Below, piece by piece: positions 1 to 64,000 of a DNA stretch of 64,000 nucleotides. The notes beneath the pieces were generated by a model. It was not told the origin of the DNA, ran no database searches, and saw nothing but the letters and a program-made list of their open reading frames with translations. Numbering within the stretch: position 1 is the stretch's first letter; every line of letters starts with the position of its first letter. The position numbers were made by a program, and so were the translations under genes. The stretch spans positions 1 through 64,000 of the forward strand of contig NZ_RBWV01000014.1 of the NCBI RefSeq assembly GCF_003634695.1. Direction: 5' to 3'. The DNA comes from Motilibacter peucedani (GTDB lineage Bacteria; Actinomycetota; Actinomycetes; Motilibacterales; Motilibacteraceae).

Positions 1-96
1 GGTTCTTCGACAGCTCCACCCCAGCTCCGGGGGCCTTCCCTGATCAAGTACCGCTAGAGGCGTGTCGCCCTGCACCAACCTGTCCGGTCAGTACAG
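1..96. other. Intergenic edge downstream of leuB
   Basis: This is the left edge of the window, after the leuB stop on the minus strand. I see no convincing reading frame, tRNA or strong hairpin with a T tract in it. A neighbouring gene may begin or end just outside the window. Confidence 0.4.
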
Positions 97-1140
<1,044 letters not shown>

Positions 1141-1199
1141 GCCGTCGACCCTACGACCCGCGACCGGATGCTGGCGTCGCGTCCCAGCATGTGGAAGCC

Positions 1200-1874
1200 T
1201 CAGGCGGCTGCGGCCTCGCTGCCGGGAGCGTAGTCGCCGGCGACCTCCTGCTCGGAGAGCGCCGCGATCGCGGCCATGACCCGGTCGGTGAACTCGCGCC
1301 GGGCGGCCGCCGGGCTGAGCCCCGGCGGCAGGTCGTCGGCGTGGAGAGGCTCACCGAAGCGTACGGTCACGCGCGCCAGGCGCGGCACCCACGCACCGAC
1401 CGGCAGCAGGCGCTCGGTGCCGATGACACCGACCGGCACGACCGGCGCACCCGAGGCCATAGCGAGCCACGCGACGCCGGCGCGGCCGCGGTAGAGCCGG
1501 CCGTCGCGCGAGCGGGTGCCCTCGGGGTAGATGCCGAAGGCGCCCCCGGCCCGGAGCACCTCGAGCGCCGTCTCGAGCGAGCGGTGGGCGGCCGCGGTGT
1601 CGCCGCGCTTGACCGGGATGGCGTTGAGGGCGGTGAAGAACGCGCGGGTGAAGACGACCGAGATGCCGGGGCCGGTGAAGTACTCGGCCTTGGCGAGGAA
1701 CGCGACGTCGCGCGGGGCGACCAGCGGGATGACGATGCTGTCGATGAACGAGACGTGGTTGCTGGCGAGGATGACCGGCCCGGAGGTCGCGACGTTGTCC
1801 CGGCCCTGCACCACCGGTCGGTAGACCGTGTGGCGCAGGACCGAGAGCAGCAGTCGGACGACGCGGTAGAGCAC
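1200..1874 (-). CDS. 1-acyl-sn-glycerol-3-phosphate acyltransferase (PlsC-like)
   Basis: Predicted membrane-associated acyltransferase that transfers a fatty acyl group to lysophosphatidate in phospholipid synthesis. The 224-residue protein has the catalytic HX4D box (NHVSFID, near residue 39), the acceptor-binding [10 protein letters not shown] motif near 118, and the later APVVPV segment, all diagnostic of the PlsC/LPLAT family. An N-terminal hydrophobic stretch probably associates with the membrane. The GTG start lies 7 bases after the serA stop, so it is probably cotranscribed with serA. The family includes acyltransferases with other acceptors, so the exact substrate is inferred. Confidence 0.88.
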
Positions 1875-1881
1875 CGGCAGC

Positions 1882-3468
1882 TCAGGCGAGGTCGACGACG
1901 CGGCCCGAGACGGCCCCGATGCTCTCGACGATGGCCTCCAGCACCTCGGGCGAGACGGCGCTGTCGACGGTGAGGGCGACGAGCGCCTCGCCGCCCGCGC
2001 TGCTGCGGCTGACCTGCATGCCGGCGATGTTGATGCCGGCCTCGCCGAGGTGCTGGCCGATGACGCCGACGACGCCCGGCTTGTCCTCGTAGCGCAGGAA
2101 CAGCATGTGCTCGGTGGGCACCACCTCGACGTCGAGCCCGTCGACCTCGACGATCTTCTCGACCTGGCGCGGACCGGTGAGCGTGCCGGACACCGAGAAC
2201 TGCGCGCCGTCGGCCGTGGTGCCGGCGAGCGTGACCAGGTTGCGGTAGTCGGGGCTGACCCGCTCGGTGAGCAGGCGCGTCTCGAGCCCGCGCTCCTTGG
2301 CCAGCACGGGGGCGTTGACGTAGGTGACGGCCTCCTCGACCACGTCGGCGAAGATGCCGCGCAGCGCCGCCAGCTCGAGCACGCGGACGTCCTGCTCGGC
2401 GATCTCGCCGCGCACGACGACGTCGAGCGACTGCGGCACGGCGCCGATCAGCGCGGAGAGGATGCGGCCGAGCTTCTCGGTGAGCGGGATGCCGGGGCGC
2501 ACGTCCTCGGCGATCACGCCGCCCTGCACGTTGACCGCGTCGGGGACGAGCTCGCCGGCCAGGGCCAGGCGCACCGAGCGGGCGACCGCGATGCCCGCGC
2601 GCTCCTGGGCCTCGTCGGTGGAGGCGCCGAGGTGGGGAACGCCGACGACCTGCTCGAGCGTCATCAGCGGGGAGTCGGTGGTGGGCTCCTTGGCCCACAC
2701 GTCGAGCCCGGCGCCGGCGACCCGGCCCTCGACGATGGCGTCGTAGAGCGCCTTCTCGTCGACGATGCCGCCGCGCGCGGCGTTGACGATGCGGACGCCG
2801 GGCTTGACCTTGCGCAGCGCCTCCTCGCCGATCAGGCCGACGGTCTCCGGCGTCTTGGGCAGGTGCACGGTGATGAAGTCGGCCTCGGCCAGCAGCTCGT
2901 CGAGGCTCACCAGGCGGGCGCCGATCTGCGCGGCGCGCCCCGCCTGCACGTAGGGGTCGTAGGCCAGCACCTTCATGCCGAACGCCGAGAGCCGCTGGGC
3001 GACGAGCACGCCGATGCGGCCCAGGCCGACGACGCCGATGGTCTTCTCGAAGAGCTCCACGCCGGTGAACTTGCTGCGCTTCCACTCCCCCGCCTTGAGC
3101 GAGGCGTGGGCGGCCGGCACCCGGCGGGCGACCGAGAGCAGCAGCGTGATGGCGAGCTCGGCGGCCGACACGATGTTGGAGGTCGGTGCGTTGACGACCA
3201 TGACGCCGGCCTGCGTGGCCGCGGGCACGTCGACGTTGTCGAGGCCGACCCCGGCGCGGGCGATGACCCGCAGGGACTTCGCGGCGGCAATGGCCTCGGC
3301 GTCGACCTTGGTGGCGCTGCGGACGAGGATGGCGTCGACGTCGACGATCGCGGCCAGCAGCTCGGCGCGGTCGGCGCCGTTGCAGTGCCGGACCTCGAAG
3401 TCGGGGCCGAGGGCCTCCATCGTCGCCGGCGACAGCTCCTCGGCGATCAGTACGACGGGCTTGCTCAC
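1882..3468 (-). CDS. serA: D-3-phosphoglycerate dehydrogenase, long ACT-containing form
   Basis: First committed step of serine synthesis: oxidation of 3-phosphoglycerate to 3-phosphohydroxypyruvate with NAD. At 528 residues it is the long (mycobacterial) type: substrate and NAD domains (GLGRIG near 146, catalytic Arg in NAARGG, and the PHLGAST His motif near 280), then an intervening ASB domain, and a C-terminal ACT domain (from about 450, HMLFLRYEDKPGVVG) that senses serine in this family. The GTG start is preceded by GGGAGC. It is followed closely by plsC and leuB. Allosteric inhibition by serine is a family expectation, not visible directly. Confidence 0.96.
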   Translation of the reverse strand: MSKPVVLIAEELSPATMEALGPDFEVRHCNGADRAELLAAIVDVDAILVRSATKVDAEAIAAAKSLRVIARAGVGLDNVDVPAATQAGVMVVNAPTSNIVSAAELAITLLLSVARRVPAAHASLKAGEWKRSKFTGVELFEKTIGVVGLGRIGVLVAQRLSAFGMKVLAYDPYVQAGRAAQIGARLVSLDELLAEADFITVHLPKTPETVGLIGEEALRKVKPGVRIVNAARGGIVDEKALYDAIVEGRVAGAGLDVWAKEPTTDSPLMTLEQVVGVPHLGASTDEAQERAGIAVARSVRLALAGELVPDAVNVQGGVIAEDVRPGIPLTEKLGRILSALIGAVPQSLDVVVRGEIAEQDVRVLELAALRGIFADVVEEAVTYVNAPVLAKERGLETRLLTERVSPDYRNLVTLAGTTADGAQFSVSGTLTGPRQVEKIVEVDGLDVEVVPTEHMLFLRYEDKPGVVGVIGQHLGEAGINIAGMQVSRSSAGGEALVALTVDSAVSPEVLEAIVESIGAVSGRVVDLA

Positions 3469-3522
3469 CAGATGCTCCCGGGACGCGTGGAAGGGGCGGA
3501 CCTTGCCTCTAGGCGCGCCACT

Positions 3523-4365
3523 CTAGCGAGGCGCACCGGCACTCCTGACCGCTGCGCCCTGCTCGGGCCTCCACCAGTCCGCGAAGTGGTGGACCGGGCC
3601 GGAGCCCGACCCCACCTCCAGCTCGTCGGCGTGCAGGAGCGCCCGGGTCAGGTAGTCCTTGCCCAGTCGCACCGACTCGCGCAGGGGCAGGCCGCGCGCG
3701 AGGTGGGCGGCGACCGCCGAGGCCAGCGTGCAGCCGGTGCCGTGGGTGTTGCGGGTCGGCACGCGCGGCGCGGACAGCTCCAGCAGCCCGTCGGCGTCGG
3801 CCAGCACGTCGTCGCTGGTGCTCCCGTCGAGGTGGCCGCCCTTGACCAGAGCGGCGCCCGCACCGAGCGCGCGCAGCTCCTGCGCGGCCTGCGCCATCGC
3901 CGCCCGGTCCGGCACCGGGTGGCCGAGCAGGGCGGCGGCCTCCGGCAGGTTCGGGGTGACCAGCGTGGCCAGGGGCAGCAGCCGCTCGCGCACCGCCTCG
4001 GCGGTGCCCGCCGCACCGAGGGCGTCACCGCTGGTGGCGACGAGCACGGGGTCGACGACGAGCTGGGGTACGCGGTGGCGCGCCACCGCCGCAGCGACCG
4101 CCTCGACGACCTCCGGCGTACCGAGCATCCCGGTCTTGACGCAGCGCACGTCGAGGTCGCCGAGCACAGCGTCGAGCTGGGCCGTGACGAAGTCGGCGGG
4201 CACCTCGTGCACGCCGGTCACCCCGCGGGTGTTCTGCGCGGTCAGGGCCGTGAGGACCGCAGCGCCGTAGGTGCCGAGGGCCGAGAAGGTCTTGAGGTCG
4301 GCCTGGATGCCCGCACCGCCCGACGGGTCGGACCCGGCGACCGTGAGCACCACGACCGCGCTCAC
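3523..4365 (-). CDS. thiD: Hydroxymethylpyrimidine/phosphomethylpyrimidine kinase
   Basis: Phosphorylates HMP to HMP-P and then to HMP-PP, the pyrimidine half of thiamine. The 280-residue ribokinase-family protein starts with TVAGSDPSGGAGIQADLKTF-type residues, and near residue 230 carries the anion-hole HGTGCTL motif with the GTGC signature of ThiD. The GTG start overlaps the thiE stop by four bases (GTGA), so the two genes are translationally coupled. It is the last gene of the thiM-thiE-thiD operon controlled by the upstream TPP riboswitch. A short C-terminal tail rich in Arg and Ala follows the kinase fold. Confidence 0.95.
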   Translation of the reverse strand: MSAVVVLTVAGSDPSGGAGIQADLKTFSALGTYGAAVLTALTAQNTRGVTGVHEVPADFVTAQLDAVLGDLDVRCVKTGMLGTPEVVEAVAAAVARHRVPQLVVDPVLVATSGDALGAAGTAEAVRERLLPLATLVTPNLPEAAALLGHPVPDRAAMAQAAQELRALGAGAALVKGGHLDGSTSDDVLADADGLLELSAPRVPTRNTHGTGCTLASAVAAHLARGLPLRESVRLGKDYLTRALLHADELEVGSGSGPVHHFADWWRPEQGAAVRSAGAPR

Positions 4366-4994
4366 GACCGGGCCGCCAACGCCTCGTCGACCGCCGCGCG
4401 CAGCGCGGCGGCGGCTGCCCGGGGGTCCGCAGCGGCCATGACGGCCGAGACGACGGCCACGCCCGACGCACCGGCGGCCACCGCCTGCCGGGCGCGGTCC
4501 GGGTCGATCCCGCCGATGGCGACGACGGGCCGGCTGCGGTCGGTGGCCCCGATCGCCCCGGTGCCCACGGCTCCACCCGCGTCGGACTTCGTCGAGGTGG
4601 CCCAGACCGGCCCGACCGCGGTGTAGTCCAGTGCAGACCTCTCGTCGTCGGCGAGGCGGCGGCCGCCGTAGAGCGACATGCCGATGACCACGTCGCGGCC
4701 GAGCACCTGCCGCGCCAGCACGGGATCAGGGTCCGCGCGACCCACGTGGAGCCCGAGCCCGAGCTCGGTCGCGACGGGCAGGGAGTCGTTGACCAGCAGT
4801 GGCACGCCCGTGCCGTCGAGCACCTGCAGCAGCCGGCGCGCCTCGACGAACAGCTCGCTGGGCGAGGCCCCCTTGTGGCGCAGCTGGACGGCGGTGACCC
4901 CGCCGACGACGGCGGCCTCCACCGTCGCCTCGAGCGGGCGCTCGCCGCCGAGCGCCGGGTCGGTCACCAGGTAGACGCGCAGGTCCGCGGTCAT
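4362..4994 (-). CDS. thiE: Thiamine-phosphate synthase
   Basis: Condenses HMP-PP with hydroxyethylthiazole phosphate to thiamine phosphate. The chosen ATG gives 210 residues, normal for ThiE; upstream in-frame sequence is antisense-like Arg-rich filler. Visible family marks are the YLVTDP start, QLRHKG at about residue 37, VNDS and LHVGRAD in the middle, the GPVWATSTKSDA loop, and the phosphate-binding AIGGID motif near 170. The ATG overlaps the thiM stop by four bases (ATGA) and its stop overlaps the thiD start, so the three genes form one tightly coupled operon. Confidence 0.94.
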   Translation of the reverse strand: MTADLRVYLVTDPALGGERPLEATVEAAVVGGVTAVQLRHKGASPSELFVEARRLLQVLDGTGVPLLVNDSLPVATELGLGLHVGRADPDPVLARQVLGRDVVIGMSLYGGRRLADDERSALDYTAVGPVWATSTKSDAGGAVGTGAIGATDRSRPVVAIGGIDPDRARQAVAAGASGVAVVSAVMAAADPRAAAAALRAAVDEALAARS

Positions 4995-5812
4995 GAGGAG
5001 ACCACCTGGGCGCCGTCCCGGAGGGCGGACTCGTCGAGCCGGTGCAGCTCGTCGAGCAGCCGCCAGCGCAGCGTGCCCGGGCCCGCGGCGTCGCACCCGG
5101 CGCGGGACCCGGCGGCTGCGTAGACCGCACAGGCCGCGACCGCGGCCTCGAAGGCCGGCGCGACGGCGGCGAAGGCGCCCGTCACCGCGGTCAGGCTGCA
5201 CCCGGTGGCGGTGATCCGGGCCATCAGGGGGTGCCCGCCCGTGACCGTCGCGACCCTGGTCCCGTCGGTGACGACGTCCACCTCGCCGGTCACCGCGACC
5301 ACGCAGGAGTGCCTGCGTGCCAGTGCTTGCGCGGCGTCGAGAGCCGACTCGACGCTGTCGGTGCTGTCGACCCCGCGCGCTCCCCCACCGGCCTCGGCCG
5401 TCGACGAGGCTCCGGTGACCCTGGCGAGCGCGAGCACCTCGCTCGCGTTGGCACGCACGATGCTCGGCGTGCGGGCCATCAGCTCGGCGCAGAGCTCGTC
5501 GCGCATGGCGGTCGCCCCGACGGCCACCGGGTCGAGCACCCAGGGTCGTCCGGCCTCGACCGCAGCGGTCGTCGCGCGGACCATGCCGTCGGCCCAGCGG
5601 GGCGACGGCGTACCGGTGTTGACCGTCAGCGCCGACGCGATCGCGGCGAACTCCCCCGACTCGGCCGGGTCGGCCACCATCGCCGGCGACGCGCCGACCG
5701 CGAGGACGGCGTTGGCCGCCAGGTCCATGGCGACGTAGTTGGTGATGCACTGCACCAGCGGGGAGCTGCGGCGCACCTGCGCGAGCAGCTCGGCGACCTC
5801 GGCGACGTCCAT
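4991..5812 (-). CDS. thiM: Hydroxyethylthiazole kinase
   Basis: Phosphorylates 4-methyl-5-(2-hydroxyethyl)thiazole in thiamine salvage. The 273-residue protein shows the conserved QCITNYVAMDLAAN region near residue 20, WVLDPVAVGAT near 95, and the ATGCSLT motif near 195 with the family's conserved Cys. An ATG start with an AAGGAG ribosome site 7 bases upstream is clear. It is the first gene of the operon and its 5' leader holds the TPP riboswitch, so salvage and coupling are shut down when TPP is abundant. No thiC or thiG is in the window, so this locus alone covers salvage and coupling. Confidence 0.95.
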   Translation of the reverse strand: MDVAEVAELLAQVRRSSPLVQCITNYVAMDLAANAVLAVGASPAMVADPAESGEFAAIASALTVNTGTPSPRWADGMVRATTAAVEAGRPWVLDPVAVGATAMRDELCAELMARTPSIVRANASEVLALARVTGASSTAEAGGGARGVDSTDSVESALDAAQALARRHSCVVAVTGEVDVVTDGTRVATVTGGHPLMARITATGCSLTAVTGAFAAVAPAFEAAVAACAVYAAAGSRAGCDAAGPGTLRWRLLDELHRLDESALRDGAQVVSS

Positions 5813-5892
5813 GCGGGCTCTCCTTCGCGTGCGCCCGGCGAGGAGGCCGACGTCAGCACGCGGGCACGGGGAGCGCGCCCTCGTGCGTCGGC

Positions 5893-5963
5893 TCCCTACG
5901 CCGGAACGACCCGGATCAGGTTCGGCGGGTCTGTCTCAGCCCTCTCGCGAGGGCACCCCGGCC
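5893..5963 (-). promoter_or_regulatory. TPP riboswitch (THI element) upstream of thiM
   Basis: Read on the minus strand the element has the full thi-box order: GGGGTGCC, then CTGAGA (at 5934-5939), then the CCGAACCTGATCCGGGT core (5909-5925), and finally GCGTAGGGA (5893-5901). It lies about 80 bases upstream of the thiM ATG, between thiM and the GH13 gene. The family binds thiamine pyrophosphate and represses the downstream genes. I see no strong T-tract terminator between it and thiM, so control through ribosome-site sequestration is more likely than termination. Confidence 0.96.
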
Positions 5964-5980
5964 GACGTACGGGTCAGAGG

Positions 5981-7678
5981 CTAGCGCCCCACCTCGCGGC
6001 GGTGGACGCGCGCCTCCCAGGGCCGCAGCCCGAGCCCCTCCGCCGGCTCGCGGTAGTTGCCCAGCACCAGCTCCGAGCCCTCCCACCCCTCGAGCTCGAC
6101 TTCGGCGTCGGAGCCGGAGAAGTTCCCCAGCACCAGCAGCTCCTCGTTGCCGAGACGGCGCGTGAAGGCGTAGACCTGCTCGTCGTCGTGCAGCAGCAGC
6201 GTGAAGTCGCCGAGCACCACGGTCCGGGAGCTGTGGCGGAGCGCGATGAGGCGGCGGTAGTGGTGGAAGACCGAGTCGGGGTCGGCCGTCTCGGCCGCGG
6301 CGTTGACCTCGGTGTAGTTGGGGTTGACCTCGCTCCATGGCGTGCCGGTCGTGAACCCGGCGTGGGGCGAGGCGTCCCACTGCATCGGCGTGCGCGCGTT
6401 GTCGCGGGCCATCGGGCGGATCGAGGCCAGCACCTGCTCGGGGTCGCGGCCGGCCGCGACCTCCTGCCGGTAGTGGTTGATCGACTCGATGTCGCGCAGC
6501 TCGTCGACCGAGCGCAGCGGCGCGTTGGTCATCCCGAGCTCCTCGCCTTGATAGACGTACGGTGTGCCGCGGTGCAGGTGCAGCACCGTCGCGAGCATGG
6601 TGGCGGAGCGCACCCGGTGCTCGCCGTCGTCGCCGAAGCGCGACACCACGCGCGGCTGGTCGTGGTTGTTCCAGTAGAGGCTGTTCCATCCGACATCGGC
6701 CAGGCCCGCCTGCCAGCGGGCGAGGGTGGCCTTGAGGTCGGTGAGCTTGAGCGGGTGGTGGTCCCACTTGGTGAGGCCCTGGTCGACACCCATGTGCTCG
6801 AACTGGAAGACCATGTCGACCTCGCGCCGGGCCGGGTCGGTGAACAGCCGGGCCTCGTCGACGGTGACGCCGGGCATCTCACCGACTGTCAGCAGCTCGG
6901 GCCGGCCAGTGAAGACCTCGCGGCTCATCTCCTGCAGGAACTCGTGGATGCGTGGTCCGCAGAGGTAGTAGGCGCCGCCGTCGGCGAACAGACCACCTGA
7001 GCCCACCACGTGCGCGTCCGGGAGGGCCGGGTCCTTCGAGATCATGTTGATGACATCCATGCGGAAGCCGTCGACGCCCCGGTCGAGCCACCAGCGCATC
7101 ATCGCGCAGACCGCCTGGCGTACCTCGGGGTTCTCCCAGTTGAGATCGGGCTGCTTGCGCGAGAACAGGTGCAGGTAGTACTCGCCGGTCGCGTCGTCGA
7201 GCTGCCAGGCCGAGCCGGAGAAGAAGGAGCCCCAGTTCGTGGGCTCAGCCCCAGGCGTACCCGGCTCGAGGCCTTCGCGGGCGGGGCGCCACCAGTACCA
7301 GTCGCGCTTCGGGCTGTCCTTGCTCGCCCGTGACTCCTCGAACCACGCGTGCTCGTCGCTGGTGTGGTTCACCACGAGGTCCATGACGAGCTTCATGCCG
7401 TGCGCGTGCACGTCGGCGAGCAGCTCGTCGAAGCCCTCGAGGGTGCCGAACACCGGGTCGATGCCCTGGTAGTCGCGGATGTCGTAGCCGGCGTCGTCCT
7501 GCGGCGAGGGGTAGACCGGCGAGAGCCACAGGACGTCGACCCCGAGCGTGCGCAGGTGGTCCAGGCGGGACCGGATGCCGGCCAGGTCGCCGATGCCGTC
7601 GCCGTCGGAGTCGGCGAAGCTGCGCGGGTAGATCTGGTAGACGACCGCGTCGGCCCACCAGGGCGTCGTTGGTGCCAC
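5981..7678 (-). CDS. GH13 alpha-glucosidase, oligo-1,6-glucosidase-like
   Basis: Predicted cytosolic exo-glucosidase acting on short alpha-glucans. The catalytic barrel shows DLVVNHTSD (region I), GFRMDVINM with the nucleophile Asp (region II), TVGEMPG with the acid/base Glu (region III) and NNHDQPR (region IV). Val directly after the nucleophile Asp is the residue typical of alpha-1,6-specific enzymes, where maltases usually have Ala or Thr. There is no signal peptide. I chose the GTG at 7678 (565 residues, before APTTPWW), because the longer frame to 7723 runs into an inverted repeat that looks regulatory. It sits oddly between ilvC and the thiamine operon. Trehalose-6-phosphate hydrolase or sucrose isomerase are less likely alternatives. 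Confidence 0.88.
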   Translation of the reverse strand: MAPTTPWWADAVVYQIYPRSFADSDGDGIGDLAGIRSRLDHLRTLGVDVLWLSPVYPSPQDDAGYDIRDYQGIDPVFGTLEGFDELLADVHAHGMKLVMDLVVNHTSDEHAWFEESRASKDSPKRDWYWWRPAREGLEPGTPGAEPTNWGSFFSGSAWQLDDATGEYYLHLFSRKQPDLNWENPEVRQAVCAMMRWWLDRGVDGFRMDVINMISKDPALPDAHVVGSGGLFADGGAYYLCGPRIHEFLQEMSREVFTGRPELLTVGEMPGVTVDEARLFTDPARREVDMVFQFEHMGVDQGLTKWDHHPLKLTDLKATLARWQAGLADVGWNSLYWNNHDQPRVVSRFGDDGEHRVRSATMLATVLHLHRGTPYVYQGEELGMTNAPLRSVDELRDIESINHYRQEVAAGRDPEQVLASIRPMARDNARTPMQWDASPHAGFTTGTPWSEVNPNYTEVNAAAETADPDSVFHHYRRLIALRHSSRTVVLGDFTLLLHDDEQVYAFTRRLGNEELLVLGNFSGSDAEVELEGWEGSELVLGNYREPAEGLGLRPWEARVHRREVGR

Positions 7679-7702
7679 GTCGGCGTCCCACCCTTCCACT
7701 CG

Positions 7703-7758
7703 TGTGTCCGAACACATCAGCACATCGCCGCAGGTCGGCGCGCGGCGGGTTCGGACAC
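7703..7758. promoter_or_regulatory. Inverted repeat upstream of the GH13 gene, possible operator
   Basis: A perfect 10-base inverted repeat (GTGTCCGAAC at 7704-7713 and its complement at 7749-7758) spans the start region of the glucosidase gene. The left arm also lies inside a short palindrome TGTGT-CCGA-ACACA at 7703-7716. Position immediately upstream of a sugar hydrolase gene suggests a repressor operator pair, but no regulator gene is adjacent and the assignment is inference. Confidence 0.35.
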
Positions 7759-7777
7759 GGGGGTGGTGCAGAGAGAG

Positions 7778-7848
7778 GGAAGGGCCGTCCCAGGGGTGGC
7801 GGGACGGCCCTTCCGCACTACCGCGGGTCCCGCCTGGTGGGGCGGGAC
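7778..7848 (-). terminator. Tandem hairpins after ilvC
   Basis: Two hairpins follow the ilvC stop in the direction of transcription. The first (7827-7848) has an 8-base-pair GC stem with a 6-base loop. The second (7778-7814) has a perfect 14-base-pair stem with a 9-base loop, followed on the minus strand by a CTCTCTC pyrimidine run and not a strict T tract. This is the likely transcription end of the ilvBNC operon. Confidence 0.75.
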
Positions 7849-7868
7849 GCGCGGAGCTCTTCGACGCC

Positions 7869-9461
<1,593 letters not shown>

Positions 9462-9462
<1 letters not shown>

Positions 9463-11225
9463 CAGAGCTCCACTCCCGTCTCGCCCTCTTCGCCGTCCCA
9501 CACCGGGGCGAGGCTGCGGGCGACCATGATGTCGTCGTTGCTCGTGCCGGCCGCCACCATCGGCCAGACCATCGCGTCCTGGTGGACGACGAAGTCGATG
9601 ACGACGGGCAGGTCGTCGACCGACATGGCCTTCTCGATCGTCGCGTCGACCTGGTCGGGCGAGTCGCAGCGCAGCCCTACGCAGCCGTAGGCGTCGGCGA
9701 GCTTGACGAAGTCGGGCACCCGGCGGCTCTCCAGCGTGGTGTTGGAGTATCGCGAGCCGTAGAACAGCGTCTGCCACTGGCGCACCATGCCCAGGGTGCC
9801 GTTGTTGATGACGGCCACCTTGATCGGGATGTCGTTGATCGTGCAGGTGGCGAGCTCCTGGTTGGTCATCTGGAAGCAGCCGTCGCCGTCGATCGCCCAC
9901 ACGGTCGCGTCGGGCCGGCCGACCTTGGCGCCCATGGCCGCGGGGACGGCGTAGCCCATGGTCCCGGCACCGCCCGAGCTGAGCCAGGTGTTGGGGTTCT
10001 CGTAGTCGATGAACTGCGCCGCCCACATCTGGTGCTGGCCGACGCCCGCGGCGTAGACCGCCTCCGGACCGGCGATCTTGCCGATGCGGGAGATGACGTA
10101 CTGCGGCGAGAGCGTGCCGTCGTCGGGCTCGTCGTAGCCCAGCGGGTAGGTCTCGCGCCAGCCGTTGACCATCGACCACCAGCCGGCCAGGTCGGCGCGG
10201 TTGCCGGCGTCGAACTCCGCCTTGACCGCGGGCACGAGGTCGGCGATCACCTCGCGCACGTCGCCGACGATCGGGATGTCGGCGGTGCGGTTCTTGGAGA
10301 TCTCGGCCGGGTCGATGTCGGCGTGGATCACCTTGGCCAGCGGGGCGAAGCTCGACAGCTTGCCGGTCACCCGGTCGTCGAAGCGCGCGCCGAGCGTGAT
10401 GAGCAGGTCGGCCTTCTGCAGCGCGGTCACCGCGGCGACGGTGCCGTGCATGCCCGGCATGCCGAGGTGCTGGTGGTGGCTGTCGGGGAAGGCGCCGCGC
10501 GCCATCAGCGTCGTGACGACGGGGATGCCGGTGAGCTCGGCGAGGGTACGCAGCTCGGCCGCCGCGCGCGCTCTGATCACCCCGCCGCCGACGTAGAGCA
10601 CCGGGCGCTTGCTCGAGGCGATCAGCCGGGCCGCCTCGCGCACCTGCTTGCTGTGGGGCTTGGTCACCGGACGGTAGCCCGCCAGGTCGACGCTCGCGGG
10701 CCAGGCGAAATCGGTCTGGGCCTGCAGCGCGTCCTTGGCGATGTCGACGAGCACCGGGCCGGGGCGGCCGGTGCCGGCGATGTGGAACGCCTCGGCGATC
10801 GCGCGCGGGATCTCGTCGGCCGAGGTCACCAGGAAGTTGTGCTTCGAGATCGGCATCGTGATGCCGGAGATGTCGGCCTCCTGGAAGGCGTCCGTGCCGA
10901 TCGCGCCGCTGGGCACCTGGCCGGTGACCGCCACCATCGGCACCGAGTCCATGTAGGCGTCGGCGATCGGGGTCACCAGGTTGGTCGCGCCCGGGCCGCT
11001 CGTCGCCATGCAGACGCCGACCTTCCCGGTGGCCACGGCGTAGCCCTCGGCCGCGTGCCCCGCGCCCTGCTCGTGGCGCACCAGGATGTGCCGGATCTGC
11101 TGGGAGTCGAGGATCGGGTCGTAGGCCGGCAGGATCGCGCCGCCCGGGATGCCGAAGACGGTGTCGACGCCGACGGACTCCAGCGACCGGACCAGGCTCT
11201 GGGCTCCGGTGATCTTCTCGGTCAC
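9462..11225 (-). CDS. ilvB: Acetolactate synthase large (catalytic) subunit
   Basis: ThDP- and FAD-dependent enzyme that makes acetolactate or acetohydroxybutyrate. Visible marks: [13 protein letters not shown] with the [14 protein letters not shown] catalytic Glu segment in the N-terminal ThDP domain, the FAD-type middle domain, and the C-terminal [15 protein letters not shown] ThDP/Mg motif near residue 435. Two GTG codons can start it. I prefer 11225 (587 residues), which has AGGTGG five bases upstream; 11234 would add three residues but sits against the ribosome site. It is preceded by a Leu/Val leader peptide and terminator, so expression is probably attenuated by charged tRNA levels. 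Confidence 0.95.
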
Positions 11226-11300
11226 TCGCTCCACCTCTCCTCGCGTCGGGCGTTGCTCTGCGTGCTGCGGCTCTTCTGGTCCACCAGGGTCTGGTCCAAC

Positions 11301-11324
11301 AAAAAACCCCCCGGCCCGATGGGG
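11301..11324 (-). terminator. Attenuator-type terminator in the ilvB leader
   Basis: On the minus strand a CCCC/GGGG stem with a GC-rich loop is followed directly by six T residues (the A run at 11301-11306). It lies between the leader peptide and ilvB, about 75 bases before the ilvB start, where an amino acid attenuator would sit. The stem can be extended in alternative pairings with the upstream C-rich segment at 11331-11340. Confidence 0.7.
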
Positions 11325-11335
11325 CGACGAGGGGT

Positions 11336-11367
11336 AGCGCGCTCAGCTTGTGGTCAGCTGGCGCGCT
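11336..11367 (-). promoter_or_regulatory. Leader hairpin overlapping the ilv leader peptide stop
   Basis: An almost perfect inverted repeat (AGCGCGC then AGCT, mirrored by AGCT and GCGCGCT) covers the last codons and TGA stop of the leader peptide. In an attenuator this corresponds to the pause or anti-terminator segment whose pairing depends on the ribosome position. Function is inferred from position between the Leu/Val codons and the terminator. Confidence 0.65.
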
Positions 11368-11404
11368 GTCGAACTACGAGGAGTCGGGTCTGCACGGTGG
11401 ACAT
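11354..11404 (-). CDS. ilvBNC leader peptide, 16 residues
   Basis: A 17-codon frame reads MSTVQTRLLVVRQRAS and stop. Four consecutive branched-chain codons (CTC CTC GTA GTT) sit just before a hairpin that overlaps the stop codon, followed by a terminator-like stem with six Ts. This is the classical arrangement for attenuation of branched-chain amino acid operons, known upstream of ilvB in Streptomyces and corynebacteria. When leucyl- or valyl-tRNA is scarce the ribosome should stall at these codons and allow readthrough. The ribosome site is weak (GGGGCAG). The peptide itself needs no other function. Confidence 0.82.
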   Translation of the reverse strand: MSTVQTRLLVVRQRAS

Positions 11405-11422
11405 ACTGCCCCACGCCTGCCG

Positions 11423-11442
11423 CCGGTGTCCACCGGTGTCCA
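11423..11442. repeat. Tandem 10-base direct repeat upstream of the ilv leader
   Basis: The decamer CCGGTGTCCA occurs twice head to tail, ending 19 bases before the leader peptide start. It falls where a promoter or operator for ilvBNC would be, so it may be a regulator site. It may also be chance in GC-rich DNA. Confidence 0.4.
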
Positions 11443-11469
11443 GGGAGCGAGACGGCGCCGGGTGCAGGA

Positions 11470-11502
11470 AGGGGCGGGGACGCAGTACGCGTCCCCGCCC
11501 CT
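11470..11502 (-). terminator. Hairpin after the first secreted paralogue
   Basis: A perfect 14-base-pair GC-rich stem with a five-base loop lies 17 bases beyond the stop of the secreted protein gene that ends at 11519. No long T tract follows. It separates that gene from the ilvB promoter and leader, which run in the same direction. Confidence 0.7.
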
Positions 11503-11518
11503 CCCCGTGCTCAGCCGC

Positions 11519-14044
11519 CTAGTTGGCGGGCTTGACGCCCGTAACGAGGTAGACGTGGTCGTTGAAGTCGGAGTTGACCACGTAGGTGTCGTTGACCAGG
11601 AGGTAGGTATCTGGCACGACGGAGCCGTTCGCGAGCTTCAGGGCGAAGAACCGCAGCCCATGCCCGCACCGTCCCGGATTGGGGCGCGTGGGACAAGACA
11701 CGTACTGGCTGGAGTTGATCCCTTGGGCCATGAGCGCCTTCCGCACCGGACCGACGTTGACCGCGTCCTCGCTCCATTCACCGGGGCGAACTCCGTCGAA
11801 GGCGGACGTGTCGGTGTTGGCGATCACGAGGTCGAAGATGCCGTCGACATGGGTGGAACCTGTGAGCGGGGACCCCGAGGCCTGCTCGGTCGCCTGAGGC
11901 ACGAACGCCTGAGACCATGCCGGACTGTCGCTGACGATGGGATGCGACCGGAACTCGGGAAACGCGTCGCTACCGGCCGCATAAGGGGCCGACCAGAAGA
12001 GGGACTGGGCGGTGCCGTAGACGGCACCGTCCTTCTTGGCGTCATCGTGCCAAGAAGCCATCTCGAAGACGGAGAAGTTGCCGCTCGGGTCGGCTGCCGC
12101 CAAGTGCGGCAGAGACACCTCGTCACCTCGCAGCGTGCGCTGCGATCCCGTGTTGAGGGTCTTGCCTTCCTTGATCTCCTGATCAGTCAGCGTTCGAGTG
12201 CCCCAGCCGAACGTGGAGAAGATCTGCTGGAGAGCCGGCTCGTAGTCACCGCCGACATGGGACTGGACGATGCCGGCCAGCGTGATCGACGCGGTCGGGG
12301 TCGACGAGCTGTCACTGGTGACCGTCATGGCGCCGCTCGTCGCGTAGGCGGGTCCGTTAGCCGTGGGGTTCGTCTGGGTGAACTGCACCGTCAGGTCAAC
12401 TGTGCCGTTGGCAGGGATGCTGACAGGGAAGGTCGTAGGCGACACGAGCGTCCAACCAGCCGGGACCGACGCTCCTGTGAGGTTCACCGCCACTGCGCCG
12501 GTGTTGCGGACCGTGACGCTGTCAGTGTCGTGCACGCACGAGAAGGTGCCCGCGCTCGTGCAGTACCGACCCGCGTACGACGGGTTGCCGGTGGTGGCAG
12601 AGTTGGCTGCGTTGTCATCGACCCGGTTGAAGACCAAGCGGTCGACGTAGGGCAGGACCGTCTTCGGCGCCAGGACCACCGCGGCCGCGCCCGGCGGCAG
12701 CGCGACGCCGCCGGTGCCGGTGCCCGGACCGGTGCCCGTGCCCGGGGCGGGCGTCGTGGTGCCGGCGCCCGGGACGGGGTCGGTCACGACGATCGCCGGC
12801 TGGCTCGACCGAGCCGTGGCGTAGAGGTAGCCGGTGACCTGGGCCCGCATGGTGATGGTGCCGGCGGAGACGGCGACGCGCACGGTGCCGTTGCTGGTCG
12901 GTGCCACGGCGAGAAGGGTCTGGCCCGAGCTGCCCTTGGCGACGGCGAAGGACTGGACGGCGCGACCGGAGTAGACGCGTACGACGCCGGCGCGCGGCGC
13001 GATCCACGAGAAGGCGACGGTGATCGCGTGGATGCCGGACAGCGGGGTGCCGCCGACGCCGGCGATCGCCGCGGTGACCGGGTGGCCCGCGCGCACCTGG
13101 GCGGCGTGGCCGAGGCTGCCGACGACGTAGGCGCCGGAGACTCCGACGAGCGCGCCGTCCACCGCGGCGGTGCCGCGGGTGCCGGTGACGTAGCCGACGA
13201 CGGTGGCCGAGGCGGCGCCGCGGCCGTTGAAGCGGGTGCGGATGACGCCCGAGGCGCTGGTCGGCACGACGACCAGCGCGTCGGTGACCTTGCGCCCGCG
13301 GGTCAGGACGACGGCGGGAGCGGCCGGACGGGCCTGGCCGTCGGCCCAGAGGTAGAGCGAGCCGGTGGCGCTGCCGGCCAGGCGCACGTGCACGAGGGCC
13401 GCGCCGACGTTGCGCGAGGGCACGCCGGCGTGGGCGGCGACGCGTACGCGGCGGTCGGCGGTCGGCGCGAGGCGGCCGAGGCTCAGCGCCTTGGGGACGG
13501 TCGGGACGACGGCACCGACGGAGGCGGCGACGGCGCCGGAGCGCACGAAGCCGACGACCGAGAGGCGGGTCGTGGTCACGGCGCCGCTGGCGCTGACCGA
13601 GACTGCGCCGCCGCGGCCCAGCTTCACCAGGGTGGTGGTGGTGCGGGTCGAGCCGGCCACGCCGGTGAGCGTGACGGCGGCGGGGCGGCGGGCGCCCTTC
13701 GACCACACGGTGACGGTCGAGGCGCGCGAGGAGGTCGCGTCGACCTGCAGCAGCACGGCGCTGACTCCGCGGCGGGGGACGCCCGCCTTGCCGAGCACGG
13801 CGACGTCGCGGACCACGCCCGCGGCGAGCCGCGAGGAGTAGAGGCCCTTGACGGGCACCGCGCTGACGCCGCCGGCGGTCGCCGCCGTCGTCGCGGGCAC
13901 CGCGGCCGCGGCCTGGGGCACGAGCGCCGACGCGCTCGAAGCCGGACCCGCGGCGGAGGCCGGGGTCATGGCGGCGGCCACCGGTGACGCGGCGGCTGCT
14001 GTGGCGACGAGCGCGGTCAGACCGCGGCGCAGGGTTCGACGCAT
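11519..14044 (-). CDS. Large secreted beta-repeat protein A
   Basis: Secreted protein of unknown function, 841 residues from the ATG at 14044, which has GAGGAG upstream. It has a signal peptide (Arg-rich start, hydrophobic core, ASA cleavage region near 30) and about three degenerate beta-sandwich repeats (65-410) with the pattern GVP..GVSAVLL.V and VVGYV. These resemble the actinobacterial repeat usually starting RLLDTR. A Gly/Thr/Pro linker (about 415-460), an ASH-like domain (about 470-590) and a C-terminal module follow. That module starts YEPALQQIF and ends with SDFNDHVYLVTGV, like the DYNDxV ending of other secreted modules. The C-terminal third is visibly less GC-rich. The next gene is a paralogue. 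There is no LPXTG or membrane anchor. Confidence 0.82.
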   Translation of the reverse strand: MRRTLRRGLTALVATAAAASPVAAAMTPASAAGPASSASALVPQAAAAVPATTAATAGGVSAVPVKGLYSSRLAAGVVRDVAVLGKAGVPRRGVSAVLLQVDATSSRASTVTVWSKGARRPAAVTLTGVAGSTRTTTTLVKLGRGGAVSVSASGAVTTTRLSVVGFVRSGAVAASVGAVVPTVPKALSLGRLAPTADRRVRVAAHAGVPSRNVGAALVHVRLAGSATGSLYLWADGQARPAAPAVVLTRGRKVTDALVVVPTSASGVIRTRFNGRGAASATVVGYVTGTRGTAAVDGALVGVSGAYVVGSLGHAAQVRAGHPVTAAIAGVGGTPLSGIHAITVAFSWIAPRAGVVRVYSGRAVQSFAVAKGSSGQTLLAVAPTSNGTVRVAVSAGTITMRAQVTGYLYATARSSQPAIVVTDPVPGAGTTTPAPGTGTGPGTGTGGVALPPGAAAVVLAPKTVLPYVDRLVFNRVDDNAANSATTGNPSYAGRYCTSAGTFSCVHDTDSVTVRNTGAVAVNLTGASVPAGWTLVSPTTFPVSIPANGTVDLTVQFTQTNPTANGPAYATSGAMTVTSDSSSTPTASITLAGIVQSHVGGDYEPALQQIFSTFGWGTRTLTDQEIKEGKTLNTGSQRTLRGDEVSLPHLAAADPSGNFSVFEMASWHDDAKKDGAVYGTAQSLFWSAPYAAGSDAFPEFRSHPIVSDSPAWSQAFVPQATEQASGSPLTGSTHVDGIFDLVIANTDTSAFDGVRPGEWSEDAVNVGPVRKALMAQGINSSQYVSCPTRPNPGRCGHGLRFFALKLANGSVVPDTYLLVNDTYVVNSDFNDHVYLVTGVKPAN

Positions 14045-14161
14045 GTGTCTCCTCGTGTAACGGACGGGAGGCACCAGGGTAAGCGCGCGAAACGGACGTC
14101 GTGCACCATGCGGCCCACCTCTACGGGTGAAACCGGCGGGCCCGGACGGCCGCTCGAGCGG

Positions 14162-16438
14162 TCAGGAGGCGACGGCCACCCCCGTCAGGAGGAAGACCTC
14201 GTCCTGGAAGTCGTTGTTGGGGCTGCCGCCCGGGATCGGCTCGTCGAGGCAGAGCAGGTAGGCGCCGGGCACGACCGCCCCGGCTGCGTCGCGGACGCGC
14301 AGGACCCGCCAGTTGCCCGGCTCGGTGTTGGTGGCGGCGACCCGGTCGGCCGAGCCGTCGGGCATGGTCACGACCGCTCGGAGCGCGAACGGCGAGCCTG
14401 CGACGGCGTCCGGCACGGTAGCGACGGGCACCTCGCCGCCCAGCTGCAGCGGCAGCACCGACGAGCTCGACGACGCGGCGCGGGTGAGCACCTGCGTGCT
14501 GCCGGCCGTCAGGCGCAGCGTGCTGCTGACCGGCCCGAAGGCGGCGTACTCGCGCAGGACCACCGGGTCTGCCCCGGCCCGCACGAAGGTGCGAGCGGCC
14601 ACGACGTCGCCGCCGGTCGCGGGCACGGCGGCCAGCGTGCCGGGCACGACCGAGCCGACGGCGTACGCGTGGAGCAGGTCGCGCAGCCACGGCTCCCCCG
14701 TGCCCGGCACCCGCTCGCGCAGGCCGGCCAGCGGCACGGAGAGGGTCGGCGTCGCCGGGGCGTCGGTCGCGACGGTCAGCGTGCCCAGGTCGGGCGAGTA
14801 GGACCAGCTCGTGGTGGAGGCGGCGGTCGCGGAGTAGGTGACCGGCAGGTCGACCGAGGCCCCCGGCGCGACGGTGGCAGGGACGCCGCGGACGCTGAAG
14901 CTGCCGAGCGTGCCGGCCTCGGCGTCAGCCTGCCCGGACTTGTGGACGATCGCCCTGCTGGTCACCGCGGTGGTGGCCGAGCCGAGCGTCAGCGCGCCGG
15001 TGCCGGTGTTGGTGACGCGGACGACGCCCGTCGCGTGCGGGGTGAGCGAGCTGGGCGAGGCGAGCACGTTGAGCACGAGCTGGGAGGACACCGGTGAGCC
15101 GGGCAGCGACACAGAGGCGGCGGGCACCGGCTGCGGCGCCGAGGTCGCCGGCTGGCTCGGTGCCGAGCTGGGTGCCTGGCTCGGCGTGGGCGCCGGGGCC
15201 GAGGTCGCCGGCGGCGTGACGACCGGCGCCGGAGCCGTCGGGCTCGGCGCGGGCGCCGACGCGACGGGCGCCCCGTCGACGTAGCCGAGCACGCGGAGGC
15301 TCACCCGGAGCGTGCGGGCCGAGCTCGCGACGACGAACCTGCCGCTGGAGTCCGGGCGCACGAGCAGGACGGTCTCGCCGCGGGTGGCTGCGGACACGGC
15401 GGCCGAGGTGACGGCCGAGCCGATGAGGCGGACGACTCCGGAGCCCTTGGTGACCCTCACGCCGAGCGCGAGGGCGGCGGCGCCGACGGGCACGCCGGCC
15501 GGCCGCAAGACGCTGCGGGGGTGCCCGACGCCGACGTCGGAGCTGACCAGGGTCCTGCTGGCCACGGGCCGCAGCGCGCCCTCCGTCGCCGCGGGAGACG
15601 GCGCGACCCAGCCCACCAGGGTCGCCGTCATGGTCGGCGACGTGCGGGTCGCCTGCAGGGAGAAGCGGCCCGACCGGTCGACCGGCACCACGGCCAGCGA
15701 GTCCGTGCGCGGCTGGCCGCTCTCGAGGACGAGGGCAGGGGCGGCGGGGCGCGCGGTCCTGCTCGGCCAGGCGAACACGCTCGCCGGGCGGCCGCTGGCG
15801 TGCAGCTGGAGGACGACGGCGCTCGCCCCCAGCGGGACGCCGGCGACGCCGGTCGCCCGGACCGTACGCGGCCGCACCGGCACGGTGCGCCCGCCGAGGA
15901 CCAGCCGCTTCGGCGACGACGCGGCGAGCACCCCGCCGGCGCCCGCGGTGCCGGCGCGCACGTAGGCCGTGGCCGACACGGTGACGGAGAGCGAGGGCGC
16001 CAGTCGCGACGAGGTGGCGGCAGCGGTCGTGAGCGCGACCGCTCCCCCGCGCCCGAGGGGCACCAGGACGCTGGTCGTGGTGGTCGTGCCGGGCAGCGCG
16101 GTGAACGACGCCTCGTCAGGTCGGTGGCCGCCGGCGGCCCAGACGCGTACGCCGGCGGCTGGGCGGCCGGTCGCGTTGCGGGCGGTGACGGTGAGGAGCA
16201 CCGCGCTGGCGCCGCGCGCCGGGACGCGGGCGTGGCCCGCCACGGGCAGCAGCCGCGTACCGGTCTTCAGCGAGAGGCTCGCCACCCGGGTGCCGGGCAG
16301 CGGCACCAGCGCGGACGCGCGTGCGGCCGCCTGCGCCGCGTGCGCGGGCGTCGCGACGACGAGGGACCCGGCGGCGGGCACGACCCCGAGGCATCCGGCC
16401 GCGAGAGCGGCGGCGAGCAAGGGGCGCAGGACGCGCAT
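14162..16438 (-). CDS. Large secreted beta-repeat protein B
   Basis: Paralogue of the adjacent secreted protein A, 758 residues from the ATG at 16438 with GAGGAG upstream. Domain order is the same: signal peptide (1-34, ending AHA), about three beta-sandwich repeats with GVP..ASAVVL and VGWV/LGYV patterns (40-390), a Pro/Ser/Thr/Ala linker (about 392-442), an ASH-like immunoglobulin-type domain (about 445-565) and a C-terminal module that ends NNDFQDEVFLLTGVAVAS. The linker looks like an extracellular spacer. No catalytic motif or anchor was seen. It lies between ilvD and protein A. Surface adhesion or glycan binding is possible but inferred only from architecture. Confidence 0.8.
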   Translation of the reverse strand: MRVLRPLLAAALAAGCLGVVPAAGSLVVATPAHAAQAAARASALVPLPGTRVASLSLKTGTRLLPVAGHARVPARGASAVLLTVTARNATGRPAAGVRVWAAGGHRPDEASFTALPGTTTTTSVLVPLGRGGAVALTTAAATSSRLAPSLSVTVSATAYVRAGTAGAGGVLAASSPKRLVLGGRTVPVRPRTVRATGVAGVPLGASAVVLQLHASGRPASVFAWPSRTARPAAPALVLESGQPRTDSLAVVPVDRSGRFSLQATRTSPTMTATLVGWVAPSPAATEGALRPVASRTLVSSDVGVGHPRSVLRPAGVPVGAAALALGVRVTKGSGVVRLIGSAVTSAAVSAATRGETVLLVRPDSSGRFVVASSARTLRVSLRVLGYVDGAPVASAPAPSPTAPAPVVTPPATSAPAPTPSQAPSSAPSQPATSAPQPVPAASVSLPGSPVSSQLVLNVLASPSSLTPHATGVVRVTNTGTGALTLGSATTAVTSRAIVHKSGQADAEAGTLGSFSVRGVPATVAPGASVDLPVTYSATAASTTSWSYSPDLGTLTVATDAPATPTLSVPLAGLRERVPGTGEPWLRDLLHAYAVGSVVPGTLAAVPATGGDVVAARTFVRAGADPVVLREYAAFGPVSSTLRLTAGSTQVLTRAASSSSSVLPLQLGGEVPVATVPDAVAGSPFALRAVVTMPDGSADRVAATNTEPGNWRVLRVRDAAGAVVPGAYLLCLDEPIPGGSPNNDFQDEVFLLTGVAVAS

Positions 16439-16580
16439 GGGTCTCCTCGGCGTACGAGCACGGGTGGTCGTCGGCGAGGTCGGCGCTGACCTCGCGCACC
16501 CGGGACGGCCCTCGACGGGCGGCGCGACCGGGAGCGCAGCCGCCCAGACTAGGCGACTGCGACCGGTCCGAACGCCCTCG

Positions 16581-18278
16581 TCAGCCGCAGACCGCCCCGA
16601 CGGCGGCAGAACCGACCAGCTTGCGGTACTTCGCGAGCACGCCGCGGGTGTAGCGCGGCGGCTGCGGCTCCCAGCCCTGCTTCCGGGCCTCGAGCTCGGC
16701 GTCGTCGACGAGCACGTCGAGGGTGCCGTTCTCGACGTCGAGCCGGATCCGGTCGCCGTCGCGCACGAAGGCGATCGGCCCGCCGTCGACGGCCTCAGGG
16801 GCGACGTGCCCGACGCACAGCCCGGTCGTGCCGCCGGAGAAGCGGCCGTCGGTGAGCAGCAGGACGTCCTTGCCGAGCCCCGCACCCTTGATGGCGCCGG
16901 TGATGGCGAGCATCTCGCGCATGCCCGGGCCGCCCTTGGGCCCTTCGTAGCGGATGACCACGACGTCGTTGGCGACGATCGTGCCGTCCTCGAGCGCGTC
17001 CATGGCCTTGCGCTCGCCGTCGAAGACGCGCGCGGTGCCCTCGAACACGGCCTCGTCGAAGCCCGCGGACTTCACGACGGCGCCCTCGGGCGCCAGCGAG
17101 CCGTGCAGGATCGTGATGCCGCCGGTCTTGTGGATCGGGTTCGAGAGCGCGCGGATGACGGTGCCGTCGGGCTCGGGGGCGGCGAGCTCCTCGAGGTTCT
17201 CGGCCATCGTGCGGCCGGTCACCGTGAGGGTGTCGCCGTGGAGGAGGCCCGCCTCGAGCAGCAGCTTCATGACGACCGGGATGCCGCCGATGCGGTCGAC
17301 GTCGGTCATGACGTGGCGGCCGAAGGGCTTGAGGTCGCCCAGGTGCGGCACCTTCGCCCCGATGCGGGTGAAGTCGGCGAGCGTCAGGTCGACGTCGGCC
17401 TCGTGGGCGATCGCCAGCAGGTGCAGCACCGCGTTGGTCGAGCCGCCGAGCGCCATGACGACCGCGATCGCGTTCTCGAACGCCGGCTTGGTCAGGATCT
17501 GGCGCGCGGTGATGCCCTTGCGCAGCAGGCCCACCACGGCCTCGCCGGACTGCACGGCGTAGCCGTCGCGGCGCCGGTCGACCGCGGGCGGGGCGGCCGA
17601 GCCGGGCAGCGACATGCCCAGGGCCTCGGCGGCCGAGGCCATCGTGTTGGCGGTGTACATGCCGCCGCACGCGCCCTCGCCGGGGCAGATGGCCCGCTCG
17701 ATGGTGTCGACGTCCTCGCGCGACATGAGCCCGGCGGCGCACGCGCCGACCGCCTCGAACGCGTCGATGATCGTGACCTCGCGGTCGGTGCCGTCGGAGA
17801 GCTTCGCGCGCCCGGGCAGGGTCGACCCGGCGTAGAGGAAGACGCTGGCGAGGTCGAGCCGGGCTGCGGCCATCAGCATGCCGGGCAGCGACTTGTCACA
17901 GCCGGCGAGCAGCACCGAGCCGTCGAGGCGCTCGGCGCTCATGACGGTCTCGACCGAGTCGGCGATGACCTCGCGCGACACCAGCGAGAAGTGCATGCCC
18001 TCGTGGCCCATCGAGATGCCGTCGGACACGGAGATGGTGCCGAACTCCATGGGGAAGCCGCCGCCCTTGTGGACGCCGTCCTTCGCCGCCTTGGCCAGCC
18101 GGTCGAGGCTCAGGTTGCAGGGCGTGATCTCGTTCCAGGACGACGCGACGCCGATCTGCGGCTTGGCGAAGTCCTCGTCGCCCATGCCTACGGCGCGGAG
18201 CATGCCGCGCGCGGCGGTCTTCTCGAGGCCGTCGGTGACGTCCCTGCTGCGGGGCTTGAGGTCTGGCTCGGTTGCCAC
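16581..18278 (-). CDS. ilvD: Dihydroxy-acid dehydratase
   Basis: Third common step of isoleucine and valine synthesis: dehydration of 2,3-dihydroxy acids to 2-oxo acids by an Fe-S enzyme. The 565-residue protein contains [16 protein letters not shown] near residue 42, the [11 protein letters not shown] cluster-ligand motif near 128, and [15 protein letters not shown] near 196, giving the three conserved Cys residues. The GTG start has AGGCAGGA about 9 bases upstream. It is separated from ilvBNC by the two secreted paralogues, and has its own upstream region. Confidence 0.96.
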
Positions 18279-18323
18279 GTCTGGTGTCCTGCCTCGTCGG
18301 TGGATCAGTGCCCTTGCACCAGG

Positions 18324-18353
18324 ATCGTACGCAGCGGTCCCGACAGGCGGTCA
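18324..18353 (-). promoter_or_regulatory. Possible ilvD promoter
   Basis: On the minus strand a TACGAT -10 box (18324-18329) follows a TGACCG element (18348-18353) with an 18-base gap, 45 bases upstream of the ilvD start. The -35 match is poor, so this is a tentative call. Confidence 0.3.
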
Positions 18354-18469
18354 GACGTCCACGACCCGGACGGGTGCTCTCAGCGCAGGCGACTGAACCT
18401 CCGGCCAGGCTGAACGCATCCTCGTGGCACGAGGCGTCGAACGAACGCCCGTGCGAGGAGCCGATCCGC

Positions 18470-20272
18470 ATGCTGTCGTCCCACACGTCCCGAAGTGCCG
18501 CGCTCGCGGCGCTCGTCCTGGGTGCGGTGCTCCCCGCCCTGCCCGCGCAGGCAGCGGGTGCCGACGCAGCCGACGGGTCGCTGCTCTGGACGAGCACCTC
18601 GACGTCAGCGGCGGCGCCGTCGTCGCGCCGGATGGTCGCCTCGGCTCTCGACGGGACCGGGGCCGCCGTGGTGGCGACGACGTCGCCGACCGGCTCCCCG
18701 TCGGCTGACGGCACGTCGGCCATCAGCCTCGACCAGGACGGCGAGCTCCAGCAGCTGGTCCGGCGCGCGGTGCCCGGGGGCGAGGTCCGCGACCGGTTGG
18801 TGCTGCCGAGCGGCCTCTGGTCCCTGCAGGACGTGTCGAGCGACGGGTCGCAGGCGCTGCTGTCGCGGAGCACCGGAGTGGCCTTCTGGCGGGCTGACCT
18901 GACGTCCGGCACCGTCGTCGAGGTCGCGACTGGTGACATCCGGGCACCTCGCTCCGCGTCGTTCGACCCGAGCGACCCGAGCTCGGTGATCCTGAGCTCC
19001 ACCCTCCCGGGCGGCATCCCCGGCTACGCGGCCACGGCGGTGTCCGGCGGCACGACCGGCCGGCACTGGTGGATCCTCAACAACCGGCAGCCGGACGTGG
19101 TCACCGTCGGCTCACCCGACGGCCTCGCCGTCGTCGCGGTCCTGTCGGGGGCGGGGCAGCGGCTCCTGTTCGCGCGGCAGGGCGCGATGGACGACGGCGT
19201 GGAGGTCCCGCTCGCGCGTCCCGTCCTCGGCCGCCCCGTATGGTCGCACGACGACCGGTGGGTCTACTGGTCCGACGGTGACATCTGGCGGGTGCACTCC
19301 GACGGCACGGGGCTGCAGCAGCTCACCAGCACGCCCGACGAGCTCGAGGAGTCGCCGGTCATCGTCGCCTCCCCGCCGCCCGCGGTGCCGCCCGTCAGCG
19401 CCCCGACGACCGTGAGCGCGGGCCCTGGGGCCGACCAGGTGGTGCTCCGGTGGACGCCGTCCCTCGGCACCCTGCGTACCCGCATCTACCGGGCGGACCC
19501 GGCCACCGGGAACCGCGGCGACTTCCTGGCCGAGACGGCGTCGAGCGCCTTCATCGACTCTGGTCTCGTCGCGGGCACCACCTACGGCTACCTCGTCGTG
19601 GGCGTCACCTCGGCAGGCGTCGAGAGCATGCCCGCGTTCGTACGCGTGTCGCCCACCGCGACCCCGTCGCTCGCGCTGACCGGCTGGCTCGGCACCCGCG
19701 GCGCTGCGCTCCAGCTGCGCGGCGCCACGCCCGGCGCCCGCCACGTCGTCGTCTGGACCGAGGACGGTTCCGTCGTCGGCACCACTCCGCTGGTCCCCGG
19801 AGCGGACCAGGCCCCCGTGCCCGCGACGCACCGAGGGGTACCGCTCACTGCGACGGTCACGCCCTACGACCCGTGGGGCAACGCGGCCGACGCGGTGCGC
19901 CTGTCGGTCGAGGTCCCGCTCGACGACCGTGACGCCCGCTTCTCCGGCACCTGGCGCCGCAGCGCCGACCCGCGCGCGCTCTACGGCGGCACCATGCGCT
20001 CGGCGCAGGCCGGGGCCTCGGCGACGCTGCGCGCGAGCGGTCGTCGCCTCAGCGTCCTCGCCGCCACCGGCCCGCGCACGGGTGCGATCGCGGTGCTGCT
20101 CGACGGGCGCCGCGTCGCCCAGGTCGACACCCGCACCCGCGTCGCGCGCGAGCAGCGAGCGGTGTGGACCTCCGGCCGCCTGCGGCCCGGCCGCCACGTG
20201 CTGCGGGTGGTCGTCCTCGGCACCCGCGGCCGCGCGACCGTGCGCCTCGACGGGGTGGCGGCGCGGCACTGA
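18470..20272 (+). CDS. Secreted protein with beta-propeller-like and FN3 domains
   Basis: Exported protein of 600 residues, starting at an ATG with GAGGAG ten bases upstream (a longer frame to 18272 overlaps ilvD). The signal peptide ends near PAQAAGA at residue 26. The first half carries TolB-like blade repeats, most clearly WSHDDRWVYWSDGDIWRVHSDG near 260. An FN3-type domain follows (about 310-400). The last 110 residues resemble the carbohydrate-binding-like C-terminal module of many actinobacterial secreted proteins: FSGTWRR, a central VLLDG, and RPGRHVLRVVVLG. No catalytic residues were recognised. It is monocistronic and converges on the next gene with a 12-base gap. Confidence 0.75.
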   Translation: MLSSHTSRSAALAALVLGAVLPALPAQAAGADAADGSLLWTSTSTSAAAPSSRRMVASALDGTGAAVVATTSPTGSPSADGTSAISLDQDGELQQLVRRAVPGGEVRDRLVLPSGLWSLQDVSSDGSQALLSRSTGVAFWRADLTSGTVVEVATGDIRAPRSASFDPSDPSSVILSSTLPGGIPGYAATAVSGGTTGRHWWILNNRQPDVVTVGSPDGLAVVAVLSGAGQRLLFARQGAMDDGVEVPLARPVLGRPVWSHDDRWVYWSDGDIWRVHSDGTGLQQLTSTPDELEESPVIVASPPPAVPPVSAPTTVSAGPGADQVVLRWTPSLGTLRTRIYRADPATGNRGDFLAETASSAFIDSGLVAGTTYGYLVVGVTSAGVESMPAFVRVSPTATPSLALTGWLGTRGAALQLRGATPGARHVVVWTEDGSVVGTTPLVPGADQAPVPATHRGVPLTATVTPYDPWGNAADAVRLSVEVPLDDRDARFSGTWRRSADPRALYGGTMRSAQAGASATLRASGRRLSVLAATGPRTGAIAVLLDGRRVAQVDTRTRVAREQRAVWTSGRLRPGRHVLRVVVLGTRGRATVRLDGVAARH

Positions 20273-20284
20273 CCGGCCCAGGGC

Positions 20285-21184
20285 TCAGTAGTCCCCGGTG
20301 ATGACGTTGGCGAGCTCCTCGCCGGCCGCCCAGCGCCGCAGCTGCTGCTCGACGAGGCTGCGCGCCCGAGGCGCCATCGCCGCGGTGCCGCCGCCGACGT
20401 GCGGGGTCAGGAGCAGCCCCGGCGCGCTCCACAGCGCGTGACCCTCGGGCAGCGGCTCGGGGTCGGTGACGTCGAGGGCGGCGCGCAGGCGGCCCGAGCG
20501 CAGCTCGGCGAGCAGGGCGTCCTGGTCGACGATGCTGCCGCGCGCGACGTTGACCAGGAGCGCGCCGTCCTTCATGCGCGAGAGCAGCTGCGCGTCGACC
20601 AGACCCTTCGTTTGCGGGGTCGCCGGCACGAGCACCACGACGATGTCCACGCCCGGCAGCAGGTCGGGGAGCTCGTCGATGCCGTGCACGCCGTCGCGCG
20701 CGGTGCGGGCGACGCGTAGGACCTCCACCTCGAAGCCCTCGAGGCGGCGCTCGAGCGCCGCGCCGATGGAGCCGTGACCGAGGATCAGGACCGTACGGTC
20801 CGCGAGCCCGGTCGTGCGCCGCGGCTCCCACCGCCCCTCGTCCTGGGTGCGCACGAACTCGGGCAGGTCGCGCTGGGCAGCCAGCACGAGCGCCAGCGCC
20901 AGTTCCGAGGTCGAGGCGTCGTGGATGCCGCGCCCGTTGCACAGCAGCACGCCCTCGGGCACGAGCGGGCGCACGGTCTCGAACCCGGCTGAGAGCAGCT
21001 GGACCACCTTGAGGTTCGGCAGCTGCTCCAGCGCCTGCTCGGTGGCGTCGCTGCCGCCCGTGTAGGGCGCCACGAAGAACTCGACCTCGTCGAGCCGGTC
21101 GGGCAGCGGACCCTCGCCCGTCCAGACGTCGGCGGTCACGCCGTCGGGCAGGTCGACGCCGTCGATGCTGAGGAGTGCGTGCAC
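20285..21184 (-). CDS. D-isomer-specific 2-hydroxyacid dehydrogenase
   Basis: NAD(P)-dependent oxidoreductase of the SerA/GyaR superfamily with an unassigned 2-oxo acid substrate. From the GTG at 21184 it has 299 residues. The nucleotide-binding motif GHGSIG is near 140, and the catalytic Arg (NVARGS), Glu (TDPEPLP) and His (TPHVGG) are present in order at about 220, 249 and 268. Unlike serA above, it lacks an ACT domain. The start has no good ribosome site, and a TAG-containing -10-like stretch just upstream suggests a leaderless transcript. It is divergent from the ferritin gene. Glyoxylate or hydroxypyruvate reduction is possible. Confidence 0.85.
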   Translation of the reverse strand: MHALLSIDGVDLPDGVTADVWTGEGPLPDRLDEVEFFVAPYTGGSDATEQALEQLPNLKVVQLLSAGFETVRPLVPEGVLLCNGRGIHDASTSELALALVLAAQRDLPEFVRTQDEGRWEPRRTTGLADRTVLILGHGSIGAALERRLEGFEVEVLRVARTARDGVHGIDELPDLLPGVDIVVVLVPATPQTKGLVDAQLLSRMKDGALLVNVARGSIVDQDALLAELRSGRLRAALDVTDPEPLPEGHALWSAPGLLLTPHVGGGTAAMAPRARSLVEQQLRRWAAGEELANVITGDY

Positions 21185-21262
21185 GCGCGCGACGCTATCC
21201 GAGCCCACCGACAGCGCCGACGCCACTGCCCTGACGGCTGCCGAGCAGGCAGGATGACCCCC

Positions 21263-21811
21263 GTGACCACCGACACGGCTCCCGCGCCGTCGCAGTTCCT
21301 CGACCTGCTGCGCGCGCAGGTGCGCAACGAGTTCACGGCGAGCCAGCAGTACGTCGCGATCGCCGTGTGGTTCGACGCGCACGACCTGCCGCAGCTGGCC
21401 GGGCACTACTACCGCCAGGCCGGCGAGGAGCGCGACCACGCGATGATGATGGTCCGCTACATGCTCGACCGGGCGCTCGACGTCGCGATCCCCGGCGTCG
21501 ACGACGTGGTCAACGACTTCTCCGCGCCGCGCGAGCCGATCGCCCTGGCCCTGCAGCAGGAGCGGCTGGTCACCGAGCAGATCGAGGGGCTGTTCAAGGC
21601 CGCGCGGGCCGAGGGCGACGTCATCGGCGAGCAGTTCGTGCTGTGGTTCCTGCGCGAGCAGGTCGAGGAGATCGCCTCGGCGTCCACGCTGCTCAGCATC
21701 GCCGAGCGCGCGGGCGACGACTGGTTCAAGATCGAGGACTTCCTCGCGCGCGAGATGGTCGGCGGGGGCACCGAGAGCGGCGCACCCCCGGTGGCGGGGG
21801 CGCTCGCCTGA
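21263..21811 (+). CDS. Ferritin
   Basis: Iron storage protein that oxidises Fe2+ at a diiron centre and stores the mineral in a 24-subunit shell. The 182-residue protein starts at a GTG with AGGCAGG nine bases before it; the ATG at 21254 overlaps that ribosome site and would add three residues. Ferroxidase residues are visible: Glu in RNEFTASQQY, the ExxH pair in GEERDHAMM, Glu in the QQERLVTEQIE helix, and Gln/Glu in LREQVEEIAS. The absence of a haem-binding Met pattern favours non-haem ferritin over bacterioferritin. It is divergent from the dehydrogenase, and a small gene follows 96 bases downstream. Confidence 0.93.
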   Translation: MTTDTAPAPSQFLDLLRAQVRNEFTASQQYVAIAVWFDAHDLPQLAGHYYRQAGEERDHAMMMVRYMLDRALDVAIPGVDDVVNDFSAPREPIALALQQERLVTEQIEGLFKAARAEGDVIGEQFVLWFLREQVEEIASASTLLSIAERAGDDWFKIEDFLAREMVGGGTESGAPPVAGALA

Positions 21812-21907
21812 CCCGCGGGGACGTTGACCTGCGAGTACGGTCGTGGGATGGAGGTGCGCGGCTGTCCGCGCGCCAGTCTTCCATCCGCACCGCCGGAGGA
21901 GCTCGCC

Positions 21908-22063
21908 ATGACCGCAGACTCGGACCCCGCCAGCGAGACCTCCACGGCGCCCGTGCGACCGGTCGTCACCCCGAAGGTGATGGCCGCCGACCTCGCTGCC
22001 GCAGCGCAGCGGCGCAGGGAAGCCGCTGAGGCCGGCGCCCCGCAGGCCGAGGGCGCTAGCTGA
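21908..22063 (+). CDS. Small uncharacterised protein, 51 residues
   Basis: No function recognised. The frame starts at an ATG preceded by an excellent GGAGGAG ribosome site, which is the main reason to believe it is real. The product has a Thr/Ser/Asp-rich start, then VVTPKVMAADLAAAAQRRREAAEAG, which should form a short amphipathic helix. It has no membrane segment or Cys. It follows ferritin by 96 bases in the same direction, and its last eight bases overlap the end of the convergent GDT1-like gene. Confidence 0.6.
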   Translation: MTADSDPASETSTAPVRPVVTPKVMAADLAAAAQRRREAAEAGAPQAEGAS

Positions 22064-22658
22064 CCACCTCGACGAGCGTCAGCACCGCCAGCGCGATGCA
22101 GACGACACCGCCCGCGCGGCGCACGGTGCTCAGGCGCAGACGGGTGAGCAGCGCCTTGCCCAGCAGCGCGCCGAGCCCCGAGACGACCAGCAGCGCCGCC
22201 CAGGAGCCGACGAACACCGAGACCGGGTCGCCGTAGCGCGCGGCCAGACCGGCGGTGAACAGCTGCGACAGGTCGCCCCACTCGGCGAGGAAGATCAGCA
22301 GGAAGCACGCGCCCACCGCACGCAGGCCGTGCGCGGCGGTGAAGGTGCGCTCGCGGAACTCAGCCTCCGCCTCGGCCTCCTCCTCGTCGGCGTGGGACGA
22401 GCCGCGGAGCAGGACGAGCGCCCCCACCGCGAAGAGCAGGGCCGCGGCCAGCGCGACGGGCTTCTCCGGCAGCTTCGCGAGCAGCCCGCCGGCGGTCACG
22501 GCGATGAGGCACTGGACGCCGAACGCGAGGCCGACCCCGATCCAGGTCAGCAGCGGGCGGTAGCGCGTCGAGAGCACCAGCGTCGCGACGAAGGTCTTGT
22601 CGGGCAGCTCGAGCAGGAGCAGGGGCAGGAAGCTGGTGACGACGACGGCGAGGTCCAT
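22056..22658 (-). CDS. TMEM165/GDT1 (UPF0016) family membrane protein
   Basis: Predicted divalent cation transporter, probably Mn2+ export or Ca2+/H+ exchange as for characterised GDT1/MneA proteins. The 200-residue protein has six hydrophobic segments in two repeats. Each repeat carries the family signature: ELPDKTF at about 17 and AEWGDLSQ at about 132, matching ExGD(K/R)(T/S) with variation. A charged Glu/Asp-rich cytosolic loop (about 90-105) lies between the halves. It follows gatB on the same strand, but a large palindrome separates them. Confidence 0.88.
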   Translation of the reverse strand: MDLAVVVTSFLPLLLLELPDKTFVATLVLSTRYRPLLTWIGVGLAFGVQCLIAVTAGGLLAKLPEKPVALAAALLFAVGALVLLRGSSHADEEEAEAEAEFRERTFTAAHGLRAVGACFLLIFLAEWGDLSQLFTAGLAARYGDPVSVFVGSWAALLVVSGLGALLGKALLTRLRLSTVRRAGGVVCIALAVLTLVEVVS

Positions 22659-22680
22659 CAGGCCCTCACCGCCCGCATCT

Positions 22681-22747
22681 CGCGATGATCATGAGGTTCT
22701 CAGGCGACACGCCGAGCGTGTCGCCTGACCTCCTCATGGTCATCGCG
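22681..22747. repeat. Large intergenic palindrome, copy 1, at the end of gatB
   Basis: Arms at 22681-22712 and 22716-22747 pair over 28 of 32 bases around a 3-base loop. The outer stem is CGCGATGATCATGAGG-like, there is a three-base internal loop, then TCAGGCGACACGC. The gatB stop codon lies inside the outer stem. A second copy with the same outer and inner stems lies at 58275-58343 in the opposite orientation. It should form a very stable hairpin in RNA and probably ends the gatCAB transcript. Confidence 0.85.
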
Positions 22748-24269
22748 ACTGGGCGATGCGCTCGAGCACGAGCTCGCGGACGCGGGCCGCGTCGGCCTGG
22801 CCCTTGGTCGCCTTCATGACGGCCCCGACCAGCGCACCGGCCGCCTGGACCTTGCCACCGCGTACCTTCTCGACGATGCCGGCGTTGGCGGCGATCGCCT
22901 CGTCGACGGCGGCCGTGAGGGCGCCGTCGTCGCTGACGATGCGCAGCCCCCGTGCCGCGACCACGTCGGCGGGCGAGCCCTCGCCGGCGAGGACGCCCTC
23001 GAAGACCTGTCGGGCCAGCTTGTCGTTGAGCGTGCCGGCGTCGACGAGTGCCTGGACCTCGGCGACCTGCTCGGGGGTGACGGCCAGGGCCTCGAGCTCG
23101 ACGCCCTCCTCGTTGGCCCGGCGCGAGAGCTCGGTGGTCCACCACTTGCGGGCAGCGGCGGGCGAGGCGCCGGCCGCGACCGTGCGCTCGATGACGCCGA
23201 GGGCGCCCGCGTTGAGCACGTCGCGGAACTCGAGCTCGCTGAACCCCCAGTCGGCCAGCAGCCGGGCGTTGCGGGCGGCGGGCGGCTCGGGCAGAGCGGA
23301 CTTCAGCGCCTCGACCGTCTCGCGCGGCGGGGCCACCGGCACGAGGTCGGGCTCGGGGAAGTAGCGGTAGTCCTCGGCCTGCTCCTTCGAGCGGCCCGAG
23401 GTCGTGACGCCGGTGTCCTCGTGCCAGTGCCGCGTCTCCTGCACCACGCGCCCGCCGGTGCTCAGGATGCCGGCGTGCCGCTCGATCTCGTAGCGGACGG
23501 CCCGCTCGATCGAGCGCAGCGAGTTGACGTTCTTGGTCTCGCTGCGGGTGCCGAGCGGCGAGTCGGGCGAGGGCCGCAGCGACACGTTGAGGTCGGCGCG
23601 CAGCGAGCCCTGCTCCATGCGTACGTCGCTGACCCCGAGCCCGCGCACCAGCTCGCGCAGGTGGGCGACGTAGGCGCGCGCGACCTGCGGTGCGAGCGCG
23701 CCGGTGCCCTCGATCGGCTTGGTGACGATCTCGATGAGCGGGATGCCGGCGCGGTTGTAGTCGACGAGCGAGTGGTCGGCGCCGTGGATGCGGCCGGTGG
23801 CGCCGCCGACGTGGAGCGACTTGCCGGTGTCCTCCTCCATGTGGGCGCGCTCGATCTGGATCTCGAACGTCTTGCCCTCGACCTCGACGAAGGTCGCGCC
23901 GTCGAAGGCGATCGGCTCGTCGTACTGCGAGGTCTGGAAGTTCTTCGGCATGTCGGGGTAGAAGTAGTTCTTGCGCGCGAAGCGGCACTCCTCGGCGATC
24001 GAGCAGCCCAGCGCGAGCCCGATGCGCATGGCCGACTCGACCGCGGTCTCGTTGAGCACCGGCAGCGCACCGGGCAGGCCGAGGCACACCGGGCAGACCT
24101 GGGTGTTGGGCGCGGCCCCGAACTCCGTCGGGCAGCCGCAGAACATCTTCGACTGCGTCGAGAGCTCGACGTGCACCTCGATGCCCATGACGACGTCGAA
24201 GGTCGACACGGCCTCGTCGTAGGGCACGAGCTCCTGCGGCGGCTCGACCGGACGCGCGTTGGCACTCAT
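22740..24269 (-). CDS. gatB: Asp-tRNA(Asn)/Glu-tRNA(Gln) amidotransferase subunit B
   Basis: tRNA-binding kinase subunit of GatCAB, which converts misacylated Glu-tRNA(Gln) and Asp-tRNA(Asn). The 509-residue protein begins (after 25 residues) with [19 protein letters not shown], the GatB signature, and has the [15 protein letters not shown] segment completing the zinc site near 70. The C-terminal helical YqeY-like tail ends in [15 protein letters not shown]. The ATG overlaps the gatA stop by four bases (ATGA). It is the last gene of a long minus-strand operon and its stop is inside a palindrome. Confidence 0.97.
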
Positions 24270-25807
24270 GCCTTGTTCCCTTCCAGGACAGGGGCCTTGG
24301 CGAGAAGCGGCCCGCCCCAGCGCTGCTCGAGCGCGGCCTCGAGGGCGGCGCCGACGAGGTAGAGCCGGTCGTCGGCCATGGCCGGGGCCATGACCTGGAA
24401 GCCGACCGGGAGGCCGTCGTCGGAGAGCCCGCAGGGCACGGACATCGCAGCACCGCCGGCCAGGTTGGACGGGATGGTGCACAGGTCGTTGAGGTACATG
24501 GCCAGCGGGTCTTCGAGCTTCTCGCCCAGCCTGAACGCCGTGGTGGGTGTCGTCGGCGAGACGAGGACGTCGACCTCGGCGTAGGCGTTGGCGAAGTCCT
24601 GCGAGATCAGCGTGCGGACCTTCTGCGCCGAGCCGTAGTAGGCGTCGTAGTAGCCGCTCGAGAGCGCGTAGGTGCCGAGCATGATGCGCCGCTTGACCTC
24701 GGGCCCGAAGCCGGCCGCCCGCGTGAGCGCCATGACCTCCTCGGCGCTGTGCGTGCCGTCGTCGCCGACCCGCAGGCCGTAGCGCATCGCGTCGAACTTC
24801 GCGAGGTTGCTGGAGGCCTCAGATGGTGCGATGAGGTAGTAGGCGGCCAGCGCGTAGGTGAAGTGCGGGCACGACACCTCGACGACCGTGGCGCCCAGGC
24901 TGGTGAGGACCTCGACGGCCTCGGCGAAGCGGGCCTCGACACCGGGCTGGTAGCCCTCGCCGCTGAGCTCCTTGACCACGCCGACGCGCACGCCCTCGAG
25001 GTCGCCGGTGGCCCCGCGGCGGGCGGCCTCGACGACCGGCGGGACCGGCGCGTCGATGGAGGTCGAGTCGAGCGGGTCGTGGCCGCCGATGACCGAGTGG
25101 AGCAGAGCGGCGTCGAGCACCGTACGGGACACCGGCCCCGCCTGGTCCAGGGACGAGGAGAAGGCGACCAGGCCGTACCTCGACACACCACCGTAGGTCG
25201 GCTTCACGCCGACCGTGCCGGTGACCGCACCGGGCTGGCGGATCGAGCCGCCGGTGTCGGTGCCGATGGCGAGCGGCGCTTCGTACGCTGCGACCGCCGC
25301 AGCGCTGCCGCCGCCCGAGCCGCCCGGGATGCGCTCGAGGTCCCACGGGTTGTGCGTCGGGCCGTAGGCCGAGTGCTCGGTGGACGAGCCCATCGCGAAC
25401 TCGTCCATGTTGGTCTTGCCGAGGATGACGACGCCGGCGGCCTTGAGCCGCGCGGTGACGGTGGCGTCGTAGGGCGGGCGCCAGCCCTCGAGGATGCGCG
25501 AGCCGCAGGTCGTCGGGATCCCCTTCTGCGTCAGCACGTCCTTGAGCGCGAGGGGCACGCCGGCGAGCGGGCCGAGCTCGTCGCCGCGCGCGCGGGCGGC
25601 GTCGACGGCGCGGGCCGCCTCGAGCGCGCCCTCGGCGTCGACGTGGAGGAAGGCGTGGACGCGGTCGTCGACCGCGTCAATCCGGTCGAGGTGGGCCTGC
25701 GCGACCTCGACGGCGCTCACCGCGCCAGAGGCGACGGCCGCCGCGGTGCGGGCGGCGGTCAGGCGCAGCACCTCGTCGCCGGCTTCGGGGCTCAGCGGCT
25801 CGCTCAT
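24266..25807 (-). CDS. gatA: Asp-tRNA(Asn)/Glu-tRNA(Gln) amidotransferase subunit A
   Basis: Glutaminase subunit of GatCAB that releases ammonia for transamidation. It is an amidase-signature enzyme of 513 residues with the catalytic triad visible: Lys in [12 protein letters not shown] (about 90), the cis-Ser in [13 protein letters not shown] (about 168) and the nucleophile Ser in [12 protein letters not shown] (about 190). The ATG start overlaps gatC by four bases and its stop overlaps gatB, so gatC-gatA-gatB are translationally coupled. Confidence 0.97.
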
Positions 25808-26103
25808 GCCTCCTCCCCCAGGATGCGGGGGACGCGGAAGCGCCCTTCCTCCTGCGCGGGCGCACCGGCGAGCGCCTCCTCGGCGGTGAGACCGGGACGG
25901 CTGACGTCCTCGCGGGTCACGTTGCGCAGCGGCAGCGGGTGCGAGGTGGGCGGCACGTCCGCGCCGGCGACCTCGCTGACCTGGGCGACCGCTCCGAGGA
26001 TGACCTCGAGCTGCTCGGCGTAGTGGGCGAGCTCGTCGTCGGGCAGTTGCAGGCGGGCGAGGCGGGCGAGGTGCGCGACCTCGTCCCGCGTGAGGGACGG
26101 CAT
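25804..26103 (-). CDS. gatC: Asp-tRNA(Asn)/Glu-tRNA(Gln) amidotransferase subunit C
   Basis: Small subunit that wraps around the GatA-GatB interface and stabilises the complex. I start it at the second ATG ([18 protein letters not shown]), which gives the usual 99 residues and has AGGATGG five bases upstream; the first ATG at 26112 would add three residues. The [13 protein letters not shown] helix at the start and the [12 protein letters not shown] segment near 65 are typical. It lies 21 bases after the YdeI-like gene on the same strand. Confidence 0.95.
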
Positions 26104-26124
26104 GGCGTCCATCCTAGGGAACGG

Positions 26125-26694
26125 CTAGGAGCGGGCGCGCTCCCCACGGCCGGCGGCGGCCGCCACGTCGGCGACACGGGCTGCCCGCGTCTCGGCGCGC
26201 TTGGCCGTGACGAGCCAGGTCAGCATGAGGCGCCGGGCCGAGGGCGGGAAGCCGTCCCAGTGCTCCCGCGAGCCGGGGACCGCCGCGAAGGCGGCCTCGA
26301 GGTCGGGCGGCACGACCAGCGCCTCCACCTCGTCGAGCAGCGACCACGAGCCGTCCGCCTTGGCGGCGTCGACCACCCGCTGCCCCGCCTCGGTCATCCG
26401 GCCCTCGCGCAGGAGCAGCTCGACCCGGACCTTGTTCGTGCCGGCCCACCCGCTGCCGCGCTTGCGGGGGCAGAACCACTGCATGCTGCGCTCGTCGTCG
26501 AGCCCGCGACCCTGCCCGTCGATCCAGCCGAACGCGAGCGCCTCGGTGACGGCCTCGTCGTAGGTCAGCCCGCCACGGCCGGTGCTCGGTCTCCACATCA
26601 CGAGCCAGACACCGGTGGACCCGGCGGCGTGGGCAGCGAGCCAGCTGCGCCAGTCGGCGCGGTCGAGCGGGTGTACGCGAACGGCTGAGTCCAT
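26125..26694 (-). CDS. YdeI/OmpD-associated family protein
   Basis: A cytosolic protein of 189 residues from the YdeI family, whose biochemical role is not established (members have been linked to resistance to antimicrobial peptides). Recognisable motifs are GVWLVMWRPSTG, the FGWIDGQGRGLDDERSMQWF-type core near 60, PRKRGSGWAGTNK near 82, and the C-terminal SARRLMLTWLVTAKRAETR helix. It sits in the gap between the membrane protein downstream of ligA and gatC, all on one strand with 12- to 21-base spacing, so it is probably part of the ligA-gatCAB transcript. The start has no strong ribosome site. Confidence 0.8.
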   Translation of the reverse strand: MDSAVRVHPLDRADWRSWLAAHAAGSTGVWLVMWRPSTGRGGLTYDEAVTEALAFGWIDGQGRGLDDERSMQWFCPRKRGSGWAGTNKVRVELLLREGRMTEAGQRVVDAAKADGSWSLLDEVEALVVPPDLEAAFAAVPGSREHWDGFPPSARRLMLTWLVTAKRAETRAARVADVAAAAGRGERARS

Positions 26695-26707
26695 GACGCC
26701 CACGACG

Positions 26708-27324
26708 TCACGCCAGTGGCTGGGGACCCGCGGGCCCCGTGGACGTGGACGGTGGCCCGAGGTCCGCCGTGGGAGCGGCGGCGACCGCACGGGTGGCGTC
26801 GGCGACCTGGACGTCCCACAGCTCCTGGAGCTCGACCAGCAGCCGGGCGGCGGCCTGCTCCTTCGGCGTGACTGGGCTCGGGCGGTCCGGGACCGCGTGC
26901 GCCGCCGTCGTGGCCCTCGGCCTGGCCAGCAGGGCTTCGAGCACGGCGGTGATGATCCCGCGGTCCTCGGGCTGCAGGAGCTCGGAGGTCCCGAGCGCCC
27001 TGAGCGTCGCGAGCCCCACCGTCCACGTGTCGTCCGTGGCCGCCTGCTCAGCCGCCCAGCGCAGCATGCGCATGGTCTCCTCGCGACGGCGCCACCTGTC
27101 GAGCTCCAGGTCGCCGAGGCGGGCGTCGACGCGGGACAGGACCGAGTTGGCCAGCTCCTCCTGGCTGACGCGCACCGTCTCGCGGTCGGTGCGGCGGACC
27201 AGCACCGCGGCCAGCACCGCGCCCGACAGCGGGATGAGCGCGAGCAGCAGCGAGAGCCAGACCGGTGTGCCGCCGCCGTCGTGCGACGACGAGACCGGGA
27301 CGGGGACGAGCGTGGCGAAGCCCA

Positions 27325-27325
<1 letters not shown>
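26708..27325 (-). CDS. Single-pass membrane protein downstream of ligA
   Basis: No known function. The 205-residue protein has one clear membrane segment (about residues 19-43, VWLSLLLALIPLSGAVLAAVLV with the flanking Arg pair) near the N terminus, then a charged, helical cytosolic region with Leu heptads (about 50-110) and a Pro/Ala/Thr-rich tail. Its ATG overlaps the ligA stop by one base (TGATG), so it is translated together with ligA. I see no enzyme motif. Confidence 0.7.
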
Positions 27326-30448
<3,123 letters not shown>

Positions 30449-30567
30449 CCGCGCAGCCTAGAGCCGGACGCCGACCGGGTGCCCGCCGGAGCCGCACACA
30501 CGGGTACGCAGCGTGCCTCCTCATCGCGTACGGTGACCGTCACGCCCGACGCAGGGAGTGGAGCACG

Positions 30568-31866
30568 ATGGAGCACGAGACGGCGCAGCTGCTGCGCCTG
30601 CCCGGCTTCCGGCGCCTGCTCGGCGCCCGCGTGCTCGCCGCGCTCGCCAACGCTGCGGCCCCCGTGCTGCTGGCCTTCGCCGTCCTCGACATCCGCCACT
30701 CCGCCTACGCGCTGGGCGTCGTGCTGGCCGCCCGCTCGGTGCCGCAGGTGCTGCTCGTGCTCGCCGGCGGCGTCGTCGCCGACCGCGTCTCCCGGCACCG
30801 GGTCGCCGTCGCGGCCCTGGCGGTCGCGACGCTGACGCAGGCCGGCGTGGCCGCGCTGGTCCTCACCGGCACGGTGGAGGTCTGGCAGCTGGCCGCTCTG
30901 GAGGCGGTCAACGGAGCGGCGACCGCCTTCCTCATGCCCGCCACCGAGGCGCTCACCGGCACCTCGGTCGACGAGCGGCTCGTGCACCGGGCGGTGCCGC
31001 TCGTGCGGCTCGGCGTCACGACGGCCAGCGTCGGCGGCGCGGCCTTCGGCGGCCTGCTCCTCGCGACGACGGGAACCGGCTGGGGGTTCGCGCTCGACGC
31101 GGCGGCGTTCGGCGCGGCCGCGGTGCTCATGGCCCGCGCCCGCGGACGGTCGGTCGAGCCGGGGCGGGAGCCACGGCGTACCCGTCCTCTCGACGACCTC
31201 GTCGACGGCTTCCGCGAGTTCCGGCGGCGACGGTGGTTGCTCGTGGTCGTCGCGCAGTTCTTCGTCATCAACGCCGTGCTCGCCGGTGCCTGGAGCACGC
31301 TGGGGCCGGTGATCGCCGAGCGCCATCTCGGCCGCACGGGCTGGGGCTTCGTCAGCTCGTCGCTCGCGGTCGGCATGGTGCTCGGTGGTCTTCTGATGCT
31401 CAAGGTGCGGGTTACGCGCCTGCTCGCTGTCGGCGTCGCGGCCACGCTGCTCGTCGCCCCGTCCCTGCTCGTGCTCGGCGCGGCGCCGTCGCTGCCCGCG
31501 CTCGTCGTGGCGGTCGTCGTCGGCGGCGCCGCCATCGAGACGTTCGAGATCGCGTGGCAGACGTCGCTGACGCAGAACGTGCCGGAGGGGTCGCTGAGCC
31601 GGGTCATGGCGTTCGAGCAGTTCGGCACGTTCGCGGCGATCCCGGTGGGCCAGGTGCTCGCGGGTCCGGTCGCCTCGGCGCTCGGCACACGGTCTGCAGT
31701 GGTATGCGGTGGCCTGCTGGTCGTCGCGACGTCGCTGTGGGCGCTGTCGAGCCGCTCCGTACGAAGCCTCGAGAGGCGCGGCGACGGGCCGCACCTGCCG
31801 GCCCAGGCGCACGAGCAGACCGACGTGACCGCGAAGGAGGGCCATGCAGGCATACGCCCGCGGTGA
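30568..31866 (+). CDS. MFS transporter
   Basis: Predicted proton-driven exporter of the major facilitator superfamily, similar in layout to the enterobactin-exporter-like MFS group. The 432 residues contain about 12 hydrophobic segments with an Arg-rich cytosolic loop in the middle (about 190-215). The loop GGVVADRVSRHRVAV between helices 2 and 3 (near 69) is the MFS A-motif. Residues AIETFEIAWQTSLTQNVPEGSLSRVMA are typical of this subgroup. The ATG has GGGAG about 11 bases upstream. The VOC gene begins within its last 23 bases. Substrate is unknown. Confidence 0.85.
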   Translation: MEHETAQLLRLPGFRRLLGARVLAALANAAAPVLLAFAVLDIRHSAYALGVVLAARSVPQVLLVLAGGVVADRVSRHRVAVAALAVATLTQAGVAALVLTGTVEVWQLAALEAVNGAATAFLMPATEALTGTSVDERLVHRAVPLVRLGVTTASVGGAAFGGLLLATTGTGWGFALDAAAFGAAAVLMARARGRSVEPGREPRRTRPLDDLVDGFREFRRRRWLLVVVAQFFVINAVLAGAWSTLGPVIAERHLGRTGWGFVSSSLAVGMVLGGLLMLKVRVTRLLAVGVAATLLVAPSLLVLGAAPSLPALVVAVVVGGAAIETFEIAWQTSLTQNVPEGSLSRVMAFEQFGTFAAIPVGQVLAGPVASALGTRSAVVCGGLLVVATSLWALSSRSVRSLERRGDGPHLPAQAHEQTDVTAKEGHAGIRPR

Positions 31867-32239
31867 GCTCGCCGTCGTCATCGACTGCGCCGACCTCGAC
31901 CGCGCCGCGGCGTTCTGGACCGAGGTGCTGGGCTACCGGAGCTCCGGCTACCCCGGCTCGGCCTATCGCAGCCTGCTCGCCCCCGAGAGCACCGGCGTGG
32001 AGGTGCTGCTCCAGCGCGTGCCCGAGGGCAAGCTCGCCAAGAGCCGGGTGCACCTCGACCTGCGCACCCGCGACCTCGACAGCGAGTGCGAGCGGGTGAC
32101 CCGGGCCGGCGCCGTGCGCACGACGGAGCAGCCGATCTCCGAGGGTGGTTGGGTGTGGCACGTCTTCGCCGACCCTGACGGCAACGAGTTCTGCGTGCTC
32201 CAGCCGCCGACGGAGCACTGGTCAGAGGTGGACTCCTAG
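31844..32239 (+). CDS. VOC (glyoxalase/bleomycin resistance-like) family protein
   Basis: A small single-fold protein of 131 residues with the two beta-alpha-beta-beta-beta modules of the vicinal oxygen chelate family: VVIDCADLDRAAAFWTEVLGY at the N terminus and VWHVFADPDGNEFCVLQP at the C terminus. Family members are isomerases, dioxygenases or drug-binding proteins, and the substrate here is unknown. A strong AAGGAGG ribosome site lies inside the end of the MFS gene, which it overlaps by 23 bases, so both are translationally coupled. Co-occurrence with an exporter is consistent with detoxification or resistance, by inference. Confidence 0.82.
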   Translation: MQAYARGELAVVIDCADLDRAAAFWTEVLGYRSSGYPGSAYRSLLAPESTGVEVLLQRVPEGKLAKSRVHLDLRTRDLDSECERVTRAGAVRTTEQPISEGGWVWHVFADPDGNEFCVLQPPTEHWSEVDS

Positions 32240-32252
32240 GCGGTCATGCCGA

Positions 32253-35117
32253 CTAGCGCGGGGTCGTGGTCGTCGAAGGGCTCGGGATCGGACCGGGCGG
32301 CACCGCCGTCGTCGGCGTCACGAGCAGGTGGGCGAGCTCGGTGAGCGAGGCCGTGGCGCCGACGGCGAGGGCGCTCGCGACCGCGGCGGTGAGCGCGGCT
32401 CCCCAGCCGGCGAGGAAGCGCAGCCGGTAGAGCGACTGCACCTCCGCCCACCCGTAGCCGGCGGCGCGCAGGGTGCGCCAGTCGGCCGCCAACCCGAGCG
32501 GCAGGCAGACGGCCGCCTGCTGCGCGAGCACGACGGCAGCGGCGCTCGGCGACAGGGCGCCCGTGACGAGCTCGACCGCCGGGGCCGTCGCCAGACCGGC
32601 CAGGAACGTCACGCCCTTCACCAGCCCGGTCGAGCCGCGGACAAAGGCGAACGCGTAGCCAAACACGAAGCCCACCAGCGGCCAGTGCAGCACCGCCAGC
32701 CCCCAGGCGACGCACAGCGAGAGGACCTGCCCCGGGTCGCCGCTCAGCGAGGGGTGCGGGAGCCGCGAGGTGCCGAGAGCGAGCCACGGGGCGCCGAGCA
32801 CGAGACCTGCCAGCGCGCCGTCACGGGCCAGCGCGACCGCGGGCGCCGGTGCGCGCAAGGCTGCCGACGCGGCCGCGTCGAACGCCCGGCGGGCCGCCGC
32901 GCGCTGCGACGGGGTGGACGGCCGACCAGTCGCCGGGGGCTGGGCCCGCGCGTCGAGCGACGTGACGAACTGGGTCACGCGGGCGTCCTGCTGCGCGGGC
33001 GACTGGTAGCCGTCGTGCGACGCGACGAGCCGTGCGGGCTTCGCCGTCGGCAGGACACCCAACGCCATCGCCGCGGTGAAGACGAGGAAGGCCGCCGGCA
33101 CCGGCCCTGCTCGCTGCAGCGGGCTGGGCGCGAGCGCGAGCACCGCGACGGCGAGGGCGCTGCGCCGCCGCCAGCGCAGGCGTGCCAGAAGCAGGCCGGC
33201 TCCGCCCGTCGCGAGGTCGCGCCGACCGCGCGCGAGGTCGGCGCTGCCCCTGGCGTCGAGCTCGCGGACGACCACCAGCAGTGCTGCGGGGACGCAGAGG
33301 GTGCGCAGGGCGAGGGAGAAGGAGTAGAAGTCGTACCAGCTCGGCTGGCTGCCGGCCCCGGGGTCGACCTTCCACCCCCACGCCAGGGCGGCGACGCCGG
33401 CGCCGAGCACCGCCAGGCCGGCAGGGCCGCGCACGTGCCGCAGCCGCGACACGACCGACGGCGAGCCTGCTGCACCGGCGCGGGCGACCAGGAGCACGGC
33501 GAAGCCGAGCAGGGCCACGACCGCGGCGAGCACGGGCAGCGCGTGCAGCACGTCGGGAACGCGTCCGGCGTAGTCGGCGCTGAGCGGGGCGACGGTCGCG
33601 AGCAGCGTGGCGAGCACCGCCGTGAGGACGCTCATGCGCACAGGCAGGGCACGGCGCCCGTTGCCGCAGAGCAGGGCGAGCGACATGGCCAGCGTCGCGG
33701 CGAAGGCGCCGCCGGTCCAGGCCAGCACGGCCGTCGGTGAGCCGGGCACCGGCTCCGGCGCGGAGGCCGGCGTGCGGACCAGCCAGCCGACCAGGACGAC
33801 CGTGCCGGCGGCGAGACCGCTGAGGCCGAGCGTCCACACCACCGGCTGCACCGCCCGCCGCGCCCACCGGCGGGCCGGGCGCGGGCCCGAACCCTGGGCC
33901 GCCGGGGCGCCCTCGGTGCGGGTCACCCCGGACCGCACGATCGCCGGCCACAGCGTCATCATGCCCGCCAGCAGGATCACCAGGGACCCGGAGACCGCGG
34001 GCGAGGGGTAGATGTCAAAGCGGACGACGGCGGCGTTCTCCACCTCGGTCACAGCACTGGTGGCGCCGAGGAACAGCGAGAGCCCAGCCAGCACGGCGAT
34101 CAGCGAGCGCAGGCGCGAGGCGACGACGCGTACGTCTGCGGCGGGCGCAGCGGCGGCCGGTGCGGCGCGGCCGCGGCCCAGCAGCGAGACGGCCAGCAGG
34201 AGCGGCAGCGCCCAGAGCACTGCGTACCACAGCTCCGGCAGCTGCGGCCACGGCCAGCCGGCGCCCTCCAGCCAGCCGGTGCGTACGTGGTACCGCGTGG
34301 TCTGGCCGACCGAGGGAGCGCCCGGCTCCGGCGACAGCACGACCTCGACCCCGGGCGGTGCTGCGTCGACGGTCCGCGGGCCGAGCACCAGCCGTACGAT
34401 GTGGGCAGTCCCGCTGACCACCGCCGGCCGCGCTCCGCCGGTCAGCAGCGGCCGGACGGCCTCGACCGTCCTCGACCGCGCGCCCACGGTCAGGTCGACG
34501 CGCGTGGCGAAGCAGGCGTCGACGCACCACTGCCAGGCCTGGTCGACCTGGACGCCGAGTGCGGCCGTTGCCAGTCCCTGCGCCGCGGCGTGCAGCCGGA
34601 TGGTCGCGCCGCCGCTGACGGTGCAGGGCTTCGTCGAGGTCGCCGAGCGCTGCGGCTGCGTCAGCAGGTCGACGGTCGGGGCGCTCCAGGACAGGTAGGC
34701 CGGCTGGCTGCCCGCGCCCAGGTCGGCGCTGGGCGGCCCGACGCCCACGTAGGCCAGCACCTGCGAGGCGAAGGCCGAGGGGTCGCCCCTGGCGCGGCCT
34801 TCGAGCACCGCCCCCACCAGCGGGTGCGTCGACGGCAGCTGCAGGCTCGCGTCGACCGTGAGCCCGCCCGACGCGGTCTGCTCGACGTCGACGGTCGAGG
34901 GGAAGCATCCCGGGCCGCGAGCGGCGAGGGCCTGCCAGTCGACGCCGGGCTGCCGGGTGCGCAGCGGGAGGTGGACCCAGTCGCTCGATCCGCTGACGCG
35001 CGCCTGCCAGTAGGGCGCCTGCTCGACCTGCGCGCCGTCGAGCAGGGTCACCACGGCCGGCAGCAGCGCGGTCGCCAGAGCCAGCAGCGCCCACTGCCGA
35101 CGGCGCGTGCCCTCCAT
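32253..35117 (-). CDS. Very large polytopic membrane protein, unknown function
   Basis: No recognised family. From the ATG at 35117 it has 954 residues (the open frame extends further but the extension is Arg-rich and without a signal). Residues 10-28 form a membrane segment. An exported domain of about 320 residues follows, containing Cys in GPGCFPS and a WCVDACF pair, so a disulfide is likely. From about residue 335 onward I count roughly 12-14 hydrophobic helices with Pro/Arg-rich loops. The end is a Pro/Thr-rich tail. It converges on the VOC gene with 13 bases between stops, and lies downstream of mnmA on the other side. No catalytic motif was seen. Confidence 0.7.
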   Translation of the reverse strand: MEGTRRRQWALLALATALLPAVVTLLDGAQVEQAPYWQARVSGSSDWVHLPLRTRQPGVDWQALAARGPGCFPSTVDVEQTASGGLTVDASLQLPSTHPLVGAVLEGRARGDPSAFASQVLAYVGVGPPSADLGAGSQPAYLSWSAPTVDLLTQPQRSATSTKPCTVSGGATIRLHAAAQGLATAALGVQVDQAWQWCVDACFATRVDLTVGARSRTVEAVRPLLTGGARPAVVSGTAHIVRLVLGPRTVDAAPPGVEVVLSPEPGAPSVGQTTRYHVRTGWLEGAGWPWPQLPELWYAVLWALPLLLAVSLLGRGRAAPAAAAPAADVRVVASRLRSLIAVLAGLSLFLGATSAVTEVENAAVVRFDIYPSPAVSGSLVILLAGMMTLWPAIVRSGVTRTEGAPAAQGSGPRPARRWARRAVQPVVWTLGLSGLAAGTVVLVGWLVRTPASAPEPVPGSPTAVLAWTGGAFAATLAMSLALLCGNGRRALPVRMSVLTAVLATLLATVAPLSADYAGRVPDVLHALPVLAAVVALLGFAVLLVARAGAAGSPSVVSRLRHVRGPAGLAVLGAGVAALAWGWKVDPGAGSQPSWYDFYSFSLALRTLCVPAALLVVVRELDARGSADLARGRRDLATGGAGLLLARLRWRRRSALAVAVLALAPSPLQRAGPVPAAFLVFTAAMALGVLPTAKPARLVASHDGYQSPAQQDARVTQFVTSLDARAQPPATGRPSTPSQRAAARRAFDAAASAALRAPAPAVALARDGALAGLVLGAPWLALGTSRLPHPSLSGDPGQVLSLCVAWGLAVLHWPLVGFVFGYAFAFVRGSTGLVKGVTFLAGLATAPAVELVTGALSPSAAAVVLAQQAAVCLPLGLAADWRTLRAAGYGWAEVQSLYRLRFLAGWGAALTAAVASALAVGATASLTELAHLLVTPTTAVPPGPIPSPSTTTTPR

Positions 35118-35236
35118 GGGCGGTCCCCCCGAGCTCGGCGCACGCCGGGTGCACAGCGCGCTGCTCCGCAGTGTGGTTCTGGTGGGGCTCTGCGTCCAGC
35201 GCTCCTGCCCGAGCGGCCCTCCGCCGGACGCGGGGA

Positions 35237-36325
35237 TCAGACGGTGGCTGCGCGCGAGGTCGCGTCGATCGTCGCCGAGCCGACGACGCGGGTGCCGTCG
35301 TAGACGACGACCGCCTGGCCGGGGGCGACCCCGCGCACCGGCGTACGCAGCCGCACCGTCAGCGTGCCGTCCTCGCCGACGCCCGCGACTGCAGGGACCG
35401 GCTCGCCGTGCGCGCGGACCTGCGCGAGGCACTCGATCTCGCCGTCGGGGGCGGGGCCGGACCAGCGGGGGCGGGAGCCGCGTACCGCGTGCACGTCGAG
35501 CTCCTCTGCGGCCCCGACGACGACGCGGTTCGTGACGGGCGAGATGTCGAGGACGTAGCGAGGGCGCCCGTCGGGCGCGGGCCGGCCGATGCGCAGGCCG
35601 CGGCGCTGGCCGACCGTGAAGCCGAATGACCCGCCGTGGGTGCCGACCACCTCGCCGGCGGTGTCGACGATCTCACCGGGCGCGTCACCGAGGCGGCGGG
35701 CGAGGAAGCCGGCCGTGTCGCCGTCGGCGATGAAGCAGATGTCGTGGCTGTCGGGCTTGTCGGCGACGGCGAGCCCCCGGCGCTCGGCCTCGGCGCGCAC
35801 CTCCGACTTGAGCGAGCCGCCGAGGGGGAACATCGCGTGGGCCACCTGGCGCTCGTCGAGCACGCCGAGGACGTAGGACTGGTCCCTGCCCGGGTCGACC
35901 GCCCGGTGGAGCTCGCGACCCGCTGGGCCGTCGACGATCTGGGCGTAGTGACCGGTGCAGACCGCGTCGAACCCCAGGGCGAGCGCGCGGTCGAGCACGG
36001 CGGCGAACTTGATCTTCTCGTTGCAGCGCAGGCACGGGTTGGGGGTGCGGCCGGCTGCGTACTCCTGGACGAAGTCCTCGACCACGTCGGCGGCGAAGCG
36101 CTCGGCGAGGTCCCAGACGTAGAAGGGGATGCCGATGACGTCGGCGGCGCGGCGGGCGTCGCGCGCGTCCTCGACGGTGCAGCAGCCTCGGGCGCCGGCG
36201 CGGAACGACGCGGGCGAGGGCGAGAGCGCGAGGTGCACGCCGGTGACGTCGTGCCCTGCCTCGGCCGCCCGTGCTGCCGCGACTGCGGAGTCGACTCCGC
36301 CGGACATCGCGGCCAGGACGCGCAC
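35237..36325 (-). CDS. mnmA: tRNA-specific 2-thiouridylase
   Basis: Transfers sulfur to uridine 34 of tRNA for Lys, Glu and Gln. The GTG start at 36325 gives 362 residues beginning [17 protein letters not shown] with the PP-loop ATP motif. The catalytic Cys pair is in TPNPCLRCN (about 102) and [12 protein letters not shown] (about 200). The [10 protein letters not shown] segment and C-terminal beta barrel are typical. It begins one base after the cysteine desulfurase stop, which is the sulfur donor, as in mycobacteria (Rv3025c-Rv3024c). The Cys at 46-47 (RGCC) is a frequent extra in actinobacterial members. Confidence 0.96.
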
Positions 36326-36326
36326 G

Positions 36327-37502
36327 TCAGGCTCCCGTCGTGACGAGGCCGGCACGACGGGCCCGGGCGACCGCGGGCCCGATCGCCTCGACGAGCTCGT
36401 CGACGTCTGTGCTGGTCGAGGTCCAGCCCAGGCTGAAGCGGAGCGAGCCGCGGGCGGCCTCGGCACCGAGCCCCATGGCCAGGAGCACCTCGCTGGGCTC
36501 AGGAACGCCTGCGGTGCAAGCAGAACCTGTCGAGCACTCGACCCCGCGCGCGTCGAGGAGCATGAGCAGCGCGTCGCCCTCGCAGCCGGGGAAGGTCAGG
36601 TGCGCGACGCCGGGCAGCCGGTTGCCGCGGTCGCCGTTGACGACGGCGTCGGGCACCTCGGAGAGCACGCGGCGCTCCAGCTCGTCGCGCAGCCCCGCCA
36701 GCCGGCGGGACTCGACCGGCCGGCGCTCCTCGGCGCAGGCTGCGGCGGTGGCGAACGCGGCGAGCGATGCGGCGGCCAGGGTGCCGGAGCGTACGTCGCG
36801 CTCCTGTCCCCCGCCGTGCAGCACCGGCGTGACGACCTCGGCGCGGCCGAGGACGAGGGCACCGGTGCCGACCGGGCCGCCGACCTTGTGGCCGCTGACG
36901 GTGAGGGCGGCGAGGCCGCTGGCGGCGAAGTCGATGGGCAGCGCGCCGAGCGCCTGGACGGCGTCGGCGTGGACGGGTACGCCGTGGCGGGCCGCCGCCT
37001 CGACCACCTGGGCGAGCGGCTGGACCGTGCCGACCTCGTTGTTGGCCCACATGACGCTGACCAGCGCCACGGTGCCGGGGTCGTCGTCGAGGACGCTCCG
37101 GAGCGCGTCGACGTCGGTGCGGCCGAGACCGTCGACCGGGACGGTGACGACCTCCGCGCCCTGCGAGCGCTCGAGCCAGTGCGCGGCTTCGAGGACGGCG
37201 GCGTGCTCGACGGCGCTGACGACGACGCGGCGGCGCCTCGGGTCGGCGTCCCGGCGCGACCAGTAGAGGCCCTTCACGGCCAGGTTGTCGGCCTCGGTGC
37301 CGGAACCGGTGAAGACGACCTCGCCCGGACGGCACGACACGACCCGGGCCAGCTGCTCACGGGCCTCCTCCAGCGTTCGGCGCGCGCGGCGGCCGGACGC
37401 GTGCAGGCTGGCCGGGTTGACCGTCGTCGGGAGCAGCGCCGAGAGCACCTCGGCGGCCTCCGGCCGCAGAGGCGTCGTGGCCGCGTGGTCGAGGTACGCC
37501 AT
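36327..37502 (-). CDS. Cysteine desulfurase (IscS/NifS type)
   Basis: PLP enzyme that removes sulfur from cysteine and passes a persulfide to acceptors such as MnmA. From the ATG at 37502 it has 391 residues starting [16 protein letters not shown]. The PLP lysine is in SGHKVGGP near 202, and the catalytic Cys loop is CSTGSAC near 327. No Fe-S scaffold gene is adjacent, whereas mnmA follows after one base, so tRNA thiolation is the likely main job here. The longer open frame upstream is generated by a palindrome and is not coding. Confidence 0.94.
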
Positions 37503-37533
37503 CGTCGGCGATCCTACGCGGCGGCCAGCCCTG

Positions 37534-37584
37534 GGCACGATGTGACTCCTTGCCAATCAGATTGGCAAGGAGTCACATCGTGCC
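37534..37584. repeat. Perfect 51-base palindrome
   Basis: Arms at 37534-37558 and 37560-37584 are exact reverse complements over 25 bases, with a single central A at 37559. It lies between the GT2 stop at 37616 and the cysteine desulfurase start at 37502, both on the minus strand. There is no T tract. It could end the GT2 transcript, form a cruciform, or be a mobile repeat unit. Its sequence is unrelated to the palindromes at 22.7 and 58.3 kb. Confidence 0.9.
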
Positions 37585-37615
37585 AACAGGGGGGCGGGCG
37601 GGCGCCCCCACCCGC

Positions 37616-38644
37616 TCAGACGGCGATGCTGCCGTTCGACGCGCTGCGCCCGCCCCGAGAGTGACCGTTGACCGTCTCGGCGGTCAGGTCGACGGTGGAG
37701 CGGCGCAGGTCGATCGTGCGGTCCGGCTCCGCTGCCGGCGTCGTGCGCGTCACGGCGTCGACCTTGCTGCGCTCCGAGACGTCCTCCAGGCGCATCAGCT
37801 GCTGCGAGAGGGCACGGACCCGGTCGCCGCGACGGAGGTCGCGCTTCTCGATGGCGATGGTGCGCAGGACCCGCAGCCCGTCGGAGACCGCGTGGAGGTT
37901 GCTGCTCCCGAACAGGCGCTCGGACTCGAAGGAGGCGACCTCGGCGATCCGCAGGCCCGAGTTGTGCACGCGGATGTTGATCAGCGTCTCGACCTCGAAG
38001 CCGTCGCCCCACTTGCGCTCGGTGACGTCGTCCTCGGCGGTCCCGGGATCCATGGCGAGCAACGGCAGCACCCGGCGCCAGAAGGCGTTGTAGCCGTAGC
38101 AGAGGTCGCTGTAGCTCGTGCGGTGCAAGGTGTTGGTCAGGCGGTTCAGGAAGCGGTTGCCGGCGGCGCGCACGGGCGTGATGTCGCTCGAGCCGCCTCC
38201 GGTGCCGAAGCGGCTGCCCTTGGCGTAGTCGGCACCGGCCACCAGTGCGTCGACGAAGAACGGGATCTCACCCGGGTCCATCGACCCGTCGGCGTCGATC
38301 ATGACGATGATCTCGCTCGTGGCGGCGTGGAAGCCGCACGCGAGGGCGTTGCCCTTGCCGCGCCGGTTCTGCGAGACGATGCGCACGTCGGGCCACAGCC
38401 CGCGCGCGACGGCGACGGTGTCGTCGACGGAGTGGCCGTCGACGAGGATGATCTCGGCGATGCCCTTCGGCATGTGCTTGGCCAGCCACGGGAGGTTGCG
38501 CGCCTCGTTCATGGCGGGCACGACGACGGTGACCGACGGACCGTCGGGCGCGAGGTCCCGGCGCGGTGCCGGCATGAGCACCTTGAGCTGGCTGGGCGAC
38601 GCGCCGTCGCGAGCGGCGGCAGTGCTTGATGACGTTGTTGACAT
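37616..38644 (-). CDS. Family 2 glycosyltransferase
   Basis: Predicted GT-A enzyme that transfers a sugar from a nucleotide or polyprenyl donor in glycan synthesis. The ATG at 38644 (after GGGGGAG) gives 342 residues. VVVPAMNEARNLPWL near 40, ILVDGHSVDDTV near 67 and the DIDADGS-like MIDADGSMDPGE (DXD, near 116) are the GT2 hallmarks. NRFLNRLTNTLHRTSYSD and CYGYNAFWR near 170 resemble dolichyl-phosphate mannose synthase-like members. The last 60 residues are hydrophilic and probably disordered. There is no membrane segment. It is the edge gene of the surface-glycan region. Confidence 0.9.
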   Translation of the reverse strand: MSTTSSSTAAARDGASPSQLKVLMPAPRRDLAPDGPSVTVVVPAMNEARNLPWLAKHMPKGIAEIILVDGHSVDDTVAVARGLWPDVRIVSQNRRGKGNALACGFHAATSEIIVMIDADGSMDPGEIPFFVDALVAGADYAKGSRFGTGGGSSDITPVRAAGNRFLNRLTNTLHRTSYSDLCYGYNAFWRRVLPLLAMDPGTAEDDVTERKWGDGFEVETLINIRVHNSGLRIAEVASFESERLFGSSNLHAVSDGLRVLRTIAIEKRDLRRGDRVRALSQQLMRLEDVSERSKVDAVTRTTPAAEPDRTIDLRRSTVDLTAETVNGHSRGGRSASNGSIAV

Positions 38645-39040
38645 GGCTCCCCCTGGAAGGCACTCGATGCTTCGGGACTCCCGGCGCCGGTGCCGAGCGA
38701 GGTCGTCGACGCACCCGTGCGTACCCGGCAGGCCTGCTGCTGCTCCGTCGTGGAGCGGCGGCCACCGGAAGGGCACCGACCTACGAGGTTCGGAGCCGGT
38801 CCAGCGGTGGATGGGAGGCACTGCGAGAAATCTTCTTCGACTGCACCGGGGCTGTCGATCCGCTGCTCCCCCGCGGCGGGTTCGACACGACCTCGCACCT
38901 CGATGCTAGGTGCACGAGTGCTGGAGCAACAGCCTTCCGGGAAAGTCTCACGAGCCGTGACGGAGCACTCGCACTCCGTCGCAGAGATGTCCCCCGGACG
39001 GGCCCACGACGTGATGGCACGACATCGGCCACGCGCCGGA
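38645..39040. other. 396-base intergenic region between GT2 and the GH5-like gene
   Basis: It holds the upstream region of the GT2 gene on the minus strand. No convincing reading frame, tRNA or classical terminator was seen. A weak promoter is possible: a TAGCAT -10-like box at about 38911-38916, with TTGCTC 15 bases upstream. The segment around 38860-38900 recalls part of a c-di-AMP riboswitch, but the match does not hold (see rejected items). Confidence 0.35.
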
Positions 39041-40876
39041 TCAGGCAGGAAGCACCTGCCACGAGGTGATCTTCCACTCTGTCGGTGCGGCCGCTGCGCC
39101 GCCGTTCAGCGAGAACGCCGCCCCACCAGGCGCCGCGACCGCTGCAGCCGTGTCGTCGTCGCCCGACCACGTCGGCTGCGACGGACGCACCGGGCCGGTC
39201 CACAGCCGGAGCTCCAGAGCGGTGCCGCGCACGGCGAACTCGATCGACAACGGTGAACCCGCAGCGAATCCGTCGATGTGCAGGCTGGGCGAGAGCAGTG
39301 CCGGCGCCGCACCGCGGCGGCCCACCGACGCGTACCCGCCGCCGTCGAGCTCGACCCGGTAGCCGGCCTCGTCGGCCACGCTCGTGGCCGACCCCGCGCT
39401 GCGCAGCACGAGCGAGAGGTACGACTCACCCGTCGTCACGGGCACGACGGTCGCCCGCACGCGGGTGTCGGCCGACGCGGCCGCGACGAGCCGCGCCGAG
39501 GCCTTGTCGGCCCAGCCGCCCGTCGCGCCGGTACGCAGCACCAGTCCGCTGGTGGTGGTCTGCACCGAGCCGCCCGGCCCTGCCCAGGTCGACCACTGCG
39601 GTGCCACCGCTGCGGGCGCGGGAGCAGCGGCCTGCTGCCAGCTGCGCGTGAGGGCTGCGGCCGTGCTGCGGATCTGCTGCTGCGCCGAGGTCATCTGGGC
39701 GGTGGTGCCGGGCACCCACATCGCGTAGCCGTCACCGTGCTGCTCCGGCTTGCCCGCGATGCGGGGCAGCAGCGTCCAGAGGATGCCGCCCGAGACCGCT
39801 GGGGTGGCGGCGATCTTGCTGAGCCAGGAGCTGAGGTCGCCCGTCCAGTCGAACTCGCCGACGACGTACGCCTTCCCGTGCCCGGCCGCCACTGCAGCGT
39901 CCTGCTGCATCCACGCAGGGTCACGCGGGTAGAAGTGGCCGCCCACGATGTCGACCGCAGGGGCGTCGACCGCCGCGTCGGCCACGTGCTTGCCGTTCGC
40001 GGCGGAGCCGTCCGCGACGAGCTGGCGCGGGGCCAGCGACTTGATGTAAGCGGCGGTCGACGCCGTCCAGGAGTTCGGTGCGTCCCACAGCTCGTTGCCG
40101 GTCTCCCAGACCGCGATCGTCGGCTCGCTGGACATGGCGGTGCCGGTGTAGCGGTTGACGTGGCCCAGCACGTGAGCGACGTAGGCGCGGAAGTCGGAGA
40201 TCACCGCAGGGTCGGAGTAGAAGTGCGCCTCCGCGTCGCGCTGCACCGCGTCGTCAGCCGCGGTCGCGCCAGGGTCGGTGCTGCCGGCGTAGCCGCGCCA
40301 CGCGGTGAACGTCGACTTCCCGCCGTGGTAGTACCGCCACTCGTCGGTGAGGGGCACCATGAGCCGCAGGCCGCGCGCCCGCGCAGCGGCCACCGCGTAG
40401 TCGACGGGCTCGAAGGCGGCGTCGTTCCACCGACCCAGCGACGGCTCGACGCTGCGCGGGCTGCCTACGGAGATGCCGAGGGTGTGCGCCCGGACGACGG
40501 TGGCGCCGAGGGAGACCGCCGCATCGAGCGCCGAGTCGATCGCGGCGTGCGTCGGGTAGGTCGGCCGGCCCTGGGCGTCACGGACGTTGTCGTCGAGGCC
40601 GAGGTAGTACTCGTTGGCGCCGACGAAGCGGAACGGCTTGCCCTGCAGCAGCAGCGTGCTCCCCGAACGGGTCACGAAGCTGTCCGCGGTGGGCAGCAGC
40701 GCGCTCGCGGCTCGTGGCACGGACACTGCGGCGGCGCGTACGGCGGCCGGCACCCTGCGGTGCGCGGGGGTCGAGGCGGCCGCCGGACCGGCGAGCGTGA
40801 GCACCGCCGCGGCCGCGCTCACCGCTGCCACGACGGCCGTGCTCCATGAGGTGCGGTGGACGGGACGTGCACTCAC
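39041..40876 (-). CDS. Secreted GH5-like glycoside hydrolase with C-terminal beta domain
   Basis: Predicted extracellular beta-glycanase of the GH5 mannanase/cellulase type. A GTG start with GGAGGT six bases upstream gives 611 residues. Domains: signal peptide (1-35, ending PAAAS), a TIM barrel (about 55-415) opening with FRFVGANEYYLG, with acid/base Glu in WETGNELWDAP near 245 and nucleophile Glu in YVVGEFDWTG near 345, then a short Pro/Ala linker. A beta-jelly-roll-like C-terminal domain (about 430-611) has YRVELDGGGYASVG and LELRLWTG, resembling concanavalin-type or 3-keto-disaccharide modules. Substrate is unknown. It is divergent from the flippase operon and may trim or release its glycan. 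Confidence 0.85.
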   Translation of the reverse strand: MSARPVHRTSWSTAVVAAVSAAAAVLTLAGPAAASTPAHRRVPAAVRAAAVSVPRAASALLPTADSFVTRSGSTLLLQGKPFRFVGANEYYLGLDDNVRDAQGRPTYPTHAAIDSALDAAVSLGATVVRAHTLGISVGSPRSVEPSLGRWNDAAFEPVDYAVAAARARGLRLMVPLTDEWRYYHGGKSTFTAWRGYAGSTDPGATAADDAVQRDAEAHFYSDPAVISDFRAYVAHVLGHVNRYTGTAMSSEPTIAVWETGNELWDAPNSWTASTAAYIKSLAPRQLVADGSAANGKHVADAAVDAPAVDIVGGHFYPRDPAWMQQDAAVAAGHGKAYVVGEFDWTGDLSSWLSKIAATPAVSGGILWTLLPRIAGKPEQHGDGYAMWVPGTTAQMTSAQQQIRSTAAALTRSWQQAAAPAPAAVAPQWSTWAGPGGSVQTTTSGLVLRTGATGGWADKASARLVAAASADTRVRATVVPVTTGESYLSLVLRSAGSATSVADEAGYRVELDGGGYASVGRRGAAPALLSPSLHIDGFAAGSPLSIEFAVRGTALELRLWTGPVRPSQPTWSGDDDTAAAVAAPGGAAFSLNGGAAAAPTEWKITSWQVLPA

Positions 40877-41184
40877 AGCAGGACCTCCGGACACGGGCGG
40901 CTCGGGGATGAGCGCTCCCGCTCGATCGGCCGGCTCGTCGCCACGCTTGAGCGCGGCGGCCACGACCACCCGTCCGCGCGTCCCCCGGCTCCGAACACAC
41001 CCGAGACGGTGAACTGCGGGACTCGACGCCCTCTTCGGGGGACGGGACCGCCGCGCTGTTCGTAGACTGGACGCGGGGGAGCCGACGATCGCGCTCCCAG
41101 GTGCACTGACGACGACGTGCGGAGCGCCACCGGCAAAGGCAACTGCGTCGATGGAATGCACGAGCGAACTCGGACGGGGGCACT
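40877..41184. other. 308-base divergent control region
   Basis: It separates the secreted glycosidase (leftward) from the flippase-GT operon (rightward), so both promoters must lie here or nearby. A TAGACT -10-like box is at 41063-41068 for the rightward operon, without a convincing -35. No structured RNA or repeat was seen. Confidence 0.4.
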
Positions 41185-44100
41185 GTGACAGCGAGCGTCG
41201 ACGAGCGCCGCCCCGCAGCAGCACCGCGCAGCGTGTCCTCCGGGCTGCGCCGCATCGCGGGCATCAGCGCCTCGCTGGTCTCGACGCAGGCGGTCACCGC
41301 GCTGCTCGGGCTGCTCTTCTGGGCGGTGGCCGCGCGGCAGTCGTCGCGCCCGCAGGTCGGCACCGCCCTCGCGGCCGTCTCGCTCATGATGCTGATCGGC
41401 TCGGTCGGCACCCTCGGCCTGGGCACCCTGCTGATCGACCGCCTCCCCCGCACCGAGCAGGGCGAGCGCCGGGTGCTCGTGCGCAACTCGCTGCTGCTGG
41501 CCGGGCTCGCGGGCGCCTTCCTCACGGCGGTGTTCGCAGCGGTCGCCGAAGGCGTGCTGCACGTCGACAACCTGCGCTCCATGGCCGGCAGCCCCGCTGC
41601 CGCAGCAGGTCTGGTGCTCGGCATCGGGCTCACGGCCCTGGTGATGGTCCTCGACCAGGCGGTGCTCAGCATCGGCACCGGCGCGCTCCAGCTCGAGCGC
41701 AACGTCCTCGCCAGCTCGGTGAAGATCGTCGCACTGCTCGCCCTCGGCGCGGCGGGCGCCACGAGCGGGATGGCGATCTTCCTCGCCTGGACGATCGGGA
41801 CCGCCACCTCGCTGCCGCTGGTCGCATGGCGTACGCGTGGGGGCCGCGCGCTCGACACGTCCGGCCGTCTGGTCGACCTCGGGAGGATGCGCGGGCTCGG
41901 CCGGCACGCCGCCAGCCACCACGCGCTCAACCTCGCCCTGCAGGCGCCGCTGCAGCTGTTGCCGCTGATCGTCACCGTGGCGCTCTCGACCGCCGCCAAC
42001 AGCGCGTTCAACACCGCGCTCCTGGTCACGGGGTTCGTCTTCGCGGTGCCCTACGCCATCGCCATCGGGGTCTTCGCCTCGGCGCGCGGTGAGGAACGTG
42101 CGGCCATCGCCCACATGCGCACGACCATCCCGCTCGCCGTGGCGGCCAGCGTCGCGGCCTACGTCGTGCTGTTCCCCTTCGCCGGCCTGGTCCTGCGGCT
42201 GTTCGGCAGCGGCTACGCCGACGACGGCGCCACCACGCTGCGCGTCCTGGTGCTGGCCGGCATCCCCTTCGTCGTCAAGGACCACTTCATCGCCCTGCGC
42301 CGGCTGCAGGGACGCACCAGCCAGGCCGTGACCGTGATCGCCTGCTTCACCGTCGTCGAGCTGGCCGCCGCCCTCGTCGGTGCGCGCACGCACGGCATCG
42401 ACGGGCTCAGCGTGGCGTGGGTCAGCGTGCTGGCTGCCGAGGCCCTGGTGCTGCTGCCGCCCCTCCTGCTCGCCGTGCGCCACGCAGCCCGCGACACGGA
42501 GCCCGTGACGCCCCCCGGGGGGCAGGTCACCGACGAGCCCGCGCCGAACGACGAGCCCGCACCGACCAGCCTCTCGGCAGGGTCCGTCCCGCCCTCCCGC
42601 GACCTCACCGGTCCGACCCTCGCGGCGATGGCCCTCGGACTGCTGCTCGTCGCCGTGGCAGGGGCGCAGTCCCGGCCCGACGCCGCCGGCCAGCTGCAGG
42701 CCGTCACCTACGTCCTCGGGCTCGCGGTCGTGCTCGTGCCGGCCGCCTTCCGCATCCTGCTCTCCGGGACGTCGGACCGGGAGCGCATCGCGCTGGCCGT
42801 AGCGGTGCCGATCGCCCTGCAGCTCAGCCGGCCGTTGATCAACCCGCAGCACTTCGCCTACCACGACGAGTTCCTGCACGCGAACGTCCTGCGCCAGATC
42901 GGTTCCTCGCACCACTTGTTCTCGCTCAACTCGCTGCTGCCCGTCTCGGCCTACTACCCCGGGCTCGAGATCGTCACGGACGCCGTGCGGCAGACGACGG
43001 GGCTGCCGGTCTACGCCACCTCCGTGGTCGTGCTGCTGCTGGTGCGGGTGGTCTTCGCCCTGACCCTCGTCGCGCTGGTGCGGGCCGTCTCCGGCTCGAC
43101 CCGCGTCGCGTGCGTGGCCAGCGTCGTCTACGTCTCGAACCCCCAGCTGCTGTTCTTCAACTCGCAGTTCTCCTACCAGACGCTCGCCCTCCCCCTCGCG
43201 GTGCTGACGCTGTACGCGTTCGTCAGCCGCGTGCGGGGTCGCCGCAGCTCGCTGCTGGGCGCCGCGGCGCTGGCGTCGGCGACCGCGGCCACGCACCACC
43301 TGACAGCGGTGCTCCTGGTGGCCTCCCTGCTCGGCTGGCTCGTGCTCGAGCTGCTGCTGCGCGCCAAGGGCGAACGCCGTGACGCGCTCGGCCTCGCCGT
43401 GCTGGGGGCCGTCGGAGCGGCTGCCGTCGTCTTGGTGGCCGCCAACCCCGGCAACCCGGTGGTCAGCTACCTCTGGTCGATCGTCACCAGCTCGAGCAAC
43501 GACGTGGGCGCCCTCACGCGCGGGCAGCAGACCAAGAGCGTCTTCAAGGACTCCGCAGGCACCAGCAGCTATCTCTGGGAGAAGGCGCTGATCCTGGCCG
43601 CTCTCGCGCTCGTCACCGTGGGCCTGGTCCCCGCGCTGCTGCGCTCGCGCGAATGGCTGCGGCGGCGGGTGCCGCTGGCTGTCCTGCTCAGCCTCGTGGC
43701 CTGCCTGTTCCCGATCATCCCCGCGGGCCACCTGACGCGGGCCACTGCGGAGGTGGGCGACCGCTCGTCGGGGTTCGTCTTCTTCGGCGTGGCCTTCGTG
43801 TTCGGCTGGTGGCTCTGGCGCCGGACCCTGCGCGCGAGGACGGCCGCGGTCCTCGCCGCAGCGCTCGGGATCGTCATGCTCGGCAACGTCGTGCTCGGCG
43901 CGGGCCCCGTCTCCGAGCAGCTGCCCGGCGCCTATCAGATCTCTGCCGACGCGCGCAGCGTCGACAGCGACAACCTGGCTGCGGCCCAGTGGCTCCACGA
44001 CAACGTCAAGGGCGACACCCGCGTCTACGCCGACCGGGTGTCCGGCCTGCTCGCCGCGGGCGTCGGCGGCATGTTCACGGTGCGCCACATCTCCACCGAC

Positions 44101-44379
44101 ATCGACGCCTCGAGGCTGATCCTCGACCCTGAGTTCACCGCGGCGGACGTCGCGCTCATCAAGCAGGCGCGCATCTCCTACGTCGTCGTGGACCAGCGCG
44201 ACTCGAACAGCCTGCCCCACGAGGACGTCTACATCGAGTCCGGTGAGTTCGGCTCGCCGCGCACCGCGCCGGTCCCAGCGGCCGCACTGCACAAGTTCGA
44301 CACCGTCCGCGGCGTCACGAAGGTCTACGACAACGGCTCGATCGCCATCTACGACGTCCGGAGGCTGCGCGGTGCGTAG
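41185..44379 (+). CDS. Fusion of Wzx-like flippase and GT-C-like membrane glycosyltransferase
   Basis: A 1064-residue polytopic protein with two parts. Residues 1-430 look like an O-antigen/teichoic-type flippase of the MOP superfamily: about 12-14 helices, Arg-rich cytosolic loops and two pseudo-repeats. A Pro/Glu-rich linker follows (about 435-475). Residues 475-950 look like a GT-C polytopic glycosyltransferase, with an early extracellular HDE motif (YHDEFLHANVLRQIG, near 558) and about 10-12 helices. An extracytoplasmic C-terminal domain (about 930-1064) contains AQWLHDNVKGDTRVYAD and SYVVVDQRDSN. The fusion would join lipid-linked sugar export to transfer at the outer face. The start is GTG. 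It overlaps the next gene by eight bases. Confidence 0.75.
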   Translation: MTASVDERRPAAAPRSVSSGLRRIAGISASLVSTQAVTALLGLLFWAVAARQSSRPQVGTALAAVSLMMLIGSVGTLGLGTLLIDRLPRTEQGERRVLVRNSLLLAGLAGAFLTAVFAAVAEGVLHVDNLRSMAGSPAAAAGLVLGIGLTALVMVLDQAVLSIGTGALQLERNVLASSVKIVALLALGAAGATSGMAIFLAWTIGTATSLPLVAWRTRGGRALDTSGRLVDLGRMRGLGRHAASHHALNLALQAPLQLLPLIVTVALSTAANSAFNTALLVTGFVFAVPYAIAIGVFASARGEERAAIAHMRTTIPLAVAASVAAYVVLFPFAGLVLRLFGSGYADDGATTLRVLVLAGIPFVVKDHFIALRRLQGRTSQAVTVIACFTVVELAAALVGARTHGIDGLSVAWVSVLAAEALVLLPPLLLAVRHAARDTEPVTPPGGQVTDEPAPNDEPAPTSLSAGSVPPSRDLTGPTLAAMALGLLLVAVAGAQSRPDAAGQLQAVTYVLGLAVVLVPAAFRILLSGTSDRERIALAVAVPIALQLSRPLINPQHFAYHDEFLHANVLRQIGSSHHLFSLNSLLPVSAYYPGLEIVTDAVRQTTGLPVYATSVVVLLLVRVVFALTLVALVRAVSGSTRVACVASVVYVSNPQLLFFNSQFSYQTLALPLAVLTLYAFVSRVRGRRSSLLGAAALASATAATHHLTAVLLVASLLGWLVLELLLRAKGERRDALGLAVLGAVGAAAVVLVAANPGNPVVSYLWSIVTSSSNDVGALTRGQQTKSVFKDSAGTSSYLWEKALILAALALVTVGLVPALLRSREWLRRRVPLAVLLSLVACLFPIIPAGHLTRATAEVGDRSSGFVFFGVAFVFGWWLWRRTLRARTAAVLAAALGIVMLGNVVLGAGPVSEQLPGAYQISADARSVDSDNLAAAQWLHDNVKGDTRVYADRVSGLLAAGVGGMFTVRHISTDIDASRLILDPEFTAADVALIKQARISYVVVDQRDSNSLPHEDVYIESGEFGSPRTAPVPAAALHKFDTVRGVTKVYDNGSIAIYDVRRLRGA

Positions 44380-45076
44380 GGAGATCACCTGGCGGATGGG
44401 CGTGGTGCTCGACGCCGTCGTGCTCGCCTCGCTCGGAGTCCCTGCGTGGCTGAGCACCCCTGCCGTGGTCCTCGCGGCCGTGGTCGTGGCCGAGCGGGTC
44501 GCGCGGCACCGGCGGCGCGGGCGCCTCGACGCCACCATCGCCGCGATCGCCGGGCCCGTCGTGTGCCTCATCGGTCTCGGCTTCGTGCTGGACGTGGTGC
44601 CTGGTGGCATCACCCGGACGTCGTGGGCGCTCGGTGCCGGGGTGCTCGCGCTCGCTGCGCTGGCGCTGTGCGCGCGCCGTCCGGTCCCGCCGCCCGTGTG
44701 GGCCGGCACGTCGTTCGGCTCCCCCACTGCAGTGGTATGGGGTGGCGTCACCGTCGCTCTCGTGGCGACCGCCCTCGGCATCTCGGTGGAGTCGGCCCGG
44801 CGGCTGGAGGAACCGCCGGTGCAGCTGTCGCTCAAGACCTCCGGCGGCGTCACCCGCGCGTTGGTGAGCGCCGGCGGGGATGCCGGACCCTTCGTGCTGA
44901 GAGCGGAGTCGGGCTCCCGGGCGACCGTGCTGAGCGGGAGCTTCTCCCTCGAGGCCGGCCAGACCATGAGCTTCCCCGTCCTCGTGCAGGGCGGAGCACG
45001 CACCGTCGTGACGCTCAGCAATCCCTCGCAGGACCAGCCGGTCCGCTCAGTCGTGCTAGACCGGAGGAACCCGTGA
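44372..45076 (+). CDS. Small polytopic membrane protein of the glycan operon
   Basis: Unknown function, 234 residues from the GTG at 44372, which overlaps the fusion gene end by eight bases. About five hydrophobic helices fill residues 8-145, with an Arg-rich loop RVARHRRRGRLD. The last 80 residues form an exported beta-rich domain (VQLSLKTSGGVTRALVSAGGDAG and TVVTLSNPSQDQPV). The end of the gene overlaps the next glycosyltransferase by four bases. A role as partner of the flippase-GT protein is plausible from position only. Confidence 0.7.
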   Translation: MRREITWRMGVVLDAVVLASLGVPAWLSTPAVVLAAVVVAERVARHRRRGRLDATIAAIAGPVVCLIGLGFVLDVVPGGITRTSWALGAGVLALAALALCARRPVPPPVWAGTSFGSPTAVVWGGVTVALVATALGISVESARRLEEPPVQLSLKTSGGVTRALVSAGGDAGPFVLRAESGSRATVLSGSFSLEAGQTMSFPVLVQGGARTVVTLSNPSQDQPVRSVVLDRRNP

Positions 45077-46239
45077 CGCTCGAGACCGACGGCGAAGCAC
45101 GGCCCGCCAGCCGTCGCCCGCTGCGCGTCCTGCAGGTCGTGCAGCGCTTCTTCCCGGAGCTCGGGGGCACCGAGACCCACGTGGCCGAGGTGACCCGCCG
45201 GCTCGTCGCCGTCGACGACATCGACGTGACGGTCCTCGCCACCGACCGGAGCGGCACGCTCCCGCGCCGCGACGAGGTGGACGGCGTACGCGTCGTCCGG
45301 CGCCGCTCCTGGCCGCGCGACGCCGACCTCTACCTCTCCCCGGGCGTGTGGTCGGTCATCACCGGCGGCGACTGGGACGTCGTCCACTTCCAGGGCGTGC
45401 ACACCTTCGTACCCATCATCGGCATGGCAGCTGCGCGGCGGGCGGGACTTCCCTACGTGCTGACCTTCCACAGCGGCGGCCACTCGGCGCCGTCGCGCTC
45501 GAGGGTGCGCGCTCTGCAGTGGCGGGCCATCACGCCGCTGCTCCGGGGCGCCGACCGGCTCATCGCCGTGAGCCGGTTCGAGCGCTCCGCCTTCTCCGCG
45601 TCGACAGGCATCGAGCCGGGCCGGTTCACCGTGATCCCCAACGGCGGTGCGCTCCCGCCGGTGCCCGAGGGCTTGCGCCCGGTCCCTGGCCGCATCGTGT
45701 CGAGCGGCCGCCTGGAGAAGTACAAGGGCCATCACCGCGTCATCGAGGCCCTGCCGCTCGTGCAGCGCGACGTGCCAGGAGCCCACCTTGTGGTGCTCGG
45801 CGGCGGCGCCTACGAGCCGGAGCTCCGGGCGCTCGCCGACCGGCTCGGCGTGGCGGGATCGGTCACGATCAAGCACCTGCCTCCGGCGGACCGCGCCGCC
45901 ATGGCGACCGAGCTCGCGAGCGCGGCCGTCATGGCCGCGATGTCGAGCTACGAGGCGCACCCGGTCGCGATCATGGAGGCTGTGGCCATCGGACTGCCCG
46001 TCGTAGGGGCCGACGTCGCCGGCACCGGCGACCTCGTCGAGGACGGGCTCGTCACAGGGGTCCCGCACGACGCTGCTCCCGCGCAGGTCGCTGCAGCCCT
46101 GGTCGAGGAGCTGCGCGCCTCGGCGACCCTCGACGGCCCGCGACCCCTGCCCGAGGCCGACCTGCCTACCTGGGACGCGTGCGCCGCCGCTGTGGCGGAC
46201 GTCTACCGCGACATCGGCCGGTCCAGGGGTCTGCTGTGA
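45073..46239 (+). CDS. Family 4 glycosyltransferase (first of the operon)
   Basis: GT-B retaining glycosyltransferase of 388 residues, predicted cytosolic. The N-terminal domain has QVVQRFFPELGGTETHV (about 20-36), typical of GT4 acceptor domains. The C-terminal donor domain has SSGRLEKYKGHHRVIEAL near 217 and the nucleotide-sugar EX7E region as SSYEAHPVAIMEA near 295. The GTG start has GGAGGA upstream and overlaps the previous stop (GTGA). The acceptor and donor sugars cannot be told from sequence. Confidence 0.9.
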   Translation: MTLETDGEARPASRRPLRVLQVVQRFFPELGGTETHVAEVTRRLVAVDDIDVTVLATDRSGTLPRRDEVDGVRVVRRRSWPRDADLYLSPGVWSVITGGDWDVVHFQGVHTFVPIIGMAAARRAGLPYVLTFHSGGHSAPSRSRVRALQWRAITPLLRGADRLIAVSRFERSAFSASTGIEPGRFTVIPNGGALPPVPEGLRPVPGRIVSSGRLEKYKGHHRVIEALPLVQRDVPGAHLVVLGGGAYEPELRALADRLGVAGSVTIKHLPPADRAAMATELASAAVMAAMSSYEAHPVAIMEAVAIGLPVVGADVAGTGDLVEDGLVTGVPHDAAPAQVAAALVEELRASATLDGPRPLPEADLPTWDACAAAVADVYRDIGRSRGLL

Positions 46240-47372
46240 CCCCAGCAGCGCCGCTGCGCGTCGTGCACGTCATCACCACCCTCACGACCGGGGGCGCCGA
46301 GCGCCAGCTCGAGTCGATCGTCGGGCGGACCCGGCACCAGACCGCGACCATCTGCCTCTACGGGTCAGGGACCGTCGGGGACGCCATGGTCGCCTCCGGC
46401 CAGCGCGTGGAGGTGCTCGGCATGGACGGCTGGCGCAAGGCGGTCGCCGTCTTCCGCCTCGCCGCCAGGATCCGGCGCTACCGGCCCGACGTCGTGCACG
46501 TCCACCTGCTGGCCGCGCAGCTCTGGGGCATCCCCGCGGCTCGTCTCGCCGGCGTGCCGGTGATCGTCTCGAGCGAGCACTCGCTCATGGCGACGACCAT
46601 CGAGGGCCGCCCGCTGAGCGCCTGGCTGCGTCGGCTCTACCTGGCGCTCGAGCGCCTCACGACGCGGACCGTCGCGGTGTCGGCGACCACTCGCGAGCGC
46701 CTGGTGGCATGGGGAGTCCGACCGGCGCGCATCGAGGTCGTCGACAACGGCATCGAGTTCGAGGCGCTGCGGTTCTCCTCGACCGCCCGCGCGAGCGTGC
46801 GCGCCGAGCTCGGGCTCGACGAGCAGGCCGTCGTGGTGGGCGCCGTGGGCCGCCTCGACGCCGTCAAGCGGATGGACCGGCTGGTGCGCGCCCTGGCGCC
46901 ACGTCTGCGCTCCGGCGACGCCTGGCTGGCCGTCGCGGGTGACGGGCCGCTGCGTCCTGAGCTCGAGGCGTTGGCGACCGAGCTCGGGGTCGCCGACCGG
47001 GTGCTGCTGCTGGGCGCCCGGCCGGACGTCCCCGCCGTTCTCAGCGCGCTGGACCTGCTGGTCAGCCCGTCGCGCGACGAGACCTTCGGCATGGCTGTCG
47101 TCGAGGCGCTGGGCTCCGGTCTGCCAGTCGTCTACGCGCAGTGCCCGGCGATCGACGAGGCGCAGGTCCAGTGCTCCTGGGCGGTCGAGCTGCCTCCGGG
47201 CGCCGACGGCGACGACGAACTGCTCGCCATCAGCGGCGCCGTCGACGACCTCCTCGCCCACGGCCGCACGCGCCACCCCGCTCCCGGCCGACTGGTCGAG
47301 CGCTACGGCATCGCCTCGACGGTGGAGCGCCTCGACTCGCTCTACGACGAGCTCCGGGCGGCGGCGGGATGA
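46236..47372 (+). CDS. Family 4 glycosyltransferase (second of the operon)
   Basis: GT-B glycosyltransferase, 378 residues, whose GTG start overlaps the previous stop (GTGA). VHVITTLTTGGAERQL near 10 is the GT4 N-terminal Gly-rich loop. VGRLDAVKRMDRLVRAL near 205 and SPSRDETFGMAVVEAL near 282 (EX7E Glu pair) mark the donor site. It belongs to the same chain of overlapping GT genes. Unlike its neighbours it lacks an extra N-terminal extension. Confidence 0.9.
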   Translation: MTPAAPLRVVHVITTLTTGGAERQLESIVGRTRHQTATICLYGSGTVGDAMVASGQRVEVLGMDGWRKAVAVFRLAARIRRYRPDVVHVHLLAAQLWGIPAARLAGVPVIVSSEHSLMATTIEGRPLSAWLRRLYLALERLTTRTVAVSATTRERLVAWGVRPARIEVVDNGIEFEALRFSSTARASVRAELGLDEQAVVVGAVGRLDAVKRMDRLVRALAPRLRSGDAWLAVAGDGPLRPELEALATELGVADRVLLLGARPDVPAVLSALDLLVSPSRDETFGMAVVEALGSGLPVVYAQCPAIDEAQVQCSWAVELPPGADGDDELLAISGAVDDLLAHGRTRHPAPGRLVERYGIASTVERLDSLYDELRAAAG

Positions 47373-48487
47373 CGGGCACCGGCCCTGCTCGCGCCTCGAT
47401 GGAGCTGGTCTCGCGCGGCGACCCGCTCTCGCCGTTCCTGTTCAGGGCTGTGGCGCGGCATTTCGACGTGGTCGCTGAGCTCGACCCCGACCTGCGCCGC
47501 TGGCAGCGCTACCTCGTCGCCGCGACCTCCTTCCGGCCGTCGCGGGCAGCGTGGGCGGAGCGCTTCTTCAAGAGCCTCCTGGCCCGTCGTCTGCGGACCC
47601 GCAACGCCCGGACGCTGCACGACCGGCACGGCGCGGAGGCTGACGTCACGCTCCAGGTGCACGCGCTGTTCGCCGTCGAGTGGGCGCGGGCGGCGGTCTA
47701 CGTGGACTGCACCCACCGCCAGGTGGTCGAGCAGTGGCCGGCGTGGAATCCGTTGCGCGGCAGGGCTCTCGCGGAGTGGCATGCAGAGGAGCGGGCGACG
47801 TACGCGCGCGCGCAGCACCTGTTCGCCTTCTACCAGGCGACGGCCGACTCGCTCGTCGACGACTACGGCGTCGACCCGGCCAGGGTCTCGGTCGTAGGCG
47901 CCGGCGCCAACGTCGCGGAGCTGCCGCAGGTCCGGACCTCCGCCCCTGTCGGCCCGCCGGAGATCCTCTTCGTCGGCAACGACTTCGAGCGCAAGGGCGG
48001 GCAGGTGCTGCTCGAGGCGTTCGCCCTCGTGCGGCGCGCCCACCCCGACGCGCGTCTGCGCCTGGTCGGTGCCGGCCCGCGCGGCGACCTCGGTCCTGGG
48101 ATCGAGGCCACCGGTCGCGTGCGCGACCGGGCGGAGCTCGCCCGGATCTACGCAGGCGCAACGGTCTTCTGCCTGCCTTCGCTGTTCGACCCCTTCCCCC
48201 TCGTGGTGCTGGAGGCGATGGCCCACACGTTGCCCGTCGTGGCGACCACCGTCTGCGGCATCCCCGACATGGTGGTCGAGGGCGAGACCGGGCTGCTGGT
48301 CAAGCCGCACGACGCCGCAGGGCTCGCCGACGCCCTCTGCGAGCTGCTCCGTGATCCCGTGCGCGCGCAGCAGCTGGGCGCCGCGGGGCGTTCCCGCGTC
48401 GAGTCTCGCTTCCAGTGGGACCACGTGGTCGACCGCATGCTCCCGGCGTTGACGCGGGAGCGGCTCGCCGGGGAGCTGAGCTGCTGA
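47369..48487 (+). CDS. Family 4 glycosyltransferase (third of the operon)
   Basis: GT-B glycosyltransferase, 372 residues, with an ATG overlapping the previous stop (ATGA). The N-terminal domain is divergent and carries FAVEWARAAVYVDCTHRQVVEQWP, like acceptor domains that bind large substrates. The donor domain is conventional: FVGNDFERKGGQVLLEAF near 196 and LPSLFDPFPLVVLEAM near 270 with the EX7E pair. Its end abuts the GH5-like lipoprotein gene. Confidence 0.9.
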   Translation: MTGTGPARASMELVSRGDPLSPFLFRAVARHFDVVAELDPDLRRWQRYLVAATSFRPSRAAWAERFFKSLLARRLRTRNARTLHDRHGAEADVTLQVHALFAVEWARAAVYVDCTHRQVVEQWPAWNPLRGRALAEWHAEERATYARAQHLFAFYQATADSLVDDYGVDPARVSVVGAGANVAELPQVRTSAPVGPPEILFVGNDFERKGGQVLLEAFALVRRAHPDARLRLVGAGPRGDLGPGIEATGRVRDRAELARIYAGATVFCLPSLFDPFPLVVLEAMAHTLPVVATTVCGIPDMVVEGETGLLVKPHDAAGLADALCELLRDPVRAQQLGAAGRSRVESRFQWDHVVDRMLPALTRERLAGELSC

Positions 48488-49677
48488 CCGCGCTCGCGCC
48501 GGTGCCGGAGCGGTACGCAGCGGCGCGGAGGACGCGTCGGCTCCGCCTGGTCGTCACCTGCCTGCTGGTCGCCCTGCTCGGCACGTCGCTCGCTGCCTGC
48601 TCCGGTCGCCACTCGGGGTGGGTCAGCCGCCAGGGCGACGGCTTCCGCCTCGACGGCGCACCCTTCCGCTTCGTGGGGTTCAACCTCTACGACGCCGCGG
48701 CGACCGACTCGTACTCCTGCCACCCGCAGACGGCGCTCGACGCCAGCCAGCTCGCCTCGGCCTTCACCCGGATCCACGACAGCGGCGCCACGGTGGTGCG
48801 CTTCTGGGCCTACCAGACCTACACCCGCGGCGGCACCTACTGGGCCGGCGTCGACAAGGTGGTGGAGGCAGCGCGCGACGCGGGCCTGCACCTGCTGCCC
48901 GTGCTGGAGGACGGCCCGGGTGACTGCACGACCGGCCCGGCTCACACGCCGAAGTCGAGCTACGAGGGCGACACGTGGTACACCGAGGGCTACAAGCACC
49001 CCTACGGCACGGCGTCGCTGTCGTTCCGCGACTACGCCGCGCGCGTCGTGACGCACTACCGTGACGAGCCGGTGATCCTCGGGTGGAGCATGGTCAACGA
49101 GGCCGACACCAGCGCCAGGGACGCCGACGGACGCTCCGCCCTGGTCGACTTCGCTCAGGACGTGGGAGCCGTCGTCAAGTCCCACGACAGCAGGCACCTG
49201 CTGACGGTGGGGACGCAGAGCAACGGCGCCCCTGGGGCCAGCGGCACCGACTTCAGCGACGTCTACCAGACCGACACCGTCGACTTCGCCGAGGTGCACG
49301 ACTGGGGCCGCTGGGGCGACGACACGGTGCCGATGCCCGGGAGCTCCGACGGGACCACGCCGCCGTCGCCAGAGGACGGCCAGTGCACACGCACGGACTC
49401 GAAGATCGGGTGCTCGTTCGCCCGGGCGCAGGTCCTCGGCAAGCCGCTCGTCGTGGGCGAGGCCGGGATCTCGGCCGCCACCGACGCCGAGCGTCAGCGA
49501 CGGGCCGACCTGCTGCTGGCCAAGATGCGGGCGGCGTTCGCGGCAGGGGCCGACGGCTACCTCGTGTGGCAGCTCAACACCGAGCCGACGGACTCCTACG
49601 ACGTGCTGCTCGGCAGCGACGACCCGCTCTTCGGAGTGCTCGAGGCCGTCGGCGCCGCCGAGTCGGGCCGCGACTAG
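48484..49677 (+). CDS. GH5-like glycoside hydrolase lipoprotein
   Basis: Predicted membrane-anchored beta-glycanase. The hydrophobic N terminus ends in a lipobox (GTSLAACSG), so the mature protein would be lipid-attached outside. The barrel opens with FRFVGFNLYDAAATDSYSC and has acid/base Glu in SMVNEADTS near 205 and nucleophile Glu in VVGEAGIS near 325. I place the start at a CTG at 48484, overlapping the previous stop as CTGA and preceded by GGGGAG, giving 397 residues. The alternative is GTG 48502 (391 residues), which has no ribosome site. It ends the rightward chain and its stop overlaps the convergent gene by four bases. Confidence 0.82.
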   Translation: MTALAPVPERYAAARRTRRLRLVVTCLLVALLGTSLAACSGRHSGWVSRQGDGFRLDGAPFRFVGFNLYDAAATDSYSCHPQTALDASQLASAFTRIHDSGATVVRFWAYQTYTRGGTYWAGVDKVVEAARDAGLHLLPVLEDGPGDCTTGPAHTPKSSYEGDTWYTEGYKHPYGTASLSFRDYAARVVTHYRDEPVILGWSMVNEADTSARDADGRSALVDFAQDVGAVVKSHDSRHLLTVGTQSNGAPGASGTDFSDVYQTDTVDFAEVHDWGRWGDDTVPMPGSSDGTTPPSPEDGQCTRTDSKIGCSFARAQVLGKPLVVGEAGISAATDAERQRRADLLLAKMRAAFAAGADGYLVWQLNTEPTDSYDVLLGSDDPLFGVLEAVGAAESGRD

Positions 49678-50876
49678 GACCCGTTCCAGGTGCGCGCGCC
49701 GAGGCGCCGGAGCAGGTCCGCGTAGGCCTCGAGCGTCGTCGACCAGCTGTGCGGGTCCTCGAAGCGCTGCCCGCGCATGGCGTACGCCCGCTGCATCGCC
49801 TCGGAGAGCGCCGCCGGGTCCTCCGGCGGTGCGAAGACGGTGCCTGCGTAGTCGCCAGCGGCCTCGACCAGGCCCCCGACCGCAGTGACGACGACAGGGA
49901 GCCCGGCGCTCATCGCGATGTGCAGCGGCCCCGAGGACGAGGAGCGCTTGTAGGGCAGGACCACCGCGTCCGCCGCGCCGAAGTAGGCCTGCACCTCCGG
50001 ATCGGTGACGTAGCGGTCGACCACCGAGATGCTCTCGCGCGACGGGCTGGCGGCGACAGCCTCGAAGGGGGCGTCCCAGCCCTCCCACTTCTCGCCGACG
50101 AGCACGAGGCGGGAACCCTCCCGCACCGGCGCAGGGAGCAGGTCCCACGCCGCGACGAGGTCCTCGACGCCCTTGTAGGGGCGCACGATGCCGAAGTAGA
50201 GGAACACGAAACGGCCGTCGTCGTCGACGGGAGCCGCGTCGGGGTGCTCTGGTCCGGTGGCCTGCACCGCGCCGGCGTGGTGGTCGTAGGGCCCGTGCGG
50301 GGCGACGACCACGTTGCCGGGAGGCAGGTCGTAGGCGGCCTGGAGCAGCTCGAGGTCGTGCTTGTTGTGGACCACGTGCCCGTCCGCGCGCCGGAGCAGC
50401 TGCGCCACGGCCGCCCGGACGTAGCGCACGACCCCGGGGATGCGCGCCTCACCGGTGTCCTGCACCTCGTGCCACTCGATCACGACCGTGGCGCCCTGCC
50501 GGCGCGCGAGGGTCGCGATCGCGAGGTAGGAGTGCAGCACCGCACCGGTCCACCACTGCAGCACGACGACGTCGGGCCGCTGCTCGCGGAGGAACCGGCG
50601 GGCGGCCAGCATGCTGCTGCCCCAGTACCAGTCGACGCCGTCGAGGACCGGCACGCCGGGGGCGTACTCGAGGGCGTTGACCTGGACGCCGACCCGGGCG
50701 CGACCGGGGTAGAGCGCACGCGGCACCAGCCGCCGCATGAGCAGGGCGCTCGTCGGCGTCACCTCGCTGAAGGCGTTGGACAGCCGGCAGGTGTAGTAGC
50801 TGATGCCCGAGGTGAAGCGCCAGCCGGAGCCTACGACCAGCACTCGGGGGCCGCGGGGCTCGCTCGGGGTGCTCAC
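49674..50876 (-). CDS. Family 4 glycosyltransferase, leftward
   Basis: GT-B glycosyltransferase of 400 residues from the GTG at 50876 (the open frame reaches 51137 but that extension is low-complexity). VVGSGWRFTSGISYYTCRLS near 15 is the GT4 N-terminal loop. FLYFGIVRPYKGVEDLVAAW near 220 and VVLPYKRSSSSGPLHIAMSAG near 303 form the donor site. The second motif is SSSSGPLHIAMS, so the usual first Glu of EX7E is missing, as in some GT4 subgroups. It converges with the GH5 lipoprotein gene. Confidence 0.88.
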   Translation of the reverse strand: MSTPSEPRGPRVLVVGSGWRFTSGISYYTCRLSNAFSEVTPTSALLMRRLVPRALYPGRARVGVQVNALEYAPGVPVLDGVDWYWGSSMLAARRFLREQRPDVVVLQWWTGAVLHSYLAIATLARRQGATVVIEWHEVQDTGEARIPGVVRYVRAAVAQLLRRADGHVVHNKHDLELLQAAYDLPPGNVVVAPHGPYDHHAGAVQATGPEHPDAAPVDDDGRFVFLYFGIVRPYKGVEDLVAAWDLLPAPVREGSRLVLVGEKWEGWDAPFEAVAASPSRESISVVDRYVTDPEVQAYFGAADAVVLPYKRSSSSGPLHIAMSAGLPVVVTAVGGLVEAAGDYAGTVFAPPEDPAALSEAMQRAYAMRGQRFEDPHSWSTTLEAYADLLRRLGARTWNGS

Positions 50877-50943
50877 GCCCCGAAGGATAGCGAGCGGCGC
50901 TCGGGCCGAACGGGCCGCGAGCACCCTGCGGAGGTCCAGGCCG

Positions 50944-51075
50944 TCAGCGGTAGGCGGGGCAGCTGCAGAGCGAGCAGTCCGACCCGCGGCGGTGGTGCAG
51001 GTGGGCCTGCTTGTCATGGCGGCACCGCCGGCAGGGGCCGGTGCGCAGTCGGAGGGCGAGCCACGAGAGGACCAC
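50944..51075 (-). CDS. Mini zinc-ribbon-like protein, 43 residues
   Basis: A short frame starting at GTG 51075 and ending CSLCSCPAYR. It contains CRRCRHDKQAHLHHRRGSDCSLCSCP, i.e. CxxC, a His cluster and CxxCxC, a pattern I recognise from small unannotated actinobacterial proteins with a conserved ending of the type SDCxLCxCPxxR. Zinc binding is likely from Cys/His spacing. No ribosome site is visible, so a leaderless message would be needed. It lies divergently from the GT-C-like gene and just upstream of the GT4 gene. Function unknown. Confidence 0.55.
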   Translation of the reverse strand: MVLSWLALRLRTGPCRRCRHDKQAHLHHRRGSDCSLCSCPAYR

Positions 51076-51208
51076 GTGATCATTCTGGCCCTCCGCGCGG
51101 CGGGTGCCACCGCGGGGTGCTCGGCACAGCGCGTCACGAGCGGTGAGCCGAGCGAGTTTGTTGCCGCGACGATCGATCCGCACGTCCCCTCAGGTACGAA
51201 GCACCGAC

Positions 51209-53314
51209 GTGGCCCCCTCCGACCGCTCGCCAGAGCCGCCCGGCACGACGACCTCGCGGCCTCCCGGCTCGCTCCTGCAGCGCGACCCGCGGTCGGGAGG
51301 CCTGAGCCTGGACGGGGCGCTGCCGACGGACGACCGGCTCGAGGTGGTGCACGTACCCGCCGACCGGGCCCGGTGGACCGCGAGGCTGGCGCGCGCGTAC
51401 GACGTGCTGTCCTGGCCGGTGCGTGCGGTGGGGCTCGTGGCCGTCGTCGCGGGCCTGCGCCTGTGGGACAGCCCGTCCGCCGGCGGGCCCTCGGGCCGGG
51501 TGCTCGCCCACGCGTGGGTCACGCAGCACGCCGCCGCCCTCGGCTCCCACGACCACCGGAGCGCGGCACCCCCGCTGGGCTGGCTCGCACTGGGCGCCTG
51601 GACCGGGAGCGGTGCAGGGGTGGGCGCTGCGCCGGGCGTCGTCGCAACCGCGCTGGAGCTGGGCCTGGTCGCCCACACGGTGTCCGCCGCCCTCGTGTGG
51701 GTCCTGGCCCGCCGTGTGGGTCTGACCCGGCCCGCCGCCGTCGCAGCCGTCCTCGCCTACGGCCTCTCGCCCGCCGTGCTCCCCGGGGCTCGGGAGGTCT
51801 CGCTGGTCGTCCTCGCCACTCCGTGGGCGCTGCTGGCCGTGGTCCTCTCGACCGCGCGGACCCGCCGCGCGGTCGCCCTGCCGGCCGCTGCTCTCGCGCT
51901 CGCCGTGGCCACGCTCACCGCACCTGCCGCGGCGGCCGTGCTGCCGCTGGTGGCCGCTCTTGCGTGGCGCGGCCGGGCCGCCTGGCGCGCGTACGCGGTG
52001 GCGGGCGCGCTGCTCCTCGCCGTCGGCGCGGGGTGGCTCGTCGTCGCCGACCGCTCCGGCCTCTGGCCGGCCCTCGACCGGCCGGGCGGCACCGGACCGG
52101 CCCTCGACGGGCTCCTGCACCGGCTCTCCGGTGCCTGGTCGCCCGGCGGTGCAGGCTCCCTCGTCTCGACTGACCCGCTGCTGGTCCTCGGCGGCCTGGT
52201 CGCCGCCGTGCTCCTCGTCGTCCTCGGCGCCCCGCGCACCCGTCTGCTCGGTGCCGGCACGGCCGTCGCCGCGCTGGCCGCGTGGCTCTGGGCGCCGGAG
52301 GGCACCGGCCTGCTAGCGGTGTTCCTGCCGCTCGGTGCGGTCAGCGCCGCCGCCGCAGGTGCGCTGGTCGTCGACCGCGCACGCGCGGTCGGGCCGCGGG
52401 GCACCGCGGGCCTGACCGCCGTCGGAGTGATCGCGCTCGCCGGAGCGGCCCTGGCCTGGGTGCCTGACGACTACCGCACGGTCACCGCCGGGGACGCGGC
52501 GCCGCAGGTGTCGGCGCGCGACTGGCTCGCCGTCAACGTGCCTGCCACCGACACGCTCCTCTCCGACGACGCCACCGTGCTCGACCTCCGTGCCGACGGC
52601 CGGACCGCCGCGCGCACCAGCTCGGCGTCGGACGTCCCCGCTCTGGCTCAGCCGGACGCCGACGGCACCCTGCTCTCCACGCCGCCGGCGCGCTGGCAGG
52701 ACCTCGACGTCGTGGTCTCCACGCGCGCGCTGCGCTCCCTGGCGAGCAGCACCGCGTACGTCTCCGACTCGCTGACCTCCTCGACGGTCCTCGCGTCGTT
52801 CGGCTCCGGTGCCGACCGGGTCGAGGTGCGCCGAGTCAACGCGCTGGGGGCAGGCTCCGCCGGCGCGCAGGCGCGGGAGGACACCACCGCGTCCGCGGGC
52901 GTGGGCGCCCAGCTGGCCCGCAACCCCCGGCTGAGCCTGTCGTCGCCGGCCCGCGCGCTGCTCGTCGGCGGGCACGTCGACGCACGACTGGTGACGCTGC
53001 TGGCCCTGGCCCTCCAGGACCAGCCGGTCACCGTCGTAGGCTTCCCGGCGGCACCCGGCGAGTCGGCCGAGCGCCCGCGGCGGGCGGCCGAGGTCGTCTC
53101 GCTCGACGGGGCGCCAGTGTCGGTCGACTCCCCCGGGGTGCTCGCCCTCCGCTCGCTCGTCGCCGCCCAGCGAGCGCCCTACAGCGCGGCCACCGTCTCC
53201 GTGGGCAACGGCGCCCTCGTCGTGTCCTACCCCGCCTCGCCCGCGTCGGGCCTCCTCCCGGCGCCCGGGCAGGAGCCCACCCCCGAGACCTCGCTCCTCC
53301 CGAAGGGACCCTGA
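51209..53314 (+). CDS. Polytopic membrane glycosyltransferase-like protein (GT-C type)
   Basis: Predicted membrane glycosyltransferase or related enzyme, 701 residues from the GTG at 51209 (the longer frame overlaps the mini zinc gene). A hydrophilic cytosolic start (about 55 residues) is followed by a first membrane helix, an extracellular loop with AHAWVTQHAAALGSHDHRSAAPPLGWLALG that matches the first GT-C loop (acid residues near 115), and about 9-10 helices. From about 425 onward a large exported domain begins, with SARDWLAVNVPATDTLLSDDATV. The catalytic assignment is inference. DUF4397 protein and sortase follow in the same direction. Confidence 0.7.
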   Translation: MAPSDRSPEPPGTTTSRPPGSLLQRDPRSGGLSLDGALPTDDRLEVVHVPADRARWTARLARAYDVLSWPVRAVGLVAVVAGLRLWDSPSAGGPSGRVLAHAWVTQHAAALGSHDHRSAAPPLGWLALGAWTGSGAGVGAAPGVVATALELGLVAHTVSAALVWVLARRVGLTRPAAVAAVLAYGLSPAVLPGAREVSLVVLATPWALLAVVLSTARTRRAVALPAAALALAVATLTAPAAAAVLPLVAALAWRGRAAWRAYAVAGALLLAVGAGWLVVADRSGLWPALDRPGGTGPALDGLLHRLSGAWSPGGAGSLVSTDPLLVLGGLVAAVLLVVLGAPRTRLLGAGTAVAALAAWLWAPEGTGLLAVFLPLGAVSAAAAGALVVDRARAVGPRGTAGLTAVGVIALAGAALAWVPDDYRTVTAGDAAPQVSARDWLAVNVPATDTLLSDDATVLDLRADGRTAARTSSASDVPALAQPDADGTLLSTPPARWQDLDVVVSTRALRSLASSTAYVSDSLTSSTVLASFGSGADRVEVRRVNALGAGSAGAQAREDTTASAGVGAQLARNPRLSLSSPARALLVGGHVDARLVTLLALALQDQPVTVVGFPAAPGESAERPRRAAEVVSLDGAPVSVDSPGVLALRSLVAAQRAPYSAATVSVGNGALVVSYPASPASGLLPAPGQEPTPETSLLPKGP

Positions 53315-53316
53315 CC

Positions 53317-54198
53317 ATGACGCGCATCCGCGCCGCCGTCCTCGCACTCGCCGTCGCCGCGAGCCCCGTCTGGCTCGCCCTGAGCGCGGCGCCGGCCTCC
53401 GCAGCGCCCGCCACCGGTTGGCTGCGCCTGGCGCACCTCTCGCCGGACACCCCCGCGGTGGACATCTACCTCTCGTCCTACGCGGGCGGCAAGCCCGTGG
53501 TGCTCAAGGACGTCTCCTACGGCGACGTCGGGTCCTACATGTCGGTGCCGCGCGGCACGTACACGGCCACCATGCGCCTCGCCGGCAGTGCGGGCGCCAG
53601 CTCGCCCGTGCTCGAGGGCACCGCGCAGGTCAACGCGGGCAAGGCCTACACCGTGGCCGCGGTCGGGCTGCGCAAGGACCTCACCGCGAAGGTGCTCGGC
53701 GACGACCTGACGCCTCCGCCCGCCGACAAGGGCCGCGTCCGCCTGATCCAGGCCTCGACCCGGGCCGAGCAGGTCGACGTCAAGGCGATCGGCGGCCCGA
53801 CCCTCGCGACAGCTGCGGAGTTCGGCACCTCCACCGGCTACGCCACCATCGGCGCCGGGCGCTGGAGCGTACGGGTGACGCCCCTCGACGGCAGCGCGAA
53901 GCCCGTCACGACGTCGGTCGACGTGCCCGCCGGCCGGATCAGCTCGGTGCTGGTGCTGGACGGTTCCGAGCCGGACTCGCTGACGCTGAAGACGACCTCC
54001 GACAGCTCCGGATCGGCCGTCGTCCCGAAGGGTGGCGTCGCCACGGGCTACGGCCCGGTCGCGTCCGGCGGGCGCGACGAGCACCTGGCGGGAGCCGGGC
54101 TCGCCGGCGCGGCGCTGCTCGGAGTGCTCGTCGTCGCCGCACGCCTGCGCACGACGCGTCCGGTGCCGGCGCCCGTCCGCGCACGCCGCGGGCGGTGA
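53317..54198 (+). CDS. DUF4397 domain exported membrane protein
   Basis: Exported protein of unknown role, 293 residues. Signal peptide (1-32, ending APASAA), then a DUF4397 beta-rich domain opening WLRLAHLSPDTPAVDIYL near 36 and continuing as two similar halves to about 230. A Ser/Gly-rich spacer follows, then one C-terminal membrane helix (about 256-275) with an Arg-rich cytosolic tail. There is no LPXTG before the helix, so it is not an obvious sortase substrate, although a sortase gene overlaps it by four bases. It starts 2 bases after the GT-C-like gene. Confidence 0.87.
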   Translation: MTRIRAAVLALAVAASPVWLALSAAPASAAPATGWLRLAHLSPDTPAVDIYLSSYAGGKPVVLKDVSYGDVGSYMSVPRGTYTATMRLAGSAGASSPVLEGTAQVNAGKAYTVAAVGLRKDLTAKVLGDDLTPPPADKGRVRLIQASTRAEQVDVKAIGGPTLATAAEFGTSTGYATIGAGRWSVRVTPLDGSAKPVTTSVDVPAGRISSVLVLDGSEPDSLTLKTTSDSSGSAVVPKGGVATGYGPVASGGRDEHLAGAGLAGAALLGVLVVAARLRTTRPVPAPVRARRGR

Positions 54199-54851
54199 CC
54201 CGCCTGGCCGCCGCCCTCGTCGCGGCCGGGCTCGCCCTGACCGCGTGCGCCGGTCCCGGCGGGCGGGCGTCCACCGCGACGGCGACGTCCGCGGCCACCT
54301 CCGCCACCTCCACCCCCGCCGCCGCCACCTCCGGCGCCTCGGCCGACGCGCGGGCAGCCGAGCCGGCGGCGACCCCGGACCCGACGGGGCCGGCGCCGCT
54401 GCCCTCCCGGGTCGCGGTGCCGGTCCGGCTCGAAGTGCCGGCGATCCGGGTCTCCGCGCCGCTCGACACCCTGCGCCTGGGTGCCGACGGCGAGCTCGAG
54501 AAGCCCCCGCACTGGGACCGGCCCGGGTGGTACTCCGGCGGCGCGGTGCCTGGGGAGCCGGGCCCGGCGGTCATCGCGGGCCACGTCGACTCCCCTACCG
54601 GTCCCGCGGTGTTCTGGCGGCTGCGCGAGCTCGCCCGCGGGGACCGCATCACGGTCCGGCTCTCCGACGGGACGGCCGCCCGCTTCGACGTGACGCGCGT
54701 CGAGCAGGCGGCGAAGGACGCGTTCCCGTCAGCGGAGGTCTACGGACCGACGCCCGACCGCGAGCTCCGGCTGATCACGTGCGCCGGGGTCTACGACAAG
54801 GGCGCAGGCGGCTACAGGGACAACCGCATCGTGTTCGCCGTGGCGACGTGA
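54195..54851 (+). CDS. Class F sortase with lipoprotein signal
   Basis: Transpeptidase or hydrolase of the sortase fold, 218 residues, GTG start overlapping the DUF4397 stop (GTGA). A signal with lipobox (LALTACAG, Cys near 16) suggests a lipid anchor. A Ser/Thr/Ala/Pro linker (about 17-75) follows. The catalytic domain carries the His in VIAGHVDS near 131, Cys in LITCAGVYD near 199 and Arg in YRDNRIVF near 211, the expected His-Cys-Arg set. Class F enzymes are common in actinobacteria and their substrates are poorly defined. Its 3' end overlaps the convergent acyltransferase by 40 bases. Confidence 0.92.
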   Translation: MTRLAAALVAAGLALTACAGPGGRASTATATSAATSATSTPAAATSGASADARAAEPAATPDPTGPAPLPSRVAVPVRLEVPAIRVSAPLDTLRLGADGELEKPPHWDRPGWYSGGAVPGEPGPAVIAGHVDSPTGPAVFWRLRELARGDRITVRLSDGTAARFDVTRVEQAAKDAFPSAEVYGPTPDRELRLITCAGVYDKGAGGYRDNRIVFAVAT

Positions 54852-55435
54852 GCGGCCTCGACCTCGACGCCGGCCTCCTCGGGCGGTAGCGGGCCGAACC
54901 CGGGCCGGTAGCTCACGACGCGGGCGGGCACGCCGACCGCCACGGCACCGCGCGGGATGTCGCGGGTGACCACCGCACCAGCACCGACGACCGCGCCCTC
55001 ACCGATGCGTACGCCGGGCAGCACCACGCTGTGGCTGCCCACCCACGCGTCCTCCTCGATCACCACGGGCTCGGTGACGAAGCCCTGGTGCAGGATCGGC
55101 AGGTCCGGGTTGTCGAAGGCGTGGTTCTCGTCGTGGATCGAGACGTACTCGCCGATCTGCACGCGGTCGCCGATCTCGACCGAGTGGCGGGCGGAGAGGT
55201 AGAGGCCGCGGTTGGCGAAGACCTTCGAGCCGATCCGCAGCGTCCCCTGCACCGTGATGGTCGCGTCTCGCAGGATCTGTGTCGATGCACCGACCCAGAA
55301 GGTGGCGCCCGGCTCCACCACGATCTCCGCACCCCGGTGGATCAGGAAGCCCGAGCCGCGGATCCGTCGGTGCCGCGCGCGCAGCAGGACCGTGCGGCAC
55401 GCGGGCCGGACCATCTGCGCCGTCAGCTTGGGCAT
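54812..55435 (-). CDS. Hexapeptide-repeat (LbetaH) acyltransferase
   Basis: Predicted O-acetyltransferase that acetylates a sugar, 207 residues from the ATG at 55435. The left-handed beta helix repeats run from about 40 to 180, with a His-containing loop SIHDENHAFDNPDLPI (catalytic His in this family) near 100 and a C-terminal VVLPGVRIGEGAVVGAGAVVTRDIP segment. This layout matches maltose/galactoside O-acetyltransferases and capsule-modifying enzymes. It converges with the sortase gene. Glycan acetylation is the likely role given the locus. Confidence 0.88.
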   Translation of the reverse strand: MPKLTAQMVRPACRTVLLRARHRRIRGSGFLIHRGAEIVVEPGATFWVGASTQILRDATITVQGTLRIGSKVFANRGLYLSARHSVEIGDRVQIGEYVSIHDENHAFDNPDLPILHQGFVTEPVVIEEDAWVGSHSVVLPGVRIGEGAVVGAGAVVTRDIPRGAVAVGVPARVVSYRPGFGPLPPEEAGVEVEAAHVATANTMRLSL

Positions 55436-56191
55436 CCCTAGAGCGTGCCGCCCCCCGCGTCGTCGCGCCACTGCTTCGGCGAGGATGCCCCGTACGGCTC
55501 ATGCTGAGGCGACGTCCGAGATGGCGGCGTGACGTGGAGCACACTGGCGATCCGGGGGTCGCACCTGCCACGAATCCAGGTGTGTCCACGGAGAGCCGGC
55601 CCCCGCGCCCGGCGAGCGCCACGGCGTCCGACTCCGACCTCAGCAGCGCTCTGGTCGCCGTCGGCAAGGGTGACGCGGCCGCGTTCGACCTGCTCTACCA
55701 GGCCACCCGCCGCGCCCTGTGGGCCCGGGCTGACGCCGTGCTGCACGACCCTGACCTCTCCGAGGAGGTCGCTCAGGAGGTGCTGGCCCAGGTGTGGGTG
55801 CAGGCATCGCGCTTCGACCCGTCGCAAGGTGCGGCCATGGCTTGGCTCAGCGCCATCACCCACCGGCGTGCGGTCGACCGCGTGCGCTCCGTGCAGGCGG
55901 AGCGGCGGCGGGACCGCGAGCACCAGTTCTCCAACGAACGGCTCCTCGCGGAGGTCGACGTCGACGAAGTGGTCGCTGTCCGGCTGGCCACCGAGGAGGT
56001 GCGCCGTCAGCTGGGCGTGCTGCCGGCCGTCCAGCGCGAGGCGGTGGTCCTGTCCTTCTTCGCCGGCCGGACGCACGTGCAGATCTCCGAGCAGCTCGGG
56101 GTCCCGCTCGGCACGGTGAAGTCGCGCATCCGCGACGGCCTGCTCCGCCTCGCGGCCGCGGTGGACGGGATGTCCGGCGGTGCGCCTTCGC

Positions 56192-58240
<2,049 letters not shown>

Positions 58241-58274
58241 GTCCTCCCTCTCCCGCACCTCGCTCCCCCGGAAA

Positions 58275-58343
58275 CCGCGATGATCATGAGGAAGTCAGGG
58301 GACACGCCGGCGTGTCCTGCTGAGAACCTCATGATCATCGCGG
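58275..58343. repeat. Large intergenic palindrome, copy 2, between glgP and glgX
   Basis: Arms at 58275-58308 and 58309-58343 pair perfectly over the outer 17 bases (CCGCGATGATCATGAGG), open at a three-base internal loop, pair again through TCAG, and close with GGACACGCC after a one-base bulge. The same outer stem, loop position and inner stem occur in copy 1 at 22681-22747, but the arm that carries TTC is on the opposite strand. It lies 17 bases after the glgP stop and 34 bases before the glgX start. Confidence 0.88.
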
Positions 58344-58360
58344 GGATGACCAGGGCGGGG

Positions 58361-60973
58361 TCAGCGCAGCGGCGGGGCCCCCACCGCGGCGGGCTCGGAC
58401 GCGACGGCGTTGGCGACCAGGCCCATCTCGGCCGACGACACGGTCTTGGCCGTCGAGGGCAGGATGCGCACGCTGTAGCCGAACGCGCCGGTGCGGCTCA
58501 GCGTCAGCTGGCCCTCGTAGCGGTGGCGGCCGCCCTCGTAGGCCTCGGCGTGGTGCAGCGTCACCACCGCGGTGTCGGTGAGCTGGTCGTCGGAGCCGAC
58601 CCGCCCGTGCACGAGCTGGACGTCGACGTCGTCGGGAGCCAGCGAGCCGAGCGACACGAACGCCCGCAGGTGCAGGTTCGTGCCGATCTCCGGAGCGTCG
58701 CCGAGGCCCTCGGACTCGACGTGGTCGACGCGTACGTCGTGCCACCCCGCGCGGACCGTCGCCTTCCAGTGCGCGAGCTCCTTGGCCGGCTCGAGCGAGG
58801 GGCCGAGGGCCCGGGTCGAGGCGGCCGCGGGCGCATAGAGGTTGAGCACGTAGTCGCGCACCATCCGGGAGGCCAGCACCTTGGGCCCGAGCGACTGCAG
58901 GGTGTGGCGCACCATCGAGATCCAGCGGGCCGGCGGGGCGCTCGGCGCCTCGCGGTCGTAGAAGCGCGCGGCCACCTGGTTCTCGAGCAGGTCGTAGAGC
59001 GCTTGCGCCTCGAGGTCGTCGCGCCGGTCGGGGTCGGTGACGCCGTCGGCGGTGGGGATCGCCCAGCCGTTCTCGCCGTCGTACCACTCGTCCCACCAGC
59101 CGTCGAGGATCGAGAGGTTGAGCCCGCCGTTGAGCGCGGCCTTCATGCCCGAGGTGCCCGACGCCTCGAGCGGGCGCAACGGGTTGTTGAGCCAGACGTC
59201 GGAGCCCGGCAGCAGCGTCTGGGCCATCGCGATGTCGTAGTTGGGCAGGAAGACGATGCGGTGGCGCACCTCGGGGTCGTCGGTGAACCGCACGAAGTCC
59301 TGGATGAAGCGCTTGCCGCCCTCGTCGGCCGGGTGGGCCTTGCCGGCGACGATGATCTGGATCGGGCGCTCGGGGTGCAGCAGCAGCGACTTCAGGCGCG
59401 CGGGGTCGCGCAGCATGAGCGTGAGCCGCTTGTAGGACGGCACGCGCCGGGCGAAGCCGATGGTGAGCACGTCGGGGTCGAGCGCGCTGTCGATCCAGCC
59501 GAGCTCGGGCTCCGAGGCGCCGCGCTCGAGCCACGCCTCGCGGACGCGGCGGCGGGCGTCCTCGACCAGCTTGGCGCGCAGCGTGCGGCGCACGGACCAC
59601 AGCGCGGGGTCCGAGAGCCGCGAGAGGCCCTCCCAGTCGCGCGCACCGCCCTCGGACTCGGCGGCGGCCAGTGCCTCGCGGGCCACCCAGGTCGGCGCGT
59701 GCACGCCGTTGGTGATCGAGGTGATCGGCACCTCGTCCTGGTCGAAGCCCGGCCACAGCCCGGCGAACATCCCGCGCGAGACGTCGCCGTGGAGCAGCGA
59801 GACGCCGTTGGCGCGCTGGCCGAGCCGCAGGCCCATGACCGCCATGTTGAAGACGCCGGGGTCGCCGCCCTCGTAGGTCTCGGCACCGAGGGCGAGGATG
59901 CGGTCGGCACCGACGCCGGGGGGCGCCAGCTCGCCGGAGAAGTGCTGCTCGACCAGGTCGCGCGGGAAGCGGTCGATGCCCGCCGGCACCGGGGTGTGGG
60001 TGGTGAAGACGGTGCCCGCGCGGACGGCCTCGAGCGCCTCGTCCCAGGTCAGCGACTGCTCGGCGACGAGCTCGCGGATGCGCTCGAGCCCGAGGAAGCC
60101 GGCGTGGCCCTCGTTGGTGTGGAAGACCTCGGGCGCGGGGGCGCCGGTGACGCGGCTGTAGGCGCGCAGCGCGCGCACACCGCCGACGCCGAGCAGCAGC
60201 TCCTGGAGCAGGCGGGTCTCGGTGCCGCCGCCGTAGAGCCGGCCGGTGACCTCGCGCTCGGCGGGCTCGTTCTCCTCGACGTCGGAGTCGAGCATGAGCA
60301 GGGGTACGCGGCCGACCGCCGCGCGCCAGATGCGCGCGTGCAGGTGGCGGCCTCCCGGCAGGGCGAGCGACACGGTGACGGGAGTGCCGTCGGACTCGCG
60401 GAGCAGGCTGATCGGCAGCCCGTTGGGGTCGAGCACCGGGTAGTGCTCCTGCTGCCAGCCCTCCCGCGAGAGCGACTGGCGGAAGTAGCCCGCGCGGTAG
60501 AGCAGGCCGACGCCGACGATCGGCACACCGAGGTCGGAGGCCGACTTCAGGTGGTCGCCGGCGAGGATGCCGAGGCCGCCGCTGTACTGCGGGAGCACCG
60601 AGGTGATGCCGAACTCGGGCGAGAAGTAGGCGATCGAGCGCGGCACGGCCGCGGGGCCGCCGGGCGTGCCCTCGGCCAGCGACTGGTACCACAGCGAGCC
60701 GGAGAGGTAGTCGTGCAGCTCGTTGGCCGCCTCGGCGACCCGGGTCACGAAGCGCGGGTCGGCGGCGAGCTCGTCGAGGCGGGCCGGCGGCAGGGCGCCG
60801 AGCAGGGCCTCGGGGTCGTGGCCGACCGTCTCCCACACCGCCGGGTCGATCGCCTGGAAGATGTCCTGGGTCTCCGGGTGCCAGCACCAGCGCAGGTTGA
60901 GCGCGAGCTCGCCCAGCGGGGCGAGAGCCTCGGGCAGCACGGTGCGCACGGTGAAACGACGGATGGCTCGCAA
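58361..60973 (-). CDS. glgP: Alpha-glucan phosphorylase
   Basis: PLP-dependent GT35 enzyme that releases glucose-1-phosphate from alpha-1,4-glucan. A TTG start with AGGAG five bases upstream gives 870 residues (MRAIRRFTVRTVLPEAL when read from TTG). FSPEFGITSVLPQYSGGLGILAGDHLK near 110, with substrate and glucan contacts, and the PLP-lysine motif GTSGMKAALNGGLN near 600 are diagnostic. The C-terminal 150 residues form an extra beta domain, typical of the mycobacterial-type GlgP near glgE. It is divergent from glgE across 259 bases. The lack of a DUF3417 mismatch favours glgP over malP. Confidence 0.94.
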   Translation of the reverse strand: MRAIRRFTVRTVLPEALAPLGELALNLRWCWHPETQDIFQAIDPAVWETVGHDPEALLGALPPARLDELAADPRFVTRVAEAANELHDYLSGSLWYQSLAEGTPGGPAAVPRSIAYFSPEFGITSVLPQYSGGLGILAGDHLKSASDLGVPIVGVGLLYRAGYFRQSLSREGWQQEHYPVLDPNGLPISLLRESDGTPVTVSLALPGGRHLHARIWRAAVGRVPLLMLDSDVEENEPAEREVTGRLYGGGTETRLLQELLLGVGGVRALRAYSRVTGAPAPEVFHTNEGHAGFLGLERIRELVAEQSLTWDEALEAVRAGTVFTTHTPVPAGIDRFPRDLVEQHFSGELAPPGVGADRILALGAETYEGGDPGVFNMAVMGLRLGQRANGVSLLHGDVSRGMFAGLWPGFDQDEVPITSITNGVHAPTWVAREALAAAESEGGARDWEGLSRLSDPALWSVRRTLRAKLVEDARRRVREAWLERGASEPELGWIDSALDPDVLTIGFARRVPSYKRLTLMLRDPARLKSLLLHPERPIQIIVAGKAHPADEGGKRFIQDFVRFTDDPEVRHRIVFLPNYDIAMAQTLLPGSDVWLNNPLRPLEASGTSGMKAALNGGLNLSILDGWWDEWYDGENGWAIPTADGVTDPDRRDDLEAQALYDLLENQVAARFYDREAPSAPPARWISMVRHTLQSLGPKVLASRMVRDYVLNLYAPAAASTRALGPSLEPAKELAHWKATVRAGWHDVRVDHVESEGLGDAPEIGTNLHLRAFVSLGSLAPDDVDVQLVHGRVGSDDQLTDTAVVTLHHAEAYEGGRHRYEGQLTLSRTGAFGYSVRILPSTAKTVSSAEMGLVANAVASEPAAVGAPPLR

Positions 60974-61232
60974 GTCGACTCCTAGCAGCGGCGGCTGGTG
61001 GCTGGCCCTATGGTCCACCGTCCGGGTCGCGGGCCACAAACTGCTCCCCCGGTGGGTTGGCTCTCCCGCTCGCCGGGGGTATCTGCCACAGTGCACCAGA
61101 CGACCGCACGGCCCCTGCGTACTCCCCACCTCCGCCCCGTCCTGCACCTGTCCCGGACCTCCTCGGGCACTCGCCCGAGGAAGATCGCCGAGACAGGTGA
61201 GGACCCTCGAGACCTGGGTAGGTCCCCTCCCG
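60974..61232. other. Divergent promoter region between glgP and glgE
   Basis: This 259-base region must hold the promoters of both the degrading (glgP) and the building (glgE-treS) arms. I see no clear operator or structured RNA. It is as GC-rich as the genes. Confidence 0.35.
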
Positions 61233-63203
<1,971 letters not shown>

Positions 63204-63210
63204 CTCTCTC

Positions 63211-64000
<790 letters not shown>

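Follow-up and report, generated by a model that had tools for sequence, protein, structure and literature searches.

A Wzx-Type Flippase Joined to a GT-C-Type Glycosyltransferase in a Single Reading Frame of Motilibacter peucedani

The fusion gene and its surroundings

A stretch of 64,000 nucleotides from Motilibacter peucedani (hereafter the window) was analyzed. On its forward strand, a frame of 1064 codons runs from GTG to TAG and is free of internal stops in the open reading frame listing. A preliminary description had read this frame as a Wzx-like flippase fused to a GT-C-like glycosyltransferase. The features of the gene and its neighbors are listed below.

37616..38821, − strand: GT2 glycosyltransferase gene (W27), similar to polyprenyl/dolichyl-phosphate sugar synthases (AglJ, DPM synthase)
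39041..41224, − strand: exported GH5-like protein (W28), divergent from the fusion gene; the true start lies inside the frame
41185..44379, + strand: fusion gene (Wzx-type flippase, linker, GT-C-type glycosyltransferase), 1064 aa, GTG start
41185..42483, + strand: flippase half, residues 1–433, with 12 predicted transmembrane helices and both ends cytosolic
42484..42612, + strand: linker, residues 434–476, Pro/Asp/Glu-rich, predicted cytosolic, low pLDDT
42505..42508, + strand: GTGA, in which a stop of the +1 frame shares bases with an in-frame GTG; the probable remnant of a former gene boundary
42613..44376, + strand: GT-C-type half, residues 477–1064, with 13 predicted helices and an outer C-terminal domain
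42865..42879, + strand: DExxH (D561, E562, H565) of the GT-C half
43903..44376, + strand: C-terminal alpha/beta domain, residues 907–1064, predicted outside (model and topology)
44372..45076, + strand: small membrane protein with a C-terminal beta-type domain (X1); overlaps the fusion gene, GGAGG upstream
45073..46239, + strand: GT4 glycosyltransferase (X2)
46236..47372, + strand: GT4 glycosyltransferase (X3)
47369..48487, + strand: GT4 glycosyltransferase (W32)
48415..49677, + strand: GH5 (cellulase-family) protein (W33), Pfam Cellulase E 1.6e-11, conserved in fused loci; start position uncertain
49674..51137, − strand: GT4 glycosyltransferase (W34); in most relatives with the fusion, it adjoins the GT2 gene

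The G+C content of the window is 74%, and chance long frames are frequent (e.g., a spurious 1731-aa frame lies opposite the fusion gene), so the length of the fusion frame by itself is weak proof. The G+C content at codon position 3 was 0.88–1.0 in all 40-codon blocks of the gene and 0.93 in the linker block, indicating that the coding character is unbroken at the junction. A chance frame in G+C-rich DNA was ruled out by the homology to two distinct families on either side of the linker and by eight further genomes with the fusion in frame. A missed stop between the two parts, which the preliminary description had named as a refutation, is likewise no explanation, given these genomes. The flippase–GT-C fusion is real and forms one continuous protein-coding frame, for which an NCBIfam search returned no matching family.

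Homologues of the next gene, X1, follow the GT-C sequence in fused, Motilibacter, and Frankia loci and in an Acidimicrobiia locus, and Pfam gave no convincing family for this protein. A triple fusion that included X1 was not supported, since the X1 matches lie in a different frame in loci L038, L039, and L041. The usual order in fused relatives is GT2, GT4, (GT4), fusion, X1, GT4, GT4, (GT4), GH5, with local variation. A homologue of the GT2 gene was present in 31 of 38 loci and one of the GT4 gene X2 in 35 of 38; therefore, the core of the locus appears to comprise GT2, GT4, flippase, and GT-C. The best NCBIfam model for the GT2 protein was AglJ (E 9e-31), at 107 bits and under its cut-off of 325.

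The Wzx/Wzy pathway usually has a PF02397 initiator. No such initiating phosphoglycosyltransferase was found on this contig, and the three in the genome all lie on other contigs. Wzy_C was absent from the window; a below-cut-off match lies approximately 20 kb past the window end, and the sole match over the cut-off in the genome is on another contig. A pathway through polyprenyl phosphate (a monophosphate) therefore suits the cluster better than one of the Wzx/Wzy kind. The GH5 proteins suggest an extracellular polysaccharide. The gene at 51104-53314 encodes a membrane protein of 736 aa that matches DUF2079 weakly and may also be of the GT-C type; in loci L027 and L028 of Motilibacter relatives, its homologues lie next to the unfused flippase gene.

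The two halves and their predicted topology

Structure prediction and topology analysis, which the preliminary description had proposed as a check, were applied to both halves. The AlphaFold model of the fusion protein (pLDDT 91.4, pTM 0.79), hydropathy, and the positive-inside rule placed 12 helices in residues 1–433, 13 in residues 477–906, and a folded domain in residues 907–1064. Together with the frame listing, these results agree with the description of a single 1064-residue frame with two polytopic halves. The pTM is moderately high for a two-part chain, which hints that the halves may have a preferred mutual arrangement. The linker is rich in Pro, Glu, and Asp, much as had been stated, and the HDE motif reported early in the second half was located at residues 560–562. 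In the predicted topology, the positive-inside loops are consistent with an outside position of both HDE and the C terminus, and the exported C-terminal domain of the earlier claim, a soluble domain, stands as a prediction.

For the first half, hhalign matched the family profile to a Wzx profile with 99.5% probability (E 8e-23, 438 columns), versus 84% for MurJ and 0.4% for the PMT control, an unrelated GT-C set. Of 51 family rows scanned with Pfam, 17 contained Polysacc_synt, but the window protein had no Pfam match in its own flippase half. As hhalign targets, single E. coli proteins (ArnT, WzxE, WzxC, MurJ, and MdtK) gave matches that were too weak, with WzxC at the top for the flippase half, and when either half was searched by sequence against solved structures, only meaningless weak matches came up. 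The predicted 12 helices with cytosolic ends (model, hydropathy, and positive-inside loops) fit the 12–14 helices of PST/Wzx proteins. In the alignment, the charged residues D157, R172, K/R180, and R373 were invariant or nearly so and common to fused and separate copies. The flippase halves of the fused proteins were 50–60% identical to one another. These comparisons support the earlier reading of the first half as Wzx-like, and residues 1–433 are best described as a putative 12-helix flippase of the Wzx/PST type, with a far better match to Wzx than to MurJ. The half resembles the Wzx flippases (PST family, MOP superfamily, Pfam Polysacc_synt) in both helix number and profile match, and to our knowledge no Wzx protein fused to a glycosyltransferase has been known.

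The second half of the window protein matched DUF6541, which we take to be a GT-C family, with 40 bits in Pfam (cut-off 29, E 2e-10). Among its relatives, PMT_2 scored above the Pfam cut-off in a Frankia relative, and a GT-C_AftD domain fell slightly below the cut-off in a profile scan of another. The comparison using hhalign gave a moderate match to the PMT_2 set (50–67% probability over approximately 270–290 columns) versus 0.1% for Wzx. D561, E562, and H565 were identical in 32 of 32 aligned rows, as were H704, H705, Q661, Y664, and R924, and D1003 and R1005 were identical in 33 of 33. The DExxH supplies the acidic motif of a GT-C protein in the first large outer loop of the predicted topology, after the helix ending at 552, and is probably the catalytic motif. 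The domain matches in the protein and its relatives and the invariant motif predicted outside support the assignment of residues 477–1064 as a GT-C-type transferase, and the GT-C-like second half of the preliminary description is thus upheld by sequence. GT-C-type proteins of the DUF6541/PMT_2/AftD kind resemble this half in Pfam matches, in the DE motif of the first large outer loop, and in the outer C-terminal domain, but they have no attached flippase. A literature search for DUF6541 gave no paper on the family, and the fusion supplies a putative role for it.

Recurrence of the fusion and the gene boundary at the junction

A scan of genome contigs with the GT-C half returned 31 loci. Both halves were present in 27 of them, fused in 8 and separate in 19; no flippase gene was found in the remaining 4, one of which is ended by a contig edge. 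The same fusion occurs in the isolates Kineosporia mesophila, Kineococcus rubinsiae, and Amnibacterium kyonggiense and in uncultured Pseudokineococcus, Lapillicoccus, Humibacillus, Lacisediminihabitans, and one MAG labelled Acidobacteria. In all eight, the flippase precedes the GT-C part in one stop-free frame, as in the window, and the proteins are 51–55% identical to the window protein over their full length, with linkers of 36–120 residues. The carriers form a lineage of soil-type actinobacteria. The fusion in the MAG labelled Acidobacteria (L039) is nearest to that of Amnibacterium (Microbacteriaceae), and this contig is probably misassigned. No relative of the fusion was found in the viral contigs searched, and the plasmids searched held no fusion, with only a distant GT-C half on Rhizobium plasmids.

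Unfused homologues of the two halves in one operon, which the earlier description had named as a further check, were found in Frankia, Nocardioides, and others. In sister lineages, each half has its own gene. The flippase and GT-C genes of Frankia share a four-base overlap (GTGA). In Motilibacter relatives, the halves lie approximately 4–5 kb apart on opposite strands and are divergent. The order is reversed (GT-C and then flippase) in loci L050-L063 (Nocardioides and others), where several GT-C proteins carry an additional C-terminal hydrophobic sequence.

In the tree of each half, all nine fused proteins grouped as one clade (SH-aLRT 99) that excluded the Frankia and Motilibacter sequences. 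The simplest reading of these trees is that the fusion had a single origin. The source genome belongs to the Motilibacter family, whose other members with both genes have them separate, as does the nearest species compared (G001); therefore, the copy in the window was either acquired or retained.

The junction probably preserves a former gene boundary. In two Frankia loci, the end of the flippase gene and the start of the GT-C gene overlap in the same GTGA, which is preceded by GGAGG. In the window, the flippase sequence is in the GT-C frame and reads past the old stop at 42505-42508. The downstream genes of the window overlap in a similar way, with GTGA or ATGA at 45073, 46236, and 47369. A small frame-changing indel ahead of a GTGA-type overlap could suffice to create such a fusion, which would show a route from overlapping genes to a fused protein.

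Proposed function and its alternatives

The window protein is probably bifunctional, with a flippase half that turns over a polyprenyl-phosphate-linked sugar and a GT-C half that transfers it to a surface glycan. The neighboring GT2 would load the sugar onto polyprenyl phosphate inside, and the GT4s would perhaps lengthen the lipid-linked sugar. The Wzx/PST-type half would then turn it to the outer leaflet, and the GT-C half would use the flipped lipid outside, with D561 and E562 as catalytic acids. The C-terminal domain would lie near the acceptor, where a surface polysaccharide would be built or decorated, and the cytosolic linker would hold the two halves together. By uniting flipping and use, the fusion might channel the substrate directly, as the preliminary description had supposed. 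We infer the topology, the substrate, the direction of transfer, the acceptor, any benefit of proximity, and the use of the flipped lipid as the GT-C donor.

Comparable schemes are known from separate proteins. In Haloferax volcanii, AglD, AglR, and AglS are a dolichol-phosphate mannose synthase, a presumed flippase, and a transferase, respectively (PMC3871713). As proposed for the window, the lipid monophosphate is loaded inside, crosses the membrane, and is used outside, and the GT2 of the window resembles the archaeal AglJ family; however, the Haloferax system is archaeal, consists of three proteins, and places its glycan on the S-layer protein, and AglR is only proposed as a flippase or its helper (PMC3871713). 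In the SccN/SccM system of Streptococcus mutans, a GT-A synthase makes the Und-P-sugar, a flippase moves it, and a GT-C protein uses it outside (PMC11754754). This multi-component scheme is like that proposed here, but its proteins are separate, its flippase is still to be named, and it has no Wzx-type partner (PMC11754754). MprF likewise unites lipid flipping and an enzyme acting on that lipid within one polypeptide, but its domains are unrelated and its enzyme acts inside before flipping, whereas the enzyme of the window protein would act outside after flipping (PMC8131360).

Both parts of the protein are of known kinds, and the fused architecture is undescribed as far as the searched papers show. 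No description of a flippase–GT-C fusion was found in a literature search from which most subscription journals were absent, so this is weak evidence of novelty. The flippase serving the GT-C protein is unknown or guessed in many bacterial glycosylation pathways, and a natural fusion points out the partner of a GT-C family with no assay needed. The fusion would also allow flipping and transfer to be measured together on a single protein.

A dedicated flip-and-transfer machine, in which the Wzx-type half hands a polyprenyl-phosphate monosaccharide directly to the GT-C half, is possible, if rather unlikely. If it were true, Wzx-type proteins would be the flippases for polyprenyl-phosphate sugars that are yet to be named in several bacterial pathways.

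Some observations weigh against the bifunctional reading as a whole. Pfam gave no match for the flippase half of the window protein, and the PMT_2 match of the GT-C half is moderate. Unfused relatives do not always have the two genes side by side, as the distance between the Motilibacter genes shows, and tethering is thus not essential. Furthermore, the conserved GT4 may make the lipid-linked glycan longer than one sugar.

The main rival to the bifunctional reading is that the two halves handle different lipids of one pathway. The flippase half would export an acceptor oligosaccharide built by the GT4s on a lipid, and the GT-C half would take another donor (a polyprenyl-phosphate monosaccharide moved by another protein) or act as a polymerase or en bloc transferase, as in Wzx plus Wzy. 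The four GT4 genes, the lack of Wzy_C in the cluster, and the conservation of GT4 as widely as GT2 speak for two pathways in one chain. However, the PF02397 initiator usual for Wzx/Wzy is missing from the contig, and the GT-C half is closer to PMT_2/AftD than to Wzy. We consider this alternative unlikely.

It is quite improbable that the frame yields two working proteins, through internal initiation at the GTG at 42505 or through cleavage of the linker. This GTG lies within the ancestral GTGA boundary with GGAG upstream, and free Motilibacter GT-C proteins have a similar Pro-rich N-terminal tail; however, only three bases separate GGAG from GTG, start codons are wholly absent from the linker of L041, and the linkers of L037 and L039 contain one each. 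Still less credible is an assembly or sequencing error in the source genome, that is, a false frameshift joining two overlapping genes. Because the GTGA boundary is retained, one base would split the genes in the window alone, and the genes are separate in the nearest species compared. Against this, the error would need to lie in the approximately 22 bases before GTGA, and the window protein falls inside the fused-protein clade in both trees. Several of the eight other fusions have no alternative stop in the linker; in L041, L037, and L039, neither of the other forward frames is interrupted. As a general explanation, an assembly artefact is ruled out by the fusions in relatives, the trees, and the linker frames, and for the source genome it is very improbable. 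Least plausible of all is that the flippase half has lost transport and acts as no more than a membrane anchor or a scaffold for the GT-C half, for although separate genes suffice in relatives, the (nearly) invariant charged residues in fused and separate copies and the identity among the fused flippase halves speak against it.

Two further parts of the window were recorded. A 1059-codon frame without a Pfam match at 32253-35432 on the reverse strand is either spurious or an unrecognized protein, and adjacent alpha-glucan genes at 56192-63203 encode a CBM48/alpha-amylase-family protein, a phosphorylase with DUF3417, and GlgE.
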